Below are positions 1 through 38,250 of a DNA stretch of 38,250 bases, in pieces. The notes beneath the pieces were generated by a model. That model saw nothing but the letters and a program-made list of their open reading frames with translations. It searched no databases and was not told the origin of the DNA. A program made the position numbers and the translations under genes. Origin of the DNA: Alphaproteobacteria bacterium (GTDB lineage: Bacteria > Pseudomonadota > Alphaproteobacteria > Bin95); the NCBI GenBank assembly GCA_022827685.1, contig JAJEIH010000063.1, positions 1 to 38,250 on the forward strand. The letters run 5' to 3'. Numbering within the stretch: position 1 is the stretch's first letter; each line of letters starts with the position of its first letter.

Positions 1-505
1 CACCCGGAGGCGTCCGGAAAATGATCGTCTGACCCCCCTCCAACGCCCAAAAACTGAAATGTAGTGCCCCACGCAAAAATATTGCTTCTTAACACGCTGA
101 TAATAAACGAACTTTAATAAAGTCTGTTAAACTTGGGCTAATTCGCGCGTATCCTGCGCGGGCGCTCGCGCGCGTCCCCGCGCGCGTTTCGCGGCGGCGC
201 GAATCGCGCGCCTGATTGCGCGCGCGAGACGCAGGACACACTTCTCCCGTCAGCTTCCCGAGTGCTTTTTTTCGCGCCGGCGCGAAACAGGAGAGGGAAC
301 GGCCCCGCGCGGATGCCGCTTCCTTCCTCCGGCTTGATCCGGGTATTTTACACCACCTGTCAAGCCTATAGTCAGAATTATTTCAAATTATGAGAACAAC
401 AAGTCTGTATCGACCCTGCGCCGGCTCATGCCTGAGCCTCAAGGCCGGCGCCGCTATTGCAGGACAGTACCGCCGCAGACCACCTCAACCCGAACGGATC
501 GGTCT
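1..505. other. Gene-free stretch at the left edge
   Basis: I see no convincing gene. Frame 3 from the window edge runs open to a TGA at 31-33 and could be the last few codons of a plus-strand gene that begins outside the window, but nine codons are too few to identify. Positions 60-145 are AT-rich. From about 140 to 385 lies copy 1 of a repeat that recurs at about 20783-21020. The stretch is bounded on the right by the 3' end of the minus-strand outer-membrane protein gene. Confidence 0.6.
140..385. repeat. Dispersed structured repeat, copy 1
   Basis: This stretch resembles 20783-21020 in the same orientation. Shared blocks in order are a GCGC-rich segment, a hairpin (TCGCGCGC at 204-211 pairing with GCGCGCGA at 220-227, loop CTGATTGC), the 18-mer GCAGGACACACTTCTCCC at 231-248, the perfect 18-nt palindrome TTTCGCGCCGGCGCGAAA at 270-287, a GCCGCTTCCTT block and a final GTCAAGCCT. 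Both copies lie just beyond the 3' end of a minus-strand gene. No open reading frame is shared convincingly, so a structured non-coding element or an intergenic mobile repeat is more likely than a protein. Confidence 0.7.
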
Positions 506-1537
506 TTAGAAGCTGTATCTCAACGAGAGGGCGGCCCTGGTTTCTTCGATGTCCAGCAGCATGACTCCATCCAGCGGCGCGCGGGCCCTGGCATGATTGA
601 GGCCCAGATTTGCCGACAGCCCTCGCGCGATATCGTATTGGCCGCCGAGCGCCACGGACGCTTCGTCCTTGCCCTCGACACGGCCGATATGGCCTTCGAG
701 GGAAAGGGAGAATGCCCCCGTTTTCGTGCGAACGCCGGCGGAAACATACCGCCGGTCGATGTCCAGCCCCTTCGACGACAAGCGCTCCTGGCCCGCGCCC
801 GCGTCCAGGGTCGTGCTGCCGTAGATGACCTCGCCGACGAGGCTGAGCCCTCTTGTGTCGAACCGCCGCCCGCCGCGCGAAGCGAAGGCGCCCTCCGCTA
901 CCCGTAGCGCCATACGCCAGTCCCTGGTACCGGCCGGGCGCTGGAAGACCACGCCCAGGTCGGGATTGCCGTCTTCATCGACGACAGCGCCGACGACCCA
1001 GGGACCGAAGCGTCCGGTATAGCCGCCGCTCCTGTCCTCCGGAGCGCCGAGGAAACCGTCGAAGGCCAGCGCACCATTCCCGGCGCCGCGCAGGCGCCGC
1101 GTCATTTCTCGCACGATGCCCGAGACATTCCCGACCGACACCGTGCCCCAATAGCTGCCGACGGAGAGCGCCGCATTGTCCGTATAACCGTCGCCGGTCC
1201 CGAACACGGTCGTCGGGTCGGAAGCGTGCTGGCCGAAATAGGAGAGATCGACCCGCCAGCGGTTCTCCAGCTGCGTCAGCGCGTTTGCCTGGAAGTTCCC
1301 GATCAGGCCGGTATCGGTGTCATTGCTGCCCTCCGTGTCAACGCTCCAGCGTGCATCAACGAGACCGGTCAGGATGAAGGTCACGTCGGCGACCTCAACG
1401 GCGAGCGGCTCCTCCATGGACGACAGGCTTTCGTAATTCAGGGAAACCGGCTCGGCCGAGGCGGAGCCGCCCCCGGCCATGCCGGCAAGCACGATCGCGG
1501 CGGGAAGCAGGGTCCGCCGAACCTGGTTCGCTGCCAT
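506..1537 (-). CDS. Outer-membrane beta-barrel (porin-like) protein
   Basis: The 343-residue protein starts with a Sec signal peptide (basic MAANQVRR, hydrophobic core, SASA cleavage site near residue 28). The rest shows alternating polar and hydrophobic stretches with repeated glycine-aromatic turns, typical of amphipathic beta strands. It ends in LRYSF; a terminal phenylalanine is the signal read by the BAM assembly machine. It should therefore lie in the outer membrane, perhaps as a passive channel. Its start codon lies 4 nt beyond the stop of the haloperoxidase-type gene, so the two are probably cotranscribed and translationally coupled. I cannot name the porin family or substrate. The start is supported by the position of the signal peptide. 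Confidence 0.8.
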   Translation of the reverse strand: MAANQVRRTLLPAAIVLAGMAGGGSASAEPVSLNYESLSSMEEPLAVEVADVTFILTGLVDARWSVDTEGSNDTDTGLIGNFQANALTQLENRWRVDLSYFGQHASDPTTVFGTGDGYTDNAALSVGSYWGTVSVGNVSGIVREMTRRLRGAGNGALAFDGFLGAPEDRSGGYTGRFGPWVVGAVVDEDGNPDLGVVFQRPAGTRDWRMALRVAEGAFASRGGRRFDTRGLSLVGEVIYGSTTLDAGAGQERLSSKGLDIDRRYVSAGVRTKTGAFSLSLEGHIGRVEGKDEASVALGGQYDIARGLSANLGLNHARARAPLDGVMLLDIEETRAALSLRYSF

Positions 1538-1541
1538 GACT

Positions 1542-2933
1542 TCAAGCCTTCGCCGGAAAGGTGGAATTGAAGGCGTGCCTGGCGAGCGCGCGCCCGGATT
1601 TCAGCCCCTGGTCGTTGTCTATCGCCCAGTGGACGCCTCCATAGAGGCGGCTCAACCCGTTTTCGTCCGCCATATGGCTCAGGCTGGTCCAGCTTCGGGT
1701 TACGCCCTGCAATTGCGGCCACAGCACCTCATCCGGCGAGCGCCCCGAAAAGGCCACATCGTCCCGGCCGAGGAGCAAGGCAATCATTTCCGCCGCGGCA
1801 GCGCCGAACGTGGAGTGACCGGATGTATAGGCGGGAAATTCCGGCGTCGGGATGTAGCTCCGCCATCCGGGTTGAAGCGCCACGCGCGGATCGGAACTGC
1901 GGAGAGCGGGCGCGCGGACGCGAATAGCGCTTTCCGGCCGCAGGATGTCGTAGTGGTATTTGTTGTCCCAGGCGCAGATCGATGCGTCGCACTGGGTCAT
2001 GCCGATCAGCGCGAAGGCGCGGGCCAGCTCGATGAAGGAGAGGCCCCGGTCCTGCAGGAGCTGCATGGCGATGTAGATCATGTGCCCCGGCGGAGTGATG
2101 CCCCAGGGCCCGTCTTCCCAGAAAAGCGCGATCTCCGATTCGTCGGCGGTCCTGACACTGCTGTCCATGCCCCCGAGGCGGCGGATAGTGTCGAACTCTT
2201 CGGCAAATTCCGGGCTTGCGGCGTCGTAGAATCCGGTCACCCGGAATTGCGGCCCGCTCTTCATCGTCCACGGCCTGATCTTGCCATGGCCGGGATAGAG
2301 GCACCGGTCGAAAGAAGCGAATGCGGGCCCCGGCGACGCGCCATAGAACGGGCCTGTCGGGCTCCATCGCAGCGAATCCGCCCGTCGGCGGTAGCGCCCG
2401 AGATAGTAGTTGACCTCGCTCGGCTCCGAGCCGTCATCCGTGCGCATGTCGAGCACCCGGCGGCCCGCAGCACGGCCCCACTCGGCGCCGAGAGACTTCG
2501 CCTCGCCGTCGGGAAACCGGCTGAGGAAACCGATGCGCTCGAACAGGAACGGTTGCTGAAACGCCTCGGCCGCCGCCGTTGCGAAAGCGATGCCGTAGGC
2601 CACCTCCGGATCCGCCCCGCGCGGACCCTGGCCGATGCCGAAGGGCTCGTCATAGGCCTGGACGATGCCGTTGGCAGCTAGGAAGCCGGCGGCAGTGGCC
2701 AGCCCGTAATTGTATGCGGCGCGGGGTGTCAGAACCCTCTGGTCCCGGACCTGCTGCAGGGCCGCGTCCACCCACAGGAAAACCGTGTTCCGGTTCTGCG
2801 GTTTCAGGATCTGGCTCGTATAGGACGAGCGATGCCCCTGGGAGGCTACATGCGGGCCGGCGCAGCCGGCCAGGGACAAGGTGGAGGCCGCAGCGGCGGC
2901 GGCAGTGAGAAACTGCCGTCTGGTGTGGCTCAT
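1542..2933 (-). CDS. Vanadium-dependent haloperoxidase / PAP2-superfamily lipoprotein
   Basis: The 463-residue protein carries all three vanadate/phosphate-binding motifs of the vanadium chloroperoxidase-PAP2 superfamily. K325 with R332-P333 fits KxxxxxxRP, S371-G372-H373 is the SGH motif, and S428-R429 with H435 and D439 fits SRxxxGxHxxxD. H435 is the expected vanadate ligand and H373 the acid-base histidine. The N-terminus has a twin-arginine signal (TRRQFLT, residues 4-10) and a lipobox LAGC with C24, so it is probably exported folded and lipid-anchored. Known members oxidise halides with hydrogen peroxide or act as acid phosphatases; sequence alone does not decide which. It is the first gene of a pair with the outer-membrane protein. 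Confidence 0.85.
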   Translation of the reverse strand: MSHTRRQFLTAAAAAASTLSLAGCAGPHVASQGHRSSYTSQILKPQNRNTVFLWVDAALQQVRDQRVLTPRAAYNYGLATAAGFLAANGIVQAYDEPFGIGQGPRGADPEVAYGIAFATAAAEAFQQPFLFERIGFLSRFPDGEAKSLGAEWGRAAGRRVLDMRTDDGSEPSEVNYYLGRYRRRADSLRWSPTGPFYGASPGPAFASFDRCLYPGHGKIRPWTMKSGPQFRVTGFYDAASPEFAEEFDTIRRLGGMDSSVRTADESEIALFWEDGPWGITPPGHMIYIAMQLLQDRGLSFIELARAFALIGMTQCDASICAWDNKYHYDILRPESAIRVRAPALRSSDPRVALQPGWRSYIPTPEFPAYTSGHSTFGAAAAEMIALLLGRDDVAFSGRSPDEVLWPQLQGVTRSWTSLSHMADENGLSRLYGGVHWAIDNDQGLKSGRALARHAFNSTFPAKA

Positions 2934-3570
2934 GACGGTCCTTTCGGTTCCGGATAGGACAGACGGGTACGGATGCGCAGCCGGGCGCTCCGCGTTGCCG
3001 GAAAAAGAGGCTGGAGAAGCGGCGCCGGGCCGCCGGCTTATGCGACCGTGGGCGCCGAAAGAACGAGCGTCATCCCGGAGAGGATTGCGGCGCCAGTTGC
3101 GTCTCGACGCCGTAAGGAATTCCGAACCCGATCAGGCCGCTCGGGACAAAGTTAACGCTACGGCGGATGACTTAAATCTCGCGAACAAAAATTAGCCGTT
3201 TCTGCAAAAATAATAAAATCAATTGCTGAAATTTTACTTATGCGGCCAACGCCACAGGAATTGGCATGAAAACACAGCAGCTTCCCGTATCCACCAGCTC
3301 TTTCCATCATTATGGTTTTGCCCAACTGGTATCGTTCTATCGCACCGACAATGTCAGTGTATTGCTTGGTATTACATATCATAACGAAAAACAATATTGT
3401 CTATAAAGGAATTCATGGCGACATTTTGGCGCTCTATTGTTTTCGCGAGTTTTCCCGGGCATCTGCATCGGCTCAACCGGAGCCACAGATACAGGCCGCG
3501 GCCGTGCGGTCCGCCCTGCACGGCTTTTCTGCAAACCGGAAATCGTGGCCCCGTCGGACCGGATGCAGGG
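2934..3570. other. Long gene-free stretch with an AT-rich core
   Basis: This 637-nt gap separates the starts of the haloperoxidase pair (leftward) from the end of the Mth938-like gene. Positions 2934-3130 have GC-rich composition like the genes around them. About 3160-3420 is markedly richer in A and T, with runs such as AAAAATAATAAAATC. Short reading frames exist on both strands, but none has a recognisable protein or family-like composition. The AT-rich part probably holds promoter elements for the leftward operon or is the remnant of transferred DNA; I cannot place a specific site. Confidence 0.5.
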
Positions 3571-3951
3571 TTACTCGACGGCGATGAGCGCGGCGGCGAC
3601 GCGGCGGTCTTCCGCCATCAGCACATTGAAGGTCCTGCAGGCCGCGCCGGTGTCCATGGCGTCGGCGACCATGCCCTCGGCCCGGATCGCCTCGCGCAGC
3701 GTCCGGGGCAGGAGCTCCGCCCGGCCGCCGCAGCCGATCAGCAGGATTTCCGGGAGGTCCTCCCCCTCGGTCAGCGGCATCAGGCTTTCCAGCGTGAGGT
3801 CGCGGAACTCCGCCACGGGCCAGGGCAGGGCCGCGTCGGGGCGGAGCAGCACGGAACCCGTCCAGACGGCGCCGGAAATCCGGAAGCGCCCGCCCCCGTA
3901 GCCTTCGACGACCTGCCGGCCTTGCGGGACGACAGGGCTGATGTCGGTCAT
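3571..3951 (-). CDS. Mth938-like (DUF498/NDUFAF3 family) protein
   Basis: This 126-residue protein matches the Mth938 domain family in length and pattern, including the LLIGCGGRAELLP segment around residues 70-82 and the C-terminal stretch with a conserved N in FNVLMAEDRRVAAALI. The eukaryotic relative NDUFAF3 assists assembly of respiratory complex I; the bacterial role is not established. The start codon overlaps the secF stop codon (ATGA, 3948-3951), so translation is coupled to secF. The order yajC-secD-secF-Mth938 is a recurrent alphaproteobacterial arrangement, which supports both the identification and the start. It appears to be the last gene of its operon. Confidence 0.88.
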   Translation of the reverse strand: MTDISPVVPQGRQVVEGYGGGRFRISGAVWTGSVLLRPDAALPWPVAEFRDLTLESLMPLTEGEDLPEILLIGCGGRAELLPRTLREAIRAEGMVADAMDTGAACRTFNVLMAEDRRVAAALIAVE

Positions 3952-4898
3952 CGGTCGCCGAGCGTGCGGGCGACTTCGGCGTCGTCGGGCAGGTCGTCCG
4001 TCGCGCTCGGGCGCACCCCCATCCACAGGAGCGTGGCCGACGCGATCCAGACCGAGGAATAGGTGCCGATGATGACGCCCCAGATCATCGCGAAGGCGAA
4101 GTCGCGAATGACCTCGCCGCCGAGGAAGAACAGCGAAAGCAGGGCAAGCAGCGTGGTCACGGAGGTCATGACCGTGCGCGACAGGGTCTCGTTGACCGAG
4201 CGGTTCAGGAGGTCGGTCATCGGCAGGGTCTTGTAGCGGCGCAGGTTCTCGCGCACCCGGTCGAACACGACCACCGTGTCGTTGATCGAATAGCCGGCGA
4301 TGGTCAGCACCGCCGCCACCGTCGAGAGGTTGAACTCCAGCTGGAGGATGGAGAAGACGCCCACCGTCGTTATGACATCGTGAGCCAGCGCCAGCACGGC
4401 GCCCACGCCGAACTGCCATTCGAACCGGAACCAGATGTAGGCCATAATCGCGAGCAGGGCGAGCGCGACGGAGATGGCGCCCGCCTCGATCAGCTCGCCG
4501 CCGACCTTGGGCCCGACGACCTCGACCCGCCGGTATTCCTCGACGCTGTCGCCGAGCGCCTCCTTCACGGCGGCAACCGTGGCCTGCTGGGCTGCGTCCC
4601 CGCCGGGCTGCTGCTGTATGCGGATCAGCACGTCGGTCGGCTGGCCGAACTCCTGCAGGCCGACCTCGCCCCTGTCGAGCGCGGAGAGCGTCTGGCGCAT
4701 GGCCGAGATATCGGCCGGGCCCTTGGTGCGCACCTCGATCAGGGTGCCGCCGACGAAGTCGATGCCGAAATTCAGGCTCTGCACCGCGAGCGACGCCACA
4801 GCAGCCAGGATCAGCAGGATCGAGACGACATAGGCGCGCTTGCGCAGCGCGATGAACTGGAAATTGGTGTCCGGTGGAATGAGCCGCAGCGGTCGCAT
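3948..4898 (-). CDS. secF: Protein translocase subunit SecF
   Basis: SecF is the smaller half of the SecDF complex, which uses the proton gradient to pull exported proteins out of the SecYEG channel on the periplasmic side. The 316-residue product has a first membrane helix at about 22-41, the family motif FGIDFVGG at 44-51, a periplasmic domain, and five C-terminal helices with the conserved YSINDTVVVFDRVREN segment near residue 200. I chose the ATG at 4898 because it places the first helix as in known SecF proteins and leaves a 16-nt gap after secD. The upstream in-frame ATG at 4961 would run into secD. Confidence 0.97.
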   Translation of the reverse strand: MRPLRLIPPDTNFQFIALRKRAYVVSILLILAAVASLAVQSLNFGIDFVGGTLIEVRTKGPADISAMRQTLSALDRGEVGLQEFGQPTDVLIRIQQQPGGDAAQQATVAAVKEALGDSVEEYRRVEVVGPKVGGELIEAGAISVALALLAIMAYIWFRFEWQFGVGAVLALAHDVITTVGVFSILQLEFNLSTVAAVLTIAGYSINDTVVVFDRVRENLRRYKTLPMTDLLNRSVNETLSRTVMTSVTTLLALLSLFFLGGEVIRDFAFAMIWGVIIGTYSSVWIASATLLWMGVRPSATDDLPDDAEVARTLGDR

Positions 4899-4914
4899 CG
4901 TTCCTGCCCGCCCC

Positions 4915-6477
4915 TCAGATCGGCAACATTTGCGGGCGCCGGCGGCGAACCCAGAGGACAACCATCAGCCGCGTGACCCAGATTGCGGTGAACATGGAGG
5001 TCATGATGCCGATGGCGAGCGTGACGGCGAACCCCTTGACCGGCCCGGAGCCGAACCAGAACAGCAGCGCCGCGGCGATCAGGGTGGTCAGGTTCGCGTC
5101 GATGATCGTCTTGAGCGCGCGGTCGTAGCCGGCGTCTATCGCACCAATCACGCCGCGCCCGACCCGCGCCTCCTCGCGGATGCGCTCGAAGATCAGCACA
5201 TTGGCGTCCACCGCCATGCCGATGGTCAGCACGATGCCGGCAATGCCGGGAAGCGTGAGCGTCGCCTGAAGCAGCGACAACGCGCCGAAAATGAGCGCCA
5301 TATTGAACACGAGCGCGACATTCGCCATGAGGCCGAAGAGGCCGTAAACCACCACCATGAACACCAGCACGGCGACCATGCCGATGATGCTCGCCGCCTT
5401 GCCGGCGTCGATGGAGTCCTGCCCGAGACCGGGCCCGACCGTACGCTCCTCCAGATAGACCAGCGGCGCGGGCAGGGCGCCGGCGCGCAGCAGCAGCGCC
5501 AGGTTCTGCGCTTCGGTGAGCGAGAAAGACCCCGAAATGATGCCGGAGCCGCCCAGGATCGGCTCGTTGATCCGGGGCGCGCTGATGACCTCGTTGTCCA
5601 GCAGGATGGCAAGCGGCCGCCCGACATGCTCGCCGGTCGTGCGGCCGAACTGGCGCGCGCCCACCGAATCGAAGCGGAAGCTCACCACGGGCTGCCCGTC
5701 CTGGAAGGTCTGCTGGGCATCGACAAGGCGCTCGCCCGAAACCCGCACCCGCTTCTCGACGAGATAGTCGATCACCTGCCCGACCGGGTCCGTGCCCTTG
5801 TGCCAGCGCGCGCCCGGCGGCGCGGCGGCGGCCGGGTCCGCATTGCGCTGGTCCAGAAGGTGGAAGGTGAGCTTCGCCGTCTGGGTGAGCAGGTCCTTGA
5901 TCGCGTCGGGGTCGTCCACGCCCGGAAGCTGCACGATGATGCGGTCCAGGCCGTGGCGCTGGATCGTCGGCTCGCGAAGGCCGAGCTCGTTCAGTCGGAT
6001 ACGCAGGATTTCCAGCGTCTGCTCGACCGCCGCGCTCTCGACATCGACGACCACTTCCGAGGGGTATTCCAGCCGCGCGGCTCCGGCGTCGTCGATCTCG
6101 ACGGTCACGAGATTGTCGCGCTCGGCCATGAGCTGCCTGGCCCGCCCGACATCGCCTGCGTCGCGCAGCGTGAACACCACGGCATTGCCGCGCACGCCCA
6201 GCCCGCGATAGCCGATGCGCGCGTCGCGCAGGCTGCGGCGCACATTGTCCTCCACCGCCTCCAGGCGTTCCTTCAGCACGGCGCTCGTCTGCACCTCGAT
6301 CAACAGGTGCGCGCCGCCCTGGAGGTCGAGGCCAAGATTGACGGTCTTGTGCGGAATCCAGCTCGGCAGGTTCGTGCCGAGATTGTCCGACCGCCAGAAA
6401 TTAGGCGATGCGTAAACCAGGCCGAGCACGCAAATCGCCAGGATGACGACGATCTTCCACCTGGCGAAATAGAGCAT
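4915..6477 (-). CDS. secD: Protein translocase subunit SecD
   Basis: SecD pairs with SecF and YajC as the accessory complex of the Sec translocon. The 520-residue protein has an N-terminal membrane helix (residues 7-25), the GLDLQGG motif at 49-55, a large periplasmic region (about 30-340), and five further helices with the conserved GMAVDANVLIFERIREE stretch near 420-440, whose acidic residue is part of the proton path. The length is normal for alphaproteobacteria. It begins 6 nt after the yajC stop, so the genes are cotranscribed. Confidence 0.97.
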   Translation of the reverse strand: MLYFARWKIVVILAICVLGLVYASPNFWRSDNLGTNLPSWIPHKTVNLGLDLQGGAHLLIEVQTSAVLKERLEAVEDNVRRSLRDARIGYRGLGVRGNAVVFTLRDAGDVGRARQLMAERDNLVTVEIDDAGAARLEYPSEVVVDVESAAVEQTLEILRIRLNELGLREPTIQRHGLDRIIVQLPGVDDPDAIKDLLTQTAKLTFHLLDQRNADPAAAAPPGARWHKGTDPVGQVIDYLVEKRVRVSGERLVDAQQTFQDGQPVVSFRFDSVGARQFGRTTGEHVGRPLAILLDNEVISAPRINEPILGGSGIISGSFSLTEAQNLALLLRAGALPAPLVYLEERTVGPGLGQDSIDAGKAASIIGMVAVLVFMVVVYGLFGLMANVALVFNMALIFGALSLLQATLTLPGIAGIVLTIGMAVDANVLIFERIREEARVGRGVIGAIDAGYDRALKTIIDANLTTLIAAALLFWFGSGPVKGFAVTLAIGIMTSMFTAIWVTRLMVVLWVRRRRPQMLPI

Positions 6478-6483
6478 TGCCGG

Positions 6484-6873
6484 TTAGTTGCCCCTGCGGC
6501 CGAACAACCCGCCGAGAAGGCTGCCGCCCCCGACCGGACCGGCCGGTGCGGCGGCCTGGGCCTGACCGGGCTTGCTCAGCACATCGGTGATCTGCGAGCG
6601 GACCATACGCACCCGCACGCCCTCCGCTATCTCCACCAGCACTTCATGCTCGTTGCTGACACGGGCGACGACGCCCATGATGCCACCGGCGGTCACAACC
6701 CTGTCGCCGCGCCGGAGCGCAGCCACGAGTTCGCGATGCGCCTTGGCCTTCTTCTGCTGCGGGCGGATCAGCAGGAAGTAGAACACGACGAAGATGAGGA
6801 TGATCGGCAACAGGCCGGTCAGCATGTCGCCGCCGCCGCCGCCGGACTGCGCGTAGGCCGGTGAGATCAGCAT
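6484..6873 (-). CDS. yajC: Preprotein translocase subunit YajC
   Basis: YajC is a small membrane protein that associates with SecDF. The 129-residue product has one membrane helix at about 18-36 followed directly by the conserved IRPQQKKAKAH segment (36-46) and the GDRVVTAGGIMGVV motif. Residues 11-15 are a glycine run, common in alphaproteobacterial YajC. The C-terminal tail is rich in alanine, proline and glycine and ends in a GRRGN segment. It is the first gene of the yajC-secD-secF-Mth938 operon; the promoter should lie in the 67-nt gap before the MBL-fold gene's 3' end or further upstream. Confidence 0.97.
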   Translation of the reverse strand: MLISPAYAQSGGGGGDMLTGLLPIILIFVVFYFLLIRPQQKKAKAHRELVAALRRGDRVVTAGGIMGVVARVSNEHEVLVEIAEGVRVRMVRSQITDVLSKPGQAQAAAPAGPVGGGSLLGGLFGRRGN

Positions 6874-6940
6874 GGAAGGCCCCTCCGAAAGGACGCGCGA
6901 CTATAGCCGCAGATGCCGCCTGCGCAAGGGTTGGCCCGGA

Positions 6941-7747
6941 TCAGGCCGAGGGCTCGGCGCCGAGGTCGAACACGATGCCTTCGAGCTCGGCGCCCGGGGC
7001 GGGATAACGCGCCGTCACCAGCTGGTCGTGGCCGGGAACCAGCCGGTCGAGCGAGCCCGCAAGCGCCAGGCAGCGCCGATAGCCTTCCACCATCTTCGCG
7101 AGGTCGTAGAAAATGGCGAACGGCCGCTCGTCCGTGACTTCCTCGAACAGGTGGACGGCATCGGAGGCGAGCAGGATCCAGCCCCGCCTGGTGTGGACGC
7201 GAAGCACCGTCTGGCCGCGCGCGTGGCCGCCGATCAGGTGCGACTCGAGGCCGGGCGCGATTTCAACGGCCGGATCGGTGTCAAAACGCAGCCGGTCTTC
7301 ATAGACGAGCTGCACCAGCGCCTGGGTGTCGCGCAGATGGTAGGCATGGCGGAAGGCCGGATGCGTCATGTCCGGCCCGGTGATCGACGCCATTTCCTCG
7401 GCATGCATGCGGAACGAAGCCGCCGGGTAATCGGCGAGATTGCCGACATGGTCGAAATGCGCGTGGGTCAGCAGCACGTCGGACGCCGTGTTCGCATCGA
7501 CGCCGAGCCGGGCCAGCACGGCCGCCGGGTCGTGCAGGAACATGCGCCCGCCTTCGCCGGAAATGTCGGACTTGAAGCCGGTATCGACGATCCAGGTCTT
7601 TCCGGCCCCCGTGATGACATAGGTGAAGAAGTCGAGGCCGGGGATCATCTTCGCCGGGTCGCCGCCCATGAAGGTCGAGCCTTCCGGGCGCTCCTTCTGC
7701 TCGCCATAGCGGATTGCGAAGACGTCGTAGGACGGCAGGCCGGTCAT
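6941..7747 (-). CDS. MBL-fold metallo-hydrolase (N-acyl homoserine lactonase-like)
   Basis: The 268-residue protein has the metallo-beta-lactamase zinc site: HAHFDH at 95-100, H175 in GGHARGQ, and D196 in ASDAVH. The spacing and the GGHARGQT segment resemble the AttM/AiiA-like branch that includes lactone hydrolases, so opening of acyl-homoserine lactones or another lactone or ester is plausible, but the substrate cannot be read from the sequence. No signal peptide is visible, so it should be cytoplasmic. I chose the ATG at 7747, which begins MTGLPSYDVFAIRYG; earlier in-frame starts would extend into the divergent glycosyltransferase gene. It is transcribed leftward, away from the four-gene rightward operon. 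Confidence 0.85.
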   Translation of the reverse strand: MTGLPSYDVFAIRYGEQKERPEGSTFMGGDPAKMIPGLDFFTYVITGAGKTWIVDTGFKSDISGEGGRMFLHDPAAVLARLGVDANTASDVLLTHAHFDHVGNLADYPAASFRMHAEEMASITGPDMTHPAFRHAYHLRDTQALVQLVYEDRLRFDTDPAVEIAPGLESHLIGGHARGQTVLRVHTRRGWILLASDAVHLFEEVTDERPFAIFYDLAKMVEGYRRCLALAGSLDRLVPGHDQLVTARYPAPGAELEGIVFDLGAEPSA

Positions 7748-7785
7748 GCGGGCTTTCTCCGATACTGCTAATGTGCCGCGCCCCG

Positions 7786-8622
7786 ATGGAGGACGGCTCC
7801 CTGGCGCCCAGTCTAGCACCGACCGTCAGCATTCTGGTCCCGTGTTTCGAGGCCGCCGAAACGATCGGCAAGGCGGTCGAAAGCGCGCTCGCCCAGACGT
7901 TCGACGACATCGAGGTGGTGCTCGCCTCCGACGACGGTGAAGACTATGCGGCCATGCTGGACTGCGCCGACCCGCGCCTCCGGCAGGTCTCCACGGGCCG
8001 GGCCGGCAGCGGCGACGGGCCCGCCCGCAATGCCGCGCTTGCCGCGGCGCGGGGACGGTTCGTCGCCAATCTCGACGCCGACGACGCCATGCGCCCGGAG
8101 CGCATCGCCTTCATGCTGCCCTTTGCGGAGCGCTACGGCGCGGCGGTGGACAATACGGCGCTCTGGATCGAGGGGCGCCTGACCAAGACGGCGTTCCCGC
8201 CCACCCCGGCCGACTTCCGGCTGACGGCCGAAGCCGTCCTCGCCCCCCGCCTGCCGATGAATGCGCTCGTTCGCCGCGAATTCGCCGGCGGGGGCTGGCG
8301 CGCCTTCGACTTCTGCAGCGATGTCGTGTTCAACCTCGAAGTGCTGAGCCGTTGCCCCAAATTCCGCGGCCTTGCGCGGACGGGCTACGACTACATCAAG
8401 CGCGATGGCTCGATCACCCAGTCGCCGGACACGGCCGACCGGGCGGCGCGCGGCTATGCCGCAATCATCGCCGCCATAGACGGGGGCGACCTCGACCTCA
8501 CGCCCGAAACCGCCGCCGCCGCCCGCGCGGAGTTCGCCGCCAATGCCAGCGCCAACGAGGCGTTCCGGACAGCCCGGGACGCCGGCGAGGTCGAGAACCT
8601 GGAAGCCTGGCTGGCGTCATGA
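7786..8622 (+). CDS. Family 2 glycosyltransferase
   Basis: The 278-residue protein opens with a GT-A fold signature: TVSILVPCFEAAETIGKAVES (about residues 13-33, nucleotide-sugar binding) and the metal-binding D97-A-D-D100 within NLDADDAM. It should transfer a sugar from an activated nucleotide sugar in the cytoplasm; the acceptor is unknown. No membrane segments are visible. Two starts are possible, ATG at 7771 and 7786; neither has a clear ribosome-binding site and I prefer the second. Its stop overlaps the start of the SDR gene (ATGA). Its presence at the head of a pterin and acyl-CoA operon could mean a glycosylated pterin or simply shared transcription. Confidence 0.85.
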   Translation: MEDGSLAPSLAPTVSILVPCFEAAETIGKAVESALAQTFDDIEVVLASDDGEDYAAMLDCADPRLRQVSTGRAGSGDGPARNAALAAARGRFVANLDADDAMRPERIAFMLPFAERYGAAVDNTALWIEGRLTKTAFPPTPADFRLTAEAVLAPRLPMNALVRREFAGGGWRAFDFCSDVVFNLEVLSRCPKFRGLARTGYDYIKRDGSITQSPDTADRAARGYAAIIAAIDGGDLDLTPETAAAARAEFAANASANEAFRTARDAGEVENLEAWLAS

Positions 8623-9353
8623 CGGTGGTGCTGGTGACGGGCGCGGCGCGGCGAATCGGCCGCCATCTGGCGCTCGGCTTCGGGCGGGCGGGCTGTTCCA
8701 TCGGCATCCACTACAACGGCTCGCGGCGGGACGCGGAGACGCTTGCGGCGCGGGTCGAGCGGACGGCCCTGCTTCCGGCGGACCTTTCCGAATGGAGTGC
8801 CGCGGAGGCCCTGATCTCCGGTTGCGAGGCCGCGCTCGGGCCGGTGGACGTGCTCATCAACTGCGCATCCACCTTCGAGTATGACGACATGGAAACGCTG
8901 GAGGCCGGGACCTGGGGGCGCAATATCGCCGTCAATCTGGCGGCCCCGGTCAATCTCATCCGGGCCATTGCCGCGCGCGGCCGTCCGGCCGTGGCCGTCA
9001 ATTTCCTCGATTTCAAGGTCTGGCGGCCAAGCGCCTCCTTCCTGTCCTACACGCTTGCGAAGACCGCGCTCCAGAACGCCACGACAATGCTGGCGCAGGC
9101 GCTGGCGCCGACCGTGCGCGTCAATGCGGTGGCGCCCGGCGTGGTGCTGCCGAGCGGCGGGCAGAGCGCCGACGAATACCGGGCCGTCGTCCGCTCCACC
9201 CTGCTTGAGCGCGAGATTGCTCTGGACGACCTGTTCCGGGCCGTGCGCTACCTGGTCGAGACCGAAAGCGTGACCGGGGAAACGCTCTATGTTGACGCTG
9301 GATTCCGCTTTCAGGACTATGAGGACGTCGAGACGGCGATGATCGAGGAATGA
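8619..9353 (+). CDS. SDR-family oxidoreductase, pteridine reductase / FolM-like
   Basis: A 244-residue short-chain dehydrogenase with the N-terminal NADP motif TGAARRIG at 7-14; the paired arginines are typical of NADPH-using pteridine reductases and FolM. The usual catalytic serine is replaced by D131, followed by Y144 and K148. That Asp-Tyr-Lys triad with spacings of 13 and 4 is the arrangement in trypanosomatid PTR1 (D181, Y194, K198). The next gene is a FolB-type protein, so reduction of dihydropterin or dihydromonapterin to the tetrahydro form is the best inference. The gene overlaps its neighbours on both sides by ATGA, which fixes the start. Confidence 0.85.
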   Translation: MTVVLVTGAARRIGRHLALGFGRAGCSIGIHYNGSRRDAETLAARVERTALLPADLSEWSAAEALISGCEAALGPVDVLINCASTFEYDDMETLEAGTWGRNIAVNLAAPVNLIRAIAARGRPAVAVNFLDFKVWRPSASFLSYTLAKTALQNATTMLAQALAPTVRVNAVAPGVVLPSGGQSADEYRAVVRSTLLEREIALDDLFRAVRYLVETESVTGETLYVDAGFRFQDYEDVETAMIEE

Positions 9354-9715
9354 CGCGGACCTGGCAGCGTGTGGCCCTCGAAGGCATCGCTGTCGAGGCC
9401 AGGGTGGGTATTGCAGACTGGGAACGCCACCCCGACAGGCGCCAGCGCCTGCTCGTCGATGTCGAGATGACGCGGCCCGAATGGGACGCGGCCCGGAGTA
9501 TCGAGGACTGCATCGACTACGACCGTGTCTATCGGCATGTGACCTCCGAGTGGCCCGACCGCCCCCATACCGATCTGCTGGAGACGCTGGTGGACGAGCT
9601 TCTGGAGCTTTGCCTGCAGGACCCGAAGGTCGCCTGGTGCCGCGTCTGCGTGCGCAAGCCCGACGTCTATAACGGGCGGGCCGTGCCGCTTGTCGAGGCT
9701 GCGCGCGCGCGATGA
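9350..9715 (+). CDS. folB: Dihydroneopterin aldolase / epimerase family protein (FolB/FolX)
   Basis: The 121-residue protein has the tunnelling-fold signature of FolB and FolX: E25 after a GIADWE segment (family GVxxEE), the IDYDRVYRHV block with Y57, an LLETL helix with E78, and the C-terminal VRKP with K103, the residue position of the catalytic lysine in FolB. The aldolase releases glycolaldehyde from dihydroneopterin in folate synthesis; FolX instead epimerises the triphosphate to the monapterin form. The neighbouring FolM-like reductase makes the FolX/FolM (tetrahydromonapterin) reading possible. Sequence alone does not separate them. The start overlaps the SDR stop and the stop overlaps the ligase start, both ATGA. 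Confidence 0.85.
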   Translation: MTRTWQRVALEGIAVEARVGIADWERHPDRRQRLLVDVEMTRPEWDAARSIEDCIDYDRVYRHVTSEWPDRPHTDLLETLVDELLELCLQDPKVAWCRVCVRKPDVYNGRAVPLVEAARAR

Positions 9716-11274
9716 TTTCCGAAACGGTCCGGACCGCTCGTACGCTGCCTGCCCTGCTGAACGCTCTCGCCGATAGCGCGCCCGGGCACGAGTTCCTGGT
9801 CTATCGCGACGAGCGCTGGACCTATGGCGCCTTCCGCGAAGAGGTCGCTCGGATCGCCGCCGGGCTCCATGCGCGCGGCATCCGCCGGGGCGACAATGTC
9901 GGCGTGCTGATGGGCAATTGCGCGGAGTGGCTCGCGGTCATGTTCGCGGCGCTTTCGCTCGGCGCGCGGGTCGTGGCCGTCAATACCTGGTTCCGCACCC
10001 ACGAGCTTCGCCATGTCTTCGCCAGGGCGGACATCGGGCTTCTGGTCGCCTCCGACGGCTATCTCCGCCAGGACTATCTCGCCCTGCTCCGCGAGGCCGG
10101 CGCGTTCGGAAAGGTGGAAACCGTCGTCATTCTGGGCGACACGCCGCCCGACGCCCTGCCCTATGCCGCGCTGCGCCGCGCGCCCGGCGCCTTCCCCGGC
10201 CCGGAGCCGGACGATGTCGCGCAAATCCTCTTCACCTCCGGCACCACCGCCATGCCGAAGGGCGCGCAGCTCACCCATCGCGGCATCATCGAGAACATGC
10301 GCGCCATCGGCGAGCGGATGCGGATGGGACCTCGGGACCGGGTGTGGCTTGCCATCAACCTCTTCTGGAGCTTCGCCGCCGCCAACGCCCTCGGGGCTGC
10401 GCTCACCCACGGGGCGACGATCGTCCTCCAGCACGCCTTCGAGCCCGGCGAGGCGATGGCGCTCATCGAACGGGAACGCTGCTCCGTCTTCTACGGCATG
10501 CCCAACATGGCCTATGCGATGTGGGAGCATCCCGACCGGCCGGGACGGGACCTTTCGTCCCTGCGGACAGGACTTTCCATCGGCACGCCCGGCGACATGG
10601 CGCTGATCGAACGGCTCGGGGTCAAGCGAATCCTTCAGGTTTACGGCCTGACGGAAGCCTATGGGAATTCAGCAGTTTGCGACTATGACGACCCGTTGGA
10701 GGTCCGGCATACGACTTGCGGACGGCCGCTGCCGGGACAGGAAATCCGTCTCGTCGATCCCGAAACCGGCCGCGACGGCGGGCAGGGCGAAATCTGGCTA
10801 CGCGGGCGGAACATGCCGGGTTATTACAACGATGCGGAACGCGATTCCGAGATCTTCACCGCGGACGGCTGGATGAGGACCGGAGACCTCGCCGCGTGGG
10901 ACGATGGCGGCCGCCTGCTCTTCCGCGGGCGTCTCAAGGAAATGCTGAAATCCGGCGGCATCAATATCGCGCCGCGCGAGATCGAGACATTCCTGCAGGA
11001 CCGGCCCGGCGTTGCGGAAGCCTATGTCATCGGCCTGCCGGACCCCGTGAAGGGCGAGGTGCCCGTGGCCGTCGTGGTCGCAGAACCGGGCGCGTCCCTC
11101 GATACGGATGTCCTGAGACGAGCCTGCCGGGCGGAACTCGCCGCCTACAAGACGCCGCAGCGTATCGAGATCGTCGAACGCGCGGCCCTGCCGGTCACGG
11201 CGACCGGCAAGGTCCGCAAGCTCGAACTCGCCGAGCGGCTGGCCCGGCAGCCGTCGTTGGGCCAGCCTGCATGA
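9712..11274 (+). CDS. Acyl-CoA synthetase (AMP-forming)
   Basis: The 520-residue protein is a class I adenylate-forming ligase. It carries the phosphate loop FTSGTTAMPKG (about 172-182), YGLTEAYGN (about 310-318), the hinge region WMRTGDLAAWDDGGRLLFRG (about 385-404), GRLKEMLKSGG, and the C-terminal TATGKVRK whose lysine (near 500) drives the adenylation half-reaction. It activates a carboxylic acid with ATP and couples it to CoA. The substrate could be a fatty, aromatic or other carboxylate. The start ATG overlaps the folB stop. It ends the four-gene operon and converges, with a 10-nt gap, on the dehalogenase gene. Confidence 0.92.
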   Translation: MISETVRTARTLPALLNALADSAPGHEFLVYRDERWTYGAFREEVARIAAGLHARGIRRGDNVGVLMGNCAEWLAVMFAALSLGARVVAVNTWFRTHELRHVFARADIGLLVASDGYLRQDYLALLREAGAFGKVETVVILGDTPPDALPYAALRRAPGAFPGPEPDDVAQILFTSGTTAMPKGAQLTHRGIIENMRAIGERMRMGPRDRVWLAINLFWSFAAANALGAALTHGATIVLQHAFEPGEAMALIERERCSVFYGMPNMAYAMWEHPDRPGRDLSSLRTGLSIGTPGDMALIERLGVKRILQVYGLTEAYGNSAVCDYDDPLEVRHTTCGRPLPGQEIRLVDPETGRDGGQGEIWLRGRNMPGYYNDAERDSEIFTADGWMRTGDLAAWDDGGRLLFRGRLKEMLKSGGINIAPREIETFLQDRPGVAEAYVIGLPDPVKGEVPVAVVVAEPGASLDTDVLRRACRAELAAYKTPQRIEIVERAALPVTATGKVRKLELAERLARQPSLGQPA

Positions 11275-11284
11275 AGGCCGCAAA

Positions 11285-12163
11285 CTAGCGTGGCAGGCCG
11301 GCCAGCCAGTCGGAGAGCGCCTTGCCGATCTCGTCGGGCGAGTCTTCCTGGATGAAGTGGCTTCCCTTGACCTTGGCTACGGTCTGGTTCGGCCAACCCA
11401 GGCAGAACTCCCTTTGCGGACCGGTCAGGATGGCGCCGGGCTCGGCATCGATGAAGAGCTTGGCGACATCGGAAGCGGCCAGCCACTCGGAATAGGCGCG
11501 CACGATCTCTACGACATCCGCGGGCTCCCCGGAGATCGGGATTTCCCGCGGCCATGTCAGAGTCGGGCGGCGGTCCTCGCCCGGCGCCGCGAAAGGCCGC
11601 CGGTAAACCGTCATTTCCTCTTCGGTTATCTTCCGAAGGATGGAGCCGGGCAGCACGCGCTCGACGAACACGTTCTTCTCCAGCACCATCCCTTCGCCCG
11701 CCGGCGAGCGGAAGCCCTGGAACACGGCCTTTGCCGCCTCGGGCCATTCCTCCCAGGTAACGGGCCGGACGAGCGCCTCCATGTAGCAGAAGCCCCGTGT
11801 GCGGTCGCGATGCCGGTTGCCCCAGTCGAAGCCGAGCGCCGAACCCCAGTCGTGAATGACGAAAACGGCATTGCCGCCCAGGCCGACGGCGTCGAGGAAA
11901 CCGTCCAGATATTCCCGGTGTTCGACGAAGCGGTAGCTGCCGGGTCCGGGGTCGTCGAGCTTGTCGCTGTCGCCCATGCCGATCAGGTCCGGCGCGAGGC
12001 ATCGGGCCTGGCCCGCCACATGCGGCATGATGTTGCGCCAGAGATAGGAGGATGTCGGATTGCCGTGAAGGAAGACGACGGGGTCGCCCTCGCCCATCTC
12101 GACATAGGCCATGCGCTTGCCCTTCACCTCGACGAAGGACTTCGGCAATTCGGCGGCATTCAT
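11285..12163 (-). CDS. dhaA: Haloalkane dehalogenase, LinB/DhaA type
   Basis: This 292-residue alpha/beta hydrolase matches LinB along its whole length, as far as I can recall that sequence. The full catalytic set of haloalkane dehalogenase subfamily II is present: halide-stabilising N35 (HGNPTSS) and W106, nucleophile D105 ([11 protein letters not shown]), catalytic acid E129 (YMEA) and base H269 ([13 protein letters not shown]). Each lies exactly three positions before the LinB residues N38, D108, W109, E132 and H272. The enzyme hydrolyses a carbon-halogen bond to an alcohol and halide in the cytoplasm. It is the third gene of an operon, 6 nt after the enoyl-CoA hydratase-like gene. The natural substrate is unknown. 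Confidence 0.93.
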
Positions 12164-12169
12164 CGGCGG

Positions 12170-12958
12170 CTATTCTCCGGTAAAGGTCGGTTTGCGCTTC
12201 TCGGCGAAGGCGCCCACGCCCTCGCGTCCGTCGGCGCTGGCGGCGCGGGCCGCGATGGCGCGGGACTCAAGCTCCATCTGCGTTTCGAGACCATTCTGGA
12301 AGCTCTCGATCATCAGACGCTTGACCGCGCCATAGGCCCCTGTCGGGCCTTCGGCGAAGATGCGCGCCTGCTTCTCGGCCTCCGCCATCAACCGGGAGTC
12401 CGGAACGACGCGATCGACGATGCCGACTTCCATGGCCTCGGCGGCGTTCAGCATCCTGTTGGTCAGCGCCAGCTCCTTGGCGCGGCGAAACCCGACCAGC
12501 CGGGGCAGGAACCAGGTGGAACTGCCGTCGGGCGACAAACCGCCGGCGGTATAGGCCATGGTGAAGCGCGCGCTCTCCGCCGCGAAAACGACATCGCCCG
12601 TCAGCGCGAGCGACATTCCGCCGCCCGCCGCCATGCCGTTGACGGCAATCACCACCGGGGCATCCATCCGGTTCATCACGGCAATCGCGGTATGGAGGCT
12701 GGTCGTCATCTCCGCCAGCACGGAGGCAACCCCGTCGCCGGCCTGCAGGAAGAACTTGAGGTCGCCCCCGGCGCTGAACATCTTGCCTGCGCCGGTCAGC
12801 AACACGGCGCGCACCGCGCTGTTCTTGTCGCAGTCGATCATGACGCGGTGGAACGCCCGGACGAAGTCCAGGTCGAAGGCGTTGGCCGCGTCGGGGCGGT
12901 TCAGCGTCACATGCGCGAGGCCGTCCCGGACCTCGTAGAGGATCGTGTCTTCGGACAT
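12170..12958 (-). CDS. Enoyl-CoA hydratase/isomerase family protein (PaaG / 4-chlorobenzoyl-CoA dehalogenase-like)
   Basis: The 262-residue crotonase-fold protein has the two oxyanion-hole segments FSAGGDLKFF (61-70) and NGMAAGGGMSLAL (107-119). The usual catalytic glutamate region reads GLSPDGSSTWFLPRLVG, with D144 where PaaG-type isomerases and 4-chlorobenzoyl-CoA dehalogenase (nucleophile D145, GNDTATSYSLARIVG) also place an aspartate. It therefore acts on a CoA thioester, as a hydratase, isomerase or conceivably a dehalogenase. I chose ATG 12958, 7 nt after the oxidoreductase stop; the upstream ATG at 13021 overlaps that gene. It sits between a quinone oxidoreductase and a haloalkane dehalogenase. 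Confidence 0.85.
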   Translation of the reverse strand: MSEDTILYEVRDGLAHVTLNRPDAANAFDLDFVRAFHRVMIDCDKNSAVRAVLLTGAGKMFSAGGDLKFFLQAGDGVASVLAEMTTSLHTAIAVMNRMDAPVVIAVNGMAAGGGMSLALTGDVVFAAESARFTMAYTAGGLSPDGSSTWFLPRLVGFRRAKELALTNRMLNAAEAMEVGIVDRVVPDSRLMAEAEKQARIFAEGPTGAYGAVKRLMIESFQNGLETQMELESRAIAARAASADGREGVGAFAEKRKPTFTGE

Positions 12959-12965
12959 CGTGCGG

Positions 12966-13946
12966 CTACTCCACCAGCAGGACGGTCGAACCGGTGGTCC
13001 TGCGTCCTTCCAGATCCTCATGCGCCTTCACGGCGTCGGCGAGCGCGTAGGTCTGGTTGACTTCGATCCTGACTTTCCCGGATTTCACCATGGCGATCAG
13101 CGCTCCGGCGGACTCCTGCACATCCTCCAGCGTCGCGGCGTAATGCGCGAGCGACGGACGGGTGACGAAGAGGGAGCCCTTGGCCGCGAGAATGCCGGGC
13201 GAAAACGGCTCGGCAGGACCGGAGGCATTGCCGAACGAGACCATCATGCCCCGCGGCGCCAGGCAATCGAGCGACTCATCCCAGGTCGCCTTGCCGACAC
13301 TGTCATAGACCACCGGAACGCCGGCGCCGCCGGTCAACTCCCGCACCTGGCGGGCAATGCCACCCTTCGTGTAGTCGATCATGTGGTCGTAGCCGTAGTC
13401 TGCCGCGAGCGCGCATTTCTCCGGGCCGCCTGCCGTGCCGATCACGGTTGCGCCGAGCGCCTTGGCCCACTGGCCGGCAATCAGCCCGACGCCGCCGGCC
13501 GCCGCATGGATGAGGATGGTCTGCCCCGCCGAAACCCTGAAGGTGCGGCACAGCAGATATTCGACGGTCATGCCCTTGAGCATCATGGCCGCCGCCTGCC
13601 TGTCGTCGATCTCGTCCGGCATTTTCACCAGACGGTCGGCGGGCATGATGCGCGCTTCCGAGTAGGAGCCCGGCGGACCCATGGCATAGGCCACCCGGTC
13701 TCGCGGTTGGACATGCTCGACGCCTTCTCCCACGGCCTCGACGACGCCCGCCCCTTCGGTGCCGATGCCGCTGGGCATGGGCAGTTCGTAAAGTCCCGAC
13801 CGGTGGTAGGTGTCGATGTAATTCAGGCCGATGGCCGCGTGGCGGATCAGCGCCTGGCCGGGGCCTGGCTCGCCGACCGTCACCGTGCGCAATTCCATCG
13901 CCGACGGCGGTCCCGGCCTGTCGATCTGTATGGCTTTGACCTGCAT
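12966..13946 (-). CDS. NADPH:quinone oxidoreductase, QOR family
   Basis: The 326-residue protein is a zinc-independent medium-chain dehydrogenase/reductase. It has the N-terminal GroES-like domain with IGLNYIDTYHRSGLY (39-53, a hallmark of quinone oxidoreductases), the GTEGAGVVEAVGEGV segment, and the NADPH-binding AAAGGVG (about 149-155). No zinc-ligand cysteine cluster is present. It should reduce quinones or enones with NADPH in the cytoplasm. It is the first gene of a leftward operon with the crotonase-like and dehalogenase genes, and is divergent, 68 nt apart, from the UGA-containing gene. Confidence 0.92.
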   Translation of the reverse strand: MQVKAIQIDRPGPPSAMELRTVTVGEPGPGQALIRHAAIGLNYIDTYHRSGLYELPMPSGIGTEGAGVVEAVGEGVEHVQPRDRVAYAMGPPGSYSEARIMPADRLVKMPDEIDDRQAAAMMLKGMTVEYLLCRTFRVSAGQTILIHAAAGGVGLIAGQWAKALGATVIGTAGGPEKCALAADYGYDHMIDYTKGGIARQVRELTGGAGVPVVYDSVGKATWDESLDCLAPRGMMVSFGNASGPAEPFSPGILAAKGSLFVTRPSLAHYAATLEDVQESAGALIAMVKSGKVRIEVNQTYALADAVKAHEDLEGRRTTGSTVLLVE

Positions 13947-14014
13947 CCTGCCTCACTCTATGTAGCGTCGTCCCGTTGTTTCGCGCATCGCTGCGAATTC
14001 CGCAAGGAGCATCC

Positions 14015-15226
14015 ATGACCCGTTACGCCGACATGCCGGAAGGCGTGGCCAAGCATCTCGCCCGCCTGCCGCTTCCCGACATCGAGGGCGGCGCGTTCGT
14101 GCCCGGGCCGCCGCTCGCCGAACGCCGGGTCGCCCTGGTTTCCTCCGCGGGCCTCGGCAGGCGCGGAGACCGTCCGTTCGGCCCGGGGGCCGTCGATTAC
14201 CGGGTACTGCCGGCCGATGCGGACGCCAACGACATCGTGATGAGCCATATCTCGGTCAATTACGACCGGACCGGCTTCCAGCAGGACCTCAACATCGTCT
14301 ATCCGCTCGAGCGCCTGAAGGAGATGGCGGCCGCCGGCGAGATCGGCGGCGTCGCTGACCACCACTACTCGTTCATGGGCGCGAGCGACCCCGCGCCGAT
14401 GCAGCCTTTTGCAAAGGATGTGGCCGCGGCAATGCGGGCCGAAGGCGTCGATACGGCGCTGCTGGTGCCCGTCTGACCGAACTGCACGCGCGCCGTGTGC
14501 GCGCTGGCCCATTATCTCGAGCGCGAGGGTATCGCCACCGTCGCCATCGCCCTGGTTCACGAGCATGCCGAGGGGATCGGCAATCCCCGCACGCTGTCCG
14601 TGCCGTTCGAGCTCGGCCGGCCGCTGGGCGCACCGGACAACCCGGAGTTCCAACTCCGGGTGCTGCGCGCCGCCCTTGCGCTGCTGGACCGGCCTGACGG
14701 CCCGGTGCTGGAGGAGTTTCCCGACCCCGCGCCGGAGCCTGCGGATTACGAGGGCTGGGCCTGTCCCGTGTCCCTTCCCCGGCCCGAGGCCGCCCCGGAC
14801 GGCAAACACGAACGGTTCGTCGTCGATGAAGTCGCCCGCCTTCGGCCGTGGTGGGACCTTGCGAGGGAACGGCGCGGGAGGACCACGGTCGGCGCCAGCG
14901 GCTACGAAATCGAGGACGCCGCGAGGCTTGTCAGCCGCTATGCGGACGGCGCGGACCCGGACGACACGGACCCTGCGCGCAAGCTCTCCCGCTCGCTGAA
15001 GCTCGCCTGCGACGACCTGATGGCCTTCTACACCGAAGCCGCCACGGCGCAGCCCGGCGCGGTTGCCTCGCAGGACCTCTCGGACTGGTTCTGGGGTGAG
15101 ACGGCCGCCGGCAAGGCGTTGCTCGCGGTCCGTGAGCGCGCGGCGGGCGAGGACGACAGGGGCATGCAACTTCTCGGCAGCCTGCTCATCCTGCCCAGAA
15201 GCCAGGTCCACCGCGCCGGGGCCTAG
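14015..15226 (+). CDS. GrdB/PrdB-related selenoprotein, in-frame UGA read as selenocysteine
   Basis: One frame runs from ATG 14015 (ribosome-binding site AAGGAG at 14004-14009) to TAG 15224-15226, interrupted only by TGA at 14474-14476. Read as selenocysteine this gives 403 residues with U154-P-N-C157, a U-x-x-C redox motif directly after ALLVPV. The flanking pattern matches subunit B of glycine/sarcosine/betaine and D-proline reductases: HISVNYDRTGFQQDLN and YPLERLKEMAAAGEIGGVADHHYSF before the U, and TRAVCALAHYLEREGIATVAIAL then GIGNPRTLSVPFELG after it. Clostridial GrdB and PrdB are selenoproteins at this site. Residues from about 235 form a C-terminal extension I do not recognise. Redox or reductase chemistry is inferred; the substrate is unknown. 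The usual amino-acid reductase partners are absent here. A premature-stop pseudogene or base error is the alternative. Confidence 0.85.
14474..14503 (+). promoter_or_regulatory. Selenocysteine UGA codon with possible bacterial SECIS hairpin
   Basis: TGA at 14474-14476 is followed by two mutually exclusive short hairpins. One pairs CGCGC (14487-14491) with GCGCG (14499-14503), with loop GCCGTGT at 14492-14498. The other pairs GCACGC (14484-14489) with GTGTGC (14495-14500), with loop GCGCC. Bacterial SECIS elements lie just downstream of the UGA inside the coding region, with a guanine at the start of the apical loop, as in both forms here. SelB would bind the loop to deliver Sec-tRNA. GC-rich sequence forms hairpins easily, so the structure is supportive only. 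Confidence 0.5.
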
Positions 15227-15257
15227 AAATGGCCTGATTCTTGGGCCTATATGACGC

Positions 15258-17315
15258 ATGGCGCGCCAGGGTGACAAAAGAGGCAGGGGAAACGCCGGAC
15301 CGCGGCGCCGGGGCGGCCCGAGCCTGCGCAAGGGGTCGGGGGGCAAGTCCGGGCCCGCCCCGGAATCGCCACATTCGCCGGGCAGAACGCTCGCGAACAA
15401 ACGGCCCGGAAAAGTGGCGCCCAAACGGAAATCACCGAGCCGGACCGGACGCCGGACAAGAAGGACGGGCGGCGCGCGCCGGTCCCTGCTGCGGCGCCTC
15501 GTCTCCGGGATGGCGGTCGTCTTTGTCTGGGGCCTGGTCGCGCTGATCGCGGCGCTCGCCTATTTCTCCTACACCCTGCCCGATGTCGAGCGGATGGCGG
15601 AAAGCGGGCGGCGGCCGGGCATTTTCCTGAACGACGTGGGCGGTAACCCCGTTCTCGCGAAAGGAGACCTCTACGGCGACCCGGTCGATGCGTCGCGGCT
15701 TCCTCCCTATCTGCCCCGCGCCGTTATCGCCATCGAGGACCGGCGCTTCTACGAGCATGGCGGCATCGACCCGATCGGCCTGGCGCGGGCGCTCTGGGTC
15801 AACATCGTCGAGGGAGGCGTGCGCCAGGGCGGCAGCACGATCACCCAGCAGCTTGCGAAGAACGTCTTCCTGACGCCGGAGCGGTCTATCGAACGAAAGA
15901 TCCGCGAGGCGCTGCTCGCCTTCTGGCTGGAGTGGCGCTACGACAAGAACCACATCATTTCGCTCTATCTCAACCGGGCCTATTTCGGCTCCGGGGCCTA
16001 TGGCGTCGATGCCGCCGCGCGGCGCTTCTTCTCCAAGCCGGCGGCCGAAGTCGATCTCTGGGAAGCCGCCGTGCTGGCCGGGCTGCTGAAGGCGCCGAGC
16101 CGGCTGTCGCCCGTCGCCAATCCGGGCGGCGCGGCGGAGCGGGGGCGGCTCGTGCTGAAGGCGATGGCAAGCGCCGGCTTCATTTCCGACGAGCAGGCGG
16201 CGCGGGCGGCCGCCTCCAGCCTGCGGACGGCGACGGAACCGGACGGGCGCGGCTATTTCGCGGACTGGGTGCTGGCGCAGGTGAACCGGCGCCTGGGGAT
16301 GGTGGACCGGGACCTCCGTATCGCCACGACCTTCGATCCCGGCCTGCAGCGCCTCGCGGCGGAAACGGTCGCCGCGGCGCTGGCGGGCACGGCGAACCCG
16401 TCCCAGGCCGCCCTTGTCGCCATGTCGCCCGACGGCGCGGTGCGGGCCATGGTGGGCGGCAGGGACTACGGTGCCAGCCAGTTCAACCGCGCGACGCAGG
16501 CGCTTCGTCAGCCGGGTTCGGCCTTCAAGCTGTTCGTCTATATGGCGGCGCTGGAGCGGGGCCTGCATCCGGACAGCACCGTGACCGACGCGCGCGTCAA
16601 TGTCGGCGGATGGGCTCCCCGGAATTTCGACGGGCGGTTCCGGGGCTCGGTCGCCATGCGGGACGCCTTCGCCCAGTCGCTGAACGCCGCCGCCGTCCGT
16701 CTCGCGGACCGCGCCGGGCGCGCCCGCGTCGCCGAAGCGGCGCGCCGCCTCGGCATTACATCGGACCTCGCGCCCGACCTCACCATTGCGCTCGGCTCGA
16801 GCGCGGTAAGGCTGATCGAGCTGACCGGCGCCTACGCCGCCTTCGCCAATGGCGGCGCCGGGGTGATCCCCTATGGTGTGGAACGGATCGAGGGCGTGTT
16901 CGAGCGGGCCGGCAGCGGCGCGGGCGAGGCCGTGGCGCCCGGCGTGGTGGCGGACATGAACGACCTGCTGTCCGCCGTCGTGACCCGGGGCACAGGCAAG
17001 GCCGCGCGGCTGGCCGGCCGCCCGGCGGCCGGCAAGACGGGCACCAGCCAGTCCTTCCGCGACGCCTTCTTCGTCGGCTTCACCGGCAATCTGGTCGCCG
17101 GCGTCTGGGTCGGAAACGATGACGGCGCGCCGATGGACGAGGTGACGGGCGGCGGCCTGCCGGCGCGCATCTGGCGCGCCTTCATGGCGGCGGCGCATGA
17201 AGGCGCGCCCGTGCGGCCGATCCCCGGCCTCGGTTCCGGCAGGGCGTCTTCCTCCTTCCGCCCGAAGATCACCGGCGAGGCGCCGCCCCGGCCCGCCCCG
17301 TCCAACGACCCGTAA
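15258..17315 (+). CDS. Class A penicillin-binding protein (PBP1A-type)
   Basis: This 685-residue bifunctional enzyme polymerises and cross-links peptidoglycan. Residues 1-80 form a basic, arginine- and lysine-rich cytoplasmic tail, followed by a membrane anchor at about 84-105. The GT51 glycosyltransferase domain has E160 in EDRRFYEHGG and GGSTITQQLAKNVF (191-204). The transpeptidase domain has SxxK at S421-K424 (PGSAFK), SxN at S474-N476 and KTGT at 593-596. The tail is longer than usual and could bind nucleic acid or a partner. It lies 31 nt after the selenoprotein gene on the same strand and converges with the ComE-like gene. The short C-terminal tail ends in a proline-rich segment. Confidence 0.93.
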   Translation: MARQGDKRGRGNAGPRRRGGPSLRKGSGGKSGPAPESPHSPGRTLANKRPGKVAPKRKSPSRTGRRTRRTGGARRSLLRRLVSGMAVVFVWGLVALIAALAYFSYTLPDVERMAESGRRPGIFLNDVGGNPVLAKGDLYGDPVDASRLPPYLPRAVIAIEDRRFYEHGGIDPIGLARALWVNIVEGGVRQGGSTITQQLAKNVFLTPERSIERKIREALLAFWLEWRYDKNHIISLYLNRAYFGSGAYGVDAAARRFFSKPAAEVDLWEAAVLAGLLKAPSRLSPVANPGGAAERGRLVLKAMASAGFISDEQAARAAASSLRTATEPDGRGYFADWVLAQVNRRLGMVDRDLRIATTFDPGLQRLAAETVAAALAGTANPSQAALVAMSPDGAVRAMVGGRDYGASQFNRATQALRQPGSAFKLFVYMAALERGLHPDSTVTDARVNVGGWAPRNFDGRFRGSVAMRDAFAQSLNAAAVRLADRAGRARVAEAARRLGITSDLAPDLTIALGSSAVRLIELTGAYAAFANGGAGVIPYGVERIEGVFERAGSGAGEAVAPGVVADMNDLLSAVVTRGTGKAARLAGRPAAGKTGTSQSFRDAFFVGFTGNLVAGVWVGNDDGAPMDEVTGGGLPARIWRAFMAAAHEGAPVRPIPGLGSGRASSSFRPKITGEAPPRPAPSNDP

Positions 17316-17327
17316 GCCCGCCCGGCT

Positions 17328-17954
17328 CTACCCCGCCGGGAGCGTCGCCGCACGGAAACGGTCCTTGGAGAGCGCCGCGTCCAGGGAACGCCTGATGACG
17401 GGCGGCGGCGCGTCCGGGGTAATCTTCAGCAGCACGAACGAAGCGCCGTTGGCTTCGCGCAGCAGCCGGCCGGCCTCTTCGATCCCGTCTGCCCCGGATA
17501 CCGAGCGGACCGCCGCGATTCCCGCCCCGGACGCCATCGCCGCGAGATCCACGCCCAGCGAGGTGTGGCTCTTCTGGTAGCCCGTCTCGCCGTAATGGCC
17601 GTTATCGACGCAAACGATCGAGAGATTGGGCGGGTTCAGGATCGCCACGGTGGCGAGCGAGCCCACATTCATCAGCAGCTCGCCATCGCCCGTCAGTACC
17701 AGCACCCTGCGGTCCGGCCGCGCAAGCGCAAGCCCGAGCCCCATGGCAACGGCCCCGCCCATGACGCCGGCGCAGGCGAAATAGTTGGCTTCGGGCTCGC
17801 ACATGGCGGCGGTGTCCTTCGCCGTGCCTGCGAGCCCGGCTACGATCAGCCAGTCCTGCGGATTGCCCACCAGCGCCGGCACGGCCTCGCGCCTGTCCAG
17901 CGTGCCGACGGGGCTCATCTCGGCCGCGGTGCCGGCCCGAAACGCTTCACTCAT
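17328..17954 (-). CDS. TPP-dependent decarboxylase, ComE / sulfopyruvate decarboxylase beta-like
   Basis: The 208-residue protein is a TPP enzyme pyrophosphate-binding half. The cofactor motif GDGELLMNVG is followed by LATVAILNPPNLSIVCVDNGHYGETG, closely resembling the beta subunit of sulfopyruvate decarboxylase (ComE) and the C-terminal half of phosphonopyruvate decarboxylase. It needs an alpha partner, which is the preceding gene, 17 nt upstream. Decarboxylation of a substituted pyruvate to the aldehyde is the likely reaction; whether the substituent is sulfonate, phosphonate or other is unknown. I chose ATG 17954 because it follows the partner's stop with normal spacing. It is the last gene of the operon and converges with the penicillin-binding protein gene. 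Confidence 0.82.
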   Translation of the reverse strand: MSEAFRAGTAAEMSPVGTLDRREAVPALVGNPQDWLIVAGLAGTAKDTAAMCEPEANYFACAGVMGGAVAMGLGLALARPDRRVLVLTGDGELLMNVGSLATVAILNPPNLSIVCVDNGHYGETGYQKSHTSLGVDLAAMASGAGIAAVRSVSGADGIEEAGRLLREANGASFVLLKITPDAPPPVIRRSLDAALSKDRFRAATLPAG

Positions 17955-17971
17955 CGCTTCCACTCCCCCGC

Positions 17972-18478
17972 CTAAAATGCCTTGGCGCCGATCAATTTCT
18001 GGGTCAGCAAAACACCGACCGCCTGCCCGGACCCGAAGACCATGGTGCAGGCCGCCCGCATCGCGCCCTCGACATCCTCGGGCCGGTCGATCCGCATGGT
18101 CACGAAGCCCATCGCCTCCATCACCGGCTCGACCGCCTGCCCCATCGGCATCTGCCAGGGATTGCCCTCGCCGAAGTCGCCGCGCATCGACACCAGCACC
18201 AGCATCGGGAACAGGCCGTTCTTCACCAGCGAGAACATGTTGACGCAATTGCCGATGCCGGAGGACTGCATGGCCGCAACGCCGCGCGCGCCGCCGAGAT
18301 GGGCGCCGGCAAGCATGGCGATGCCCTCTTCCTCCGTGGTGAGCGGCACGGAATGCATCTCCGGGTCCGCCAGCGACTTGTCGATCAGCACCCTGTGGCC
18401 GGCGTCGGGCACATAGCTCACCTGGCTGACATCGAACTCCTTCAGGACCCGGTAAAGGTCCTCCTGCCAATCGGCCAT
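17972..18478 (-). CDS. TPP-binding subunit, ComD / sulfopyruvate decarboxylase alpha-like
   Basis: The 168-residue protein corresponds to the pyrimidine-binding half of a TPP decarboxylase. The TTEEEGIAMLAGAHLGG segment (about 47-63) contains the glutamate that activates the TPP aminopyrimidine, and SGIGNCVNMFSLVKNGLFPML is family-typical. Separate alpha and beta polypeptides of about 170 and 200 residues are the arrangement of archaeal ComD/ComE sulfopyruvate decarboxylase. The beta partner is the next gene. I chose ATG 18478, which leaves a 28-nt gap after the E1 beta stop; an upstream in-frame ATG at 18580 would overlap E1 beta. Confidence 0.82.
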   Translation of the reverse strand: MADWQEDLYRVLKEFDVSQVSYVPDAGHRVLIDKSLADPEMHSVPLTTEEEGIAMLAGAHLGGARGVAAMQSSGIGNCVNMFSLVKNGLFPMLVLVSMRGDFGEGNPWQMPMGQAVEPVMEAMGFVTMRIDRPEDVEGAMRAACTMVFGSGQAVGVLLTQKLIGAKAF

Positions 18479-18506
18479 CGTTTCCTGTCCTCTCCGGGAG
18501 AAGGGC

Positions 18507-19475
18507 CTATAGCTGCGCGCGGACCGCCGCCGCAATGGCGTCCGGGCCCACGCGCAGCATGTCTTCGAGCGGCTTTGCATAGGGAATCGGGATGCGCGGC
18601 GCGCCGAGCCGCTTCACCGGCGCTTTCAGGCTGCCGAAATGCGCCTCCGAGACGGTCGCGGCGACCTCGGCTCCGAAGCCGCCCACCGAGACGGCCTCCT
18701 GCGCCACGACCAGCCGCCCGGTCTTCTGGACGGACGCCAGCACCGCGCCGCGGTCCCAGGGCCAGAGCGTGCGCAGGTCGATGACCTCCACCGACACGCC
18801 CTCCTCCGCCAGCATTTCCGCCGCAGCGGCGGCATTGCGGACCATGGCGGACCATGAGACCACGGTTGCATCGTTGCCGTCCCGGACGGTCCGCGCGCTG
18901 CCGAACTCGCCCGGCGGTTCGTCCTCGCCGAGCTCCTCCTCGATCCCCCACAGGTCCTTGTGTTCCATATAGACGACCGGATCGTCGCTGCGGATCGCCG
19001 CTTTGAGCAGCCGCAGATTGTCTCCCGGCGTTGCCGGGGCGACCACCGTCAGGCCGGGAATATGCACATACCAGGCCTCCAGCGACTGCGAGTGCTGCGC
19101 GGCGGAGGAGCGCCACATGCCCATCGGCTCGCGCACCACCAGCGGCACGCCGCCCTGCCCGCCGAACATGTAGCGGGCCTTGGCCGCCTGGTTCACCAGC
19201 TCGTCCACGGCGCAGAGCGCGAAATCGGCGAAGCGCATCTCCACCACCGGGCGCGTGCCCGCCAGCGCCGCGCCGACGGCGGAGCCGAGGATCGCCGCCT
19301 CGGAAATCGGGGCATCCGAAATCCTGAGCGGCCCGAACTCCTCGACCATGCCCGCATACTGCCCGAACACGCCGCCGCGCCCGAGGTCCTCGCCGACGGC
19401 CCACACGGTCGGGTCGCGGCGCATTTCCTCGGCCAGCGCCCGCCGTCCGGCCTCCATGTAGGTGGTCGTCACCAT
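18507..19475 (-). CDS. 2-oxoacid dehydrogenase E1 beta subunit
   Basis: The 322-residue protein is a transketolase-type E1 beta subunit of the pyruvate/branched-chain/acetoin dehydrogenase family. Recognisable parts are YMEAGRRALAEEMRRDPTVW, GEDLGRGGVFGQYAG, the segment RISDAPISEAAILGSAVGAAL, and the C-terminal VIDLRTLWPWDRGAVL followed by VAQEAVSVGGFGAEVAA. It forms an alpha2beta2 heterotetramer with the preceding gene and shares TPP-binding and catalytic residues with it. The two genes overlap by 7 nt (19469-19475), so they are translated together. Unusually, no lipoyl E2 or E3 gene follows. Substrate range cannot be read from sequence. Confidence 0.92.
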   Translation of the reverse strand: MVTTTYMEAGRRALAEEMRRDPTVWAVGEDLGRGGVFGQYAGMVEEFGPLRISDAPISEAAILGSAVGAALAGTRPVVEMRFADFALCAVDELVNQAAKARYMFGGQGGVPLVVREPMGMWRSSAAQHSQSLEAWYVHIPGLTVVAPATPGDNLRLLKAAIRSDDPVVYMEHKDLWGIEEELGEDEPPGEFGSARTVRDGNDATVVSWSAMVRNAAAAAEMLAEEGVSVEVIDLRTLWPWDRGAVLASVQKTGRLVVAQEAVSVGGFGAEVAATVSEAHFGSLKAPVKRLGAPRIPIPYAKPLEDMLRVGPDAIAAAVRAQL

Positions 19476-20473
19476 CGGAACGCCGCCTCGCGCGGGTCGC
19501 CGACATCCTGGACATCCGCGTAGAGCGCGCGGTCTTCCGGCCAGTCCGCAGCCTTCGCCTCTTCATAGGCGGCCCGCATCTCCTGAACAGCCGCTTCACG
19601 GTGGCCCGAAAGCGTTTCCCCGGCGACGCCATGCGCGCGCAGCGTGTCGGCGGCGCGGGCTATCGGATCGTCCTTCCAGCGCTCCTCCACTTCTCCGGCA
19701 TCGCGGTAGGCGGCCTTGTCCACGGCCGTGTGGCCGGTCAGCCGCCAGGTCTTCGCCCAGAGGAACTGCGGGCCGCCGCCGTCGAGGATTCGCTCGCGCA
19801 GTTCGGTCGTCACCTCCGCCACAACGTCCACATCGTTGCCGTCAACGGCCCGGGCGGGAATGCCCAGCGCCTCGGCGCGCGCCGCCGGGCCGGGGCCGCC
19901 GGTCATCGCCTCGGTCCGCGTGGTGGCGGCGAAGGCGTTGTCCTCGCAGACGAACAGCACCGGCAGGTCGAAGACCCGCGCCCAGTTCAGCCCTTCCAGG
20001 AACGGCCCGCGATTGACCGCGCCGTCGCCGAAGATGCAGCAGACGATGCGCCGCTCGCCCTTGAGCCGCACCGCGTGGGCCGCGCCGGCGGCGATGTTGA
20101 TGTTGGCGCCGACGACCCCGTTCGCGCCCAGCATCCCGACCGAGAAGTCGGCGATGTGCATGGAGCCGCCCTTGCCGCCGCAATTGCCGCCTTCGCGCCC
20201 GAACAGCTCGCGCATCATCGCAACCGCGGAAGCGCCCTTCTCCAGCGTGTGGCCGTGGCCGCGATGGGTGGACAGCAGCAGGTCCTCGCGCGCGAGGCTG
20301 CCGACCGCGCCCACCGCGCAGGCCTCCTGCCCGATGGAGGGGTGGATGGCGCCCAGCACCAGCCCTTCCTCCAGCGCGGCGACGGCCTGTTCCTCGAAGG
20401 CTCGGATGCGGTGCATCCGCCGGTGCCGGTCCGCCAGCCTTTCGAGGTCGAGATTGGGCCGGGGACCGCTCAT
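19469..20473 (-). CDS. 2-oxoacid dehydrogenase E1 alpha subunit
   Basis: The 334-residue protein is an E1 alpha subunit of the pyruvate/acetoin dehydrogenase group. RIRAFEEQAV, the STHRGHGHTLEKG loop, and the TPP motif GDGAVNRGPFLEGLN are present, followed by NAFAATTRTEAMTGG. It decarboxylates a 2-oxoacid with TPP and would pass the acyl group to a lipoyl E2, not encoded nearby. It heads the operon E1 alpha, E1 beta, ComD-like, ComE-like. The ATG at 20473 is followed upstream by a purine-rich GGGGGG stretch on the coding strand. Three TGTCATG repeats lie 22-49 nt upstream and could be a regulator site. Confidence 0.92.
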   Translation of the reverse strand: MSGPRPNLDLERLADRHRRMHRIRAFEEQAVAALEEGLVLGAIHPSIGQEACAVGAVGSLAREDLLLSTHRGHGHTLEKGASAVAMMRELFGREGGNCGGKGGSMHIADFSVGMLGANGVVGANINIAAGAAHAVRLKGERRIVCCIFGDGAVNRGPFLEGLNWARVFDLPVLFVCEDNAFAATTRTEAMTGGPGPAARAEALGIPARAVDGNDVDVVAEVTTELRERILDGGGPQFLWAKTWRLTGHTAVDKAAYRDAGEVEERWKDDPIARAADTLRAHGVAGETLSGHREAAVQEMRAAYEEAKAADWPEDRALYADVQDVGDPREAAFRW

Positions 20474-20494
20474 GGCCGGCCGCCCCCCCGGGAA

Positions 20495-20522
20495 ATGTCA
20501 TGAAATGTCATGTTTTGTCATG
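20495..20522. promoter_or_regulatory. Three TGTCATG repeats phased at 10 bp (putative operator)
   Basis: TGTCATG occurs at 20496-20502, 20506-20512 and 20516-20522, exactly one helical turn apart, 22-49 nt upstream of the E1 alpha start codon. The 20-nt unit ATGTCATGAAATGTCATGTT (20495-20514) is repeated exactly at 20680-20699. Same-face phased direct repeats near a start are typical of binding sites for a transcription factor that binds cooperatively. The regulator is not known and none is encoded in this window. Confidence 0.55.
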
Positions 20523-20679
20523 GGGCCGGTCTCCGCCCCGCTCGTTTGCAAGGCATTGCAGCCTCCTTGTCGGTCTGCGGTCCCGGACGCCCCGTTGCCG
20601 GAGGAACGCTCCTCCCGCGCGCATAATGCGAGCCCGGCTGCGCGTGCGCGAGGCGGCGGGGCCGTCCCCTCCACCGTGG

Positions 20680-20699
20680 ATGTCATGAAATGTCATGTT
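20680..20699. promoter_or_regulatory. Second copy of the TGTCATG double repeat
   Basis: This 20-nt segment is identical to 20495-20514 and contains TGTCATG at 20681-20687 and 20691-20697, again 10 bp apart. It lies 185 nt further upstream of the same operon. Two distant sites of the same phase suggest an upstream auxiliary operator, possibly for looping or repression. Confidence 0.5.
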
Positions 20700-20782
20700 C
20701 CGCTGCCCTGGCGGCCTTTCCTCCATCGCGTTTCGCTCCCTCCGCGCTCCCGCCGGCCGGGCCGGGCGCGCGGACCCTGTTT

Positions 20783-21020
20783 CGCGCATTTCGCGTACGC
20801 GCCTGCGCGCGCGTCCGGGCGGGCGTTTCGCGCCGGCGCGGTTCGCGCGCCTGATTGCCCGCGCGCGAACCGGATGCAGGACACACTTCTCCCCTCCGTT
20901 TCTTCGGGGTTTTTTCGCGCCGGCGCGAAAGCGGGGAACCGGCCCCGCGGACGCCGCTTCCTTTGCCCCTATTGCAGCATATTTTGCCAGCAGTCAAGCC
21001 TCAATCCAGATTTATTTCTC
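20783..21020. repeat. Dispersed structured repeat, copy 2
   Basis: This copy aligns with about 140-385. It has a perfect 11-bp hairpin (GGTTCGCGCGC 20840-20850, loop CTGATTGCCC, GCGCGCGAACC 20861-20871), the shared GCAGGACACACTTCTCCC at 20876-20893, and the palindrome TTTCGCGCCGGCGCGAAA at 20913-20930. The hairpin loop core CTGATTGC is the same in both copies, although the outer stem bases differ. A GCCGCTTCCTTT block and GTCAAGCCTC end the similarity. Read leftward, the unit begins with a GCTTGAC motif that resembles a promoter -35 element, but no matching -10 element is clear. Confidence 0.7.
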
Positions 21021-21157
21021 GATTCTCGAACGAATCATGTCTTTCGGGCCGAGGACCGGACGCCGCCCTACCGCATACACACACTTCCGGCATCGGCTTC
21101 GCACCGCGTGGCCTCAACTGTCGCCCCAGTCCCCAACTGTCGCCCCGGTCCCCCTTT

Positions 21158-21286
21158 TGTCACCCCGGACTTGATCCGGGGTCCAGCCGCGGCTTTCCCG
21201 ACCGCCGCCGCCCTTGGAGAGCGGGCGCGACCGTCGGGCCCGCCGCAACGGCCGCACTGGACCCCGGCTCGGGGGCCGGGGTGACA
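21158..21286. repeat. Palindromic intergenic repeat (GTCACCCCGG type), copy A
   Basis: The ends are inverted repeats: TGTCACCCCGG at the left and CCGGGGTGACA at the right, with inner arms CCGGGGTCCAG and CTGGACCCCGG. Such elements are frequent between genes in alphaproteobacterial genomes and can fold into a long stem, which may act as a terminator or mRNA-stabilising structure. It lies 49 nt downstream of the leftward acyl-CoA dehydrogenase stop, consistent with a transcript end. Confidence 0.75.
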
Positions 21287-21334
21287 AAGGCGGCGCGGAG
21301 CGGGGCGTAGCCGGGCCTGCAGGAAGGGGCCGGG

Positions 21335-22516
21335 TCAAAGGCCCAGCACCCGCTTCGCGATGATGTTGCGCTGGATCTCGTTGGAGCCGGCGAAGATCGT
21401 GTGCTTGCGGTCGTTGAAATATTTCGCCGCGAGCGCGTTGGCGTAGTCGGGGCCGACCGGCTCCTCGTTCCAGCCATGCTCCATGGCCTCGATCTGGTAG
21501 GGACCCGCGTCGTAGCCCGCCGCCTCCATCTTGAGCTCGGAGAGGCGCTGCTGGATCTCGGTCCGGCGGATCTTGATCATCGACGATTCGGCGCCGATCT
21601 CCTTGTCGGCCGAGACGGCGGCGAGCATGCGGAGCATCTGCATCTCCAGCGTCTGGAGCTCGATCTCGACCTCCGCCACCTTGCGCATGAAGGTCGCATC
21701 GTCCTCCAGCCCCTGGTCCGCCGCAATCTCCTTGAGCGAGCGCAGGCCGTTCTTCTGGCTGCCGAGCGCGCCGCCGCCCATGCGCTCGTGGCCCAGCAGG
21801 TATTTGGCGATCGTCCAGCCCTGGTCCACCTCGCCCACGAGGTTCCCGCGCGGCACGACGACGTCGGTGAAGAACACCTCGTTGACCTCGTGCAGGCCAT
21901 CGATGGTGATGAGTGGCTTCACCTCGATGCCGGGCGTGGCCATGTCGATCAGGATGAAGGAAATGCCCTCCTGCCGCTTGCCGGCGCTGGAGGTGCGCAC
22001 GAGGCAGAAAATCCAGTTCGCCCAGTGCGCGGCCGTCGTCCAGATCTTCTGGCCGTTGATGACGAAGCGGTCGTCATGCACCTCGCAGCGCGTCTTCAGC
22101 GCGGCGAGGTCGGAGCCGGCGCCGGGCTCGGAATAGCCCTGGCAGTAGATGCGCTCGCCGGAGAGGATGCGCGGCAGGTTGTCCCGCTTCTGCTCCTCGG
22201 TGCCGAAGGCCATCAGCACCGGCCCGCACATGGAAAGGCCGAAGGGGATCGGGCGCGGCGCATTGGCGAGCGCCTGCTCCTCGTCCCAGATGTATTTCTG
22301 CGTCACCGTCCAGCCGGGCCCGCCCCATTCGGTGGGCCAATTCGGCGCGACCCAGCCCTTGTCGTAAAGCGCCCTGTGCCACGCCATCACCTCGTCCAGC
22401 GTCGGCTGGATGCCGAGCCCGACCTTGCGCGCCACGTCGCCCGGCAGCGTCTCGGCCAGGAAGGAACGACACTCGTCGCGAAAGGCTTCGTCTTCAGGGG
22501 CGAAATTGAGGTCCAT
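21335..22516 (-). CDS. Acyl-CoA dehydrogenase
   Basis: The 393-residue FAD enzyme has the family signatures YSEPGAGSDLAAL (about residues 131-143, substrate and flavin binding), the middle domain FVINGQKIWTTAAHWANWIF, and the C-terminal FAGSNEIQRNIIAKRVLGL. It would oxidise an acyl-CoA to the enoyl-CoA in the cytoplasm, passing electrons to ETF. The length and the WPTEWGGPGWT segment fit the FadE group often seen with steroid or branched-acid degradation genes. It follows the YbhN-like gene by 90 nt on the same strand and may belong to the CoA operon at 22607-27271 or have its own promoter. Confidence 0.93.
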   Translation of the reverse strand: MDLNFAPEDEAFRDECRSFLAETLPGDVARKVGLGIQPTLDEVMAWHRALYDKGWVAPNWPTEWGGPGWTVTQKYIWDEEQALANAPRPIPFGLSMCGPVLMAFGTEEQKRDNLPRILSGERIYCQGYSEPGAGSDLAALKTRCEVHDDRFVINGQKIWTTAAHWANWIFCLVRTSSAGKRQEGISFILIDMATPGIEVKPLITIDGLHEVNEVFFTDVVVPRGNLVGEVDQGWTIAKYLLGHERMGGGALGSQKNGLRSLKEIAADQGLEDDATFMRKVAEVEIELQTLEMQMLRMLAAVSADKEIGAESSMIKIRRTEIQQRLSELKMEAAGYDAGPYQIEAMEHGWNEEPVGPDYANALAAKYFNDRKHTIFAGSNEIQRNIIAKRVLGL

Positions 22517-22606
22517 CAGGCAGCGTCCCGGCTCGCGTCAAACTCCCCCGAACGCTATGGCCCCCCGCCCCGGATTGCAAGGCGGCGGGGCGGCAGGCTG
22601 CGCGTC

Positions 22607-23551
22607 CTACTCCTCCTTTCGGGAGAAGCGGCCGCGGGAGGCTTCGTAGGCGCCGAAGAGGGCGAGCGCGAGGGCCAGCGGCAGGAGGAAGTAGATGACC
22701 CGGTAGGTGATGATGCCCGCGGCCACGACATGGGTCGGGACGGTCTCGGGCATCAGCACCAGCAGCACCGTCTCGAACACGCCGAGGCCGCCCGGCACAT
22801 GGCTGATGTAGCCGGCCATGTAGGCCAGCACATAGACGGCGACGAAATGCCAGTAGGACATGCCGAAATCCGGCGGCAGCACCAGGTAGAGCACGGCGCT
22901 GGTGAACGCCCATTCGAGAATGCCGACGCAGAACTGGATGAGGCCGTGGCGGATCTTCGGCGGCGTCACCTCGCGCTCGCCGACGCGCACGACCGGCCTG
23001 CCGCAGAGGCACCACAGGACATAAAGCGCACCGGACAGCACCCAGACGGCCGCAACGGTGCGGATGAGGCCGGTGTCGAGCTCCAGCGCATCGGCCAGTA
23101 CCGCCGCGTTGGGAAGCGTCAGCAGGCCGCCCACGGAGAGTGCACAGAGGTAATAGACGATGCCGGCATAAAGGACGACGCGGGCGACATCGCCGGGGGG
23201 AACGTCCCAGTCCGTGTAGAAGCGGAAGCGGACCGCGCCGCCGGTGAGCGCGCCGAAGCCGAGATTGTGGCTGAAGGCGTAGGAGATGGAGGAGACGAAC
23301 GCGACCCGGCCGAAGGACATGCGCCGCCCGATATAGCGGAAGGCCGTGTGGTCGTAGGCCGCCAGCACCAGATAGGCCGCGAAGGTCGCGGCCACGGCCG
23401 CCAGGATTCGCAGCAGCGGGATCGCTTCAAGCTGGCGGCCGAGTTCGTCCCAGCGCAGGTCGCGCAGCTGCCAGGTCAGCGCCCAGACGGCGGCGGCGAA
23501 GACGGCGACCGCGGCGACAATGCCGAAATAATGCCAGAAGCGTTTCGGCAC
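22607..23551 (-). CDS. YbhN/UPF0104 family integral membrane protein (flippase-like)
   Basis: The 314-residue protein has about eight hydrophobic segments and belongs to the lysylphosphatidylglycerol synthase transmembrane-region family. Its conserved core includes ISYAFSHNLGFGALTGGAVRFR (from about residue 88) and the signature SHVPGGLGVFETVLL near 248-262. Members of this family are proposed lipid or sugar-lipid flippases of the inner membrane, without the soluble aminoacyl-transferase domain of MprF. It starts 7 nt after the DUF35 gene, so it is cotranscribed with CoA-metabolism genes, which is an odd place for a flippase. The actual substrate is unknown. Confidence 0.85.
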   Translation of the reverse strand: MPKRFWHYFGIVAAVAVFAAAVWALTWQLRDLRWDELGRQLEAIPLLRILAAVAATFAAYLVLAAYDHTAFRYIGRRMSFGRVAFVSSISYAFSHNLGFGALTGGAVRFRFYTDWDVPPGDVARVVLYAGIVYYLCALSVGGLLTLPNAAVLADALELDTGLIRTVAAVWVLSGALYVLWCLCGRPVVRVGEREVTPPKIRHGLIQFCVGILEWAFTSAVLYLVLPPDFGMSYWHFVAVYVLAYMAGYISHVPGGLGVFETVLLVLMPETVPTHVVAAGIITYRVIYFLLPLALALALFGAYEASRGRFSRKEE

Positions 23552-23558
23552 CGCGGGT

Positions 23559-23966
23559 TCAGCCCGCCGGGCGGAACTTCGGGATTGTCAGGTCTTCGGA
23601 AACCCTGTCGAAGAACGCCTCGACCCGCTGGCCGATATGGACCGCCTCAATGTCGTCGGTCATGAGGTTGCTTACGATGCGCGCGCCCTCGTCCAGTTCG
23701 ACGCAGGCAACGACATAGGGCGTCTCGTCCCGGAAGGCCGGCCCGGCCGGCGCATGGCAGACGGTGAAGGAATAGACCACCCCGGTTCCCTTCGCCTCGA
23801 TCCACCGGATATCGGTCCCGTCCACGCCCGGCGCAAGGCGGCGGGAATAGAGGAAGCAGCGGCCGGTCCTGCCGCAGCGCTGGATCATCAGGCGGCCTTC
23901 GCGCGCGCCGGTCCAGTAAGGCTCCGATTCGGCGTCGATGGCGGGGACCGGCTTGTCGTAGGTCAT
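23559..23966 (-). CDS. DUF35 OB-fold protein with degenerate zinc ribbon
   Basis: The 135-residue protein matches the DUF35 family that partners thiolase-like enzymes: an N-terminal helix (PYWTGAREGRLMIQRC), a rubredoxin-like zinc ribbon, then an OB-fold. The ribbon should have two CxxC pairs. Here only C31 is kept; the positions of the other three ligands appear to be T34, A45 and V48 (RCGRTGRC and RRLAPGVDG), so zinc binding is probably lost. The OB-fold part (GTGVVYSFTVCHAP, PYVVACVEL) is intact. It begins 9 nt after the thiolase-like gene, its presumed partner. Confidence 0.83.
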   Translation of the reverse strand: MTYDKPVPAIDAESEPYWTGAREGRLMIQRCGRTGRCFLYSRRLAPGVDGTDIRWIEAKGTGVVYSFTVCHAPAGPAFRDETPYVVACVELDEGARIVSNLMTDDIEAVHIGQRVEAFFDRVSEDLTIPKFRPAG

Positions 23967-23975
23967 GGGCCGACT

Positions 23976-25154
23976 CTAGCCGTTTTCCGTCGAGAGGATG
24001 AGCGTCGCGCCCGAAGACAGCACGCCGCCGGTGCCGTGGCATATCGCCGTGCGCACGCCTTCCACCTGCCTCTCGCCCGCAAGGCCCCAGAGCTGGCGGC
24101 ATGCCTCGATGATGGTGAACAGCCCGTACATGCCGGGATGGCAATAGGAGAGCCCGCCGCCATTGGTGTTGACCGGAAAGGCGCCGCCGGGGGCGGTCCG
24201 ACCGCCCCTGACGAACTCCTTGCCCTCGCCGTAGCCGCAAAGGCCGAGCGCCTCCAGCGTCATCAGCACGGTGATGGTGAAGCTGTCATAAAGCATGGCG
24301 AGGTCGATTTCGGCCGGGCAGCGTCCCGCCATGGCGTAGGCCCGGCGCGAGGACTGCTCGGCGACCTCGAGTTTCGCCATGTCCGGCATGTGCGCAATGC
24401 TCGCATGCGAGGCGGAGGCGCCGTGCCCCAGCACATGGACCGGCGGGGTGCGCAGGTCGCGCGCGCGCTCCTCGGTGGTCATCACCACGGCGCCGCCGCC
24501 GTCGGTGACCAGGCAGCAGTCGTAGCGCCCGAGCGGCGAGGCGATCATGCGCGCGCCCAGCACATCGTCGACCGTCATGGGCTCGCGGAATGCGGCGGCA
24601 GGGTTGAGCGCGGCCCAGGCGCGGGTCGCCGCGGCGATTTCGGCAAGCGTCTCGCGGGTCGAGCCATAGACATGGGCGTGGCGCTGCGCCGCCATCGCAT
24701 AGGCGCCGACCGGGAGCGGCAGCCCGGCCGGAATGTCCCACTGGTTCGAGAACATCGCCGGGCGCCCGCCCAGCGCCCGCGCCGCCTGGCTCTTCTGGAG
24801 CGAGCCGTAAACGATCAGCACCGTTTCCGCCTGACCGGAGCGGATCGCCTCGGCCGCCCGCCCTGCATGGAGCACGAAGGCTGCGCCGCCGACATTGGTG
24901 CCGTCGAGATAGCGCGGCCATTCGAGCCCCAGATATTCCGTCAGCAACACCGGCTGCATGGCGCCCGGCCCCGGCATGCCCCACATGCCGGCGACGGCGA
25001 GGCCGTCCACGTCGCGCATGGTCAGCCCTGCCTGGCTGAGCGCTTCGCCCGCCGCGTCTCGCTGTATCGAGAGCACCGTCGCGCCCGGCAGCGCGCGGCC
25101 CCGTTCACGGGTCGGCGCGTCGGCGACGCCGACGATGACCGGGCTCCGGCTCAT
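23976..25154 (-). CDS. Thiolase-like protein (SCP-x/Ltp type) lacking the nucleophilic cysteine
   Basis: The 392-residue protein has the thiolase fold: N-terminal VIVGVADAPTRERGR, the C-terminal GGGLSYCHPGMYG (HPG in place of GHPxGATG) and AICHGTGGVLSSG. Where thiolases carry the acyl-accepting cysteine (CASG), residues 87-93 read NVGGAAF, so the nucleophile is absent. A DUF35 gene follows directly. In steroid side-chain degradation, thiolase-like Ltp2 acts as an aldolase with a DUF35 partner, so carbon-carbon cleavage by a retro-aldol route is plausible. The start overlaps the stop of the CoA ligase gene (ATGA). Confidence 0.85.
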   Translation of the reverse strand: MSRSPVIVGVADAPTRERGRALPGATVLSIQRDAAGEALSQAGLTMRDVDGLAVAGMWGMPGPGAMQPVLLTEYLGLEWPRYLDGTNVGGAAFVLHAGRAAEAIRSGQAETVLIVYGSLQKSQAARALGGRPAMFSNQWDIPAGLPLPVGAYAMAAQRHAHVYGSTRETLAEIAAATRAWAALNPAAAFREPMTVDDVLGARMIASPLGRYDCCLVTDGGGAVVMTTEERARDLRTPPVHVLGHGASASHASIAHMPDMAKLEVAEQSSRRAYAMAGRCPAEIDLAMLYDSFTITVLMTLEALGLCGYGEGKEFVRGGRTAPGGAFPVNTNGGGLSYCHPGMYGLFTIIEACRQLWGLAGERQVEGVRTAICHGTGGVLSSGATLILSTENG

Positions 25155-27271
25155 GCGTCGGCGTTCTCCCGGACGGCGATGAGCGCGTCCACGGCGACGG
25201 CGCCCTCCCCTCTCGGCAGCACGATGAACGGATTGACGTCGATCGTCTCAAGCACATCGGCATTGGCGGCGGCGAAGACCGAGAGCCTGGCCAGCGCGTC
25301 GGCCAGCGCGTCTTCATCCGAGGGCGGCGCGCCGCGCACCCCCTGAAGCATCGGGTAGCCGCGCACCTCGCGGACCATCCGGCGCGCCTCGTCGATGCCG
25401 AACGGCGCGATGCGGAAGGTCACGTCTTTCAGGACCTCGACGAAAATGCCGCCGAGGCCGAACATGACCACCGGGCCGAACACCGGGTCGCGGACGACGC
25501 CGAGAATGGTCTCGACGCCGCCGGAGACCATGGGCGCGACCAGCACGCCGTCGATCCGCGCGTCCGGCGCATGCGCTTCAGCGCACGCAAGCAGGTCGCG
25601 GCAGGCCGTCTCCGCCGCCTCCCGCGATGCGACATTGAGGATGACGCCGCCGATCTCGGACTTGTGGAGGATGTCCGGCGACACGATCTTCATGACGACC
25701 GGGAAGCCCGCCGCCTCAGCCGCCTCGGCGGCTTCCGACGGCGAACCCGCAATCCGCTCCGGGACGGCCGGCACGCCGGCGGCCGCCAGAATGCGCTTGC
25801 CTTCGACCTCGTTGACGGCCGTTCCGGCGCTGAGCCTCGGCGCATCGGGCGGCAGGTCCGGAGGCGGCGCGGACGGCCCCCGCTTCAACGCCTCGGAATA
25901 CCGCGCCAGAACCCCGAGCGCGTGGATCGCCCGGCTCGGGTCCTCGTAGCAGACATAACCCATCTCCTGGATCCTCGCGCGGCGCTCGGGCGTGGTCAGG
26001 ATGGCGAGCATGTGCAACTGGTCGGGGAAGCGCTGCCTTACCGCCTCCAGGCTCGGCTCCAGCTCCTTCATCATCAGCGGGTTCAGGCCGACCCCCGCCA
26101 GGAAGCAGACCGCGCTGGCATAGTCGCCCTCTTCCAGCAGGGCGCCGTACATGGTTTCCATCAGGGTCGCGTCGTTGATGAACTGCGCGGTCACATCCAG
26201 CGGGTTGCGGGTGCCGGCAAAGGGCACCAGCGCCTTCATCCGCTCCTGCGTCGCCTCGGGCAGCGGCGGGAGCTCGAGGCCGGCGTCCTCCGCCGCATCG
26301 GCCATGATGACGCCGACCCCGCCGGAAACCGTGATGATGCCTGTCCTGGCGCTCTTCGGCAGCTGGCCCCCGGCGAAGGCATAGCCGACGTCGAACATCT
26401 CGTCGATGCTGTGGGGCCGAAAGACGTTGTACTGGCGCAGAAGCGCATCGAAAACGGCGTCGGAGCCCGTGAGCGACGCCGTATGGGAGGCCGCGGCGGC
26501 AGTGCCGACTTCGGACCGCCCGACCTTCATCAGCACGACCGGCTTCTCGGCGGCGCGGGCGATTTCGAGCGCCTCGACCAGCTTGTCGGCGTCCTGCACG
26601 CCTTCCATGTAGCCGAGCACGACGCTGGTGCCGGGATCCTGCGCCATATAGGCAAGGCAGTCCGAGAACTCGACATCGCACTGGTTGCCCATTGTGGCCC
26701 AGAGGTTCAGGCCGAGGCCCCGTTCGCGGGCGAGCGTGAAGCAATGGCCACCGAAAGCGCCCGACTGCGCGGCGACGGAAATCGTGCCCCTTTCGGGCCC
26801 CGTATCGCCGATGGCCGAGATGAAGGTGGCGATCATGCCGGTGCCGGTGTTCATCACGCCCATGCAATTGGGGCCCATGATGCGGAGCCCGCCCTCGGCG
26901 CCGAGATCGGCCAGGCGGCGCTGGACGCGCGCGCCGTCCTCGGAAATCTCGGCGAAACCGGAGGACAGCACGATGGCGGCCTTCACGCCCTTGTCGATGC
27001 AGGCCGTCAGCGCCGGTTCCACGAAGGGCATCGGCACGACGATTACCGCCATGTCCACCGGCCCCGGAATGTCGCCGACAGCGGGGAAAGCCGGCAGGCC
27101 CTGGATCTCGGCGGCGCCCGGATTGACCGGATATACCCTGCCGCCATAGCCGGAGATCTTCATGTTGTGGACGGGCCGGCCGCCAATCTTGGCGAAGTTC
27201 GACGACGCGCCGACAATCGCCACCGACCCTGGATTGAAGAACGCGTCGAGCGTGTCGATGCGGATGGTCAT
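25151..27271 (-). CDS. ADP-forming acyl-CoA synthetase (acetate-CoA ligase family)
   Basis: The 706-residue protein is a fused alpha-beta ADP-forming CoA ligase. It has an N-terminal CoA-binding Rossmann domain (SVAIVGASSNFAKIGG, residues 16-31), succinyl-CoA-synthetase-like domains with the conserved AAASHTASLTGSD near residue 262, and a C-terminal ATP-grasp domain (GFPVVMKIVSPDILHKSEIGG, from about residue 525). It couples an acyl-CoA to acid conversion with ATP or ADP. It heads the operon ligase, thiolase-like, DUF35, YbhN-like, and lies 92 nt after the acetolactate-synthase-like gene. The physiological acid is unknown; members can also act in protein acetylation. Confidence 0.9.
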   Translation of the reverse strand: MTIRIDTLDAFFNPGSVAIVGASSNFAKIGGRPVHNMKISGYGGRVYPVNPGAAEIQGLPAFPAVGDIPGPVDMAVIVVPMPFVEPALTACIDKGVKAAIVLSSGFAEISEDGARVQRRLADLGAEGGLRIMGPNCMGVMNTGTGMIATFISAIGDTGPERGTISVAAQSGAFGGHCFTLARERGLGLNLWATMGNQCDVEFSDCLAYMAQDPGTSVVLGYMEGVQDADKLVEALEIARAAEKPVVLMKVGRSEVGTAAAASHTASLTGSDAVFDALLRQYNVFRPHSIDEMFDVGYAFAGGQLPKSARTGIITVSGGVGVIMADAAEDAGLELPPLPEATQERMKALVPFAGTRNPLDVTAQFINDATLMETMYGALLEEGDYASAVCFLAGVGLNPLMMKELEPSLEAVRQRFPDQLHMLAILTTPERRARIQEMGYVCYEDPSRAIHALGVLARYSEALKRGPSAPPPDLPPDAPRLSAGTAVNEVEGKRILAAAGVPAVPERIAGSPSEAAEAAEAAGFPVVMKIVSPDILHKSEIGGVILNVASREAAETACRDLLACAEAHAPDARIDGVLVAPMVSGGVETILGVVRDPVFGPVVMFGLGGIFVEVLKDVTFRIAPFGIDEARRMVREVRGYPMLQGVRGAPPSDEDALADALARLSVFAAANADVLETIDVNPFIVLPRGEGAVAVDALIAVRENADA

Positions 27272-27363
27272 GCCGGCTTCCCCCTCGGGCCTCGAACCTG
27301 CGCCGCGGCACGCTAGAACAGCGGGAGTCCGGCTTCAAGGAGAGCCGCCCGGCCCCGCCGCTG

Positions 27364-29010
27364 TCAGACCCGGTAGGACTGGGACGACCCGGTGAACGGG
27401 GAGATGTCGCGCTCGTCGAGCTCGAGGTGGATCAGCGCCGGTCCCGGATGCGCAAGCGCGGCGGCAAGGGCGCCGGCGAATTCGCCGGTCTCCCGCACGC
27501 GGCTCGCATGGAGGCCGTAGGCGCGGCCGACCGCCTCGAAATCCGGGCTTTCCAGCCTCGTGCCGAAGATGCCGTCCTCGCCGTAGCGCGTCTGCTGCGA
27601 CGTGAGGATCGAGCCCCAGGCGTTGTTGTCGCAGACGACGATCTTCACCGGCAGGCGCTCCTGCACCAGGGTCACGGCCTCCTGCCCCGTCATCAGGAAT
27701 CCGCCGTCGCCGACAAAGACCACGACCGGCGAACGGGGCCGCGCGAGCGCCGCGCCGATGCCGCCCGGCACGCCGTAACCCATGGCGCCGGCCATCGGCC
27801 CCGCCTGGGTGCGCGGATCGCCGAACCGGAAATAGCGATGCACCCAGCGCGCAAAGGTGCCGCTGTCGGTGATGACAACCGCATCGGGCGGCAGCTGCCG
27901 GCGCGCCTCGGCAGTCACTTCCGCCAGATCGACACTGCCATGGACGGGAACACCGCCCGGTTTTGAAAATTCCCGGAAATCCCTGTTCAGGCCCGCCCGC
28001 CATTCCCGGCGCGCCGGACCGCCATTCGAAACGGCGGCGGTCAGCGCCTCCAGCGCGGGGCCGGCATCGGCCCGGATGGCTGCTCCGGACGGCCAGCGGC
28101 CCAGGACTTCGGCATCGGGATGGATGTGGATCAGCGTCTGGTCTTCCCGGATCATCGAGAAGTCGCGGGTCGTGATGCCGTCCAGCCGCGCTCCGGCGGC
28201 AATCACGAGGTCCGCCTCTTCCCAGGCCCGTTCCTGGAAGTCGTCCCTGTTGATCTCCAGATGCCCGATATAGGCGGGGTGGTGGTTGGATATCGCATCC
28301 TGACATCGATAGGCGGTCGTGACGGCCGCGCCGCTCGCTTCGGCGAATTCGGCCAGCGGACCCTCCGCGCCCTCGAAGGAAATCAATTCACCTGCGACGA
28401 CGACCGGTCTTTCCGCGGCGTCGATCCGGCGCGCGGCCCCGGCAATCGCTTCGGGATCGGGACGCAGCGGCGCGCGCGGCGCCGGCGCCGGAATTGCCGG
28501 CAAGCCCGCATCGCCGTCGGAAATGTCCTTCGGCATCACGAGCACGACCGGCCCCGGCCGCCCCGCCATGGCGAGTTCGAGCGCACGGGCCGCTTGCGCC
28601 GGCACATCCGCCGCCGCTTCAGGTTCAAGCACTGCCTTCGCAATGCCCGAGAACATATTGTGGTAATCGATTTCCTGGAAGGCTTCGCGGCCCTTGGAGG
28701 CCGTCGGCACATCGCCGATGACCAACAGCATGGGCACCGAGTCCTGCCGCGCGACATGCAGCCCGATAGAGGCATTGGTCGAGCCCGGCCCCCGGCTGAC
28801 GAGGCCGACCGCCGGCTTGCCGGCAATTCTGCCGTATGCCGCGCAGGCGAAGGTGACGCCGGACTCATGCCGGGGCGTGACCAGGCGGATGGCGTTCGCC
28901 CGCCGCTGCAGCCCGGCAAGGACGGGAAGGTAGCTTTCGCCCGGAACGGCAAATGCCGCTTCCACGCCCCATGCCGCCAGCGTTTCCGCGAGCGCTTCTC
29001 CGCCGTCCAT
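27364..29010 (-). CDS. TPP-dependent acetolactate synthase-like enzyme
   Basis: The 548-residue protein has the three-domain layout of acetolactate synthase, benzoylformate decarboxylase and related enzymes. TPP-activating E49 lies in PRHESGVTFACAAYGR, the middle domain contains RPVVVAGE, and the C-terminal domain has the TPP-Mg motif GDGGFLMTGQEAVTLVQE with DNNAWGS. It joins or decarboxylates a 2-oxoacid. I chose ATG 29010 because it overlaps the DUF4170 stop (TGATG) and starts at the usual family N-terminus. No regulatory small subunit (IlvN) is nearby, so branched-chain biosynthesis is unlikely. The substrate is not evident. Confidence 0.87.
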   Translation of the reverse strand: MDGGEALAETLAAWGVEAAFAVPGESYLPVLAGLQRRANAIRLVTPRHESGVTFACAAYGRIAGKPAVGLVSRGPGSTNASIGLHVARQDSVPMLLVIGDVPTASKGREAFQEIDYHNMFSGIAKAVLEPEAAADVPAQAARALELAMAGRPGPVVLVMPKDISDGDAGLPAIPAPAPRAPLRPDPEAIAGAARRIDAAERPVVVAGELISFEGAEGPLAEFAEASGAAVTTAYRCQDAISNHHPAYIGHLEINRDDFQERAWEEADLVIAAGARLDGITTRDFSMIREDQTLIHIHPDAEVLGRWPSGAAIRADAGPALEALTAAVSNGGPARREWRAGLNRDFREFSKPGGVPVHGSVDLAEVTAEARRQLPPDAVVITDSGTFARWVHRYFRFGDPRTQAGPMAGAMGYGVPGGIGAALARPRSPVVVFVGDGGFLMTGQEAVTLVQERLPVKIVVCDNNAWGSILTSQQTRYGEDGIFGTRLESPDFEAVGRAYGLHASRVRETGEFAGALAAALAHPGPALIHLELDERDISPFTGSSQSYRV

Positions 29011-29252
29011 CAGCAATGTCCTTCCGCATGTTGGTGGTTGTCGGGGTCCAGCAGGCGGTGCAGATGCACGACGTAGTAGCGCATATGCGCATCGTCCACC
29101 GTGCCTTGCGCCTTGCCGCGCCACGCTTTGGCGGCCTCGGCGTAATTCGGGTAGATGCCGACGATATCCAGGGCCTTGAGGTCTGCGAATTCGGTTCCGT
29201 CGGGGTGCACGAGGCGCCCGCCGAAAACGAGGTGGAGGAGTTGCTGGGCCAT
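29010..29252 (-). CDS. DUF4170 family protein
   Basis: The 80-residue protein shows the DUF4170 pattern: LHLVFGGRL, DIVGIYPNYAEAAKAWRGKAQ, and the conserved AHMRYYVVHLHRLLDPD near the C-terminus. The family is found mainly in alphaproteobacteria and has no known function; it is small and soluble, without signal peptide or membrane helix. The start (ATG 29252) lies at the family N-terminus. Its stop overlaps the start of the TPP enzyme gene, so the two are probably translated together. It is divergent from the ABC transporter operon, 161 nt away. Confidence 0.85.
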   Translation of the reverse strand: MAQQLLHLVFGGRLVHPDGTEFADLKALDIVGIYPNYAEAAKAWRGKAQGTVDDAHMRYYVVHLHRLLDPDNHQHAEGHC

Positions 29253-29413
29253 TCCGTGAACTCCTTCGTTTGAGGGTTGCGGACCCCGGGCGAATAGCAG
29301 CAAGCGCAGCAAGGCGAAACCCCGCCGGGCGGTCGAAAATCCCAAGCCCCCTATCGAGTGCCGCTCCGTTTGTGTTAGCGTTCGGGCGACAGTTGCTGGC
29401 AATCGGGGACATC

Positions 29414-30508
29414 GTGCCGGACCAGGACCGCGCATTCGTCGTGTTTGACGGCGTTCAGAAGAGCTACGACGGCGAAACGCTTGTCGTGAAGAACCTGAAT
29501 CTCGAAATCGCGCGCGGCGAGTTCCTGACGATGCTCGGCCCTTCGGGTTCCGGCAAGACCACCTGCCTGATGATGCTGGCAGGGTTCGAGGTGGCCACGC
29601 ATGGCCAGATCAACCTTGGCGGCCGCCCGATCAACAATATTCCCCCGCACAAGCGCGGCATCGGGATGGTGTTCCAGAACTACGCGCTCTTCCCGCACAT
29701 GACGGTTGCGGAGAACCTGGCGTTCCCGCTGCAGGTGCGCCGGATGAGCCGCGCCGAGGTCGACGGGAAGGTGCAGCGCGCACTGGACATGGTCCAGATG
29801 GGCGGCACCGAGTTCGCGGGGCGCCGGCCGGCCCAGCTTTCCGGCGGCCAGCAGCAGCGCGTGGCGCTGGCGCGCGCCCTGGTGTTCGAGCCCGACCTCG
29901 TGCTGATGGACGAACCGCTGGGAGCGCTCGACAAGCAGTTGCGCGAACATATGCAGTACGAGATCAAGCATCTGCACGAGCGGCTGGGGGTCACCGTCGT
30001 CTATGTGACGCACGACCAGTCCGAAGCCCTGACGATGTCCGACCGGATCGCGGTCTTCAACGACGGCGTGATCCAGCAGCTCGCGACCCCGGAAGACCTC
30101 TATGAGAGGCCCGAAAACGCTTTCGTGGCGCAGTTCATCGGCGAGAACAACAAGCTCGACGGCATGGTAACGGCGTTTGCGGACAAGGAAGCGCGCGTCC
30201 ATCTGGACGGGGCGGAGGAGATCGGCGCACTGGCGGTCAATTGCCGGGGTGTCGGTTTCCCGACGATGTTGTCGATCCGGCCCGAACGCGTACTGATCGC
30301 CGAACCCTCGGCGCCGAACCAGCTTCAGGGCAGGGTCGTCGAACTGATCTATCTGGGGGATCACATCCGCTGCCGGATGGAGGTCGCCGGGCGGGATGAC
30401 TTCATCGTCAAGATCCCGAATTCCGCCAAACATTCAATGCTGAGGGTGGGTGAAACAACCCCCATAGGATGGCTCACGAACGACTGTAGAGCGTTGGACG
30501 CGGCGTGA
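29414..30508 (+). CDS. Polyamine-type ABC transporter ATP-binding protein (PotA family)
   Basis: The 364-residue ATPase has Walker [10 protein letters not shown] (42-50), the Q-loop FQNY (87-90), signature LSGGQ (142-146), Walker B LVLMDE (162-167), and the H-loop histidine at 200, followed by a C-terminal TOBE domain (about 285-364). It drives import by the permeases of this operon. I chose GTG 29414, preceded by GGGGA at 29405-29409, because it gives the normal family N-terminus; there is no ATG in a plausible position. It is the first gene of ATPase, binding protein, two permeases and a small peptide. Spermidine or putrescine is a family guess only. Confidence 0.92.
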
Positions 30509-30589
30509 CCCGAAATACGGGGAAGCGCCGCTGTTTTCCCGTTGCGCCGCGCCTGAACTGAACGAGTGGTAAACAAGGGAGAACGCCAC

Positions 30590-31687
30590 ATGAGACTCAG
30601 AACATTCCTTGCAGCCGGCGCGGTCGCCTCCATGGCGATGGCCGGCGCGGCGCAGGCGGAGGACATGACCATCGTGTCCTGGGGCGGCGCCTATTCGGCA
30701 TCCCAGATGAACGCCTACCACAAGCCGTACATGGAAATGAATCCGGGCGTGAACATCATCAACGATGAAAGCGCGGCGGAAGCGGTCGCCAAGCTTCGCG
30801 CCATGGCCGAAGCCGGCAACACGACCTGGGACGTGGTCGATGTGGTCGCGTCGGACGCCATCCGGCTTTGCGACGAAGGCCTCGCGATGGAAGTCGACGT
30901 GGATTCGGTGCTGGCGGCGGCGCCCGACGGCACACCCGCATCCAAGGATTTCGGCGATTTTCTCGTAACGCCCTGCTTCATCCCGCAGATCGTTTATTCG
31001 ACCACCTTCGGCTACCGCACTGACATGGTCGGCGACACGCCGCCCAAGGATGTCTGCGCCGTGTTCGACCTGGAGAACTATCCGGGCAAGCGCAGCCTGG
31101 AGAAGCGCCCGATCAACAACATGGAATGGGCGCTGATGTGCGACGGCGTCGCCATGGAGGACATTTACGACCAGCTGGCGACCGAGGAAGGCCAGGCGCG
31201 CGCCTTCGCCAAGCTCGACACGATCAAGGACCAGGTCGTGTGGTGGTCGGCCGGCGCGGATACGCCGCAGCTTCTGGCGGACGGCGAGGTCGTGATCGGC
31301 TCGACCTATAACGGGCGCCTGTTCAAGCTCATCGAGGAGGACAAGCAGCCGGTCGCCATGCTGTGGGACGGCCAGGTGTTCGACCTCGACGGATGGATCG
31401 TCCCGGCGAACCTGAGCGACGAACGCAAGAAGCGCGCGCTGCACTATCTCAATTTCGCCACGGACACCCAGCGCCTTGCGGACCAGGCGAAATACATCTC
31501 CTACGGTCCGGCGCGCGCGTCTTCGGCGCCGTTGGTGGGCAAGCATGCAACGCTGGGCATCGACATGGCTCCGCACATGCCGAACGAGCCGAAAAACATG
31601 AGCAACACGCTGCTCTACAACTACGAGTTCTGGGCGGACTACCGCGACGACATCGACGCGAAGTTCCAGACCTGGCTCGCCAAGTAG
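30590..31687 (+). CDS. ABC transporter periplasmic solute-binding protein (PotD/PotF-like)
   Basis: The 365-residue protein has a Sec signal peptide (MRLRTFLAAG to AQA, cleavage near 24) and a mature part that begins EDMTIVSWGGAYS, typical of the spermidine/putrescine binding-protein family. It would capture the solute in the periplasm and deliver it to the permeases encoded downstream. The start ATG 30590 has a good ribosome-binding site (AAGGGAG at 30575-30581). Cysteines near the middle could form a disulfide. A strong hairpin lies 12 nt after the stop, which would favour higher levels of this protein than of the permeases. The true substrate could be polyamine, opine, amino acid derivative or similar. 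Confidence 0.92.
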   Translation: MRLRTFLAAGAVASMAMAGAAQAEDMTIVSWGGAYSASQMNAYHKPYMEMNPGVNIINDESAAEAVAKLRAMAEAGNTTWDVVDVVASDAIRLCDEGLAMEVDVDSVLAAAPDGTPASKDFGDFLVTPCFIPQIVYSTTFGYRTDMVGDTPPKDVCAVFDLENYPGKRSLEKRPINNMEWALMCDGVAMEDIYDQLATEEGQARAFAKLDTIKDQVVWWSAGADTPQLLADGEVVIGSTYNGRLFKLIEEDKQPVAMLWDGQVFDLDGWIVPANLSDERKKRALHYLNFATDTQRLADQAKYISYGPARASSAPLVGKHATLGIDMAPHMPNEPKNMSNTLLYNYEFWADYRDDIDAKFQTWLAK

Positions 31688-31699
31688 AGGCGTCCTGAA

Positions 31700-31721
31700 G
31701 GAGGGGCCCCCGGGCCCCTCC
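31700..31721 (+). terminator. Hairpin after the binding-protein gene (partial terminator)
   Basis: GGAGGGGCC and GGCCCCTCC form a stem of 9 bp or more, followed by ACTCTTTTC. A larger alternative pairs CCTGAAG (31694-31700) with CTTCAGG (31734-31740). Such a structure between a binding protein and its permeases usually reduces downstream transcription or protects the upstream mRNA, giving excess binding protein. Confidence 0.6.
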
Positions 31722-31759
31722 ACTCTTTTCGGGCTTCAGGAGAAGGCGCGCGGGGTCCA

Positions 31760-33028
31760 ATGGCGAACGGCGAAAACGTCCCGGGGCCGATCCTTGCGGC
31801 GGACGGCCGGCCGCTGAGGCAGTCGCTCGCCCGCGCGCTTCGCCTGCAGAAGCTGCGCGCGCTCATGCTGATCGCGCCGCTGCTGATTTTCATTCTGGTC
31901 ACCTTCGCCGCGCCGATCGCGGACATGCTGTTCCGTTCGGTCGAGAACGCGATCGTGCCGGATACGCTGCCGCTCACCGTGGCGGCGCTGGAAGACTGGG
32001 ACGACGCTTCCGGCCAGCCGCCGGGCGAAAAGGTCTTCGCCGCCCTTCGCCGGGACCTGCTCGCCGCGGTCGCCGCCAAGGCGCACACCAAGCTCGGCTC
32101 GCGGCTCAATTACGAGCAGACGGGAGTCGCCAGCCTGCTGCGCAAGACCGGGCGGCGGGTCAAGAGGATGGAGGAGGACGGCGACCTCGCCGCGCAGTTC
32201 GCCGAAGTCCACAAGAGTTGGGCCGATCCCGAGACCTGGGCAACGATCAAGCGGTTTTCGAGCGCCTACACGTCGGGTTATTTCCTCAACGCCGTCGATG
32301 CGAAGCTCGGCGCAACCGGAATCGAGGCGAGGCCCGAGAACGAACGGATCTACATCTTCCTGTTCGAGCGCACATTGCTGCTGAGCGTCGTCATCACGGT
32401 CGCCTGCCTGCTGATCGGCTATCCGGTCGCCTTCCTGCTGGCCACGCTGCCGATGCGCACCTCGAACATGCTGATGATCCTGGTGCTGCTGCCGTTCTGG
32501 ACCTCGCTGCTGGTCCGCACCTCCGCCTGGAAGGTGCTGCTTCAGCAACAGGGCGTCATCAACGACACACTGGTCTTCATAGGCCTCGTCGCCGATGACG
32601 GGCGCCTTGCGATGATCAACAACCAGACCGGCACGATCATCGCGATGACGCATATCCTGCTGCCGTTCATGATCCTGCCGCTCTACTCGGTGATGCGCAC
32701 GATCCCGCCGAGCTACATGCGCGCCGCGAAATCGCTGGGGGCGACGGACTGGACCGCGTTCTGGCGGGTCTATTTCCCGCAGAGCGTGCCCGGCATCGGC
32801 GCGGGCGCCATTCTCGTCTTCATCCTCTCGATCGGCTACTACATCACGCCCGAACTGGTCGGCGGCACCTCGGGCACCTTCATTTCCAACCGGATCGCCT
32901 ACCACATCTCGTCGAGCCTCAATTGGGGCCTCGCCGCGGCGTTGGGCGTCATCCTGCTGGTGGTCGTGCTGGTCCTCTACTGGCTCTACGACCGGATCAT
33001 CGGCATCGACAATGTGAAGCTGGGATAG
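31760..33028 (+). CDS. ABC transporter permease (PotB-type) with large periplasmic insert
   Basis: The 422-residue inner-membrane protein has a first helix at about 33-54 (LMLIAPLLIFILVTFAAPIA), then about 140 hydrophilic residues (roughly 58-200), then the usual five-helix permease core. The cytoplasmic EAA-type loop reads MRAAKSLGATDWTAFWRVYF near 320-340 and couples to the ATPase. PotB proteins are about 290 residues, so the insert is additional; it is mostly charged and probably periplasmic. The AGGAGA at 31738-31743 is further from the ATG than usual. It is cotranscribed with the second permease, 5 nt downstream. Confidence 0.9.
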   Translation: MANGENVPGPILAADGRPLRQSLARALRLQKLRALMLIAPLLIFILVTFAAPIADMLFRSVENAIVPDTLPLTVAALEDWDDASGQPPGEKVFAALRRDLLAAVAAKAHTKLGSRLNYEQTGVASLLRKTGRRVKRMEEDGDLAAQFAEVHKSWADPETWATIKRFSSAYTSGYFLNAVDAKLGATGIEARPENERIYIFLFERTLLLSVVITVACLLIGYPVAFLLATLPMRTSNMLMILVLLPFWTSLLVRTSAWKVLLQQQGVINDTLVFIGLVADDGRLAMINNQTGTIIAMTHILLPFMILPLYSVMRTIPPSYMRAAKSLGATDWTAFWRVYFPQSVPGIGAGAILVFILSIGYYITPELVGGTSGTFISNRIAYHISSSLNWGLAAALGVILLVVVLVLYWLYDRIIGIDNVKLG

Positions 33029-33033
33029 CGGGC

Positions 33034-33888
33034 ATGGCCGCACTGCCGCCATATGCATCGACCGGCCAGAAGGCCTGGTACTGGGGTTTCCGGCTCATCT
33101 GCGTGCTGATCTTCTTCTTCCTGATCTTCCCCCTGCTGGTCATCGTCCCGCTCAGCTTCAATCCGCTTCCCTATTTCACCTTCACGCCGGGAATGCTGGC
33201 CCTGGAGGCCGATGCCTACAGCATGGTGAATTACAACGATTTCTTCACCAACATCGACTGGCAGAACGCGCTCTACAACTCCGTGCGGATCGCGCCCGTC
33301 GCGACCCTGCTTTCGGTGAGCCTCGGCACGCTCGCCGCCATCGGCCTGTCGCAGAGCCATGTGCCGTTCAGGGGCGCGATCATGGCGGTGCTGATCTCCC
33401 CGATGATCGTGCCGCTCATCATCTCCGCCGCCGGCATGTATTTCTTCTATTCGCGCATCGGCCTCCAGGGCACCTATGTCGGCGTCGTGCTGGCCCATGC
33501 AGCGCTCGGCATCCCGTTCGTCATCATTACGGTAACCGCCACGCTGGTCGGCTTCGACAGGAGCCTGACGCGCGCCGCCGCCAATCTCGGCGCCAATCCG
33601 GTGCGGACCTTCTTCAAGGTGCAGGCGCCGCTGATCCTGCCCGGCGTGATCTCCGGCGGCCTCTTCGCCTTCATCACGTCTTTCGACGAGGTGGTCGTGG
33701 TGCTGTTCGTGGGCTCGGCCGGCCAGAAGACGCTCCCCTGGCAGATGTTCACCGGCCTGCGCGAGCAGATCAGCCCGACGATCCTCGCCGTCGCGACCAT
33801 CCTCGTGGTCATCTCGATCTGCCTGCTGACCACCGTCGAACTGCTGCGGCGGCGCTCCGAACGGCTCAGGGGCATGTCGCCGCAGTAG
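33034..33888 (+). CDS. ABC transporter permease (PotC-type)
   Basis: The 284-residue protein has six membrane helices, beginning with ICVLIFFFLIFPLLVIVPLSF (about 21-41), and the EAA loop LTRAAANLGANPVRTFFKVQAP followed by LILPGVISGGLFAF. It forms the heterodimeric channel with the preceding permease. The length is normal for PotC. The ATG at 33034 lies 5 nt after the PotB-type stop; translation is probably coupled. The C-terminus ends in a basic RRRSERLRG tail. The next frame on the same strand, 23 nt downstream, is a small membrane peptide. Confidence 0.93.
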   Translation: MAALPPYASTGQKAWYWGFRLICVLIFFFLIFPLLVIVPLSFNPLPYFTFTPGMLALEADAYSMVNYNDFFTNIDWQNALYNSVRIAPVATLLSVSLGTLAAIGLSQSHVPFRGAIMAVLISPMIVPLIISAAGMYFFYSRIGLQGTYVGVVLAHAALGIPFVIITVTATLVGFDRSLTRAAANLGANPVRTFFKVQAPLILPGVISGGLFAFITSFDEVVVVLFVGSAGQKTLPWQMFTGLREQISPTILAVATILVVISICLLTTVELLRRRSERLRGMSPQ

Positions 33889-33911
33889 GGCGCAAGGCAA
33901 GGGAACACCCG

Positions 33912-34085
33912 ATGGGCACCGCACTCGGTCTGGTCATGTCCGCCCTGGTCGCGATACTGGGCATCGTCGCCATGCGGATCGGATTCGGGGCGGATGACGG
34001 CCTCCAGGCCAGGGTCGGCGGAGCCGTCATCACCGTCATCGGCGTTATCGGGTTCATCGTCGGTCTCGTCGCCGCATTCGGCTGA
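33912..34085 (+). CDS. Small two-helix membrane protein (57 residues)
   Basis: ATG 33912 is preceded by AAGGGA at about 33899-33904. The product has two hydrophobic helices (about 3-20 and 38-55) separated by a short polar hairpin containing FGADDGLQAR (25-34). It is in the direction and spacing of the transporter operon, 23 nt after the second permease. I do not recognise the family. It could be an accessory subunit or a regulator of the permease, or unrelated. The length and composition suit a genuine small membrane protein, but no homology is known to me. Confidence 0.65.
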   Translation: MGTALGLVMSALVAILGIVAMRIGFGADDGLQARVGGAVITVIGVIGFIVGLVAAFG

Positions 34086-34150
34086 TACCGACGGACCCCG
34101 CGCCGCCGGCCGCTGGCCTCCCTCCCCCGCTTGCGGGCGTGTGAAGAAAT

Positions 34151-34181
34151 CGGACCTGCCGGGCATTGCGTTGCCCGTCCG
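34151..34181 (+). terminator. Strong hairpin downstream of the ABC operon
   Basis: CGGGCA (34160-34165) pairs with TGCCCG (34172-34177) around TTGCGT, and CGGA/TCCG (34151-34154 with 34178-34181) can extend the stem past an internal loop. It lies 66 nt after the small membrane gene. There is no run of T after it, so intrinsic termination is uncertain; it may protect the mRNA end. Confidence 0.4.
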
Positions 34182-34210
34182 ACAGGAAACAGCCCCGGCC
34201 TGCCTTGAGC

Positions 34211-34403
34211 GGCATCCGTTCAGGTTGAAACAAGGCCGAATGCGCAACTCCAATTGTCACCCCGGACGGAGCGAAGCGGAGATCCGGGGTCCAGCCTGTC
34301 GGAGTTTCGCCGGGTCGCGCCGGCGGTGCTGGGCCCCGGCTCGGGGGCCGGGGCGACAGTTTCGGATTTTGGCCCCCGTGTCGTTTCAATCCGAAAGGAT
34401 GCC
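34211..34403. repeat. Nested inverted-repeat (MITE-like) element containing palindromic repeat copy B
   Basis: The outer arms are 21 nt with three mismatches: 34211-34231 (GGCATCCGTTCAGGTTGAAAC) is the inverted counterpart of 34383-34403. Inside, 34255-34358 has TGTCACCCCGG at the left and CCGGGGCGACA at the right with an inner CCGGGGTCCAG arm, the same unit as 21158-21286. It carries no gene. A non-autonomous mobile element or a bidirectional terminator between convergent operons are the two likely readings. Confidence 0.6.
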
Positions 34404-34406
34404 GCC

Positions 34407-36437
34407 CTACGCCGTCCGCGCCGTCCCCCGCCGGCTCAGGAACCAGCCGGCCGCCGCAGCCGGGACTCCCAGCACCGCCGCCGCGATCAGCAGTTGCGTG
34501 TGCGTGTAGCCGGTAAGCTCGCCGCCGGGCAGGGCCAGCAGCAGGCCGGACAGGAACAGCGCAATGCGGATCGGCCATGCCGCCAACGGATTGCCGGTGA
34601 GCGGCCCGATGCCGATCAGGTAGCCCTGCAGCGCGCCCGAAATCAGGATGACGCCGGCAAAGGCAAGCCCGCAGACGGTGATGACCTCAACGGTCGTGCC
34701 GTGGCCGATCAGCGCCGGGTTCAGCACGAAGAAGAACGGCACGAAATAAATGATCGCGCCGAGACGCATCGCCTCGAAGCCGGTGGTGATGGGGTTGGCG
34801 CGGGCTACCGTGGCAGCGGCGAAGGCGCCCAGCGCCACCGGCGGCGTGATGAAGGAGATCATGCCCCAATACATCATGTAGAGATGCACGGCGAGGAGAT
34901 CGAGCCGCCCGCTGGCCGTCAGCGCCGGCGCCAGCGCGATGGCCAGGAACAGGTAGGCCGCCGTCACCGTCATGCCCATGCCGAGGATGAAGCTGGTCAG
35001 CGCGCCCATCACCAGCAGCACGAAGATCGAATCGCCGGCGAGGGTGACGAGCTCCAGCGACAGGTTGCCGACCTTGCCGGTCAGCATCAGCGCGCCGATG
35101 ATGAGGCCGACGCCGGCGAGTATGCCGGCGAGCTCCGTGAACAGCTTCGCGATGCCGATGAGGAACTGCTTGCACCGCTCCAGGTCCCAGCGGTCGTGCG
35201 CCCGCACCTGGTTGATGACGATCAGCAGGGCGGCGGCGTAGTAAGGCGCCTGCGCCTCCTGCTGCATCACCAGCAGCATCACGATCAGCAGCGCGAGCAC
35301 GAAGATGAAGTGCCAGCCGTCGCGCATCACCTGCCGCGCCTTCGGCATTTCGGCCTTGGGCAGCCCTTCGAGGCCGAAGCGCGCGGAATAGGCGTCGATC
35401 TGCATGAACAGGCTGAAATAGTACAGCAGCGACGGGATGATCGCCGCCACCAGGATCACGGCGTAGGAGATTTCCAGGAAGGTCGCCATGATGAAGGCGG
35501 TTGCGCCCATCACGGGCGGCATCAGAACGCCGCCTGTGGACGCGCATGCCTCGACGCCGCCTGCATAGGCGGGGCGGAAACCAACGCGCTTCATCGCCGG
35601 GATGGAGAGCGCGCCCGTGGTCAGCACATTGGTGATGACCGAGCCGCTCATCGAGCCCATCAGGCCCGACGAGAAGATCGCCACCTTGGCCGGCCCGCCG
35701 CGGAAGCGCCCGAGCAGGGCGAAGGCGAGATTGAGGAAGAAGGCGCCGCCGCCGGTGAACTGGAGCGCGACGCCGAAGATGAGGAACCCGACCACCAGCG
35801 AGGCGAAGGCGCGCATGGGAATGCCCATGACGCTTTCCGTGCCGAACATGTGGAAGCTGGCGGTTACGGAGAGGGATTCAGCCTGGCCTTCCAGGAACCC
35901 GGGCGCGTATTCGGCCAGAGCCGGATAGAGCGAAACGACGAGGCAGATGACGAAGATCGGCATGCCGCCCGCCCTGCGGGTCGCTTCCAGCACCATCAGC
36001 CACATGAAATAGGAGGCGTAAATTGCCCATTCCGGCGCGTCGTATTCCCAGCCTTCCAGCAGGTTTTCTTCGCCGTGAATGGCGAACACGATCGACACCG
36101 TGAACACAACCAGCGAAAGCAGCAGGTCATACCAGGGAACCCGGTCCATCGGGCCGACGCCGCGCCATGGCGGATAGAGCAGGAACACCAGCGGCAACAG
36201 CATGGCGAGCATGAAATAGTAGTATTCGGTCTCCTCTCCGAAGATCTTTACATCGATCATCAAATGAACATTGAAGATGAAATAGATCGACGCCAGCACC
36301 GACAAGGTGGAGGCGGTGACCACAATCGTCATCCAGACCGGTCCGAGTTCCCTGTGGCGGCTGACTGACGCTTCGGCCCGTTCGACCGCTTCTTCCGCCT
36401 GGCGGCCGAGCGCCGTCTCCCGTTCGGGCTGTGTCAT
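34407..36437 (-). CDS. TRAP transporter fused permease (4TM/12TM, DctQM type)
   Basis: The 676-residue integral membrane protein joins the small (four-helix) and large (twelve-helix) TRAP permease subunits in one chain, the form that accompanies TAXI binding proteins. The N-terminus is a cytoplasmic charged tail (about 1-30); the small-subunit part spans about 35-200 and the DctM part follows, with GGVLMPPVMGATAFIMATF near 300 and FITPPVALGAFAAATVARANP near 535 as conserved signatures. It uses a sodium or proton gradient to import an organic acid-like solute. The partner binding protein is the gene just upstream, across a 116-nt gap with a perfect 12-bp hairpin. Confidence 0.94.
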   Translation of the reverse strand: MTQPERETALGRQAEEAVERAEASVSRHRELGPVWMTIVVTASTLSVLASIYFIFNVHLMIDVKIFGEETEYYYFMLAMLLPLVFLLYPPWRGVGPMDRVPWYDLLLSLVVFTVSIVFAIHGEENLLEGWEYDAPEWAIYASYFMWLMVLEATRRAGGMPIFVICLVVSLYPALAEYAPGFLEGQAESLSVTASFHMFGTESVMGIPMRAFASLVVGFLIFGVALQFTGGGAFFLNLAFALLGRFRGGPAKVAIFSSGLMGSMSGSVITNVLTTGALSIPAMKRVGFRPAYAGGVEACASTGGVLMPPVMGATAFIMATFLEISYAVILVAAIIPSLLYYFSLFMQIDAYSARFGLEGLPKAEMPKARQVMRDGWHFIFVLALLIVMLLVMQQEAQAPYYAAALLIVINQVRAHDRWDLERCKQFLIGIAKLFTELAGILAGVGLIIGALMLTGKVGNLSLELVTLAGDSIFVLLVMGALTSFILGMGMTVTAAYLFLAIALAPALTASGRLDLLAVHLYMMYWGMISFITPPVALGAFAAATVARANPITTGFEAMRLGAIIYFVPFFFVLNPALIGHGTTVEVITVCGLAFAGVILISGALQGYLIGIGPLTGNPLAAWPIRIALFLSGLLLALPGGELTGYTHTQLLIAAAVLGVPAAAAGWFLSRRGTARTA

Positions 36438-36482
36438 GGTCCGTTGCCCTCCGGTTCGGGGACCGGGTCAGTATCAAGGAAG

Positions 36483-36511
36483 GACCCGCCATGCAGGACG
36501 CATGGCGGGTC
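36483..36511 (-). terminator. Perfect inverted repeat between TAXI and permease genes
   Basis: GACCCGCCATGC (36483-36494) is the exact inverse complement of GCATGGCGGGTC (36500-36511) with a 5-nt loop. On the coding (minus) strand it is followed by CTTCCTT, a weak T-rich tail. It lies between the binding-protein stop and the permease start, so it probably attenuates the permease gene or protects the upstream mRNA. Confidence 0.65.
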
Positions 36512-36553
36512 TTTACCGGGTTTAGTTGTTCGGCAGTTTCCTGCCCTGGAGGA

Positions 36554-37720
36554 TCACGAGAACGGCGCGTCCAGGCCGGCCGCCGTCAGCGCCGCCTCGC
36601 GGGCCTCGGCCCAGCCTGCCTCGAAGGCGTCGTCCTCCATGTCCTTGTTGGCGGCGTAGTAGGTCGCCCAGGTGCTCATGAGCACATCCTGGCGTTTCAG
36701 CAGCGCGTTGTTGTACGCTTCTTCCTCTGCGCCCCAGGCGCCCGCTTCCTTGTAGTAGCGGATCGATCCGCCCGCATAGGGGAACACCCATTTGAGGTTC
36801 TGGGCATCGAGCTGGTAGCCCGCCGTGCCCTTCAGCGTCCCGTAGCCGCCTTCGCCTTCATAGCCTTCCATGACAGCCTTGGTCATGGCGTAGGTGAAGT
36901 CGTCGGAGAGGTCGTCTGCGAGTCCGATCACGATCGGATAGGGATACATCTGGCCGTCGAATTCCGGCTTGCCGGAAATGTTGTTCTCGAGGCCGATGCC
37001 GAGCGTGACCTTGTTCGGGTTCCAGAAGGGCGCCACGGCCTTGGCCCGGGCCCAGCCTTCCTTGTCGTCGTGGGGCAGCGAGACCCACCAGTTGCCTCTC
37101 GGCGACGCCATCAGGCGGTTCACATGCGGCGACATGGTGGAGACCATGACCGCGTCGGCCTGGCCGCCGATCACCCCGTCCACCGCCTGTTTCCAGCCGG
37201 GGAACTCGACCCGGGTCACATCGTCCCAGGTGACGCCGCCGAAGGCCATCAACGCCGTGAGATTGACGTTGAGCGCCGGCGCGCCCTTGATCCAGGCCAT
37301 CTTCTTGCCTTTGAGGTCGGCGGCGGCCTTGACTCCGGCGTCGCCCGCGACCACCGGCATGAGGCCGTGGGGACCCTTGGCATTGTTGTAGAGGTTGCGC
37401 ACCGCCATCGGCCCCCAATTCTTGGAGCCGAACATGAACACGCCTTCCTGCGTGAAGGCGGCGGCGATGCCGCAGGCGCAGAGATGCGCGCGCTTCTTCA
37501 CGACCGGGATCATGCGCGAGACGTCGTTCTTGCCCGGAATCACCCGCAACTCGACATCGTGCCTCTGCTTGAGCATGGCGCCGATGGCGATGGACTGGGC
37601 ATAGCCGGATGAGGTTGTGCCGTAAGCCGTAAGCGTCACGGTCTTCGGCAGGTCGGCCGCGAAGGCCGGAGCCGCCATGCCGGCGACCACCGTCGCCGCG
37701 GCAAGCATACGCAGGTTCAT
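36554..37720 (-). CDS. TAXI-family TRAP transporter solute-binding protein
   Basis: The 388-residue protein has a Sec signal peptide (MNLRMLAAAT to AFA, cleavage near 22), then the TAXI pattern: LTAYGTTSSGYAQSIAIGAML, a central domain with DLKGKKMAWIKGAPALNVN, and VEFPGWKQAVDGVIGGQADAVM. It would bind a small organic acid or amino acid in the periplasm and feed the fused permease. I chose ATG 37720, preceded by GGGAGGGA on the coding strand, because the signal peptide starts there; an in-frame ATG at 37864 lies too far upstream. Substrate unknown (glutamate-like compounds are reported for some relatives). Confidence 0.93.
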   Translation of the reverse strand: MNLRMLAAATVVAGMAAPAFAADLPKTVTLTAYGTTSSGYAQSIAIGAMLKQRHDVELRVIPGKNDVSRMIPVVKKRAHLCACGIAAAFTQEGVFMFGSKNWGPMAVRNLYNNAKGPHGLMPVVAGDAGVKAAADLKGKKMAWIKGAPALNVNLTALMAFGGVTWDDVTRVEFPGWKQAVDGVIGGQADAVMVSTMSPHVNRLMASPRGNWWVSLPHDDKEGWARAKAVAPFWNPNKVTLGIGLENNISGKPEFDGQMYPYPIVIGLADDLSDDFTYAMTKAVMEGYEGEGGYGTLKGTAGYQLDAQNLKWVFPYAGGSIRYYKEAGAWGAEEEAYNNALLKRQDVLMSTWATYYAANKDMEDDAFEAGWAEAREAALTAAGLDAPFS

Positions 37721-37781
37721 CGGGGTCCCTCCCTTTCGTTCCTTGCCTATCTTGCAGCTTTGCGACGGCTTCGACAAGCAT

Positions 37782-37797
37782 TGCTCCAATAGGAGCA
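37782..37797. promoter_or_regulatory. Inverted repeat upstream of the TAXI gene (possible operator)
   Basis: TGCTCC-AATA-GGAGCA is a 6-bp inverted repeat with a 4-nt spacer, 62-77 nt upstream of the TAXI start and before the divergent small gene. Its size and position suit a dimeric repressor or activator site, but chance is not excluded. Confidence 0.35.
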
Positions 37798-37895
37798 TCT
37801 GAAAGGAGAACACCCCCTCAATCCTTGCGCCTGACGGAAGGCGGGCATATGGTCCGGGTATCACTGGAGCGTGGAAGCGGGCGAGGCGCCGGACG

Positions 37896-38189
37896 ATGGC
37901 GATGTACGACGACCTTGTGACGCCCCAGATCCTGAATCGCGACTTTCTGCATACGCTCTACGATGCGGCCTATATGGACTGCGAGCAGGACGGCGACGGG
38001 GATTCCGTCATTACCGAGAGCGGACTGAAATGCATCGCCACATTGCCGAGCCATCAGGACGCCATCCATCTCGCGGTGCTCTTTCCGCTGAAGGACAATG
38101 TGCCGCTCCGAGGCATGTGCGCTGTTTGGAACCGCTTTCTGAGCAAGGGCTCCGGCTGGGCTGAGATTTTTCTTACCCCGTTGGCTTGA
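37896..38189 (+). CDS. Hypothetical acidic protein
   Basis: The 97-residue product has an acidic N-terminal half (EQDGDGDSVI around 30-39) and a C-terminal half with LAVLFPLKDNVPL and RFLSKGSGWAEIFL. It has no signal peptide or membrane helix and I do not recognise the family; the pattern of alternating short strands resembles YbjN-type sensory domains only loosely. Two close ATGs exist at 37896 and 37902; a weak GAGG lies at 37883-37886. The gene is divergent from the TAXI transporter gene, 175 nt away. The frame and composition look genuine but without homology I give moderate confidence. Confidence 0.6.
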   Translation: MAMYDDLVTPQILNRDFLHTLYDAAYMDCEQDGDGDSVITESGLKCIATLPSHQDAIHLAVLFPLKDNVPLRGMCAVWNRFLSKGSGWAEIFLTPLA

Positions 38190-38250
38190 CGGATTTCCGC
38201 GGGTTCGGGTTGGTCCACGAGGAGTGATCGGGGGTTTTTCACCCCACGCC

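What the first reader, a model, noticed from the sequence alone, without database searches (positions are those of the whole stretch)
14015..15226. A GrdB/PrdB-like selenoprotein gene hidden by an in-frame TGA
Seen directly: 14015-14473 and 14477-15223 are the same frame, with one TGA and no other stop. The TGA falls in V-P-V-(TGA)-P-N-C-T, giving a U-x-x-C motif. Known: subunit B of clostridial glycine and D-proline reductases carries selenocysteine in the same region. Inferred: this is a selenoprotein in an alphaproteobacterium, lying without the usual reductase partners and with an unrecognised C-terminal extension of about 170 residues. Standard annotation would give two unrelated short proteins (the second starting at GTG 14495).
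Basis: partly seen in the sequence, partly recalled or inferred. Interest (0 to 1): 0.92.

Follow-up and report, generated by a model that had tools for sequence, protein, structure and literature searches.

The report
Selenoprotein with a PrdB-like core
This gene from an alphaproteobacterium really does appear to read one UGA "stop" as selenocysteine, and it belongs to a distinct, uncharacterised branch of the glycine/proline-reductase selenoproteins that carries an extra helical domain and often sits near the selenocysteine-making genes; what it acts on is unknown.

Summary
The reading is right. 14015-15226(+) is one frame of 403 codons with a single in-frame TGA at 14474 (U-P-N-C). Full-length homologues keep TGA there, at identities down to about 43%. 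Three of them, and nine relatives of the core region, have Cys instead, and none of these twelve genomes has selA. The window's genome has selA, selB, selD and tRNA-Sec(UCA). A bacterial SECIS hairpin follows the UGA at fixed spacing; it is conserved beyond synonymous-codon expectation (0 of 1000 randomisations) and its stem is rebuilt with different bases in two paralogous clades. dN/dS is about 0.05-0.17 on both sides of the TGA. Two paralogues in the same genome also carry TGA at this position. The core (about residues 33-224) is PrdB-like; residues 225-403 hold a conserved helical domain with no Pfam, NCBIfam or clear PDB match. The long form is a clade separate from clostridial PrdB and from the short alphaproteobacterial forms. 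In 12 of 24 other genomes it lies within 20 kb of selA. PrdB-type selenoproteins have been known from marine metagenomes since 2005, so this is a new variant, not a new kind. Most likely it is a stand-alone Sec/Cys reductase without the usual pyruvoyl partner. The substrate is unknown.

The parts
14004..14009 (+). Shine-Dalgarno-like AAGGAG, 5 nt before the ATG
   Evidence: sequence
14015..15226 (+). selenoprotein gene, 403 residues with Sec154, stop TAG
   Evidence: full-length homologues; dN/dS
14108..14734 (+). PrdB/GrdB-like alpha/beta core (residues about 32-240)
   Evidence: TIGR04483 E=1.2e-29 over residues 33-224 and PF07355 above its gathering score; AlphaFold model pLDDT 88
14474..14476 (+). 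UGA codon read as selenocysteine 154
   Evidence: machinery
14483..14485 (+). codon of Cys157, the second half of the UxxC motif, invariant in 40 of 40
14488..14504 (+). bacterial SECIS hairpin: 6-bp stem, loop CGUGU at 14494-14498, 17 nt between the UGA and the loop
   Evidence: matches the bSECIS model quoted in PMC13188914
14762..14764 (+). codon of Cys250 in the linker motif GWxCPV (Cys in 35 of 40)
14807..15214 (+). C-terminal helical domain (residues 265-400), conserved in the clade, no known family
12969..13946 (-). divergent NADPH:quinone reductase (NF008024 above cut-off); conserved neighbour within the family, functional link not shown

Best explanation
The gene encodes a real selenoprotein. 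During translation, SelB with Sec-tRNA(UCA) decodes the UGA at 14474 with the help of the hairpin at 14488-14504, and the full 403-residue protein is made. Its core is a PrdB/GrdB-type fold carrying a Sec154-x-x-Cys157 active site, fused to a clade-specific helical domain. Inferred mechanism: Sec154 attacks a substrate (a polarised carbon-heteroatom or heteroatom-heteroatom bond), Cys157 resolves it to a selenenyl-sulfide, and an external thiol or NAD(P)H-linked reductant restores it. The helical domain would supply the pocket or partner surface that PrdA or GrdE provides in clostridia, so that the protein works without a pyruvoyl subunit. Shown here by sequence analysis: Sec decoding signals, conservation, Sec/Cys exchange, the homology of the core and the lack of a recognised partner among the window genes scanned. 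Predicted: the fold. Inferred: the catalytic cycle, the role of the helical domain and self-sufficiency (I would give this last, specific part only about 0.35 on its own). The substrate is unknown.
For: One frame with one TGA. Sec machinery complete. TGA conserved in all 22 sequences of the first alignment and in 37 of the 40 diverse members of the second; the other three are Cys (FITPVCPNCT, FILPVCPNCT) and their genomes lack selA. In the same pattern nine short relatives have Cys and no selA; pooled Fisher p=5e-8 (which counts eight of the nine). SECIS hairpin: 5.46 of 6 pairs in 56 long sequences against 3.52+-0.13 for synonymous-codon randomisation, 0 of 1000 as good; 6 of 6 in the short clade with a different stem (CAGAC/GUCUG) and the same CGUGN loop. 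Purifying selection on both sides of the TGA. Two own-genome paralogues have TGA at the same place. Clostridial PrdB has its UxxC at the same site. The core matches TIGR04483, and the model is confident.
Against: No peptide, selenium-75 or activity data. Three genomes with a TGA form lack selA and have no selB above cut-off: G275, G024, G324. G024 is an incomplete genome (77%), but G275 is rated 100% complete. Absence of GrdE and GrdA rests on searches whose control genomes also gave nothing; PrdA was not searched with its own model. The PDB comparisons of core and extension are weak, so they say nothing about the reaction.
Confidence: 0.85

Rival explanations
1. It is the PrdB subunit of a D-proline reductase (or GrdB of a glycine-type reductase) whose pyruvoyl partner lies elsewhere in the genome.
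For: Best family match is PrdB TIGR04483, E=1.2e-29; same Sec site; some genes may be missing from a 167-contig assembly.
Against: Scores far below the PrdB cut-off (103 against 300 bits); a separate clade with 100/99 support; no GrdE-type or GrdA match in the genome; clostridial PrdB ends without such a C-terminal domain; none of the neighbouring genes scanned is a reductase subunit.
Confidence: 0.1
2. It serves selenium metabolism itself, for example selenium delivery or storage for SelD or SelA, rather than a catabolic reduction.
For: In 12 of 24 genomes the gene is within 20 kb of selA, in two only about 145-149 bp away and divergent, and in several it is near a SelD-fusion gene.
Against: A Cys version persists in three genomes without selA; in the window's own genome it is not next to the sel genes seen; linkage is also expected if the Sec trait and its selenoproteins move together.
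Confidence: 0.15
3. The TGA is a true stop, a sequencing error or a pseudogene mutation, so there are two separate proteins or a dead gene.
For: A standard-code reading gives two ORFs.
Against: TGA shared by dozens of independent genomes; Cys exchange that follows selA; hairpin; dN/dS about 0.05-0.17 after the TGA.
Confidence: 0.01
4. TGA is read as tryptophan or another residue by a changed code.
For: The frame is also open under such codes.
Against: Homologues without TGA have Cys, never Trp; a tRNA-Sec(UCA) with selA, selB and selD is present.
Confidence: 0.005

Closest known systems
D-proline reductase subunit PrdB (TIGR04483), clostridial
   Same: Homologous core over residues 33-224; Sec in a UxxC motif at the same place
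   Different: Scores 103 bits against a cut-off of 300; motif is UPNC instead of UGTC; extra C-terminal domain of about 180 residues; no PrdA seen nearby; separate clade
GrdB / GrdF / GrdH, subunit B of glycine, sarcosine and betaine reductases (PF07355, TIGR01917, TIGR01918)
   Same: C-terminal part of those proteins aligns; PF07355 above gathering score
   Different: Lacks their N-terminal half (profile match starts at about position 270); far below the equivalog cut-offs; no GrdE or GrdA found in the genome
Short alphaproteobacterial 'glycine/sarcosine/betaine reductase selenoprotein B family' proteins (probably the PrdB-type selenoproteins of the Sargasso Sea and GOS surveys, PMC1088965, PMC2398784; this identification is an inference)
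   Same: Sec/Cys exchange at the same UxxC site, same SECIS loop, and two of them in the same genome
   Different: Motif UPVCHQT; no long helical domain; separate clade. Whether the metagenome fragments included the long form was not checked
FarB/FarE of fluoroacetate-degrading Synergistota (PMC10838667)
   Same: GrdB-like selenoprotein proposed to attack a polar C-F bond, with a partner that is not a pyruvoyl proprotein
   Different: Works with a GrdE-like partner and GrdA/GrdC; not compared here by sequence

Membership tests
bacterial selenoprotein | in-frame UGA aligned to Cys in homologues | tested here: met
[quoted passage not shown]
   loop CGUGU, 6 bp, 17 nt, -13.4 kcal/mol (model from PMC13188914)
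bacterial selenoprotein | selA, selB, selD and tRNA-Sec in the same genome | tested here: met
bacterial selenoprotein | selenium present in the expressed protein | not testable with these tools
   needs mass spectrometry or selenium-75
GRDB superfamily (PF07355) | match above the curated gathering score | tested here: met
   28.3 bits against 22; all 40 members match at E below 1
PrdB, D-proline reductase (TIGR04483) | score above the equivalog cut-off | tested here: not met
   103.4 bits against 300
PrdB, D-proline reductase (TIGR04483) | groups with clostridial PrdB | tested here: not met
   long form is its own clade, 100/99
PrdB, D-proline reductase (TIGR04483) | pyruvoyl proprotein PrdA encoded nearby | tested here: inconclusive
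   none among the window neighbours scanned; the genome was searched only with PF09338, whose controls were silent
GrdB, glycine reductase subunit B (TIGR01917) | score above the equivalog cut-off and full length including the N-terminal half | tested here: not met
   41.7 bits against 602; only profile positions 273-402 matched
GrdB, glycine reductase subunit B (TIGR01917) | GrdA and GrdE in the genome | tested here: inconclusive
   no match, but control genomes gave none either

The most novel reading that the evidence does not exclude
A self-sufficient selenocysteine reductase: a PrdB core fused to a helical domain of no known family that replaces the pyruvoyl partner, acting on an unidentified substrate in alphaproteobacteria. 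It would also be a selenoprotein that helps keep the selenocysteine trait in these bacteria, travelling with selAB and selD where fdhA usually sits.
Probability: 0.35. Interest if true: 0.7.

Novelty: new variant of a known kind. Interest (0 to 1): 0.5.

Why it matters
Normal annotation splits the gene at the active site, so the whole clade is easy to miss. It was found at or near full length in about 30 of 385 sampled alphaproteobacterial genomes, and near selA in half of those checked. The 2006 survey (PMC1794560) found a neighbouring fdhA as the only selenoprotein in Sec-using alphaproteobacteria; here a different selenoprotein lies near the sel genes in many genomes, and the window's genome has three of the family. 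Natural Sec and Cys versions of one protein make the question of why selenium is kept directly testable.

Tried and rejected
Rfam gave no SECIS match near the TGA; the hairpin was found by comparing homologues instead. Folding the window stretch alone was no better than shuffled sequence (z -0.21), so a single-sequence fold is not evidence. Foldseek and VIA-align of the whole model and of the C-terminal domain gave no PDB match with E below 0.001; best Z was 7.9 for the core (common Rossmann-like or periplasmic-binding-protein arrangements) and 4.2 for the helical domain; absence of a match is not proof of a new fold. Sequence search of the PDB found no relative of the whole protein and only noise for the extension. 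A functional clue from the window's neighbours (quinone reductase, enoyl-CoA hydratase, haloalkane dehalogenase) was considered: the quinone reductase is kept only within the family and the dehalogenase was not seen as a conserved neighbour in the divergent loci, so no substrate was inferred from them. Literature searches for this long clade, PF07355 or PrdB-like proteins in alphaproteobacteria returned no description of it, only reviews, metagenome surveys and work on anaerobes.

Full report
Observation. The window sequence has ATG at 14015 behind AAGGAG, an open frame with a single TGA at 14474 and a TAG stop at 15224. A standard-code ORF list gives two pieces, 13976-14476 and 14495-15226. 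Reading TGA as Sec gives a 403-residue protein with LLVPV-U-PNCTRAV.

Family. Pfam GRDB (PF07355) matches above its gathering score and NCBIfam PrdB (TIGR04483) matches residues 33-224 at E=1.2e-29, but at 103 bits against a cut-off of 300; the GrdB, GrdF and GrdH models match more weakly and only with their C-terminal part. All 40 members of a diverse alignment behave alike, and none has a credible match over the C-terminal part.

Selenocysteine machinery. The window is contig C157 of a 4.3-Mb assembly rated 99% complete. It holds selA and selB side by side, selD, and a tRNA-Sec with anticodon UCA, each above its cut-off.

Conservation of the UGA. A long-form gene with TGA at this place is present in all 14 searched genomes of its family. 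Twenty-two sequences from the window and named contigs (46-91% identical to the window's) all have it. In a class-wide sample of 385 genomes, 50 had a match, about 30 of them to the long form. Three full-length homologues lack the TGA and have Cys instead, and their genomes have no selA; 24 of 25 further genomes with the TGA long form do. Nine short relatives without TGA at the site all have Cys there and no selA; one of them, in G084, carries a TAG elsewhere in the frame. Exceptions are G275, G024 and G324: TGA present, no selA and no selB above cut-off.

SECIS. Positions 15-20 and 26-31 counted from the UGA form a six-pair stem with a five-base loop, C-G-U-G-N in most sequences. In 56 long-form sequences 5.46 of 6 pairs form, against 3.52 (sd 0.13) when codons are replaced by synonyms, and none of 1000 randomisations reached the observed value. 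In 13 short-form sequences all six pairs form with a different stem sequence and the same loop. Related sequences are not independent, so the number overstates the strength, but the rebuilt stem between clades does not depend on it. The hairpin meets the published bSECIS criteria. Folding the single sequence is not significant.

Selection. Against five close relatives, dN/dS is 0.08-0.17 before the UGA, 0.05-0.15 in the core after it and 0.15-0.17 in the extension. The region after the UGA is therefore translated in this frame and kept.

Paralogues. The same genome carries two further relatives (C109, C74), each with TGA in the motif UPVCHQT. A tree of core regions puts the long forms in one clade (support 100/99), apart from clostridial PrdB and from the short alphaproteobacterial forms. 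Clostridial PrdB has its UGTC at the same site.

Structure. AlphaFold gives a confident model (pLDDT 88, pTM 0.88): an alpha/beta core to about residue 240, a loose linker with a frequent Cys250 (35 of 40), and a helical domain at 265-400. No PDB entry matches convincingly, so the extension is undescribed in the libraries searched, which is not the same as a new fold.

Neighbourhood. In the window the gene is flanked by a divergent NADPH:quinone reductase and a penicillin-binding protein; no recognisable reductase subunit was among the neighbours scanned. The quinone reductase is kept in related genera. In 12 of 24 other genomes with the TGA long form and selA, the gene lies within 20 kb of selA, twice at about 145-149 bp, and in several it is near a SelD-fusion gene. 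This is strong linkage to the Sec trait; it may mean joint inheritance or a functional link.

Function. The shared UxxC and the chemistry described for GrdB and PrdB (Sec attacking a carbon-heteroatom bond; PMC13188914, PMC10838667) suggest a Sec/Cys reductase. GrdE and GrdA were not found, though the controls of those searches were silent and PrdA was not searched by its own model. I therefore favour a stand-alone enzyme in which the helical domain takes the partner's place; this is inference.

Novelty. PrdB-type UxxC selenoproteins were counted in the Sargasso Sea (42) and GOS (235) surveys, and the short forms have an NCBI name. The long clade with its extension and sel linkage was not found described in the libraries or papers searched. 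It is a new variant of a known kind.

Noticed in passing
L061 6001-8446 and L063 6001-8445: Two long-form Sec genes stand in tandem about 22 nt apart, each with its own TGA.
   Followed up: partly
L073 6001-7208; L076 6001-10199: Two homologues look damaged: one frameshifted, one split by about 3 kb of inserted sequence.
   Followed up: no
genomes G275, G024, G324: TGA-form genes in genomes without selA or a selB above cut-off; G275 is rated 100% complete.
   Followed up: partly
L126 4801-6207 and the gene about 145 bp away: Long-form gene divergent from selA-selB, a possible shared promoter region.
   Followed up: partly
window 11288-12163 (-): Haloalkane dehalogenase, NF002938, well above cut-off.
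   Followed up: no
window 1545-2933 (-): PAP2 / vanadium haloperoxidase-like protein.
   Followed up: no
window 18445-19632 (-), 6872-7768 (+), 509-1537 (-): ORFs without a Pfam match (the first also without an NCBIfam match); whether they are genes was not tested.
   Followed up: no
L002 and L003: The two short Sec paralogues lie near enoyl-CoA hydratase-like genes, identified by eye only.
   Followed up: no

Follow-up and report, generated by a model that had tools for sequence, protein, structure and literature searches.

A thiolase-fold protein without the thiolase nucleophile and a DUF35 partner with a degenerate zinc ribbon: a candidate retro-aldolase pair from an uncharacterised clade

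Analysis of two adjacent genes, encoding a thiolase-fold protein and a DUF35 protein, placed the pair in a conserved, uncharacterised enzyme type in which, judged from the sequences, the missing nucleophile is the rule and not an oddity. The pair probably, if only just, comprises a nucleophile-less thiolase-fold lyase and a DUF35 subunit that would cleave a 3-hydroxyacyl-CoA by a retro-aldol reaction, with a shortened acyl-CoA and either an aldehyde or a ketone as products; this reading draws on sequence comparison and on analogy with the steroid aldolases Sal and Ltp2. Somewhat more tentatively, and at a little under even chances, the clade around PRK06158 may form a third class of thiolase-fold aldolases, spread over at least four bacterial phyla, with a Tyr/His pair, non-steroid substrates and DUF35 partners that repeatedly became metal-free by convergence on Thr or Ser. 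Thl of Mycolicibacterium neoaurum is reportedly also named among such aldolases. The characterised ones, Sal and Ltp2, are steroid enzymes according to PMC12329534. The NCBIfam name for this large sister clade, which has an invariant residue pair of its own, is acetyl-CoA acetyltransferase, although its members could not catalyse that reaction by the usual route; assaying one of them would shed light on the passage from thiolase to aldolase and set right the names of many genes.

Locus, fold and relatives of the pair

Both ORFs fall exactly within positions 23559-25154, on the minus strand of the window (the whole 38,250-nucleotide stretch of DNA that was analysed), as the initial annotation had placed them. 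The genes of the cluster are listed in minus-strand order.

27364..29412, minus strand: TPP-dependent enzyme resembling acetolactate synthase, encoded upstream in this cluster (ORF and domains)
25151..27271, minus strand: ADP-forming acyl-CoA ligase with CoA-binding, ligase and ATP-grasp domains (ORF and domain models)
25154-23976, minus strand: thiolase-fold protein, 392 aa (ORF; NCBIfam NF004811, PRK06158)
23966-23559, minus strand: partner of the DUF35/ChsH2 type, 135 aa, with an OB fold and a degenerate zinc ribbon (ORF)
22607..23551, minus strand: MprF-flippase-like membrane protein without the synthase domain (ORF and domain models)
21335..22516, minus strand: acyl-CoA dehydrogenase (the top-scoring NCBIfam model is PimC large subunit, at a score under its cut-off)

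The true start of the TPP enzyme is probably near 29010-29020, since the first ~134 residues of the ORF match no Pfam domain. The start of the thiolase-like gene overlaps the stop of the upstream ligase gene by 4 bp, and gaps of 9 bp and 7 bp separate the DUF35 gene from the thiolase-like gene and from the downstream flippase-like gene, respectively. Because of this overlap and the 7- to 9-bp spacing, the stretch from the ligase to the flippase-like gene looks like one operon, and the flippase-like gene would share it with the DUF35 gene.

The thiolase-like protein scored 454.9 bits against NF004811 (cut-off, 421). By sequence, the nearest solved chains were 4u4e (369 bits), CtSal (9myr_A; 196 bits) and TcLtp2 (6ok1_A; 148 bits), with 9myr identified as CtSal by its entry title and YDCY motif. 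Searches of the PDB with an AlphaFold model (mean pLDDT, 88.2) by Foldseek and VIA-align detected a thiolase fold. In the VIA-align comparisons, in which Z differences below 1 were counted as ties, the model matched 9myr_A (Z 52.8, rmsd 2.1, 378 aligned), 6esq_A (Z 52.4, rmsd 1.9, 376 aligned), 4u4e (Z 51.8, rmsd 1.8, 350 aligned) and 6ok1_C (Z 51.7, rmsd 2.4, 373 aligned). These values are nearly equal, so that the predicted fold by itself cannot tell an aldolase from an archaeal-type thiolase. For the DUF35 protein, the model (mean pLDDT, 95.1) had its best PDB matches in 9myr_B and 6ok1_B. Sequence and predicted folds both mark the pair as a homologue of the Ltp2-ChsH2 and Sal-Shy complexes, and the kinship to Ltp2/DUF35-type aldolases that had been proposed earlier was upheld. 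We infer from gene adjacency that the two proteins form a physical complex.

Relatives were drawn from two samples. A GTDB scan produced 415 confirmed stretches, and the best 80 of these were used, with their organisms; one of the search patterns was YCHPGMYG, which biases counts of Cys338 upward. A pattern-free sample came from an HMM search of 299 Pseudomonadota genomes, 13 of which, the window's own included, held matches over the NF004811 cut-off; 30 loci were read, with the over-cut-off matches taken one per genome (13 of 15). The tree input of 118 rows, from which the truncated row L046 had been dropped beforehand, was thinned at 85% identity to 68 rows. Three clades were recovered: a Sal clade of 2 rows (SH-aLRT 99), an Ltp2 clade of 4 rows (SH-aLRT 99) and a third, large clade (61 rows; SH-aLRT 94) that holds both the query and 4u4e and spans Pseudomonadota, Bacillota, Chloroflexota and Actinomycetota. 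The query thus lies outside the TcLtp2 clade and outside the Sal clade. This was a quick tree with one long outgroup row, 7yvy, which limits what it says on the order of residue changes. The window's genome encodes five thiolase-like/DUF35 pairs, C157 (the query), C161 (L002), C132 (L003), C76 (L004) and C8 (L005); the C76 pair is Ltp2-like, with 263 bits to 6ok1_A, and C76 and C8 fall on long branches within the Ltp2 clade. A search of open-licence PMC papers found neither a characterised member of the third clade nor a reported activity for any member, and, judged by title, none of the papers on ligand loss in zinc ribbons dealt with DUF35.

Nucleophile position and active-site residues

The initial annotation had reported that the motif NVGGAAF (residues N87 to F93) stands in place of the thiolase CASG and that the protein lacks a nucleophile. 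No Cys was detected at the position under either of two alignments, and an acyl-enzyme on the usual Cys is ruled out under both, as far as sequence comparison goes; the earlier statement erred only in the residue, since the Cys position is most likely that of Gly90 and not Asn87. A MAFFT multiple alignment places Gly90 opposite the nucleophile of 7yvy, a thiolase that has the Cys, residue 89 is where the predicted helix starts and, according to PMC12329534, a Gly occupies the thiolase Cys position in CtSal; these observations were the basis for choosing Gly90. A pairwise phmmer alignment to 7yvy set Asn87 opposite the Cys at the cost of a 3-residue gap. The protein therefore has the fold of the classical and SCP2-type thiolases but a Gly where these have the nucleophilic Cys. 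Five GTDB relatives with 92 to 96% identity (L011-L014 and L041) likewise lack the nucleophile, and their DUF35 partners retain the one ligand Cys that the query has; at ligand 4 they carry Ala where the query has Val. Because these relatives share the features, neither the missing nucleophile nor the missing ligands can be attributed to chance or sequencing error. Position 90 was Gly, and never Cys, in every row read from the best 80 of the 415 GTDB stretches and the pattern-free sample.

The key residues of the query are Gly90, Tyr289-Asp-Ser291-Phe, Gly334, Cys338-His339-Pro and Cys372. In the third clade, Gly90, Tyr289, Asp290, Phe292, Gly334 and His339 were each found in 61/61 rows. Residue 291 was Ser in 35 rows and Ala in 26 and so cannot be a required acid in this clade. 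Tyr289 aligns with the catalytic base Tyr of Ltp2 and Sal, and this retention of a Tyr that is catalytic in both enzymes agrees with the likeness to aldolases noted at the outset. At the position of His339, both Sal rows carry Gln, all 4 Ltp2 rows carry Tyr and thiolase 7yvy carries His. According to PMC12329534, CtSal requires Tyr302 and Cys304, a C304S variant being inactive, and Ltp2 uses Tyr294 and Tyr344, the latter as the acid. The Gln of Sal at the position of His339 is inert. Judged from these columns, the third clade retains the base Tyr but neither of the two known acids, and the thiolase His stands at the site of the Ltp2 acid. The Tyr/His pair would thus be a third catalytic arrangement, distinct from those of Ltp2 and Sal. 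By analogy with CtSal, a loss equivalent to that of Cys304 (Ser291 in the query) would be harmless only if His339 had taken over the acid role. Against a reading specific to aldolases, His339 is also the His of the thiolase HP motif, as in 7yvy, so that its retention is not aldol-specific. At positions 90, 289 and 339, thiolase 7yvy has Cys, His and His while the steroid aldolases have Gly, Tyr and then Tyr or Gln; in its residues, the third clade lies between the true thiolases and the steroid aldolases.

Comparison with known systems located these differences. The putative thiolase 4u4e of Sphaerobacter thermophilus is 54% identical to the query over 350 aligned residues and shares the Gly at the nucleophile position, YDSF, Gly334 and His339, but has Thr at the position of Cys338 and branches in the tree with a paralogue from the query's own genome (L002), L104 and L106. 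The bile acid aldolase CtSal-CtShy (9myr) and the steroid aldolase TcLtp2-ChsH2 (6ok1) resemble the query in the thiolase fold, the Gly at the nucleophile position, the catalytic Tyr (of YDxx and YDxF, respectively) and the DUF35 partner. Sal differs in having Cys304 and Gln347/Gln352 where the query has Ser291 and Gly334/His339, and CtShy differs in its Cys3His1 zinc site. Ltp2 differs in having YDHF and the acid Tyr344 where the query has YDSF and His339, and the C4 zinc ribbon of ChsH2 is degenerate in the query; an Ltp2-like pair with an intact C4 set (L004) is also present in the window's own genome. The trypanosomal SCP2-thiolase-like protein TbSLP (5ab4-5ab7), a proposed aldolase according to PMC12329534, has the same fold and no thiolase Cys, but it is described there with a YDCF motif and no associated DUF35. 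The archaeal thiolase/HMG-CoA synthase/DUF35 complex 6esq shares the fold and the DUF35 partner, and thiolase 7yvy shares the fold and the His at position 339 but differs in having the nucleophilic Cys and in reading His-Asp-Ala-Phe where the query reads Tyr-Asp-Ser-Phe. The aldolase proposal therefore held in the homology, the lack of the Cys and the retained Tyr289, whereas the protein belongs with neither Ltp2 nor Sal; its second catalytic position is His339 and not Tyr or Gln, and the third residue of the motif is Ser or Ala in the clade and not His or Cys.

Gene neighbourhood and the proposed reaction

The association with DUF35 was conserved among the best 80 of the 415 GTDB stretches. 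In 75 of these 80 loci, a DUF35 gene on the same strand lay no more than 1 kb away; in three more it was elsewhere in the same locus, namely, L038 and L083 (overlapping stop-to-stop ORFs) and L078, where a second thiolase-like gene lies between the two. The two loci without DUF35, L024 and L046, were both at contig ends. The DUF35 gene was downstream of the thiolase-like gene in 64 loci and upstream in 14. A same-strand homologue of the ADP-forming ligase was detected at a distance of up to 6 kb in 41/80 of the loci, and an acyl-CoA dehydrogenase in 48/80; these neighbours point to acyl-CoA catabolism. A MaoC/FAS1-type hydratase gene shared the strand and lay no farther than 6 kb off in 34/99 stretches (the 80 GTDB loci, 18 longer ones and the window itself, with some contigs being short). 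The models for this count were built from clusters in the same loci, and Pfam confirmed one representative per cluster for all five. According to PMC12329534, the known steroid aldolases act directly after such a hydratase. The model search detected none in the query window and none on the same strand up to 6 kb away in the 16 loci of the query clade (L011-L024, L041 and L046; several contigs are short), although L017 and L018 have one beyond 6 kb, and the hydratase argument for the query is therefore borrowed from its relatives. Clusters differed among the nearest relatives of the query, the 73% relatives and the rest; no substrate is therefore claimed from gene context.

A retro-aldol reaction in the query can be outlined by analogy with CtSal. 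The 3-hydroxyl of the substrate would be placed by the Gly90 amide and would pass its proton to Tyr289, upon which the C2-C3 bond would break. The C-terminal HGTGG loop, in which Gly377 is equivalent to CtSal Gly391, would hold the resulting enolate thioester, which may be protonated by His339. The DUF35 subunit would buttress the substrate cleft with no need of zinc, its ribbon acting as a metal-free turn.

The same active site could instead make an acyl-CoA enolate, either out of a malonyl-type CoA or through deprotonation, that is protonated or added to an acceptor, as in a decarboxylase or a C-C bond-forming enzyme acting in the synthetic direction. The thiolase-type His339 suits either enolate chemistry, a TPP enzyme and an ADP-forming ligase set no direction by themselves and, according to PMC12329534, the nucleophile-less TbSLP slowly decarboxylates malonyl-CoA. 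We regard this alternative as unlikely. CtSal does not decarboxylate malonyl-CoA according to the same paper, the neighbours of the relatives (dehydrogenases, ligases and hydratases) look catabolic, and Tyr289 in place of the 7yvy His matches the aldolases, although this last point is weak, since TbSLP also has Tyr.

Slightly less probable is a catalytically silent, acyl-CoA-binding scaffold that is kept for complex formation. The nucleophile is gone and, according to PMC2954200, the PhlA subunit is an inactive member of the thiolase superfamily in a complex with DUF35. A pure scaffold would have no need of six residues that are invariant in 61/61 rows across four phyla, and no second thiolase-like gene was found beside the query gene within the window. 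Very improbable, finally, is a thiolase or acyltransferase with another Cys as nucleophile (Cys338, Cys372 or Cys213/Cys214): Cys338 adjoins His339, Cys372 is at what we take to be the position of the second catalytic Cys of classical thiolases, Cys213 and Cys214 are nearly invariant and some members have Cys91 (L002, one L078 copy, L102 and L104-L110), but Cys338 occurs in 39/61 rows, a count inflated by the search pattern, Cys372 occurs in 9/61, position 90 is Gly throughout and the query has Ala at position 91.

The zinc ribbon of the DUF35 partner

The lyase reading does not require zinc, and the ribbon of the query is degenerate. The DUF35 protein passed the OB-fold model PF01796 (79.1 bits against a gathering cut-off of 27.1) but fell below the cut-off of the zinc-ribbon model PF12172 (zf-ChsH2; 21.7 against 23.2 bits); as an internal control, the DUF35 protein of the Ltp2-like pair in the same genome passed both (35.1 bits for PF12172). 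The ligand positions are occupied by C31, T34, A45 and V48, which confirmed the earlier count of one zinc Cys out of four, and C37 is not a ligand, so that the query has neither four Cys nor a Cys3His1 set. Most likely, on the sequence, it carries no zinc at the usual site.

Zinc might still be bound through C31 and C37 together with the thiolase-like subunit or other DUF35 residues. Such a shift has a precedent in the Cys3His1 set of CtShy (PMC12329534), and the query has both Cys. Little likelihood attaches to this alternative, given that C37 is missing in the 73 to 74% relatives L015-L017, that L019-L023 of the same clade lack any ribbon Cys and that ligands 3 and 4 of the query are A and V. 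The fold itself was predicted at a high mean pLDDT, to which zinc-bearing homologues in the alignment may contribute.

A DUF35 subunit without zinc at the usual site was not peculiar to the query. Among the partners of 66 tree rows, 45 had four Cys or Cys3His1, with two of these labels, for the partners of CtSal and TcLtp2, being taken from PMC12329534, and 21 were zinc-less. At least 7 changes of zinc state were required on the thiolase tree, and a single origin of the zinc-less rows was rejected (p-AU 1.6e-51; 21 rows against 47, two of them unlabelled). The full-length DUF35 tree had 6 changes and the ribbon-free DUF35 tree had 11, the latter being poorly resolved, with its starred branches alone forcing only 2. 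In the pattern-free sample, 4 partners were C4 and 9 were not among the 13 loci over the NF004811 cut-off (L091-L103). These results indicated that, as read from sequence, zinc loss is recurrent and common in the third clade. The picture of one aberrant pair was thereby not supported, with the missing nucleophile being common to the whole clade and ligand loss being frequent.

The spread of one zinc-less DUF35 lineage by swapping between thiolases was not supported; the ribbon-free DUF35 tree groups the zinc-less proteins largely as the thiolase tree does.

In the GTDB family of the window (G000 and G299-G311), partners were zinc-less in 14/14 C132-type, 10/10 C161-type and 12/12 C8-type pairs and in 9/9 readable rows of the query type, from which G299 was dropped, as its gene reads as fragments. 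Partners were C4 in 11/11 Ltp2-like (C76) and 11/12 4u4e-like pairs, and eight further family rows of no listed type comprised 4 C4, 3 zinc-less and 1 (L158) with a ribbon that was not fully captured. Because C4 partners persist beside four zinc-less pair types in this family, genome-wide zinc avoidance was rejected as the cause of ligand loss. Among C161- and C132-type relatives outside the family, C4 persists in G320, G315, L104-L110 and L111-L117 but not in G322. The DUF35 partners thus offer natural versions with and without zinc, sometimes in one genome, which makes the role of zinc directly testable.

As a side observation, a hydratase neighbour was present in 1/18 zinc-less and 11/31 zinc-bearing rows; with 4 independent pairs and a median sign-test p of 1, this is a lead only.

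The residues replacing the ligands were compared across 71 zinc-less rows, of which 21 came from the tree and 50 from the family; four own-genome partners occur in both sets, and the rows are not independent. Ligand 2 was Thr in 44 rows and Ser in 19 (63/71), and ligand 4 was Thr in 41 and Ser in 11. At ligand 3, 30 rows had Ser and 15 retained the Cys, as did 42 rows at ligand 1. A Gly followed ligand 2 in 68/71 zinc-less rows versus 35/74 zinc-bearing rows (template included). The combined fraction of Ser and Thr in other ribbon columns of the zinc-less rows was at most 0.21, except in columns 28 (0.35) and 29 (0.28). As the lost ligands were mostly replaced by Thr or Ser, the pattern suggests selection for a metal-free turn or ribbon and not decay. 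When the rows were divided into nine lineages, drawn up after the trees had been seen, a row with Ser or Thr was present at ligand 2 in 8 lineages and at ligand 4 in 7; the query clade (V, V, K and A) and one other lineage have neither Ser nor Thr at ligand 4.

TPP-dependent enzymes and other genes of the cluster

The thiolase-like/DUF35 pair was flanked by three different TPP-dependent enzymes, at 17328-20473 and 27364-29412 of the window (minus strand). These and two further genes of the cluster were as follows:

17328-20473 (within; E1 alpha start at 20473), minus: TPP-dependent E1 alpha/beta dehydrogenase pair
among the TPP enzymes at 17328-20473 and 27364-29412, minus: split sulfopyruvate-decarboxylase-like pair
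27364-29412 (long reading), minus: TPP-dependent acetolactate-synthase-like enzyme
22607-23551, minus: MprF-type flippase domain protein, synthase half absent
29010-29435, minus: small DUF4170 protein (PF13773, 74 bits)

The flippase domain gene was spaced as a member of the acyl-CoA operon. The DUF4170 gene stood at the head of the cluster and overlapped the TPP enzyme gene in the long reading of the latter.

Upstream of the E1 alpha gene, words resembling ATGTCATG recurred at 20494-20699, and ATGTCATGAAATGTCATG occurred twice among them; these repeated words are possibly an operator.

Related loci

A MaoC/FAS1 hydratase neighbor was detected for 1 of 18 zinc-less DUF35 partners versus 11 of 31 zinc-bearing partners, although these 49 rows of the thiolase-like protein tree provided only four independent pairs. 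At locus L237 of genome G299, which belongs to the same genus as the query, the thiolase-like and DUF35 genes of the query type each read as two fragments, either through gene decay or through faulty assembly. Some members of the third clade (L002, L078, L102, and L104-L110) carried a Cys at position 91 of the thiolase-like protein, one residue past the nucleophile position.

Genes elsewhere in the window

Two other regions encoded the following:

29270-33028, plus: ABC transporter genes for a TOBE-domain ATPase, a solute-binding protein, and a permease
1542-2933, minus: vanadium-haloperoxidase/PAP2-type domain protein (domains barely over the Pfam cutoffs)

The transporter, presumably of the polyamine type, was divergent from the minus-strand cluster. 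The N-terminal start of the protein at 1542-2933 appeared, by eye, to be twin-arginine-like.
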